Source: a virus. From it: a DNA stretch of 24,798 bases. The notes beneath the pieces are model-generated. The model saw only the letters and a program-made list of their open reading frames with translations, had not been told where the DNA came from and did no database searches. The DNA lies in IMG/VR virus record IMGVR_UViG_3300010392_000040, positions 1 to 24,798 of that record; one strand, 5' to 3'. Shown here piece after piece: positions 1 through 24,798 of the stretch; positions within the stretch are counted from its first letter, which is position 1, and each line of letters begins with the position of its first letter. The translations under genes were made by a program, and so were the position numbers.

Positions 1-658
1 CCATTGCTTGTGAAGCGTTTATGTTTCCTATGTCTGAGTACATTTGGGACTGAGCGCGGCCACCTGCTGCGATTGAACCACCGACTTGAGTACCCATTTG
101 CTGCCCTGCAGCAGCTTGTCCAGAGGCAGCACCCTGTCCAGAGGCAATCATTCTGTAGAGATTATCTAATTGAGTCTGTCTACGGTTAAAGGCTTCGTTA
201 TACTTAGTTGAGGCATAGTCCGTACCATAGCGTTGCATGGCCTTCTGTTGCGGGCCTGATAATTGCATACCTCTTGAAGAGGCGGCGTTCTCTCTTGCCT
301 TCGTTCCCTCATTTAAACCATACTGATAACCGGGGTCTGCATAGAAATCATCGAGGGTGAATCCCTGCTGCATTTCCCGTTCATAGGCTCCAACTGCGCG
401 TACTCCAGCATCAGCATAAGGCTGCTCCAGTGCTTTCTGCTCACCCCATAGCCATTTCTGGAATTCAATGTTCTTTTCAGTCGAAGCTAATGAGGATGCT
501 GCCGCATCTCTTGCGCCTGTTTCTGCGGAGCTAGCAGCTTTTTTACTGCCAAGATAACCAAGCCCTCCTAAAACGGCTGCACCACCAAGCAGAGCAAGGG
601 GTCCAAATGAATAAACCTTTGGCAGCAAAAATCTTAAAGCAGTTTCAAACGTGATCAT
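1..658 (-). CDS. P22-type DNA ejection / internal virion protein (C-terminus beyond window)
   Basis: An open frame starts at ATG 656-658 and runs off the left edge after about 219 codons, so the protein is partial. Residues 17-37 form one hydrophobic, glycine- and leucine-rich membrane-like segment, followed by an Ala/Ser/Lys region and then a Gln/Tyr/Arg-rich stretch. Around residues 120-165 the pattern DPGYQYGLNEG, then SSRG, LSGPQQKAM and RYGTDYAS is the conserved signature of phage DNA-transfer/ejection proteins (P22 gp7-like group), in which a residual host-like repeat is packaged inside the virion and expelled into the cell envelope. A short Gly/Ala/Gln repeat (ASGQGAASGQAAAGQQ) follows. 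The start overlaps the end of the upstream 58-residue gene by 14 bases. Family assignment is from motif memory; confidence in the class is good, in the exact family moderate. Confidence 0.8.
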   Translation of the reverse strand, partial: MITFETALRFLLPKVYSFGPLALLGGAAVLGGLGYLGSKKAASSAETGARDAAASSLASTEKNIEFQKWLWGEQKALEQPYADAGVRAVGAYEREMQQGFTLDDFYADPGYQYGLNEGTKARENAASSRGMQLSGPQQKAMQRYGTDYASTKYNEAFNRRQTQLDNLYRMIASGQGAASGQAAAGQQMGTQVGGSIAAGGRAQSQMYSDIGNINASQAM

Positions 659-821
659 TTTTGTCTTTCCTCTTTATCATATCTTGATAATTCGCTATTT
701 TTTTCTCGCATTTATCATCCTGCTTAACTAGCCTTTTATCAGTAAAATCTTTTAGATCAGCCAAGGTTATGCTATTTGCAATATATGTACTACCAACCAT
801 CAAGTAATGAAGACTATTCAT
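645..821 (-). CDS. 58-aa hypothetical protein between tail and ejection genes
   Basis: A 58-residue frame starts at ATG 819-821, which overlaps the stop of the preceding 120-residue gene in an ATGA junction, and ends at TGA 645-647 inside the start of the ejection-protein gene. The first 20 residues are moderately hydrophobic and the C-terminal two thirds are Lys/Asp-rich and look helical (ADLKDFTDKR, KIANYQDMIKRKDK). I do not recognise a family. Tight coupling on both sides supports that it is translated; a role as a small virion or ejection helper is only inferred from position. Confidence 0.65.
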   Translation of the reverse strand: MNSLHYLMVGSTYIANSITLADLKDFTDKRLVKQDDKCEKKIANYQDMIKRKDKNDHV

Positions 822-1180
822 ACTTTCGTGTTCTTGATATAAATCACTGTATATGTCTCAAGACCGGGATCACTACCAGATCCCTTGCCGTTGGTAATCT
901 CTATTGAAATCGTATCATCGGCATCAACCCGGCCCTGACCAACATGAAAGCCTGCTGTGAAGGTGGGCTTTATAATCGCCAGAATAATATCGCCTACCTT
1001 TAATCCGGTTGCTGTGACTGTGACTTCAACATGATCATTAGCTGATAAGGCGGGAGGGTCCCACGGTATATCTAATCTACGGATATCAAGTACATAGCCC
1101 CTGACTAGATCAAACCACCTGTGACCGGCAATACTGGCCTCGACATCGGTTTCATGAAGTTGATGGAGGGGCTTTCTCAT
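818..1180 (-). CDS. Putative small virion protein, 120 aa
   Basis: A 120-residue protein with no recognised domain. The N-terminal 35 residues are His/Arg-rich; from about residue 45 on it is a beta-rich domain (HVEVTVTATGLKVGDIILAI, then TISIEITNGKG and a C-terminal ETYTVIYIKNTK strand), the style of small phage structural proteins. Its start ATGA overlaps the stop of the gp10-like gene and its stop overlaps the start of the 58-residue gene. Lying between the tail stabiliser and the ejection protein, it is probably a virion component, but that is inference from position and composition. Confidence 0.75.
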   Translation of the reverse strand: MRKPLHQLHETDVEASIAGHRWFDLVRGYVLDIRRLDIPWDPPALSANDHVEVTVTATGLKVGDIILAIIKPTFTAGFHVGQGRVDADDTISIEITNGKGSGSDPGLETYTVIYIKNTKV

Positions 1181-2808
1181 GACATTGCCTTGTCGGAAGT
1201 CTTGATATTGGCATATCCATCCAGCAGAACAGCGGGAACAGGATCAGATACGACAATCTCATAAACCCTTGATGAATCAGAATGTCCTACCTGTCTCCAA
1301 CGGAGTTTCTTATTCCTTTCTCCAATCATTCCCATTGACCGTGAATGGTAGTTAGACCATGCTCCGTTCTCGTCCCGCCACCTCAAGTGAAGCTGCGGGT
1401 CAGGCGTTGTAGCGTCGCCTACGCCCTCTTTTATGTCTATCCCTACGCCCTGCCAGTCCATGCCCTTTTCCTCGGCGTGGAAGACAACAGAGCGCCTTAT
1501 GCGGGTGATTAAATCTCCATTATCGGTGTATTCATCATAATCCAGGCAATAGATTCTGCCATTGGTGGGATCACCGACTAAATGCTTATTGTAGATAAAG
1601 GTATGACCCGTACTCCTGTGGTAGCCAAGGGTCTTACTTGACCATGTGTGCCACATCTTCTCGGTTGTATCAAAAACCAGTGTCTTCTGTGCTGAGGGGA
1701 AGGTAAAGGCCACAAACGTATGCTGATAGGCTTGGTAGGTAAATGAATAACAATCCGACAGATCGTCCATAGCCTCCAGTTCAGCAGCAATCTCTGGGGT
1801 TGAGATAATCTTTACCTGAAGACCCTGCACCATGACTATCATGCCGTTGCCTTCTTCGTTCTGAGACACCCAGAAGCCCAGTCCTGCCGTTTCTACGAGG
1901 GAATATGGGGCCACTGTACCCCACTCACTGAAACCAGCGGGTATAGGCTCATACGGGAAGTCAGCGGCACCTGAATTATGCCAGCCCTCTGCTGTTGTCG
2001 TGCCTACCAGCCAGAGAATTCTATCTACCTTCAAATGTCCCTGTAATTCATCGGGAGAGCGTTCTGCTGTGGCAAAATCAAGTGCGTCTATGTCCGTACC
2101 ATCGTAGGCTTTTGACTTGGTAAATTGACCCGAACTCGCGGGGTTATTCCAGATAAAGAATCCATCCATGAATTCAACATGGGTAGCACCGTCTGGAAAA
2201 GCGTCTGAGCCTATTTCGTATGTATCACCAGATGTCCAGATTGAATCAGCCGTTGTTAGCGTGTCTGAATCGGTAACTGCAGTAATCGTTGATTTTGTAC
2301 TGTCTGTAGTGTTGTAGACAATCATGCCTACCATGTTATCCGTGAAAGGGGTTAATACAGTATCTTCTAATGTTGTTGTTGCTGTCGCTCCATCTGAAGT
2401 ACCCGCAGCAAGCTGTGTATTTTGGTGAAATGTCTGGTATTCAGAGTTGTAAATATACCCGTTAGTACCGTCTACAATACATATCTGCTTACCGTTATTA
2501 GCGCCGTTATGGTCTAGTTTACAGATGCCTATCGAAGTATTGAGTGTTCCGCGTGAAATACCGTTTCCAGCAGCATCAACCTCGTAGAATTCATTTCCAG
2601 AAACAATGAAATAAAGTCCGTTATAGTTAATTTCGCCCCTTATTGGCCCTGTTCCTATGTCGGTAAATAAAGTCTCACCAGGGGTGGGATATAAAGCTAA
2701 CTTAGATTTTCCGCCCTGTGCTATGTGGGGGAACCAATTTTGCGTAAGCTGACTGCTGTTGTCGTCGTAACGATCGGCTCCTGATGGGCCTAGTAGTTGC
2801 AATTTCAT
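1177..2808 (-). CDS. P22 gp10-like tail accessory / packaged-DNA stabilisation protein
   Basis: A 543-residue protein. The N-terminus (LQLLGPSGADRYDDNSSQLT, NWFP, then GGKSKLALYPTPG) matches the gp10 family of P22-like phages, whose N-termini run into a conserved NWYPE and KxxLYGTPG pattern. In P22, gp10 binds beneath gp4 on the portal and helps plug the filled head. Repeated Tyr/Gly-rich blade-like segments (GLYFIVSGNEFYEVD, VEFMDGFFIWN) suggest the beta-propeller-like body known for the family. Residues about 139-201 look like an insertion: a Thr/Asp-rich beta domain sits between YIYNS and the expected DAFPDGATHVEFMDG segment. The same kind of insert is present in the gp4-like protein of this phage. 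P22 gp10 is about 470 residues, so the extra length fits an insert. Confidence 0.82.
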   Translation of the reverse strand: MKLQLLGPSGADRYDDNSSQLTQNWFPHIAQGGKSKLALYPTPGETLFTDIGTGPIRGEINYNGLYFIVSGNEFYEVDAAGNGISRGTLNTSIGICKLDHNGANNGKQICIVDGTNGYIYNSEYQTFHQNTQLAAGTSDGATATTTLEDTVLTPFTDNMVGMIVYNTTDSTKSTITAVTDSDTLTTADSIWTSGDTYEIGSDAFPDGATHVEFMDGFFIWNNPASSGQFTKSKAYDGTDIDALDFATAERSPDELQGHLKVDRILWLVGTTTAEGWHNSGAADFPYEPIPAGFSEWGTVAPYSLVETAGLGFWVSQNEEGNGMIVMVQGLQVKIISTPEIAAELEAMDDLSDCYSFTYQAYQHTFVAFTFPSAQKTLVFDTTEKMWHTWSSKTLGYHRSTGHTFIYNKHLVGDPTNGRIYCLDYDEYTDNGDLITRIRRSVVFHAEEKGMDWQGVGIDIKEGVGDATTPDPQLHLRWRDENGAWSNYHSRSMGMIGERNKKLRWRQVGHSDSSRVYEIVVSDPVPAVLLDGYANIKTSDKAMS

Positions 2809-3275
2809 CTAAAAGGCACTCCTAAGCGCATCATTAATAGGGCGGGATTTCCCCCGGTTTTAGGGGCATACATCATATTTAGTCTTGCAAAGTTCTTCTT
2901 GCCAAGTGTTGCGAGAATAGCCGCCATTGGTGTTATCTTTTCATATGGGTCTTTAAGCTCGTAATCCCTGCCTTTATAGTTTATTTTTGCCTTGTCGTAT
3001 CCTGTTCTTAATCCTGCCATTCCACCAAGATCCGCATAGTATTCATTACCAAATCTTCTAGCTAGTCCAGCTCCGGCATAAAGTGATGGGTCGCCATAAC
3101 TATTCTTATAACCACCTGCGGTGAGTATTTTAACCACTTTATCCAACTCTGTTTCACGGGTTATACCAAATCCTATGTTTTCCTCATTATAACGATAATC
3201 ACTTGGCACGCCCGCTGGTGTACCAAAATGCTTGGAAAGTCCGTTTATATCAAGATAATAAGTCGGATCTGCCAT
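2805..3275 (-). CDS. Outer-membrane beta-barrel-like protein without signal peptide, 156 aa
   Basis: A 156-residue protein starting MADPTYYL and ending with an aromatic residue followed by Arg (MMRLGVPFR), typical of a last barrel strand (alternating hydrophobic, ending in F/W-R). The body has alternating strands: YNEENIGFGI, GGYKNSYGDPSLYAGAGLA, YADLGGMAGLRTGY, ARLNMMYAPK. This pattern resembles small PagL/PagP-sized outer-membrane barrels and phage proteins related to them, but I cannot name the family. No N-terminal signal peptide is visible and the codons upstream of the ATG do not provide one. It overlaps the gp10-like gene by 4 bases. It might be a tail-associated protein using a barrel fold, or a host-envelope protein that lost its signal; both are inference. 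Confidence 0.7.
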   Translation of the reverse strand: MADPTYYLDINGLSKHFGTPAGVPSDYRYNEENIGFGITRETELDKVVKILTAGGYKNSYGDPSLYAGAGLARRFGNEYYADLGGMAGLRTGYDKAKINYKGRDYELKDPYEKITPMAAILATLGKKNFARLNMMYAPKTGGNPALLMMRLGVPFR

Positions 3276-3303
3276 TACATTAAAGGATATTAATAGTAAT
3301 CAT

Positions 3304-4599
3304 TTATACATAATAGCCAACTAGATAAATAACAAAATTTGTTTTTACGTCAGGAGATATACCGCTATTGTCAAAATCGTACTCAAAATCACCACTAGCA
3401 TCCAATGTCACTTCATAAAATGTAGAGTCTATTACATCCAAATTAGCCACATTAGTATCTGCACTTAATATAGATATCGTGTTAGATGAACCAACTGGAC
3501 GTATATTCGCAAATACCGCTGCCGGAGGAGTAGAATCTGCCGCCTCAATTCTACAGTATAATTTAGCCACCTTTGCACCGTCTAAAACCGCCTGATTGTA
3601 AGCAGCAGACATATCTAAAGTTTGATATCCAACGACCTCGGCAGACAAGTTAAGTATTAATTCCGGGTCTGTCAGCGTAACCATTCCATAGACTTGAAAT
3701 GTCTCTACCGTTAAATCTCCAGAATCGCTTTCAATAACAGGTGTATTGATTGTTGGGCTGGTTAATGTCTTATTAGTAAGCGTCTGGGTAGTGTTTAGTG
3801 TGGCAAGATCTGAGTTTATAACCTTAATACCGTCAAAATACGCTTTTGACTCCTTATTTGAGCCTCCAGAGGCAATGCCTGCTAGTACAACCTCGCCTTG
3901 AGTAGCGCTTGCGTGAGCCGTAATATCTTCTGAATAACTTGTCCATGAGGTCGGCACTGAGCCTGATGCTGGCATAGTAACCGTAGATATACTAAGCAGC
4001 ACATCTAAATGGTCGTACCAATAAATGCTAAAAGTATTTAAAGTTGTTGCATTAGTGGCATAAAAAGAAAAGAACACAGAGCATATCGTACCCTCAGTAA
4101 CGGGGAACTTCGCACTTGTCGCTATACCGCCACCACTCCCTGCGCCCGATGTATTAAATTCCAAAGCCGCTACGCCGTCTGTAACGATATCATTGGTTAT
4201 GGCTATCGCACTTCCAGTATAAGGTGTGATCGTCCAGTTATCGGGCTGTCCATCACTGGTGGAGTCCACCTCAAATGAACCATTCTGAGCCAGATTAAAA
4301 CCCTGCACCGAAGCCTGAGAGGCATTTGGATCGAGATTTAATGTATCCCTTATCAGCGCGCCTTCAAAAGTTACTTCCCTGATATCAACCTTTACATCGT
4401 ACCAAATCTCCTTAGTACCATCTTGATTTAAGGTAACGGGGTTGGTTAGTTCAGAGGTTTTTACTTGATCTGAATAAACAGTCGCTAGGGTAGTAAAAAG
4501 ACCGTCTGCAACATAAACCCCGACAGTTCCATTGGCGTTTATACGGCCAGCTAAGTCTACAGAGATGAAGGCTGGATTTTCTAGGTTAAGTATGGGCAT
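3304..4599 (-). CDS. Tail fibre/spike-like protein with carbohydrate-binding-module-like domain
   Basis: A 431-residue protein with three visible parts. Residues 1-95 resemble the short N-terminal virion-anchor of tail fibres (a 'value then default' pattern around VYVADGLFTTLATVYSD and NPVTLNQDGTKEIWYDVKVD). Residues about 102-262 look like a CBM4/9-type jelly-roll (LAQNGSFEVDSTSDGQPDNW, the later KAYFDGIKVI strand), which in enzymes binds soluble sugars. Residues 273-285 (TLTNKTLTSPTIN) are the linker often seen in phage fibres before C-terminal beta structure; residues 300-431 are a beta-rich tip. It follows the gp4-like gene by two bases. A receptor-binding or depolymerase-linked role is inferred; no catalytic motif is seen. 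Confidence 0.72.
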   Translation of the reverse strand: MPILNLENPAFISVDLAGRINANGTVGVYVADGLFTTLATVYSDQVKTSELTNPVTLNQDGTKEIWYDVKVDIREVTFEGALIRDTLNLDPNASQASVQGFNLAQNGSFEVDSTSDGQPDNWTITPYTGSAIAITNDIVTDGVAALEFNTSGAGSGGGIATSAKFPVTEGTICSVFFSFYATNATTLNTFSIYWYDHLDVLLSISTVTMPASGSVPTSWTSYSEDITAHASATQGEVVLAGIASGGSNKESKAYFDGIKVINSDLATLNTTQTLTNKTLTSPTINTPVIESDSGDLTVETFQVYGMVTLTDPELILNLSAEVVGYQTLDMSAAYNQAVLDGAKVAKLYCRIEAADSTPPAAVFANIRPVGSSNTISILSADTNVANLDVIDSTFYEVTLDASGDFEYDFDNSGISPDVKTNFVIYLVGYYV

Positions 4600-4601
4600 T
4601 A

Positions 4602-5522
4602 TTAATATTCTCTGATTTCTGGATAGACGCGAACTGTTCCTGATTCCTGATCGTACCCCTCTGCAAGATCAAGAGCTTCTTTGGCATCCTGTCTCAGGAT
4701 AGTTCTTTCAGATGCGCTCATAGCACCCATTCTGGAGGATAAGCGATAGGCAAGATTCATGACCAGTGCCTCCATGTTCTCTGGCGGCATGTCGATAGTT
4801 TCTGTTAAGTGATCAACATCTTCTATAGTCGCACGATACACCAGCTCTAGCGTATATTCTGAAACCGTAGAAGCATCTGGAGCTTGCCAGATATACAGGG
4901 TTCCATTATCTATAGTAGGGTCATAATGATAGTCAATCGGGGGGCCGGGACTGGTCTTGTTTGACAGGGCTTCGTATTCATTCCGTGTTAATTCATTTAC
5001 ATGAACCTCACTACCATCTGAGCGCTTGCGGTTACATTCAAGAATTTCCAGAGGTCTTGGGGCTGATACGTCTGCAGACGTAATATCGTATGTGTTTTCT
5101 ACAGAAATAGTGAATATTCCTGCATCTAATACTAGGCTCGTTGTTGAGAGAATACTGCTAACTGCCGTTGTATTCCCTGTTGCATTAGTTACAGTATCAC
5201 CAACCTGTATATTATCTACGGTGAAGTCTGCCGCTGGATCAGATAACAAGTTAGGCGCTACAGGCGTTGTAGTTCCAGCGCTCTTCTGACCAATTGTGTA
5301 GATATATTGATTAGCTACAAGAGTAATTGAAAGGGTCTTTCTCTTCCAGATATTCAGCTTTTTCTGAAGGGCTTTCAGCATGAAATTCAATACCCTGAGT
5401 GCTGGTACTGAGTCTTCAGGCTCAAGCGGTTCTCCTGCCTGCGCTATACCAACAATCTCAAATGCAGAGGTTATCAGCTCAGTTGCATTGACTGAGTAAT
5501 TAGTTGAGTTACTTGTGGTCAT
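4602..5522 (-). CDS. P22 gp4-like head-tail adaptor (tail accessory factor) with inserted domain
   Basis: A 306-residue protein. The N-terminal helices (TELITSAFEIVGI, EDSVPALRVLNFMLKAL) and the C-terminal part (GTLYIWQAPDAS, then IDMPPENMEALVMNLAYRLS) fit the gp4-like portal-binding adaptor family, which attaches first to the portal vertex after packaging and receives the gp10-like protein. P22 gp4 is about 166 residues, so this is long. Residues about 82-150, between the strand NQYIYTIG and the APRPLEIL segment, form a Thr/Val/Asp-rich insert (QVGDTVTNATGNTTAV and a closing NTYDI) closely similar to one in the gp10-like protein. The order adaptor, fibre, stabiliser agrees with a P22-like tail. 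Confidence 0.78.
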   Translation of the reverse strand: MTTSNSTNYSVNATELITSAFEIVGIAQAGEPLEPEDSVPALRVLNFMLKALQKKLNIWKRKTLSITLVANQYIYTIGQKSAGTTTPVAPNLLSDPAADFTVDNIQVGDTVTNATGNTTAVSSILSTTSLVLDAGIFTISVENTYDITSADVSAPRPLEILECNRKRSDGSEVHVNELTRNEYEALSNKTSPGPPIDYHYDPTIDNGTLYIWQAPDASTVSEYTLELVYRATIEDVDHLTETIDMPPENMEALVMNLAYRLSSRMGAMSASERTILRQDAKEALDLAEGYDQESGTVRVYPEIREY

Positions 5523-6794
5523 TTATATTCCAAATGGGATTTGTGATTCTATCTTCCATTCGCTTCCGTCGAATTCAAGAACAGTTCTTGTTGGCGTAGT
5601 TATCTCTCCAATATACTTTCTTATCTCGTATGGCTGCGGTGGCGTACCAAAAATACCATCCAATAAGAGTGAATCTACGTCAACTCTTGATAAAACAGTA
5701 TAACCAATATCAGTTGATGAATTATATGCTGTGTCTACGCCATATATAATGCTCTTACCATCGAATGTTGTATCATTTGAAATGATAAACGCTTCCGGTA
5801 AAGAACTGAATGAAAAATCAACATCGGTGAAAGTTGTGGTAACTGCAAATGAATCAACCTCGAATGGGGTATATAAGGCTGCATCAATAAAATCAATAGT
5901 GATTGCAAAAGCATCTGCAACCATTACCGTTTCAAGCTGATTTTGTGTAAAAGTTACATCTGTAAACGCAACATCTATCGTAAATGTATCTGCATTTATC
6001 GAATAGGCTGTTGTAGGCTCCCACCAATCAGCACCGAAGAATGGATCAGGCCACCAGTTGCCATTAAACCATTTATTAGCAGCTTCAGATGATTTATTAA
6101 AAAGAAAATTTACATCTGTAAAGACTGTTTCAACTGTAAATGCTTCAGCGATTACCGTGTCAGAAACGGCTACCAGCTCAAATCCTATTGTTAATATATA
6201 ATCTGATGTATCAATATCAGTATAGGTGGCGGTCATCACATTATCTAAAATTAGATTATATGAGCCAAATATACTTACTCTATTAACTGTATCTAAAAGT
6301 GCAGTATCGCCAACATCTGCCGACCATATACCACTGCTTTCTGAGCCATAAAACGCTATAGCCATATTGCCAGCACTAATGGCGGGGAGCGTTACTGAGC
6401 CTGTTTTTGTGGTTATAGTCGTGTTTGTCGTTACGCTTTGAATACTATCAACACTACTAATTCCAACAATTCCTACATTACAATTTCGTTGGGTATCAGG
6501 GAAATCAATTACTGTTGTTTCACTTCCGGTAGCTGTAGCAACTCCGTGATAAACACGCATCCCACCCTGCGTATAAATTAATTCAGCACTCGGTATCAGC
6601 GTCCATGTAACACCCGTTGTTGTAGGGACACCTAAAGCAAGCGAGCCGTCAGCGCCTATATGCTCACCATTAATAGCAATTAAATACTCAGCGTCTTCTA
6701 CATAACTAACAGCAACGGTAGTTGTATATTGATCTAAATTGCTAGTCTCTTTATAGGTATCAAGAGTTTCTATGTTGCTGTCTAACAATGCCAT
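5523..6794 (-). CDS. Beta-rich tail protein with four internal repeats
   Basis: A 423-residue Thr/Asp/Val-rich protein. The N-terminal 200 residues resemble a jelly-roll-like domain of phage and bacterial surface proteins (VTWTLIPSAELIYTQGGMRVYHG, NVGIVGISSV, GNMAIAFYGSES). Residues 216-232, 267-283, 292-308 and 312-328 are four copies of a unit of the form (A/D)xFx(I/V)xxxFxDVxF, with an unusual Trp/Asn/Pro-rich spacer at 241-260 between the first two. The C-terminus (PYEIRKYIGEITTPTRTVLEFDG) is a separate beta domain. The start overlaps the stop of the upstream lectin-like gene (TAATG). Position between receptor-binding genes and the gp4-like gene suggests a virion surface protein; the exact role is unknown. 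Confidence 0.75.
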   Translation of the reverse strand: MALLDSNIETLDTYKETSNLDQYTTTVAVSYVEDAEYLIAINGEHIGADGSLALGVPTTTGVTWTLIPSAELIYTQGGMRVYHGVATATGSETTVIDFPDTQRNCNVGIVGISSVDSIQSVTTNTTITTKTGSVTLPAISAGNMAIAFYGSESSGIWSADVGDTALLDTVNRVSIFGSYNLILDNVMTATYTDIDTSDYILTIGFELVAVSDTVIAEAFTVETVFTDVNFLFNKSSEAANKWFNGNWWPDPFFGADWWEPTTAYSINADTFTIDVAFTDVTFTQNQLETVMVADAFAITIDFIDAALYTPFEVDSFAVTTTFTDVDFSFSSLPEAFIISNDTTFDGKSIIYGVDTAYNSSTDIGYTVLSRVDVDSLLLDGIFGTPPQPYEIRKYIGEITTPTRTVLEFDGSEWKIESQIPFGI

Positions 6795-7960
6795 TATGGG
6801 TACGGCCCGACACCTATGTATGGATTACCATTAGCGTCTGTGTTACTGGGTGTTTCGCTTGTTAGGATAATATCGTCTACATACAACGTCTGTGTTCTAG
6901 GTGCGCCGTTGTTCCAATAATTAAGAAGGTACACAAAATCAGAATAATCAGTTGATGCACTTAAAGTGCGAGACTGTAAATCTTCTAATATTAAAATACC
7001 ATCCTGCCAACATCTATATTCCCCAAATCCTGCAAGGCCAAATTTAACTTGAAACTCAACAGTCATCCATGTGTCACGCGGTATAACCTCACCATTGGTA
7101 AATTTGTCATAATTACCACTTGTATAATTATTAGCGGTAAACTCACCTGCTGCGGCTACTTCTGAAGCACAAACAATATACCCGCCCGTTGATCCACCCA
7201 TGACAAGATTGCCAAGATAACCAACATTACTTGCATTTTCACGGCTTACGTGTATTCGCATGTGCTTCGTACCTTCCGTACAACCGCAACTAAAATCGAA
7301 GCCTGCCGGATAGTAGTAATTCATTCTCCACCATACGCTGTCACCTTCGCGTAACACTTGAGGATAATTAAATGAACCACCCCAACCACCGCCAGTAGAC
7401 CCTTCATCAATGGTACAACTGGCAGATTGACTACCATTTAAAACGGGGGAGTTTGCTATCAGACTCCTGCTTGCTGTGGTATGGAATGCGTCCGGTATTC
7501 TTTGAGCAACATCACCGACATTACCTGTCTCAAAATTAGCCCTGATAGTCCATCCTTCACCTTGTACTGGAATATTATAATCAATCGTTTGGTCTGCAAG
7601 AGATATAGTACCAATAATACTTTCAATAGCACCAAGAGATTCAGTATAGGTTAACTCGACCAATTCTCCCTCTGCGAAATTATAAGTCATCCTTAATAAT
7701 AATATTCCATTACCGTTATTAGTGGTGCCGTCGCTTAATATGCCTATAGGAGTGCCATCAACAGTAACAGACATACCATCAGTAAAATCAAGCCCGCTGC
7801 CTTCTGTTATTTGTACGCCGGTATTGAGATTTACTGTTAGCTCATTTGTTAAGTCATGCGTAAATATACTCGTAATTACAGGAACAATACCAATACCAGG
7901 ATCACCAGAACTTCCAGTATTACTACCTGTCCAGCATCCAACGTTTTCACCGATACCCAT
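6794..7960 (-). CDS. Lectin/polysaccharide-lyase-like jelly-roll protein
   Basis: A 388-residue protein. Residues about 25-130 look like an Ig-like repeat of bacterial surface proteins (FTHDLTNELTVNLNTGVQ, VTVDGTPI). Residues about 135-380 look like a concanavalin A-type jelly roll: EGDSVWWRMNYYYPAGFDF, KHMRIHV, TWMTVEFQVKFG, GEYRCWQDGILILE and a final LYVDDIIL strand. That strand order is common in polysaccharide-lyase and LamG-like domains (alginate/heparin-lyase-like families), some of which are phage depolymerases. I cannot confirm catalytic residues, so binding without cleavage is equally possible. Start and stop overlap neighbouring genes by one base each. It is likely displayed on the tail or head and may set host range. 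Confidence 0.7.
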   Translation of the reverse strand: MGIGENVGCWTGSNTGSSGDPGIGIVPVITSIFTHDLTNELTVNLNTGVQITEGSGLDFTDGMSVTVDGTPIGILSDGTTNNGNGILLLRMTYNFAEGELVELTYTESLGAIESIIGTISLADQTIDYNIPVQGEGWTIRANFETGNVGDVAQRIPDAFHTTASRSLIANSPVLNGSQSASCTIDEGSTGGGWGGSFNYPQVLREGDSVWWRMNYYYPAGFDFSCGCTEGTKHMRIHVSRENASNVGYLGNLVMGGSTGGYIVCASEVAAAGEFTANNYTSGNYDKFTNGEVIPRDTWMTVEFQVKFGLAGFGEYRCWQDGILILEDLQSRTLSASTDYSDFVYLLNYWNNGAPRTQTLYVDDIILTSETPSNTDANGNPYIGVGPYP

Positions 7961-8277
7961 TAGCCAGAATGTCTCGCCAAGGCGTTGCCACCTGTCGCAA
8001 TAATCAAGCAGTTCTCATCAAAGTTAGTGCCTGTCAATTCCTTGATATTAAGAATAAGTACCTTCCCTGTTGTCGCTGTACCAGTTGGAGTCCATTCGTA
8101 AACGCCTAAACCCACCTCAGCAATCTCAATGAGTGGAACATCGGTAAACGCCGCACCATCTATTGATAACTGTATGTCACCTGTAGAGAAAGGCGCGGCT
8201 ACCAAGCCTACACCGTTCTTAGTGACCTTGAAATAAATAGGGTCAAGAACTCCATATACCTGAAAATGAATACTCAT
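7960..8277 (-). CDS. Small tail/virion protein, 105 aa
   Basis: A 105-residue beta-rich protein (FQVYGVLDPIYFKVTKNG, GDIQLSIDGAAF, GLGVYEWTPTGTATTGKVLIL). This arrangement, an Ig-like strand set with 'DIQLSkDGg' and 'GvYewtpta' motifs, recurs in short phage virion proteins beside fibre genes; I recall it but cannot name a family. It begins one base after the stop of the 142-residue gene and overlaps the lectin-like gene by one base, so the three are translated as a coupled block. A fibre-attachment or decoration role is inferred from context. Confidence 0.72.
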   Translation of the reverse strand: MSIHFQVYGVLDPIYFKVTKNGVGLVAAPFSTGDIQLSIDGAAFTDVPLIEIAEVGLGVYEWTPTGTATTGKVLILNIKELTGTNFDENCLIIATGGNALARHSG

Positions 8278-8706
8278 TTATTCCACCGTACACAAACTAG
8301 CGCCAAAGTCGATTGTAAAACTCTCCCCGCTTGATAAAGTAATACTTGAACCTATTGAGTAATATCCAATCAATCCATCATCAGTTGAGTTATAGATAAC
8401 CGCATAAGCAAATGTCGGCATAGTACCCGTTGCAGTAACAGTCTTATCTACTGCAACAACTGTTATAATACCGGCTGTTTGTGAGGACGTATTTTCAATA
8501 TCTTCGCCACCTGCTGACCAGTCTGCATTGGCATAACTTATCTCACCTATATCAGCAAACACTGTGTCAGATCCAGGGGTAGGCGCACTAGCTGTAAGCG
8601 TTACTTTCAACGCATCACCATCTCCAGCAGCACCATCTAGCCAGCCATCGTGGTTGCCTTGTCGTAACTGTGTTACAAAATCATCATATTTAACTAAAGT
8701 TGCCAT
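8278..8706 (-). CDS. Virion structural protein, 142 aa
   Basis: A 142-residue protein of a type common in phage head-tail regions: an N-terminal helix (LVKYDDFVTQLRQGNHD), a strand with LKVTLTASAPTPGSDTV, then ISYANADWSAGGEDI, a TFAYAVIYNSTDDGLIGYY core and a final FTIDFGASL strand. The pattern 'KVTLTnsAP...diteisyanGYtaGG...fRYavlYNdt...LIGyyd.gssvtl..G.tftidf' is one I recognise from many virion proteins with no agreed function. Start follows the stop of the zinc-ribbon gene by nine bases. It probably forms part of the outer tail or capsid surface. Confidence 0.78.
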   Translation of the reverse strand: MATLVKYDDFVTQLRQGNHDGWLDGAAGDGDALKVTLTASAPTPGSDTVFADIGEISYANADWSAGGEDIENTSSQTAGIITVVAVDKTVTATGTMPTFAYAVIYNSTDDGLIGYYSIGSSITLSSGESFTIDFGASLCTVE

Positions 8707-8715
8707 ATTTATTCT

Positions 8716-9138
8716 CTATACAGTTGTACCGCTGTCTTTTAATGTTGAAGTAATTATTAGCTTATTATCGCTTTCTGCTGTTTTATAAATAGTAATTCTA
8801 TCGCCGCGTTGAGGCGTTCCTTCCAGTCTAATAACCCTGTCCTCGGTTAATTCAGTATTCCATTCCTGCAATGTGCTGTTTACTCCATAGACAATACGCT
8901 TGCCTGCATCACCAACAATCTCGATCACTTCATCGTCAGTGTCAGGGCGCGTCCACTGGACATTCTCATCCTCATCACGGCCTCTCAGAAACTCCTGCGG
9001 GTGACGAGGCTCCCAGCAGGAATCGCAGACCATCCATCCCGTCCACTCCTTCCTTAATTGGTTGGCCTTATACTTAAAGCCACACCTGTCGCATATCGCG
9101 TTATAGCTTGATGGGTCATAATAATCAGCCCTGCCCAT
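8716..9138 (-). CDS. Phage zinc-ribbon structural-region protein, 140 aa (target of HNH insertion)
   Basis: I place the start at ATG 9136-9138 (MGRADYYDPSSYNAICDRCG), preceded by a purine-rich AGGTGGTGGA; a longer frame reaching to 9240 would lie inside the HNH gene. Residues 16/19 and 38/41 form two CxxC knuckles of a zinc ribbon, followed by WEPRHPQEF and Arg/Asp-rich segments and a C-terminal beta part (GDRITIYKTAES). The N-terminal 'ADxxxPgsyNAICDRCGFKyKas.LrkeWtGlmVCdkCWEPRHPQ' layout is a widespread phage protein of unknown role in the head-tail region. Upstream lies a divergent duplicate of the first 15 codons, separated from it by an HNH gene, which suggests this N-terminus was rebuilt when the endonuclease gene arrived. 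Confidence 0.85.
   Translation of the reverse strand: MGRADYYDPSSYNAICDRCGFKYKANQLRKEWTGWMVCDSCWEPRHPQEFLRGRDEDENVQWTRPDTDDEVIEIVGDAGKRIVYGVNSTLQEWNTELTEDRVIRLEGTPQRGDRITIYKTAESDNKLIITSTLKDSGTTV
9093..9102. repeat. 10-bp direct repeat, right-gene copy
   Basis: ATATCGCGTT (plus strand) here is repeated exactly at 9742-9751. It encodes the N-A-I and first base of the Cys codon of the zinc-ribbon gene. The copies lie 649 bp apart; recombining between them would remove the HNH gene and leave one intact reading frame. Confidence 0.85.
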
Positions 9139-9739
9139 TCCACCACCTGTTACCCTTGCTTGAATTTTCAGTTCCAAACAATAATTGCATATTATCCTCG
9201 CAGTGTAGTCCGCATACTGTTTTTCCGCGCAATGGGACAATATGATCTACATGTACATCTTTTCCTGTGCGCTTTTCTTCAATTTTTGCCAGCATGTACC
9301 ATAGGCTTATATATTCATCATTAGCCCAAGACGGCTTAGCGCTTATCTTCCTTACCCTATAATCTTGCGTTCTTTTTGCATCCTTTTCTAAATTATTTCT
9401 TCTCCATTTTTGGCAGCTTATTCGAGATTTTTCAGGATTCTCATCCCTCCTTTTTTTTGCCTGCCCATTAACGCGCTCTTTATTGCTCTGCCGCCATTTC
9501 TTTCCGTTAGCCCTAAACGCCACCTTGTTATCTAAATAATATTTTTGTAGCTTTTCTTTATTTCTTTCTCTCCAAAAAGATCCCTCTACATACGAGCATT
9601 CCTTGCATTTGTAATCAACACCTAAAGGCTTAGACTTTCTCTTATAGAACTCGGTCAAGAGCTTCTGCATACCGCATCTACAGCATATTTGCTGCCCCTT
9701 TTCTCCTAACGCCCTTCTCTCTTCTCTTGATATTTTCAT
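9125..9739 (-). CDS. HNH homing endonuclease, 204 aa
   Basis: A 204-residue basic protein. Residues 19/22 and 45/48 (CCRC and CKEC) form an N-terminal zinc knuckle; residues 50-135 are a long Arg/Lys/Asn-rich, probably helical, DNA-binding linker; residues 163-197 carry the HNH core: VDHIVPL (D165, H166), CGLH (H179) and the N183...N192...K195-N197 series. This layout is typical of phage free-standing HNH nucleases. The start ATG 9737-9739 directly follows the TAG of the upstream gene fragment, and its last codons overlap the ATGGGC start of the zinc-ribbon gene. No strong ribosome site is seen. Its target is likely the zinc-ribbon gene that it interrupts; that is inference. Confidence 0.88.
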   Translation of the reverse strand: MKISREERRALGEKGQQICCRCGMQKLLTEFYKRKSKPLGVDYKCKECSYVEGSFWRERNKEKLQKYYLDNKVAFRANGKKWRQSNKERVNGQAKKRRDENPEKSRISCQKWRRNNLEKDAKRTQDYRVRKISAKPSWANDEYISLWYMLAKIEEKRTGKDVHVDHIVPLRGKTVCGLHCEDNMQLLFGTENSSKGNRWWNGQG

Positions 9740-9787
9740 CTATATCGCGTTGTGAGTGCCTAGTTCAAGATGGTCTGCTCTACCCAT
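9740..9787 (-). pseudogene. Displaced 5' end of zinc-ribbon gene (15 codons then TAG)
   Basis: ATG at 9785-9787 begins MGRADHLELGTHNAI and stops at TAG 9740-9742, immediately before the HNH start. Compared with the intact gene (MGRADYYDPSSYNAI), the first five residues are identical but GGT/GGC, AGA/AGG, GCA/GCT and GAC/GAT differ only at third codon positions; six further residues differ, and the last ten bases are identical. This is the original gene's head, cut off by the endonuclease insertion. It overlaps the end of the sulfotransferase-like gene by eight bases, as an intact start in this operon would. Confidence 0.75.
9742..9751. repeat. 10-bp direct repeat, upstream fragment copy
   Basis: Exact second copy of ATATCGCGTT (see 9093-9102). 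Here it ends the truncated reading frame; the next two bases (AG) close it with a TAG stop. Confidence 0.85.
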
Positions 9788-10280
9788 GTCTGTGTCTCGC
9801 TAACCTGGACGCATAGAAATCCATAATCCAGTTTGGTGTATTTAATATACGATTATCAGTTATTTCAAAATCATGCGTATTTCTTTCGGTCAAAACGGGT
9901 AAATCAGTTTCCAGCTTATGATTAACCATTTCACTCATTTCATCTATTTGCCTGTTTCTAATCGGCTCATCTATGAACAAATAAAAAGGGTCATATTTAT
10001 CAACAATATTAATCATATTCTTAAACTGTTGGTCAATAAGACCCTCTCTATTCCGTCTTTTGTGTGATTCGATAATTCTTACTGGATGCCTTAGTGGAAC
10101 ATAACAAGGATGCTTAATTTTGCATATCGTTGCGTCTGTTACATGAAAGCAGACTTTATATAACTTCTCATCACCTATATCTTCATTCCATGATAAGTGA
10201 TGAAAATCTTTAAATATCTCGTCCTTTATGAGATGGGTTCCAGAGTGCATTATCGAAGGGATACATACAATATCAGCCAA
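9780..10280 (-). CDS. Sulfotransferase-fold (P-loop) protein, 166 aa
   Basis: A 166-residue protein. Residues 8-18 (PSIMHSGTHLI) match the 5'-phosphosulfate-binding loop of sulfotransferases (PRSGTxxL) and residues 61-72 (VPLRHPVRIIES) match the 3'-phosphate-binding strand, with R64 and S72 in the expected places, followed by basic HKRR. At 166 residues it is much shorter than full sulfotransferases (250-300), but compact P-loop relatives of this kind occur in marine phages. Translation seems to start at TTG 10278-10280; the first ATG downstream would remove the P-loop. The gene follows the beta-helix gene by two bases and lies in the virion module, unusual for an enzyme. Whether it uses PAPS is not shown. 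Confidence 0.65.
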   Translation of the reverse strand: MADIVCIPSIMHSGTHLIKDEIFKDFHHLSWNEDIGDEKLYKVCFHVTDATICKIKHPCYVPLRHPVRIIESHKRRNREGLIDQQFKNMINIVDKYDPFYLFIDEPIRNRQIDEMSEMVNHKLETDLPVLTERNTHDFEITDNRILNTPNWIMDFYASRLARHRHG

Positions 10281-10282
10281 CT

Positions 10283-11227
10283 TTATGTTGACGCTGCGTG
10301 TACTAAACCAGCGGTTTCAGTCACCACATTAACTGCGTAGTTCTCAGACATGCCAAGGTTTGCATTAATGAAAAGACCCGTAATAGCCGAAGTCTCAAGT
10401 ACAGTGGCATGGTTTCTATAACAAGTACCTGAACAACCGGCAGCTAATGACACAGCACCGGCAGCCGCAGCCGTTGAGCTATTGTAGATATTGTTATCAT
10501 TTATCTGTATGCCTAACGCAGCAGTTGTCACGTTATAAATAGCCGCTGTAGAGAATTCACCCATAATGGTATTATTGGTGATTACTGAGTTATCGGCCAA
10601 TGTTTCAACACCAGCAGCCGCAACGTCTGTAACTGCTGTTCCAGCAAGTGATACTTCCTGATTAACAGTGTTATTGTTAAAATAGAAACCAGTAGCAGCA
10701 GTAGTCGTAACAATGGAAGTTAATAGCGAAGCCGCAGCAACGGTACTACCAAAGTAACAGTTTTCTACCGTGTAATTGGCACCTGAAACAATAACGCCAT
10801 CAACAACATTAGCGATTGATGATACAAGCCTGATGTTTGACGTTGACATATTACCAGCAGTAACCGTAAGTGTTGACCCAGTAGCGGAGAAAGTAAATGT
10901 TGGTGCTAAAGAACCCGCCCCTAAGCCGATAATAGCAACACCAGCTACATTCCATACTTCACCTCCCGCCGTCGCAATGGTTTCAGTGTAACCGGGCATA
11001 ACCATGATGATGTCACCACGACTTGCAATACATTTTGTTAGCGCACCAGTAATGGATGCAAATGGGCGACGATATGTACCATCATTACCATCGGAACCGC
11101 TGATACCTCCTTTAGCAAGTACCGATGAACTGTTCACCCAGAATACTTCACCCGGATGTGCTTGCTGTAGTGGGATTCCACGAATAGTTACACCACTCAT
11201 GAACCCGTTTGGATAATTAGAAGACAT
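10283..11227 (-). CDS. Beta-helix-like virion protein, 314 aa
   Basis: I choose ATG 11225-11227 (MSSNYPNGF) because a strong GGAGG lies six bases upstream; a TTG four codons earlier would start within that ribosome site. Residues about 45-75 contain GSDGNDGTYRRPFASITGAL, a motif typical of pectate-lyase-like right-handed beta-helix phage proteins ('GsDgn.GTs..pFaTi..Al'). The rest is repetitive Asn/Thr/Ala strands (SNIRLVSSIANVVDGVIVSG, ENCYFGSTV, ITNNTIMGEF, INDNNIYNSS) fitting helix turns. No clear catalytic Asp/Glu set is seen. It is the first gene after the coat terminator and probably a surface or tail component. Confidence 0.75.
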   Translation of the reverse strand: MSSNYPNGFMSGVTIRGIPLQQAHPGEVFWVNSSSVLAKGGISGSDGNDGTYRRPFASITGALTKCIASRGDIIMVMPGYTETIATAGGEVWNVAGVAIIGLGAGSLAPTFTFSATGSTLTVTAGNMSTSNIRLVSSIANVVDGVIVSGANYTVENCYFGSTVAAASLLTSIVTTTAATGFYFNNNTVNQEVSLAGTAVTDVAAAGVETLADNSVITNNTIMGEFSTAAIYNVTTAALGIQINDNNIYNSSTAAAAGAVSLAAGCSGTCYRNHATVLETSAITGLFINANLGMSENYAVNVVTETAGLVHAAST

Positions 11228-11249
11228 AATTCCCTCCAAAGGAATAAGT

Positions 11250-11270
11250 CGGTTAGATATGTACTAACCG
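11250..11270. repeat. Perfect 7-bp inverted repeat in the coat/beta-helix gap
   Basis: CGGTTAG at 11250-11256 and CTAACCG at 11264-11270 are separated by seven bases. In the leftward transcript it lies 6 bases downstream of the terminator's A/T tail and about 11 bases upstream of the GGAGG of the next gene. It could be a second, weak terminator, an mRNA-stabilising hairpin, or an operator; no run of T follows, so termination is the least likely. Confidence 0.6.
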
Positions 11271-11275
11271 AACAA

Positions 11276-11303
11276 GATAAAAAGAAAGGGGCCGAAGCCC
11301 CTT
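11276..11303 (-). terminator. Rho-independent terminator after the major capsid gene
   Basis: Read leftward, AAGGGGC-TTCG-GCCCCTT (11303-11286) is a 7-bp GC-rich stem with a very stable TTCG loop, followed by TTCTTTTTAT (11285-11276). It lies 22 bases past the capsid stop codon. It likely ends most capsid transcripts and lets the tail genes be made at lower level by read-through. Confidence 0.9.
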
Positions 11304-11325
11304 CCAAGTGACAGTCTATGCTGTC

Positions 11326-12234
11326 TTATGCACCAGTTGAAAGGTAGATTCCACGAGGATCTGCCCAACCGAATGACTCACGACCTTCAACCTTGAACTT
11401 GGCGTTCGAGGTATCGAAATCGTTATCAGCCGAAATGGAGTCAGCTTCACGTTCAAAGTGAATCATGCCATTCTCGACATCCGTCAACAGATACCATGCG
11501 TCGGCATTAGTCAGATAGTGATTGACTGAATAACCATCGGGGATGGTACGTGTGTTAGCAAGTGCGTTGGCATCGTTATCCGCAGTAGCAACACGAAGTG
11601 CGCTATTAAGGATACGTTCAGCCTCATACTTGTTAGCCGGTGGGACGATAAGCTTGCGTGGAGTGGCCGCGATCAGAAGACCACGATCATCCATCCAAGC
11701 TGCCATGTCAATTTCAGCCTGCTCCAAAGCAGCCTCGGACAAGTCCAAGTGTGCTGTTGGAATGTTAGACCAAGTACCACCCGCTTTATTTGGATGAGAG
11801 GCACTACCCAGAACAACACCATCGCCGCCGGTATATCCAGAGGTGGTGGCACGGTTAAGGACGTTAGCCGCTACAGTCTCACGGGTAATTCGCTTTGAAC
11901 GACCCAGTGCTTTAGCACGGTCTTCAGCGAGTTGCATGTACAGATTGTCAGCGATTGCATTCTTGGTAATGATAAAACCAAGCTTGTAGTTCAGGTTGGT
12001 AAACCTGGTAACAAAACCCTGTTGGGCATTATCGTATGGTACGGAGCCACCTTCCGGTACTGCTGCTGCCATACCGAACCATGAAGAACCTACGATTTCT
12101 TCATAAGCCCGTTTGGACGTACGAGTTTCGTAAATTTCCTTACACTGCTCAGAACGACGGTTATAGCTTGCGCCATACCATGTTTGTACGCCCGGTTCGA
12201 GCGATTTGGCAAAACTGCCAGTATTAATAGGCAT
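11326..12234 (-). CDS. Major capsid protein (HK97-fold, Mu gpT-like group)
   Basis: A 302-residue protein. Its signature blocks are KRAYEEIVG followed by FGMAAAVPEGGSVPYDNAQQ (residues 41-71), the GFIITKNAIADNLY block (86-99), the GGDG/ASHPNKAGG loop (136-153), EAALEQ...MDDRGL (167-186) with KLIVPP (194-199), and a C-terminal SFGWADPRGIY. These match the coat family widespread in podoviruses with P22-like tails. The ribosome site is AGGAG, seven bases before ATG. It forms the shell with the scaffold two genes upstream, and is followed by the TTCG terminator. Length and order (scaffold, AT-hook protein, decoration, coat) are ordinary for the group. Confidence 0.9.
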   Translation of the reverse strand: MPINTGSFAKSLEPGVQTWYGASYNRRSEQCKEIYETRTSKRAYEEIVGSSWFGMAAAVPEGGSVPYDNAQQGFVTRFTNLNYKLGFIITKNAIADNLYMQLAEDRAKALGRSKRITRETVAANVLNRATTSGYTGGDGVVLGSASHPNKAGGTWSNIPTAHLDLSEAALEQAEIDMAAWMDDRGLLIAATPRKLIVPPANKYEAERILNSALRVATADNDANALANTRTIPDGYSVNHYLTNADAWYLLTDVENGMIHFEREADSISADNDFDTSNAKFKVEGRESFGWADPRGIYLSTGA

Positions 12235-12244
12235 AATATTACTC

Positions 12245-12814
12245 CTATGCTATTGGGGCAGCGTACTGCTTATCGACGAAAGTAACCCAAACACGCTTGT
12301 TGGCTACTCCGGTGGCTTGATCATAACTGGGGCCAATTGGAGCCTCAACAACCATTACGTCACCATCATTTGTAAGCGCGTCACCATCAATTTCCATCTG
12401 CGAACGTCCAGTAGTGGAATTGCCATCAGTCGCAAGCAAGTCGTAAGCCTCGCCAACTACGATGTCTTCACTGTCATCGAACTGCGCTTCAAAAAGTACA
12501 TCTGCTGGGGGTACATAGAAAATTCGATAATCTGCTTCAACATCAGCAGAAGTATCAAAAAATCCTTTCTCAAGATTAGCTGGGTCGAATGGAACTTCAC
12601 CGCCTTCCATAGTTACAGTACCAACACCAACACATACACCAAGACACTCACCCGCTACTGCCATTTGAACAGCAGCACCGGACGAAAGTGAAATCGGGTC
12701 GCCAATGAAAATATCGTCAGCACCGGGCAGTATTGCCCTTACCATCGAAGATATTGGTGCGCCCGATAAAGTCTTAACGGCTCTGAACCCGTTAGGACGA
12801 TCTACGTTAGCCAT
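12245..12814 (-). CDS. Head decoration-like structural protein, 189 aa
   Basis: A 189-residue protein beginning MANVDRPNGFRAVKTLSGAP, the N-terminal form ('aNvnaPfGFrPvrhldG') of a common virion protein next to coat genes. It continues with FIGDPISLSSG, a VGVGTVTMEGG strand, an FYVPPADVLFEAQ segment and SQMEIDG near the C-terminus. It is thought to be a capsid-associated or decoration protein; its function is not settled. GAGG precedes the ATG by eight bases. It lies ten bases before the coat gene, so both are made together. Confidence 0.82.
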   Translation of the reverse strand: MANVDRPNGFRAVKTLSGAPISSMVRAILPGADDIFIGDPISLSSGAAVQMAVAGECLGVCVGVGTVTMEGGEVPFDPANLEKGFFDTSADVEADYRIFYVPPADVLFEAQFDDSEDIVVGEAYDLLATDGNSTTGRSQMEIDGDALTNDGDVMVVEAPIGPSYDQATGVANKRVWVTFVDKQYAAPIA

Positions 12815-12834
12815 TTTATTTTCCTCAAAAAAAG

Positions 12835-13317
12835 TTAGTCTTCAACAGCCTTGGCAAGTGAATTTGTATTCTCAACTTCGCCATAGCGGCCATCATCAGT
12901 TTTAAGCTTGCGGAATATATCTCTCTCTGTCTTGTCGATTATTTCTGCTTTTAGCTTTTTGTCTTCTTCGTGGAACTCTCTTGGCTGGCGCATTAATACG
13001 CCCTTCTTGCCCGTTCTTTTATCCACTATCACGGAATGGGCTGAACCTGTTTTCACCGCGTTTCCTCCAAGAAACTCAACATCCTGGCTCTGGTCTATTT
13101 CATAACCATAGCTTTTCAGTTCTTCTATTCTGCCGCCTTCATCGTTGGCAACGCGATAAACATAATTTTCATGATCAAAATTACCTGAAAGCGCCATTGG
13201 TCCCGCAAGCCGACTATTGGCCGAACTCCTGCGTACTCGACCTGACCTGTTAGAAGGATCAGGTTTCTTTGCTGGTCTGCCGCGCTTCTTTGGGGCTACT
13301 TTTGTTTCTTCTGTCAT
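12835..13317 (-). CDS. Head-region protein with AT-hook-like N-terminus, 160 aa
   Basis: A 160-residue protein between scaffold and decoration genes. Residues 10-18 (KKRGRPAKK) form an AT-hook-like motif, the minor-groove binder, in a very basic first 35 residues (net strongly positive, GRVRRSS). Residues 45-95 are a beta-rich segment with DVEFLGGNAVKTGSAHSVIV, and the C-terminal 50 residues are charged and helical (EEDKKLKAEIIDKTERDIFRKL). AGAGGA lies about seven bases upstream of the start. The family is unknown to me. It could bind DNA inside the head or act in packaging; that is inference from the AT-hook alone. Confidence 0.72.
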   Translation of the reverse strand: MTEETKVAPKKRGRPAKKPDPSNRSGRVRRSSANSRLAGPMALSGNFDHENYVYRVANDEGGRIEELKSYGYEIDQSQDVEFLGGNAVKTGSAHSVIVDKRTGKKGVLMRQPREFHEEDKKLKAEIIDKTERDIFRKLKTDDGRYGEVENTNSLAKAVED

Positions 13318-13328
13318 CGTCTAATCCT

Positions 13329-14273
13329 CTAAAATATGTATGCTTTCAGATAATCTTCTTCAGTCATATCTGGTATTGATTCAATTACTTCTCTTGCAAC
13401 AGCCCGTTGGTCTTCAGGTAAGTCCTGCAGGGTCTTGCTCTTTTTCTGCTTGCTGACCACAGTGCGGTTTTGAGTGCTTGCTACCCGTGTCTGTCGTCTG
13501 GGCTTTTCTTGTTCGGGGAATTCCTGCTTAATCCCGTTTAATACGTGATTAAAGGTTTCTTCTGGAGGGGGGAGATGTCCATATCTAGCCTGATACTCTG
13601 TAACGTAAGTCACGCCAATCTCATCAGCTCGTGTGGTCATTTCGTAGTCCTTTCGATACCACGTATTTTTCTTTACGAAGTCGGCCTTGGCTTCCGTGTA
13701 ATCATCGGCTAATTGCTCGTCTTGGTCGTCTTCTTCAGTGACGTTTGATTCAATCTGACTGTCGATCTTTTTCAGTTCTGCTACGTCATCTGAATCCAAG
13801 TATTCAGCATTCAATAACTTGTCTTTTGCTGCCTGTAATTCGTTATTAAGTCGTTTCTTGTCATCAAGTGACTTTTGGACAATCTGCTTGCTTTGTTCGG
13901 CAAGGGATTGAATCTTTTTGTTCTGTTCGTCGATATCTCCGCGCATCAGGCTTATCTTTTTGAACAGGGGTGCGCGTTCAAGGAACTCTATGGCTGAGAT
14001 TTTATGCCCAAACTTATCCTCACCATCCTCCTTCCAACCGCGCTTTGCTGCCTCTTCCTTGGCCTGATCTTCAGTTAGTTTATTCGCTAAGGCTATGGGT
14101 TGATCGCTGTTTAGGGCTTCGTCAAGATCGAAGGTTTCTTCGACTTCTTCCTCTTGCCCATCTCCTTGAATTGTTTCTTCAACCACTTCTTCAGCTTCTT
14201 CGAGGTTACTATCATCCGGTTCTCCGAGTGATTGCTGAATGTTTTGTTCGAGTGCTTCTAAATCTATTGACAT
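13329..14273 (-). CDS. Capsid scaffolding protein
   Basis: A 314-residue, very acidic, mostly helical protein with no Cys. Residues 20-60 are Glu/Asp-rich; residues 60-80 hold EDQAKEEAAKRGWKEDG, and residues 110-195 form heptad-like coiled coil (GDIDEQNKKIQSLAEQSKQ, RLNNELQAAKDK). The last 60 residues turn basic (PRRQTRV, SKQKKSK), then end with helical DMTEEDYLKAYIF. In P22-type scaffolds the basic C-terminal helix-turn-helix binds the coat protein. Position two genes before the coat gene, length and charge pattern all fit. It starts three bases after the co-chaperonin's stop. Confidence 0.82.
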   Translation of the reverse strand: MSIDLEALEQNIQQSLGEPDDSNLEEAEEVVEETIQGDGQEEEVEETFDLDEALNSDQPIALANKLTEDQAKEEAAKRGWKEDGEDKFGHKISAIEFLERAPLFKKISLMRGDIDEQNKKIQSLAEQSKQIVQKSLDDKKRLNNELQAAKDKLLNAEYLDSDDVAELKKIDSQIESNVTEEDDQDEQLADDYTEAKADFVKKNTWYRKDYEMTTRADEIGVTYVTEYQARYGHLPPPEETFNHVLNGIKQEFPEQEKPRRQTRVASTQNRTVVSKQKKSKTLQDLPEDQRAVAREVIESIPDMTEEDYLKAYIF

Positions 14274-14276
14274 CTG

Positions 14277-14636
14277 TTAATCCTCTAATACACCTAAAAT
14301 ATTCTCATCTGCTAACAAAAAGTAAACTTGGGGCTTGTCATCTACATAATCGTTCTCATCTAGATAGCGGTCTGCTACGTGTCGTTTGAAGTAAACATGG
14401 TCGCCTACCTCTGCCCACTTATCGCCACCAAAAGCATCCCACGCGGTCTCACCAGCGGCTACCAGAGTGCCTTTGACCCTGGCTACCTCTTCACGACTTA
14501 CCTCATCCTTATTGGAATGTACGATAATTCCGCCCTCTGAAACCTTTTCAACGGGGTCTGGTTTGACAAGGACATAATGCCCGCATGGTCTTAGTGGGAG
14601 TTTGTCAATCTTCAATAACTTGCTCGGTTGGTTCAT
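14277..14636 (-). CDS. groES: GroES-like co-chaperonin
   Basis: A 119-residue protein with the Cpn10 layout: the first strand LRPCGHYVLVKPDP (residues 15-28), the mobile loop with GGIIV (35-39, the hydrophobic I-I-V tripeptide that docks on GroEL), then EVARVKGTLVAAG, VGDHVYFKRH with the roof segment, and the final ILGVLED strand. Bacterial GroES is about 97 residues, so it is slightly longer with an N-terminal extension. Phage versions (T4 gp31, others) let host GroEL fold large capsid proteins. The gene sits directly before scaffold and coat genes, supporting that role. The start overlaps the upstream gene by 32 bases; no alternative ATG lies downstream before the core. Confidence 0.88.
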   Translation of the reverse strand: MNQPSKLLKIDKLPLRPCGHYVLVKPDPVEKVSEGGIIVHSNKDEVSREEVARVKGTLVAAGETAWDAFGGDKWAEVGDHVYFKRHVADRYLDENDYVDDKPQVYFLLADENILGVLED

Positions 14637-14895
14637 CTTCTGTCATTTCCTCTAGTGATAATATTACGTCAGCATAAGCCTGTGCTTTGCCGAGTGCTTC
14701 TGAATTCTTCTGAATGGTTTCTTCTACTGATTCGCCGGTAAAGTCTCCGTTTACCCAGTTGTCTTTGAGGTCTTCTAATCTCTCAATCAATTGGGCTTTG
14801 TGATACTTACCGGTTCGCTGGTTTAACCAGCCTCTTGCTTGTTCTGGGGTGGGTTCTCTGGGTTCTGTTTTTGGTCTTTGAATAACTATCTTAAT
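14605..14895 (-). CDS. 96-aa protein, apparently initiated at ATT (or 61 aa from TTG)
   Basis: The frame is open from a TAG just before 14899 down to TAA/TAG near 14605, with no ATG or GTG near its 5' end. AGGAG (14902-14906) stands six bases before ATT at 14893-14895, which overlaps the previous gene's TAA as ATTAA. The inferred product begins IKIVIQRPKTEPREPTPEQ and has ARGWLNQRTGKYHKAQ before the acidic helical ending. A TTG at 14788-14790 would give 61 residues but has no ribosome site and would discard a coding-looking N-terminus. The family is unknown; an acidic helical protein before the co-chaperonin. ATT is a known though rare start codon (infC); a lost ATG or a sequence error are alternatives. 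Confidence 0.6.
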   Translation of the reverse strand: MKIVIQRPKTEPREPTPEQARGWLNQRTGKYHKAQLIERLEDLKDNWVNGDFTGESVEETIQKNSEALGKAQAYADVILSLEEMTEDEPTEQVIED

Positions 14896-15154
14896 AATGA
14901 TCTCCTAATATTACCCTTAGAAGTAGTAATATTTCTTCGTCGTCTTGTTTTCTTCTGTCTGTTTTCTGGATAATTCCTTCGTATGTTGTGGAGCTTCCGC
15001 CGCCTATTTCCTTATCGTACTGAAAGAATATGAAAAATCCTGGACCAACAATATTTCCTTTGCTATTTCCTTCATGCTGATGACAACGCGATAACCCATC
15101 AGCAGTAACACACGTTGTATCAGCGGTTATAAACCTCGCATCTGCCGTGGTCAT
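14891..15154 (-). CDS. Small virion-region protein with TAD repeats, 87 aa
   Basis: An 87-residue protein. It starts with a short repeat of TAD (MTTADARFITADTTCVTADG), a feature I recognise from small head-tail proteins of marine-type phages, then a Gly/Phe-rich middle (GNIVGPGFFIFFQYDKEIGG) and a charged C-terminus. It is joined to the upstream gene by a TAATG overlap. Function unknown; a minor virion component is a reasonable inference from neighbours. Confidence 0.65.
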   Translation of the reverse strand: MTTADARFITADTTCVTADGLSRCHQHEGNSKGNIVGPGFFIFFQYDKEIGGGSSTTYEGIIQKTDRRKQDDEEILLLLRVILGDHY

Positions 15155-15432
15155 TAATCAACTTCAGTTCCAAGGTCTGTTATGTCGGTATTCAATGCCT
15201 GTTCAGCATCTACTTTTAATTGTTCGATAGCGTCCTGTTCTGTCTTAATGTTGTCCATAATGTAATCGTTGATTGCAGCAACCTTTAACACTCGAATAGC
15301 AAATTGCTGGGGTGTCTCTCCAGCCTGCTTCTTACGCTGATACCAGATTTCAAAGTACGGTCTTAAATTGACATTAATAGTGATTTCAGTTGTATATGGA
15401 TTTGCAGAGGGTTCTAGTCTTGGTAATGCCAT
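15154..15432 (-). CDS. Small helical protein in the portal-head interval, 92 aa
   Basis: A 92-residue protein. N-terminal beta pair (NPYTTEITINVNLRPYFEIW) followed by helices (GETPQQFAIRVLKVAAINDYIM, EQDAIEQLKVDAEQAL). This length and pattern recurs in phage head-completion or fibre-adaptor gene clusters, but I cannot name it. The ATG follows the upstream stop by three bases and has no clear ribosome site, so translation probably depends on coupling. Downstream gene is joined by TAATG. Confidence 0.7.
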   Translation of the reverse strand: MALPRLEPSANPYTTEITINVNLRPYFEIWYQRKKQAGETPQQFAIRVLKVAAINDYIMDNIKTEQDAIEQLKVDAEQALNTDITDLGTEVD

Positions 15433-15435
15433 AAT

Positions 15436-16272
15436 TTATGCCGTTGTTGATAACATGATGTGATACACAGTACCGTTTATGTCAATGGGTATGGTGTTAT
15501 TGACTGTAGCTGTTGATGCAACAGCGGTAATTCCAGACCCTTCAAGCGTCATATTCGTACCGTCATAGTGCATTCTTACATCCTGGCCTGCACCAAAAGC
15601 TATATCTGCTCCTAAATCATCACCATTAAGCAAAATGCCATAAGCATTTGTTGCATCCTGCTTATCTATCCGTATTCCAGTAGCATTTACTGTATTTGAG
15701 ATACTACCAACATCCTCAACAGTAATGCCTATGGATGTTGTAACGGTACTGCTTGTAGTGGCCTTCACAACAATACCTTGCATATTTGCTACTGTTGCCC
15801 CAAAGCCCTGTGCTTTTGGCTCAACAGTCAATCCTGAAAGACCAAGAAGATCAGATGCAGATGATGATGATGCCTGGATTATTGCACCTGATAGTATTCC
15901 AAAGTCCAACAAAGAAGGAGTGGCGGTATATAACGCATTAAGCCTGAATGCAGCTAAAGTACCGCCTATAGAGGTCGTACCGCTTAACTCAGGCTCAAAT
16001 AACTGGGCATTCTTCGCTGCTCCATCATCAGTTATAGTTTCCTTTAGGTGCAGGATCTCATTCGTCTTTATAGACGCACCCGATCCTATTCCTACATGGC
16101 CGGTGAATAACTGGTTTGTACCGTCTACCGAACCATCTGCTTGTAAGGCGGTATCAGACGAAAAAGAATATAACTCGGTAAAGTTATCGTTACACTTATC
16201 AAAAGCTACGTCTAAAGGATCACCCTGCCCATCGTTCGGGCTTGAACCTATATCTATTACTTGTTTAGCCAT
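15436..16272 (-). CDS. Fibre/neck-type virion protein, 278 aa
   Basis: I choose ATG 16270-16272, where ATGA overlaps the previous gene's stop, giving MAKQVIDIGSSPNDGQGDPL; a longer frame adds eight unrelated residues. The first 36 residues (IDIGSSPNDGQGDPLDVAFDKCNDNFTELY) match the conserved N-terminus of many phage fibre and neck proteins ('iniGtsaNdGtGDpLRtAfdKiNdNFtELY'). The rest is repetitive beta with GIGSGASIKTNEIL, LLGLSGLTVEPKAQG, GIRIDKQDATNAYGILLNG and a final DGTNMTLEGSG, resembling the stacked-strand bodies of trimeric fibres. It is likely a fibre, or surface collar protein. Confidence 0.75.
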   Translation of the reverse strand: MAKQVIDIGSSPNDGQGDPLDVAFDKCNDNFTELYSFSSDTALQADGSVDGTNQLFTGHVGIGSGASIKTNEILHLKETITDDGAAKNAQLFEPELSGTTSIGGTLAAFRLNALYTATPSLLDFGILSGAIIQASSSSASDLLGLSGLTVEPKAQGFGATVANMQGIVVKATTSSTVTTSIGITVEDVGSISNTVNATGIRIDKQDATNAYGILLNGDDLGADIAFGAGQDVRMHYDGTNMTLEGSGITAVASTATVNNTIPIDINGTVYHIMLSTTA

Positions 16273-17009
16273 CAGCCGTCGGTATGCTCGTACCACGAAG
16301 CAGATATATTTACTGCTGTGCTTGTTGCACCAGAGATATTCTCAAAAATGTAACCTGTGTTTGGCGCTAGAATCCATTCTGATACCCCTCTGTTTTCTCC
16401 GCCAATTGACCTGCCAGCCCCCATGCCCTCAGACCATATAATAGTTCCACCCGAATAGACTAAAACACCACCTGTTAGATTATCTCCGCCTACTCTTACT
16501 GCTTGTGCCGCCGTTACTTTTGCGGAATCACGCCTATGGTTAATGGGAACATATGCAGCACCACCTGATGTAAATGTAATTCCTTCTGTTATTACAATTG
16601 TATGCGCCCCACTACCTATGTGGTTCAAAACAAGATGGAGTCTCTTTTGGGGAGAAGTTACTGCAGGCGTGTTTATATATAACTGCACCGTATCAGTATT
16701 GGCCGCCGCTCCATCTGAGGCAACCATCGAAAAAGCATCACCCTCATGGATTTCATGGTGGGCAATATCAATAACTAGCGGAGCCTTAAATAACGGATCA
16801 AACTCCTGCTCTCTGGTCGAATCGTTTGGGTCTTGCAGAGTAACTGCGCCGCCAATAGGAAGCGGATTTGTAGGACTTACCGGCGTCTGAGAGCCGTCTG
16901 ATCCATAAGAAATCTTGTATATCGGGTAGTGAACGTCATTAATGTCATCTGTGGCTACATCTAATGCAGAATGATCAGGAGCTGGGTTTACCTTAATATT
17001 ATCTGCCAT
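16272..17009 (-). CDS. Virion structural protein, 245 aa
   Basis: A 245-residue protein. Near the N-terminus, VHYPIYKISYGSDGS followed by VSPTNPLPIGG is a pattern common in phage structural proteins of unknown role. The middle is beta-rich (HEIHEGDAFSMVASDGAA, LHLVLNHIGSGAHTIVITEG), and the end has GENRGVSEWILAPNTGYIF and ISASWYEH. The HEIHEGDAF block recurs in phage 'hypothetical' virion proteins as I recall. It overlaps by one base at both ends with neighbours, between the portal-linked coiled coil and the fibre-like protein. Confidence 0.72.
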   Translation of the reverse strand: MADNIKVNPAPDHSALDVATDDINDVHYPIYKISYGSDGSQTPVSPTNPLPIGGAVTLQDPNDSTREQEFDPLFKAPLVIDIAHHEIHEGDAFSMVASDGAAANTDTVQLYINTPAVTSPQKRLHLVLNHIGSGAHTIVITEGITFTSGGAAYVPINHRRDSAKVTAAQAVRVGGDNLTGGVLVYSGGTIIWSEGMGAGRSIGGENRGVSEWILAPNTGYIFENISGATSTAVNISASWYEHTDG

Positions 17010-17587
17010 TATTCATCGGGTGCTATTGGGTGGATTTCTTCTATTAAGCCTTCTTTATCGCGAGTAACACGGTAGGACAGCATAACAAGCGGTGGATGCT
17101 CGAATTCTATTTCCTTGACTGAATCAGTCAATTCCTTGATCGAGGTCTTCAGGCCATCAATATTGGCTGAAATCGTCTTGGTTATCTCTTGAGTATGAGG
17201 TTTTAAGTCAAGCGTCTGAGTTTCAAGCTTAATACCTGAAATACTGTTTATCAGCGTATTAAGTGAGGCTTCTATTCTTTGTGCATTCTCATTGAGAGAT
17301 TTGGATATCTTGTCACCGTCCTCAGAAGGTGGTATCTCAAGCGCGATTTGGGCAATTTCGTCTTTTAACGAAAGTAATAATTTATCAGTCTCGCGTGAAG
17401 ACTCGGTTATTGAACTGGCTATTCCTTCATTCGACTCTACGACTTCTTTCGTCAGTTTTTCCTGACTAGCAAGTGATTGCCTTTTATTCTCGGACTTTCG
17501 TTCTTTTCTTTCCCTTATTTGTTCTTTCTTCTCGTTCCTTGCTTTCGCATAGTCTGGATTGATGACGTTAGGCTTGATTTGGTACAT
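17009..17587 (-). CDS. Portal-linked coiled-coil protein, 192 aa
   Basis: A 192-residue protein whose start lies 20 bases inside the portal gene. The first 45 residues are strongly basic (EKKEQIRERKERKSENKRQ) and likely helical, and residues 45-165 are long heptad-rich coiled coil with Ser/Ile/Leu spacing. The C-terminus is a short beta segment (PPLVMLSYRVTRDKEGLIEE). It fits a head-tail connector helper or an internal virion rod, but I recognise no family. Expression is coupled to the portal by the overlap. Confidence 0.72.
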   Translation of the reverse strand: MYQIKPNVINPDYAKARNEKKEQIRERKERKSENKRQSLASQEKLTKEVVESNEGIASSITESSRETDKLLLSLKDEIAQIALEIPPSEDGDKISKSLNENAQRIEASLNTLINSISGIKLETQTLDLKPHTQEITKTISANIDGLKTSIKELTDSVKEIEFEHPPLVMLSYRVTRDKEGLIEEIHPIAPDE

Positions 17588-19529
17588 TCTGAGCCTGTGC
17601 GTTCTGTGCCTGAGTGGCTTTCATTCTGTCTATGTTGAATTTAGCCATTTCCCTCAAGTTATCCAGCTGTTGTGAGTATTCCTTGTACTGGATACCGGCT
17701 TCTTCACCCTCGGCTTTTGCTAAGTTGAGCATCGCTTGAGAAGTGATTAACATCTCGTTATTAATCCAGTCTTGTTCTGCACTCATGACTTTAAGAATCT
17801 GGTCTGCTCGCTTGAGGGTCATTTCCTGCTCAAACTTAACAACTTCAAATGGAGGCTGCTGTTCGGGCATTTCCATAATCTGCTCGATTCCTGGCTGTTC
17901 CTCGGCCTCCAGAATGCGCTGCATGGCGACTTTCGGATTGACTAGCCCTGTGGGTATCTTCTGCATCAAAGCGTTCGCCTTGGCAAGTTTCTGTTGTTCT
18001 GAGGTGTAGTTTGAGTCTGCTGCTGGCTTGATATTTACAGATTGAATATCAAAGTCTACCCTGAACAAGATTTCGCCTATCTTTTCTTTCTCTTCTTCCT
18101 TCAGTCCATCAATAACATTCAAATACTGTTGTGGCTGTAAATGAACGGAATCAAGATAGTAAATGCGTTGGAATTCGTTATTTGCTGACCTGTGATTTCG
18201 CTTGTAAATACCCGCGAATATCCTTTTCCCTTCTTCCTGAACTGCAATCGTCGTCGTTGCTTTCTGGTTCTGGCCTGGATTCTCACCTACTTGTGAGTCC
18301 AAAGTACTCGATATCCGTTGGGCAGCGGTCATCATCATGCCCAAAAGACTAAATAAGACTTGAGAAGGCTGCATTTGGGGGAAATGAACGACATTACGCG
18401 CCAAATCCTGTCCAGAAGTCGGTACAGAGGTGTATTCGCCCATCCTTCGCTTAATAACACCGCCCTTTATCTTAATCCCTCTACCTAAAAGACCACCTCC
18501 CGTAACTGAAAGGGTTCCGGCATCGTTTAACTGGTTAATGCCCGTATTTATCTGCTTGTTTAGAGGCCCAAGAAGCTGACCGAAGCCCAAATCCATGATT
18601 GAGCCATCGGGATTAGGGATAAATCCGTACTTTGTAAAGAACTGCTCTTGATTGACGTTAAGTATTTTCTCATCATCTGCCATAATGTCAGCTTCAGAGT
18701 AACCAACAACAATCTTGAGGACGTTTCTGGACTCTTTCTCAACCGTACAGATGTAGGGTTCCATCAAGCCATCGTTATCGAGGTCATACCATGTATGTTG
18801 TTCGAGCATGGTATAAGGTGTTGAGTCGTCAATCTCAGATACGTGCTGACTTTCTGGCTTATCTGAATCAGTCTTGGTTGGCTTTCCAAGTTCTACATCA
18901 AGATAGAATCCCTGGAGCTGAAGTGATTTCAGCTCATTGGCGGTCATGTCGAAGAAGTGGGTCTTTCTAAATGACTTCTCGATAGACTTCGCATTATTAC
19001 ACATGACGAATTCATTAGGAGAGAGCATTTCGGAGGCATTTCTGTCTAAGCTCTCATCTCTGTAGGTCTTTTTGTACATCTGACCCAGCAAAGGCTGGAC
19101 AATAAAGCCCCTGTCCATTTCCTCTTCCCATTCTGGGATTCCTTCGAGAAGTTCCCACGACATATACTTGGAAACCCGTATAGCAGAGTTCTGCTTCTCT
19201 CCAGTAGGATCGCTTCCGATAATCCTCGACTTCACTATATCTACAGGAGGGATTAAAGCGGGATACATTCTGGAGTTATACTGAATAATCGCCTCAGTTA
19301 TAACGGGCATCATCACATTAGAAGCATTGGGCCAAGGGAATGACTTCTGTTTGGCGTTCTGAAGGGCTAAGTCCATAGCATCCTTCATCTTCTCTTCCCA
19401 CGGCGCACGATCACTCCTGTCAGCGTCGTATCCGTCTACGACCTGCCCACCAATCTTCGCTAAAGTGTCCTTATCCAGCGATTCAGCAATATTATCGCTG
19501 TCTATGAATTTTATTAAATCACTTAGCAT
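17568..19529 (-). CDS. Portal protein (P22-like type)
   Basis: A 653-residue protein directly after TerL and a tiny peptide. Residues 30-60 hold the N-terminal acidic/Trp helix, followed by FPWPNASNVMMPV and YNSRMYPALIPP; the middle has GFIPNPDGSIMDLGFGQLLGPLN and the C-terminal portion KANALMQKIPTGLVNPK, then a Gln/Ala-rich helical barrel (AQAQNAQAQ). These blocks are those of the long podoviral portal family. It forms the dodecameric ring at the packaging vertex that receives TerL and later the gp4-like adaptor. Length is typical (P22 gp1 is 725). It overlaps the upstream peptide by 11 bases and the coiled-coil gene by 20. Confidence 0.88.
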   Translation of the reverse strand: MLSDLIKFIDSDNIAESLDKDTLAKIGGQVVDGYDADRSDRAPWEEKMKDAMDLALQNAKQKSFPWPNASNVMMPVITEAIIQYNSRMYPALIPPVDIVKSRIIGSDPTGEKQNSAIRVSKYMSWELLEGIPEWEEEMDRGFIVQPLLGQMYKKTYRDESLDRNASEMLSPNEFVMCNNAKSIEKSFRKTHFFDMTANELKSLQLQGFYLDVELGKPTKTDSDKPESQHVSEIDDSTPYTMLEQHTWYDLDNDGLMEPYICTVEKESRNVLKIVVGYSEADIMADDEKILNVNQEQFFTKYGFIPNPDGSIMDLGFGQLLGPLNKQINTGINQLNDAGTLSVTGGGLLGRGIKIKGGVIKRRMGEYTSVPTSGQDLARNVVHFPQMQPSQVLFSLLGMMMTAAQRISSTLDSQVGENPGQNQKATTTIAVQEEGKRIFAGIYKRNHRSANNEFQRIYYLDSVHLQPQQYLNVIDGLKEEEKEKIGEILFRVDFDIQSVNIKPAADSNYTSEQQKLAKANALMQKIPTGLVNPKVAMQRILEAEEQPGIEQIMEMPEQQPPFEVVKFEQEMTLKRADQILKVMSAEQDWINNEMLITSQAMLNLAKAEGEEAGIQYKEYSQQLDNLREMAKFNIDRMKATQAQNAQAQNVPNQA

Positions 19530-19647
19530 GTGGTTCCTTCGTGGGTTTTTTCTTCTTTTTGAAGTTAATAAGGTCGTAGTTACTGCGGTATTCTTTGGAA
19601 TTAGGACGGGATTTGATCTTATCGCCGGTTATATCGTTTCTAGCCAT
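19519..19647 (-). CDS. Lys-rich 42-aa peptide between terL and portal
   Basis: A 42-residue frame (starts MARNDITGDKIKSRPNSKEY, ending in a Lys-run FKKKKKPTKEPHAK). Its start overlaps the end of terL by 8 bases and its stop overlaps the portal start by 11 (ATGCTAAGTGA). No family known to me. Tight overlaps and full coverage of the gap between two essential genes argue that it is translated. Confidence 0.65.
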   Translation of the reverse strand: MARNDITGDKIKSRPNSKEYRSNYDLINFKKKKKPTKEPHAK

Positions 19648-21190
19648 ATCCCGTTACTGAGTCTTGTGGGCCGTAATCTAAGTCTTCTTCGTATTCGTAG
19701 TCTTCAATGTCGGACTCCTTTACAGCATGTCGTACCATTGCACAGATATACCTTATCACCGCTATAAGATCGTCGTCCCTATCAACTATCTTGGCTTTTC
19801 CTTCTGCAGTCTTCGTTGTGTGGAAGTTCCTCAATTCCTCCCAGACTTCGGGAAGGGTATTGAAAATCCTTAACCTTCTATCTGCAAAGCGAGAATTCAT
19901 GTCTACAAGTTGAGGTTCGATCTTAATACCACCCTTACCCTCTGGCTTCTCTGGGTCTGGGTTGGTTACGTGGGTATGGAACATATTCACCCCGTACCTT
20001 CGATACTCTTGAGCTACCGTTCCACCACCGGGTACTGTCTTCTCGCCGTCGTGGGGATACATCATCGGTATCCACTGGGGTCTTGAGATTACTCTCGCAG
20101 CTACGTCTGGAATCTTGTTAGCAAAGACCTTCAAACAGTCATAGATGTAGATTGTGTCGTTTTCTTCATCATAAGCCGCCCAGCCTGCTGCGCTTGGATG
20201 AGACTTCTCAGATATTCCACCAAAGTCTAAAGCGGCGAGTCTCGGCCAGTGATCTGGAATTTCGATAGGCTCACACATCACCTGATCTTTCGGATAACTA
20301 AAGATAAGTCCTGACCCCTGCATAGGTTCGCCAAGGACGCGCATCTCGATTTCGTGGTCTAACATACCCTTTAAGGCATCTATGACCTTTTCTTCCGTCA
20401 GATGGCCGAGATTGCCTTTAACACCTTTTACCTGCCTGAACTCAAGAACTTTCCCATTCTTCAGTCTAAGGTCGAAAGTCTCACCCGCTGCATCCATCCA
20501 TGTAGCATGGTGCATTGACCAGTTCTCCATAATAGAGATTAAAACAGCGGTGCGTCCGTTCTCAGGGGTGAAGGTCATGTATATCGAACCGCCATGATCT
20601 ACGATAGATCGGGTAGCCTGACCCATTATGTCTTCAGGGGGTTCCTCGTCCAGCCAGACGATATCTGAGGGAAAGCCCATCCACGCCTCTTTACCCATAT
20701 CATAGGCAAGAAGAGTAATTTTGGAATCTCCGTCATAAACACCATCAGTATGGTGCTTTACATAGACGTGGTATTTGGCATCTGGAACGCCAGGCTTTCT
20801 TACGGCCTTTCCTATATCTTGTTTTGGAACGAAGCCAGTACCCCACATTCTCTCGTCTGCAGGATCACCAAAGAGTTCTCTCTGAACCAGATCACGGGTC
20901 TTTTCGTTGTTCTTACCACCCGCCAGTCCTAATACTGGATGATCATAGCGTCTACCCTCCCACCAGTCGGGGTACTTTCCGGTAAGGTGATAGCCCATCT
21001 CAGCACCACCGGATAAAGTCTTTCCAGGGCGATTACCTGCGATATTCCCCCGAAATTTGGAGGTATCGTTATGGAACTTTAATTGAAACGGATAGGGAGA
21101 GTAGAATTCTAATCGGTTTTCTTTGGCGTACTTAATCTGCTTCTGCTGGATTTCTATCCTCTCCAGTTTAAGACGCTCTATATCATTCAT
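19640..21190 (-). CDS. terL: Terminase large subunit (packaging ATPase-nuclease)
   Basis: A 516-residue protein with both terminase domains. ATPase: Walker A GNRPGKT at 52-58, Walker B IVWLDEEP at 177-184 with the catalytic Glu, and the coupling motif TFTPENG at 206-212. Nuclease: an RNase H-like fold with D322 in ALDFGG and a DDD cluster at 472-474 in DRDDDLIAVIRY. This is of the type found in P22/T7-like podoviruses. It docks on the portal and translocates, then cuts, the DNA. The start overlaps the stop of the 62-residue gene (ATGAATGA). No clear small terminase is seen upstream; one of the small genes may stand in. Confidence 0.93.
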   Translation of the reverse strand: MNDIERLKLERIEIQQKQIKYAKENRLEFYSPYPFQLKFHNDTSKFRGNIAGNRPGKTLSGGAEMGYHLTGKYPDWWEGRRYDHPVLGLAGGKNNEKTRDLVQRELFGDPADERMWGTGFVPKQDIGKAVRKPGVPDAKYHVYVKHHTDGVYDGDSKITLLAYDMGKEAWMGFPSDIVWLDEEPPEDIMGQATRSIVDHGGSIYMTFTPENGRTAVLISIMENWSMHHATWMDAAGETFDLRLKNGKVLEFRQVKGVKGNLGHLTEEKVIDALKGMLDHEIEMRVLGEPMQGSGLIFSYPKDQVMCEPIEIPDHWPRLAALDFGGISEKSHPSAAGWAAYDEENDTIYIYDCLKVFANKIPDVAARVISRPQWIPMMYPHDGEKTVPGGGTVAQEYRRYGVNMFHTHVTNPDPEKPEGKGGIKIEPQLVDMNSRFADRRLRIFNTLPEVWEELRNFHTTKTAEGKAKIVDRDDDLIAVIRYICAMVRHAVKESDIEDYEYEEDLDYGPQDSVTGYG

Positions 21191-21371
21191 AGCCTACTGC
21201 TTTTTTCAATAGCTGTCGAATCTCCATAACCCCTTGATTATATCCGTTTGTTTCGCAGGTTTTGATTAATCTAAGTAAGGCATCTTCAGGGTTTTCTTTA
21301 CTGTCTGTTGAGAGGTAGAAGTTAATCTGATCTAAGAGCCTCTCATCTGTGTATTCTGGAATATAGCTCAT
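21183..21371 (-). CDS. 62-aa acidic helical protein upstream of terL
   Basis: A 62-residue protein (MSYIPEYTDERLLDQINFYL, DALLRLIKTCETNGYNQGVM, ending RQLLKKAVGYE). It overlaps the previous gene by 4 bases (ATGA) and terL by 8. The charge and helical pattern do not identify it. It lies where small terminase genes usually stand but is much shorter than them; that is a possibility, not an assignment. Confidence 0.68.
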   Translation of the reverse strand: MSYIPEYTDERLLDQINFYLSTDSKENPEDALLRLIKTCETNGYNQGVMEIRQLLKKAVGYE

Positions 21372-21493
21372 TTCTTACGGGCAAACTTTCTCGCTACTTT
21401 CTTGGACGGGCATTTTTTGCCCATTTTCTTACGGGTCTTGGGATTTAAACAGGCACCCATGAATCTTTGTTGTTTTGCGCTTTTTGCTGGCAT
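21368..21493 (-). CDS. Basic 41-aa DUF3008-like peptide
   Basis: The frame starts MPAKSAKQQRFMGACLNPKT and continues with Lys/Arg at about 40% (KKMGKKCPSKKVARKF). The start 'MPAKSkaQQRFMGm' is the hallmark of the DUF3008-type small basic proteins seen in phages and some bacteria; no function is known. The start is the TAATG overlap with the Tat-signal gene. The composition would suit binding to DNA or RNA, or being packaged with DNA, but that is inference. Confidence 0.75.
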   Translation of the reverse strand: MPAKSAKQQRFMGACLNPKTRKKMGKKCPSKKVARKFARKK

Positions 21494-21831
21494 TAGCTAT
21501 AAAACCTTAAATATTTTGGCTTTATTGCCAGCATCAGACCTCTATCCTCCTTCATTGCCTCAATATCCTTAATCGCTTGCTCCAAGGATTTTTCCGTTGC
21601 AAAATTAGCTCTGGTCCCACTTTGCGCGATAAAGCCACCTTCTTTAGCAGCATGGACCTCATGATGGGGGAAATCTATAAAGTCATCCTCCTCCTTAATC
21701 ACTTGAGACTCGGGTATTTTCATACTCCGCTGAGTAGTACCAGTTTCTAAAGGAGGTCTTTGTGCGGCTTTTGCCACTACAGGAGCAGCCATCAGACCCA
21801 TTAAGCCTTTTATAAAGTTACGTCTTTTCAT
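21493..21831 (-). CDS. Tat-signal protein with capsid-like C-terminus, 112 aa
   Basis: Residues 1-22 are a twin-arginine signal: KRRNFIK (matching S/T-RR-x-F-L-K), a hydrophobic run LMGLMAAPVVA, and AKA just before residue 23, so export of the folded mature chain by the host Tat system is predicted. Residues 80-108 (EKSLEQ, DRGL, AIKPKYL) align without gaps with residues 167-195 of this phage's major capsid protein (EAALEQ, DRGL, then TPRKL), with 14 identities in 29 positions. The chain ends just after that block. Residues 30-70 look disordered and acidic. Overlaps its neighbours by one base. A capsid-like, exported product is unusual; function unknown. Confidence 0.8.
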   Translation of the reverse strand: MKRRNFIKGLMGLMAAPVVAKAAQRPPLETGTTQRSMKIPESQVIKEEDDFIDFPHHEVHAAKEGGFIAQSGTRANFATEKSLEQAIKDIEAMKEDRGLMLAIKPKYLRFYS

Positions 21832-22097
21832 TAGAGCTTTCTCCCGTCTTTAACCCATTCACCCCTTAGTTCTTCATCTGTCATCTCTCTGGGGTCTTTC
21901 CAAGTGAAATCAACATCTTTCAATATAGCAGCATCCCATGCCTTAGCAGCAATGCGCCTATAATGCGGCTCCAGCCATTTCTCACCAAAACCAAATGAAT
22001 AAGCCTCTTTAAACCAGTCGTCAAATTCTTTACCGGCATCTGACCAAGGCCAATTATCATAATTAGTATATGATGAATAACCTTCACGAAAGCTCAT
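21831..22097 (-). CDS. Trp-rich 88-aa hypothetical protein
   Basis: I start it at ATG 22095-22097 (MSFREGYSS), an ATGA overlap with the upstream stop and preceded by AAGGTGACG; a frame 12 codons longer has no ribosome site and overlaps the upstream gene by 40 bases. The protein is aromatic and acidic (YTNYDNWPWSDAGKEFDDWF, GFGEKWLEPHYRRIAAKAWD) and ends with the helical DPREMTDEELRGEW. Unknown family. The arrangement within the small-gene block suggests accessory or early function. Confidence 0.7.
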   Translation of the reverse strand: MSFREGYSSYTNYDNWPWSDAGKEFDDWFKEAYSFGFGEKWLEPHYRRIAAKAWDAAILKDVDFTWKDPREMTDEELRGEWVKDGRKL

Positions 22098-22252
22098 TTC
22101 GTCACCTTCTCGATATGGCGTGAGAAGACCCATTTTGCTATATCAATTCTGAGCATCTTCTGTCGCCATGCAAAAAGGCTTGCAAGGTTAAAATATCTGC
22201 TTCTGCGTATTTTCTTTATCGCAGATTCTTTGGTATTCTCTGTATCAGTCAT
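22094..22252 (-). CDS. 52-aa hypothetical basic protein
   Basis: A 52-residue frame (MTDTENTKESAIKKIRRSRY ... ending KVTK) starts at ATG 22250-22252 after GGAGG spaced seven bases, one of the best ribosome sites in the window. It is amphipathic and basic with an aromatic middle (FNLASLFAWRQKML). Its stop (22094-22096) makes an ATGA with the 88-residue gene. The family is unknown. The good ribosome site is the main reason to accept it. Confidence 0.62.
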   Translation of the reverse strand: MTDTENTKESAIKKIRRSRYFNLASLFAWRQKMLRIDIAKWVFSRHIEKVTK

Positions 22253-22388
22253 CTCCGTACCTCCATACGGTTGTGATTAGGGGGTCTAAACCACCCCCGC
22301 ATATATTCTTAGCAACGCACACTGCTGAAACGGCATCGCCGGTCTGCTTTCGCAACTTCTTCCCGCCAGTTATCTCCATCAGGGGCAT
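22245..22388 (-). CDS. Possible 47-aa protein overlapping a structured element
   Basis: A frame runs from ATG 22386-22388 (just after an in-frame TAG) to TGA 22245-22247, which overlaps the next start by eight bases. The product (MPLMEITGGKKLRKQTGDAV then SAVCVAKNICGGG and a Trp-Arg-Tyr end) has two Cys and looks protein-like. The ribosome site is poor (AGGGTAG). It lies largely within a 103-base inverted-repeat segment, so this may instead be an RNA element with a chance open frame. I give it about even odds. Confidence 0.45.
   Translation of the reverse strand: MPLMEITGGKKLRKQTGDAVSAVCVAKNICGGGLDPLITTVWRYGDD
22280..22298. repeat. 6-bp G/C-rich inverted repeat near 52-aa start
   Basis: GGGGGT (22280-22285) and ACCCCC (22293-22298) are separated by seven bases, about 15 bases upstream of the GGAGG ribosome site of the 52-residue gene in the leftward transcript. 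No T-run follows it, so it is more likely a transcript fold that affects start-site access than a terminator. Confidence 0.5.
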
Positions 22389-22415
22389 CTACCCTGCCTG
22401 CGGCAATGTGCGTTG
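22313..22415 (-). ncRNA. Candidate structured RNA closed by a 9-bp inverted repeat
   Basis: CAACGCACA (22313-22321) and TGTGCGTTG (22407-22415) are perfect complements closing about 85 bases. Within, short local hairpins can form on the minus transcript, such as TGCC-GCA-GGCA, CAGGG/CCCTG and CGGC-GAT-GCCG. No tRNA consensus (T-loop or anticodon arm) fits. Most of it is also covered by a possible 47-residue frame. A conserved RNA is plausible but unproven. Confidence 0.4.
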
Positions 22416-22424
22416 TTAAAAACA

Positions 22425-22547
22425 CTATTTCAGTTTCTTCTGAATAGCTCTCTTGATTATCTTCATCTTCCTTCCGCCTAAAGCACCACCCAGTTTCTTG
22501 GCAGGTATTACTTTACGCTTTCTGACCTTATTACGACCTTTCTTCAT
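22425..22547 (-). CDS. Highly basic 40-aa peptide
   Basis: A 40-residue frame (MKKGRNKVRKRKVIPAKKLG, ending KIIKRAIQKKLK), almost half Lys/Arg and with no acidic residue. GGAGG stands four to five bases before its ATG, which overlaps the previous stop (ATGA). No known family; it resembles protamine-like or nucleic-acid-binding peptides. With the 41-residue basic peptide at 21368-21493 it makes a pair of tiny cationic proteins in one operon. Confidence 0.7.
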   Translation of the reverse strand: MKKGRNKVRKRKVIPAKKLGGALGGRKMKIIKRAIQKKLK

Positions 22548-22705
22548 ATGTCCTCCGATATCAAAGCCATCAGCTTCATCATGGATTGGTCAAATTCATT
22601 AAGAGCGTTCTCCAGCTTCTCCTGGTCTATGTCCCTGTCCTTCACAGCTTCCATAATACGCCTCTCGACCTCATTAACGAATACTTGAGCTTCATTACGG
22701 TTCAT
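22544..22705 (-). CDS. 53-aa helical hypothetical protein
   Basis: Frame MNRNEAQVFVNEVERRIMEA to ALISEDI. It is predicted helical throughout with acidic and hydrophobic alternation, without Cys. The start overlaps the preceding stop by 11 bases and the stop overlaps the basic 40-residue gene by 4. No family recognised; could be a small coiled-coil regulator. Confidence 0.6.
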   Translation of the reverse strand: MNRNEAQVFVNEVERRIMEAVKDRDIDQEKLENALNEFDQSMMKLMALISEDI

Positions 22706-23090
22706 CACAAGCCCTCATTGTGGGCGGTCTGTAAGGCTTTCTGTAGTCTTCACAACACGCGTTCACACACTGTATATCTTCGCTTGAGTATGGGCGCATA
22801 GTTGTTTCAGAGAGATAGTACATCCTGATTCCGCACCTACCGCATACATAGGGACTCATGCCATTTATATTTATCTTGCGCTTCGCTTGCTTTCTGCCCT
22901 TCTCGTAGCCCTCTATAAAGGCTGGTAGTCCGCCAGTCATAGATATAGCCGCATCAATTTCAGACTTAGGCTTCTTATACCCATATGCCTCTTTGAGATA
23001 GAACTCAAACAAATCAGACAGGCGTCTTATTTCCTTTTCAAAATGTTGGATTACTTGTGGCGTTTTTCTTCCTCTGTATTCTTTAGACAT
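22695..23090 (-). CDS. 131-aa protein with C-terminal cysteine cluster
   Basis: Residues 1-80 are helical and charged (TPQVIQHFEKEIRRLSDLFE, KGRKQAKRKININGMS) while residues 80-112 hold CGRCG, then C and CC spaced as VNACC, a plausible zinc ribbon. It starts eight bases inside the end of the helix-turn-helix gene. I cannot name the family. A DNA- or RNA-binding accessory protein is the most natural reading, by inference from the Cys and basic segments. Confidence 0.72.
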   Translation of the reverse strand: MSKEYRGRKTPQVIQHFEKEIRRLSDLFEFYLKEAYGYKKPKSEIDAAISMTGGLPAFIEGYEKGRKQAKRKININGMSPYVCGRCGIRMYYLSETTMRPYSSEDIQCVNACCEDYRKPYRPPTMRACDEP

Positions 23091-23238
23091 TGAGTAACCT
23101 CGCGCACAACTGGAGATAAACCAACGCTAACTGAGGTGGTTCGCCCTTCACCCAAACACCGACGGTCTTCTCAGAAACTCCAGCGATACGAGCGAAGTGG
23201 GCTTGTGTCCAGCCTAACCTTTTTAGGAGCTTATCCAT
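23083..23238 (-). CDS. 51-aa Cro/XRE-like helix-turn-helix protein
   Basis: Starts MDKLLKRLGWTQAHFARIAG and continues VSEKTVGVWVKGEPPQLAL. The second and third helices (WTQAHFARIAGVSEKTVGVW) match the XRE-type helix-turn-helix, with the usual Gln, Ala and Gly-Val-Ser turn. At 51 residues it is Cro-sized: a DNA-binding domain with no dimerisation tail. It overlaps neighbours by eight bases on each side. It may control the block's own promoter; the GTTAACT repeat pair at 24500-24534 could be its site, though this link is only inferred. Confidence 0.8.
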   Translation of the reverse strand: MDKLLKRLGWTQAHFARIAGVSEKTVGVWVKGEPPQLALVYLQLCARLLNV

Positions 23239-23533
23239 TGCACCTCTCCCTCACATACTCCTTGATCTCGTCATATCTGTCTTCCTTGGCTAAAGACACA
23301 GCATGGTTCATGTCAAACTCTACCACCTTGTCATTCTTGCAGAGAACGTAAACAAATCCGTCAGGCTCTAAAACACAACCCCAACGCTTTGCCCACTGCT
23401 CAATACCGGGGCGTAAGGCATACCATAACCGATAGTCAATTGTAGACGGCTCATCCCAATCAACCTTTAAAGGCTTCTCTATATCCTTTAATGGGTCCCT
23501 ATAAAACCAACAGTTAGGCCAGTACCAACTCAT
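23231..23533 (-). CDS. 100-aa Trp-rich acidic hypothetical protein
   Basis: I take ATG 23531-23533 (MSWYWPNCWFYRDP), an ATGA overlap with the stop of the previous gene. A GTG 18 bases upstream is possible but would lie in the ribosome-site region. The protein is aromatic at the N-terminus, with a beta segment (CVLEPDGFVYVLCKNDKVVEFDM) and a C-terminal acidic helix. Unknown family. Its stop overlaps the helix-turn-helix gene by eight bases. Confidence 0.7.
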   Translation of the reverse strand: MSWYWPNCWFYRDPLKDIEKPLKVDWDEPSTIDYRLWYALRPGIEQWAKRWGCVLEPDGFVYVLCKNDKVVEFDMNHAVSLAKEDRYDEIKEYVRERCNG

Positions 23534-23790
23534 ATCTCCAACCCCCGACACCTCAAATCAACCGAAACTTTGAAATTATCACTCGCGTTGGAATAGTCGA
23601 TAGTTCGCTCCAATTCAGACTGAATCCTAGCAGCAAACTCATTCCTGATATTATCGGCTAACTCTTTCTGAGCCTTCTCAATCGCTTCATTCACGATCCG
23701 GTCAAATCCCTTATCAACCAGCATCCTTACCGCAGGACTCAAAGCCTTTGCCAGTAGTTGAGCATTATGCTTTTGCTTGAAAATAGCCAT
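23530..23790 (-). CDS. 86-aa coiled-coil hypothetical protein
   Basis: Residues 1-65 are Ala/Glu/Lys-rich and heptad-like (VDKGFDRIVNEAIEKAQKEL, ARIQSELERT), the last 20 are a strand-like segment (FKVSVDLRCRG). No family recognised. Starts six bases after the preceding stop and overlaps the next by 4. Confidence 0.7.
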   Translation of the reverse strand: MAIFKQKHNAQLLAKALSPAVRMLVDKGFDRIVNEAIEKAQKELADNIRNEFAARIQSELERTIDYSNASDNFKVSVDLRCRGLEI

Positions 23791-23796
23791 TATGAT

Positions 23797-24195
23797 TCAC
23801 ACAACCTCCCTACAAGCCACCTTGATCTTGTCTGCTAGCCCCTTAAAACCTTCAGCAATCGCTAATAATGTAGGCTTGACCTTTGGATCAATTTCCTTAC
23901 TTCCCAATAAATGACTGTCTAAAATATTGTCAATCTCCTCATTAAGTGAATACTGGAAAACAACCCCATCCTCACTTGGCCCGAGCCTGAAATGATATTG
24001 AATCATCGTAGGCTCACAACCATCACCCCATTCAAAAGGCAAAGATATATAAGAATCTCCATCCCTTAAACAACACTCCATCGCCTCCTGCGCCATCTCT
24101 GTAACCAACTTCTCCAATACCTCAGTATTGATCAGATCACAGAAATCTATGTCCTGACCTAACTTCCAATCGCTAATATCTATCTTCCCACTCAT
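23797..24195 (-). CDS. 132-aa acidic hypothetical protein
   Basis: A 132-residue, acidic, mixed alpha/beta protein (EKLVTEMAQEAMECCLRDGD, then ISLPFEWGDGCEPTMIQYHF, EIDNILDSHLLG, and helical AIAEGFKGLADKIKVA). I recognise no family. The start overlaps the upstream stop in ATGA form. Confidence 0.72.
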   Translation of the reverse strand: MSGKIDISDWKLGQDIDFCDLINTEVLEKLVTEMAQEAMECCLRDGDSYISLPFEWGDGCEPTMIQYHFRLGPSEDGVVFQYSLNEEIDNILDSHLLGSKEIDPKVKPTLLAIAEGFKGLADKIKVACREVV

Positions 24196-24479
24196 ATCTC
24201 CACCTCCCTCTTTCCCTTCTTGAGATAGTCACCTTCCCTAGATTCCCTTTCAATATTAAGCAACTTCATCAAAGCGTCTACAGTTCTTTCAAGGTCTTTT
24301 ACCTGAGTAACTAAATCCTTATGCGTCGGATAAGGATTAGAATACCAACTAATCCCGATACCCACATTTTTTGTAATTAGCCATTGGTCTTCCAGTTGCT
24401 TGACTAAACGACTGTAATTATCCCCTAACCCAATAACGCCAAGCTCACGTAACTCTTCTCTCAAAGCCTTATCTTTCAT
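24192..24479 (-). CDS. 95-aa coiled-coil protein, first gene of leftward operon
   Basis: The first gene after the control region. Residues 1-35 and 52-95 are helical, with leucine heptads in KDLERTVDALMKLLNIERES. GGGAG lies seven bases before the ATG. Function unknown. As leader gene it is likely the first one made, so an early role is possible by inference. Confidence 0.72.
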   Translation of the reverse strand: MKDKALREELRELGVIGLGDNYSRLVKQLEDQWLITKNVGIGISWYSNPYPTHKDLVTQVKDLERTVDALMKLLNIERESREGDYLKKGKREVEI

Positions 24480-24499
24480 CTAATTTCTCCCAATATTCG

Positions 24500-24534
24500 G
24501 TTAACTTCTATACTGCTCACACAGATAGTTAACT
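24500..24534. promoter_or_regulatory. Paired GTTAACT motifs, possible operator
   Basis: GTTAACT (a palindrome GTTAAC with an extra T) at 24500-24506 and 24528-24534, 28 bases centre to centre, between the promoter candidate and the first gene. The right copy overlaps the proposed -10. This spacing suits a repressor pair such as the 51-residue helix-turn-helix protein. Binding is not shown. Confidence 0.3.
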
Positions 24535-24555
24535 CTACATGGAAGTATTAGTCAA
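24527..24555 (-). promoter_or_regulatory. Leftward promoter candidate for the operon
   Basis: TTGACT (24555-24550, five of six -35 matches) is followed after 17 bases by TTAACT (24532-24527), a poor -10. It is 50-75 bases from the first gene. The weak -10, overlapping a GTTAACT motif, makes this only a guess. Confidence 0.3.
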
Positions 24556-24614
24556 GATATATCCTTATTTAGAGGCTATATTAGAGATTGGTTATGAAGG
24601 GATAACTCTGAAAA

Positions 24615-24637
24615 ATGTAGGTAGGTGATATCTACAT
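24615..24637. repeat. 6-bp inverted repeat followed by TTTTT on the minus strand
   Basis: ATGTAG (24615-24620) and CTACAT (24632-24637), with an 11-base loop; leftward it is followed by TTTT (24614-24611 region). AT-rich and weak, it might act as an attenuator-like hairpin upstream of the operon, or be chance. Confidence 0.35.
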
Positions 24638-24724
24638 ACACCACGCTTTCCCAGGTTTTCCCCCTGCCGGGTGCCTCCCCTGGATTGTCCTAATATACTG
24701 ATTTGCATAGGATTAAGCATGGAT

Positions 24725-24740
24725 TGTTTCACGTGGAACA
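24725..24740. other. Perfect parS (ParB-binding) site
   Basis: TGTTTCACGTGGAACA. Its complement TGTTCCACGTGAAACA is the canonical chromosomal parS of B. subtilis and the sequence recognised by ParB proteins across bacteria. ParB loads here as a CTP-dependent clamp and spreads along DNA for ParA- and SMC-driven segregation. No parA or parB gene lies in the window. See the finding on this site. Confidence 0.85.
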
Positions 24741-24751
24741 CGCTGCAGCAC

Positions 24752-24760
24752 TGTTATAAT
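24752..24760 (+). promoter_or_regulatory. Rightward extended -10 promoter (TGTTATAAT)
   Basis: TATAAT at 24755-24760 is preceded by TGT, a perfect extended -10 (TGnTATAAT), 12 bases past parS on the plus strand. No good -35 is needed for such promoters and none is seen at normal spacing. A transcript would begin near 24767 and leave the window, implying a divergent gene to the right. Confidence 0.5.
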
Positions 24761-24798
24761 GCTTGGTATGTACTGATATAGGCCATATAACGCTGATA

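Follow-up and report, generated by a model that had tools for sequence, protein, structure and literature searches.

A chromosomal-type parS site upstream of the packaging block of a phage contig, and its possible use as a loading site for the host's ParB

The window, by which we mean the whole stretch of viral DNA analysed here, comes from IMG/VR as a linear record 24,798 bases long (43.6% GC), and its main gene row runs leftward from a first ORF that begins at 24479. Genes for terminase, portal, capsid and the head closure protein Hc3 lie on this same single contig as a chromosomal-type parS site near the contig end. The features that the argument draws on are as follows:

1177..2808, minus strand: head closure protein Hc3 (phrog_578, E 4.6e-97)
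2545..2560, minus strand: parS-like sequence with 2 mismatches, inside the Hc3 gene (motif scan)
11326..12234, minus strand: major capsid protein (phrog_371 and Phage_capsid_4)
17568..19529, minus strand: portal (head-to-tail connecting protein), homologous to annotated head-to-tail connecting/portal proteins, without a PHROG or Pfam match of its own
19640..21190, minus strand: terminase large subunit, which starts 3.5 kb to the left of parS (phrog_2; Pfam families Terminase_6N and Terminase_6C above cut-off)
24192..24479, minus strand: 95-aa ORF, the nearest gene on the left side of parS (nothing in PHROG at 0.001; in Pfam a match below cut-off only)
24480..24798, no strand: stretch holding the site, between the point where the leftward gene row begins and the end of the contig (39.8% GC over 319 bp, no ORF of 60 aa or more)
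24725..24740, plus strand: parS site TGTTTCACGTGGAACA, a near-palindrome (exact match; the identical 16-mer occurs four times in phi29)
24752..24760, plus strand: extended -10-like element TGTTATAAT, 11 bases right of the site (read by eye from the sequence)

The site is located 58 bp from the contig end and ~245 bp past the leftward ORF row that continues from the terminase. The longest ORF in 24480-24798 has 49 aa and covers the site; the stretch, this ORF included, is probably non-coding. An earlier note on this DNA had placed the site beside an outward promoter, which gained no support: only the -10-like TGTTATAAT is present, and a sigma-70 consensus scan of 24200-24798 returned 0 promoters and did not recognise it. 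If TGTTATAAT were an extended -10, it would put parS over a -35 region. Elsewhere in the structural row, the ORF at 9125-9739 has a weak HNH endonuclease match under the Pfam cut-off.

The earlier note had also read a perfect 16-bp chromosomal-type parS on a phage contig and had called a chance match very unlikely, and here it was right on each point. A motif scan of the whole window gives an exact 16/16 match, TGTTTCACGTGGAACA, to chromosomal parS, the tag by which bacteria segregate their own chromosomes. The match lies at 24725-24740 on the plus strand, upstream of the packaging and structural block, and there is no other perfect match anywhere in the window. This 16-bp near-palindrome has its CACGTG core intact, fits known chromosomal parS sites and is the reverse complement of TGTTCCACGTGAAACA, the optimal parS of B. 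subtilis (PMC8299390, in part). Counting both strands, the exact matches expected in the window number 6.5e-6 under a second-order Markov model or 1.2e-5 under a uniform one. At up to 3 mismatches the window holds 3 matches, namely 24725-24740 on both strands and the place at 2545-2560, compared with a mean of 0.22 in shuffled sequence, where only 1 of 100 shuffles reached 3 or more. The place inside the Hc3 gene is probably chance, while the parS observation itself is real.

More of the phage can be seen in a second IMG/VR record, G002 (41,647 bases), which comes from the same phage: at a shared offset of 21,512, the stretches compared agree at 1488/1488, 3016/3016 and 10,484/10,493 bases. 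G002 reaches further left and ends at window position 20135, short of parS, bringing the part of the phage seen to ~46 kb. Matches to ParB_N (PF02195), ParA and tyrosine integrase (PF00589) are absent from both the window and G002. A terminase query in IMG/VR found G002 and a 79% relative (L003), neither of which extends to parS; window 23797-24195 as a query found no relative, and neither did the portal in genome_contigs. The contig could not be carried rightward, where the earlier note had placed a possible parA/parB: the 27-mer right of the site is without a match in viral_contigs, and no second contig runs over the site. The protein at the left end of G002, used as a query, returned G002 itself and three distant loci. 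Ten G002 proteins were searched. NinG, a DNA repair/recombinase family and a Mom-like protein are among their matches, and there is weak similarity to an antiterminator-Q-like family and to a replication initiation protein. The match to the Mom-like DNA modification protein family, at G002 7318-7881 (L185), hints at modified phage DNA. No tRNA genes were found in L185, L186 or L001.

The same 16-mer is frequent in viral records. An exact scan of IMG/VR (viral_contigs) for TGTTTCACGTGGAACA returned at least 120 stretches (loci L063-L182, of which L092 and L172 are one contig), whereas the 16-mer read in reverse gave 1 stretch and one with an unchanged CACGTG core between scrambled arms gave 6. 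The counts of these composition-matched controls are complete, and by comparison with them few of the exact matches are chance. The view in the earlier note that such a site is unusual among phages finds no support, given these stretches and the four copies in phi29. Part of the excess may be host DNA within viral records. Among the matches listed, a phrog_2 terminase match is found in 20/46 records and a match to the window's portal in 11/46 (the 46 comprise the 43 IMG/VR records with the site that reach 30 kb or more, and in addition QDWS535, HTVC027P and phi29), which speaks for a viral origin of the site-bearing records.

Among the 134 sites in the matches listed, 127 have 100 bases on both sides, and blastn sorts the flanks into 117 clusters. 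The immediately adjoining bases show a preference among the matches listed, L106 excluded, for A at -1, seen in 57%, and for T at +16, seen in 50%; the window site, with T at -1 and C at +16, lacks these preferred flanks. With a mechanical ORF caller, 30/134 sites among the matches listed fall between called ORFs (7% of random points do), 31/134 in ORFs under 80 aa (8% of random points) and 62/134 in ORFs of 150 aa or more (70% of random points). A homologous terminase, portal or capsid is encoded in 24/120 loci among the matches listed, for which we claim no enrichment. A terminase match with E below 1e-8 occurs in 3 of the 120 loci listed, the short stretches limiting the view; parS lies 3.9 (L088), 2.5 (L094) and 1.0 kb (L123) upstream of the terminase, and L088 and L094 share flanks. 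A rule that the sites lie near the portal was dropped as too weak, the proximity in the 9/43 records with a portal match, among the matches listed, giving a Fisher p of 0.05.

Partition proteins are scarce in these records. Among the matches listed, ParB_N is over cut-off in 4 of the 43 site-bearing records of at least 30 kb (a fifth is below cut-off) and lacking at that level in 39/43, ParA is found in 1/43, and tyrosine integrase is over cut-off in 4/43. The four ParB-bearing records have their sites ~9.5 to 115 kb away from the ParB match. A parS without ParB is thus the rule in the 43-record set, though the records may be fragments.

Several of the site-bearing records carry more than one copy. 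The record G021 (116,662 bases; loci L106/L222, the latter of 64% GC) has 23 exact parS in one orientation and one palindromic copy within 91700-112396. Read by eye along the minus strand, several of these copies come after a stop and ahead of the start that follows, and the caller puts 9/11 in L106 inside ORFs. A ParA match in G021 lies at 90915-91454, 0.25 kb from the first parS copy, and ParB_N is below cut-off, so that this element may need the host's ParB. G009, a large phage record of 169,219 bases and 36% GC (L078/L223/L224), holds 8 exact and 5 one-mismatch parS near both record ends (1-18169 and 168792-169061); it has terminase and integrase matches and no ParB_N match, and no exact terminal repeat was found in it. 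Two further records, G017 (L092/L172) and G005 (L069), each have 2 exact and 1 one-mismatch parS within 2 kb; in G017 a homologue of the window's portal follows 0.2-1.9 kb downstream of them.

Among relatives of the window phage the site is patchy. Eighteen records have a homologous portal, and 12 of them were searched for parS at up to 2 mismatches: 3/12 have a match, where 0.35 would be expected by chance (0.015 at up to 1 mismatch), and 9/12 have none, including MW202796.1, the first-listed portal relative. Only one of the three stands out, the Alcaligenes phage vB_Af_QDWS535 (OK172329.1), whose portal is homologous to the window's with 39% identity over 85%. Its single parS, at 47934-47949, is the perfect palindrome TGTTCCACGTGGAACA, one base from the window 16-mer. 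It is located between a leftward early block and a rightward terminase/portal block, where they diverge, and the annotated terminase comes 2.2 kb downstream once the circular join of the record is crossed. QDWS535 gave no ParB_N, ParA or integrase match; its site falls within an annotated 54-codon hypothetical ORF and other small ORFs and has no parS annotation. Looked for in related phages, as the earlier note had suggested, the site has a one-base variant between the early and late blocks of QDWS535 and no match within 2 mismatches in nine portal relatives.

The two other matches were set aside. The 2-mismatch match of HTVC027P at 16412-16427 was rejected as an intergenic relative site, as an unannotated 123-aa ORF with no Pfam match spans it; we treat it as chance because it is inside an ORF and 0.35 two-mismatch matches are expected in 12 records. 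The 2-mismatch site of MW202785.1 is inside a tail-fibre gene and was likewise taken as chance. Six further records, terminase or portal relatives, have no parS within 2 mismatches; at up to 3 mismatches one of the six has a match, and one has a match to the reversed control. In 60 IMG/VR terminase loci, parS at up to 2 mismatches occurs in two (L044 and L030) and the controls in 0. L044 has a 1-mismatch site ~0.5 kb upstream of the terminase ORF, by eye at the start of a short ORF; the 2-mismatch site of L030 has a broken core and was taken as chance.

We consider it rather likely that the window site is a loading site for the host's ParB, that is, a host-type centromere tag. The exact site, the excess in viral records, the scarcity of ParB and ParA in them, QDWS535, the loci with parS upstream of a terminase, and the precedents of phi29, SGI1 and P. 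aeruginosa count for this reading. Counting against it are the single contig, the position 58 bp from its end, the patchy relatives, the many in-gene sites, the lack of preferred flanks and the weak portal proximity (Fisher p 0.05). The earlier note had left a choice between a ParABS of the phage's own and recruitment of the host's ParB; recruitment is favoured, given no ParB_N or ParA in the window or G002 and 39/43 listed records without ParB_N over cut-off.

In the mechanism that we propose, the host's chromosomal ParB would bind the 16-mer, close as a CTP clamp and slide onto neighbouring phage DNA. ParB is described as an adaptor to ParA and Smc that spreads from parS as a clamp (PMC8494293, in part). 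The phage genome would then be handled like a bacterial origin region, in that ParA would keep it on the nucleoid or SMC, loaded by ParB, would fold it. The likely gain is that a non-integrated phage genome would be retained and positioned in a slow, dormant or dividing cell, and where ParB spreads over the adjoining DNA, the packaging block may also be expressed more weakly. We favour retention and positioning over folding or transcription control as the gain. From what is observed, namely the sequence, its place, the excess and the ParB/ParA scarcity in viral records and the identical 16-mer of phi29, we infer ParB binding in this phage's host and every effect downstream of it.

An alternative, which we regard as unlikely, is that we are dealing with a phage-plasmid whose own ParAB lies to the right of the window, the site being the centromere of that system. 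The sequence between window position 24798 and the left end of G002 lies outside both records; in the one orientation compared, the final 500 bases of the window share no word of 11 or more bases with the opening 2000 of G002. ParB_N is over cut-off in 4/43 comparable records among the matches listed, and the ParA match of G021 is 0.25 kb from its parS array. However, the ~46 kb seen of the phage has no ParB_N, ParA or tyrosine integrase, and the four ParB-bearing records have their sites ~9.5 to 115 kb from the ParB match.

It is also unlikely, in our estimate, that ParB acts here mainly as a transcription factor, sitting over the -35 of an outward promoter and gating phage genes by host-cell state. 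The location between a gene start and the contig end, with TGTTATAAT 11 bases to the right, would suit this role, as would the QDWS535 site, which is also where early and late blocks diverge. In P. aeruginosa, repression of neighbouring genes has been linked to two intergenic sites, parS3 and parS4, but the same source has loss of Spo0J without effect on B. subtilis genes next to parS (PMC7022226, in part). Further against this role are the 0 promoters of the sigma-70 scan and the 62/134 viral sites, among the matches listed, in ORFs of 150 aa or more.

That the palindrome is an operator of a phage regulator with a coincidental resemblance to parS is quite improbable: a near-palindromic 16-mer in a likely control region invites the idea, which nevertheless demands a 16/16 coincidence (~1e-5 per window) and leaves unexplained the viral-record excess of the same 16-mer with unlike flanks.

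Equally, it is very improbable that the contig runs into host chromosome at this end or that a chimaeric join to phage DNA created it, as might be supposed of a site 58 bp from the end of one contig. The site is only ~245 bp past the leftward ORF row running on from the terminase. An exact search of genome_contigs for the 24-mer beside it came back empty; weak as this test is, it lends no support to host chromosome near oriC at this end, which the earlier note had raised; 24300-24798 is without similarity to the plasmid collection, and its lack of similarity to the phage collection is neutral. A pure chance match can practically be dismissed, for although someone familiar with many motifs is bound to find a few of them somewhere, 6.5e-6 to 1.2e-5 are expected per window, and the parS 16-mer has at least 120 stretches where the controls have 1 and 6.

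A broader proposal can be made, for which we judge the chances to be about even: that host-centromere mimicry is a general phage strategy reaching far beyond phi29 and sporulation, and that many unrelated phages, terminase/portal-type ones included, carry host parS without ParB, so that the host's ParB, together with ParA and SMC, retains, positions or folds the genome of the phage. The kind of site is already known from phi29; what is new is that another lineage is involved, that one exact site stands in front of the packaging block, and that such sites appear to be spread broadly across viral records. Among the matches listed, the open-licence literature gave no survey of chromosomal parS across phages, and the available parts of PMC10286716, PMC10197239 and PMC12704722 contain no case of a host parS on a phage. 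If host ParB does load widely on phage genomes, segregation and condensin loading would join phage-host conflict, and the persistence of non-integrated phage genomes in cells that are slow or dividing would have an explanation at the level of DNA. The idea is directly testable, as the tag is a 16-mer, isolates carrying parS exist (phi29, QDWS535) and the host factor is known.

Besides QDWS535, three known systems come close to the window site. The chromosomal parS of bacteria (e.g. parS1-10 of P. aeruginosa) belong to the same 16-bp palindrome class, and the perfect sites of P. aeruginosa, TGTTCCACGTGGAACA (PMC4368675, in part), are one base apart from TGTTTCACGTGGAACA; unlike them, the window site is on a viral contig, with no bacterial oriC seen nearby. 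The stability of SGI1 depends on parS copies served by the ParB of its helper IncC plasmid (PMC10954446, in part). Like the window phage as we propose it, SGI1 is a mobile element that carries the centromere of a partner replicon and uses the partner's ParB, although it pairs a plasmid ParABS with an integrative element, whereas the phage would use the system of the host chromosome.

The precedent is phi29, a 19-kb Bacillus phage whose parS 16-mer is identical to that of the window phage. It reportedly has five parS sites, and its record (NC_011048) holds four exact copies of the 16-mer, at 10445, 15903, 17243 and 18760, and one 3-mismatch copy, with ParA and integrase matches absent. Three of the copies are inside the connector, endolysin and gp17 genes and one directly follows the terminase stop codon; if these copies work, an in-gene position would be no argument against function. 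The host Spo0J (ParB) traps phi29 DNA in spores (PMC9437464, in part, citing Meijer 2005). Phi29 thus combines several sites with a spore-trapping use, whereas the window phage is of another lineage, with one exact site seen, upstream of its terminase/portal block.
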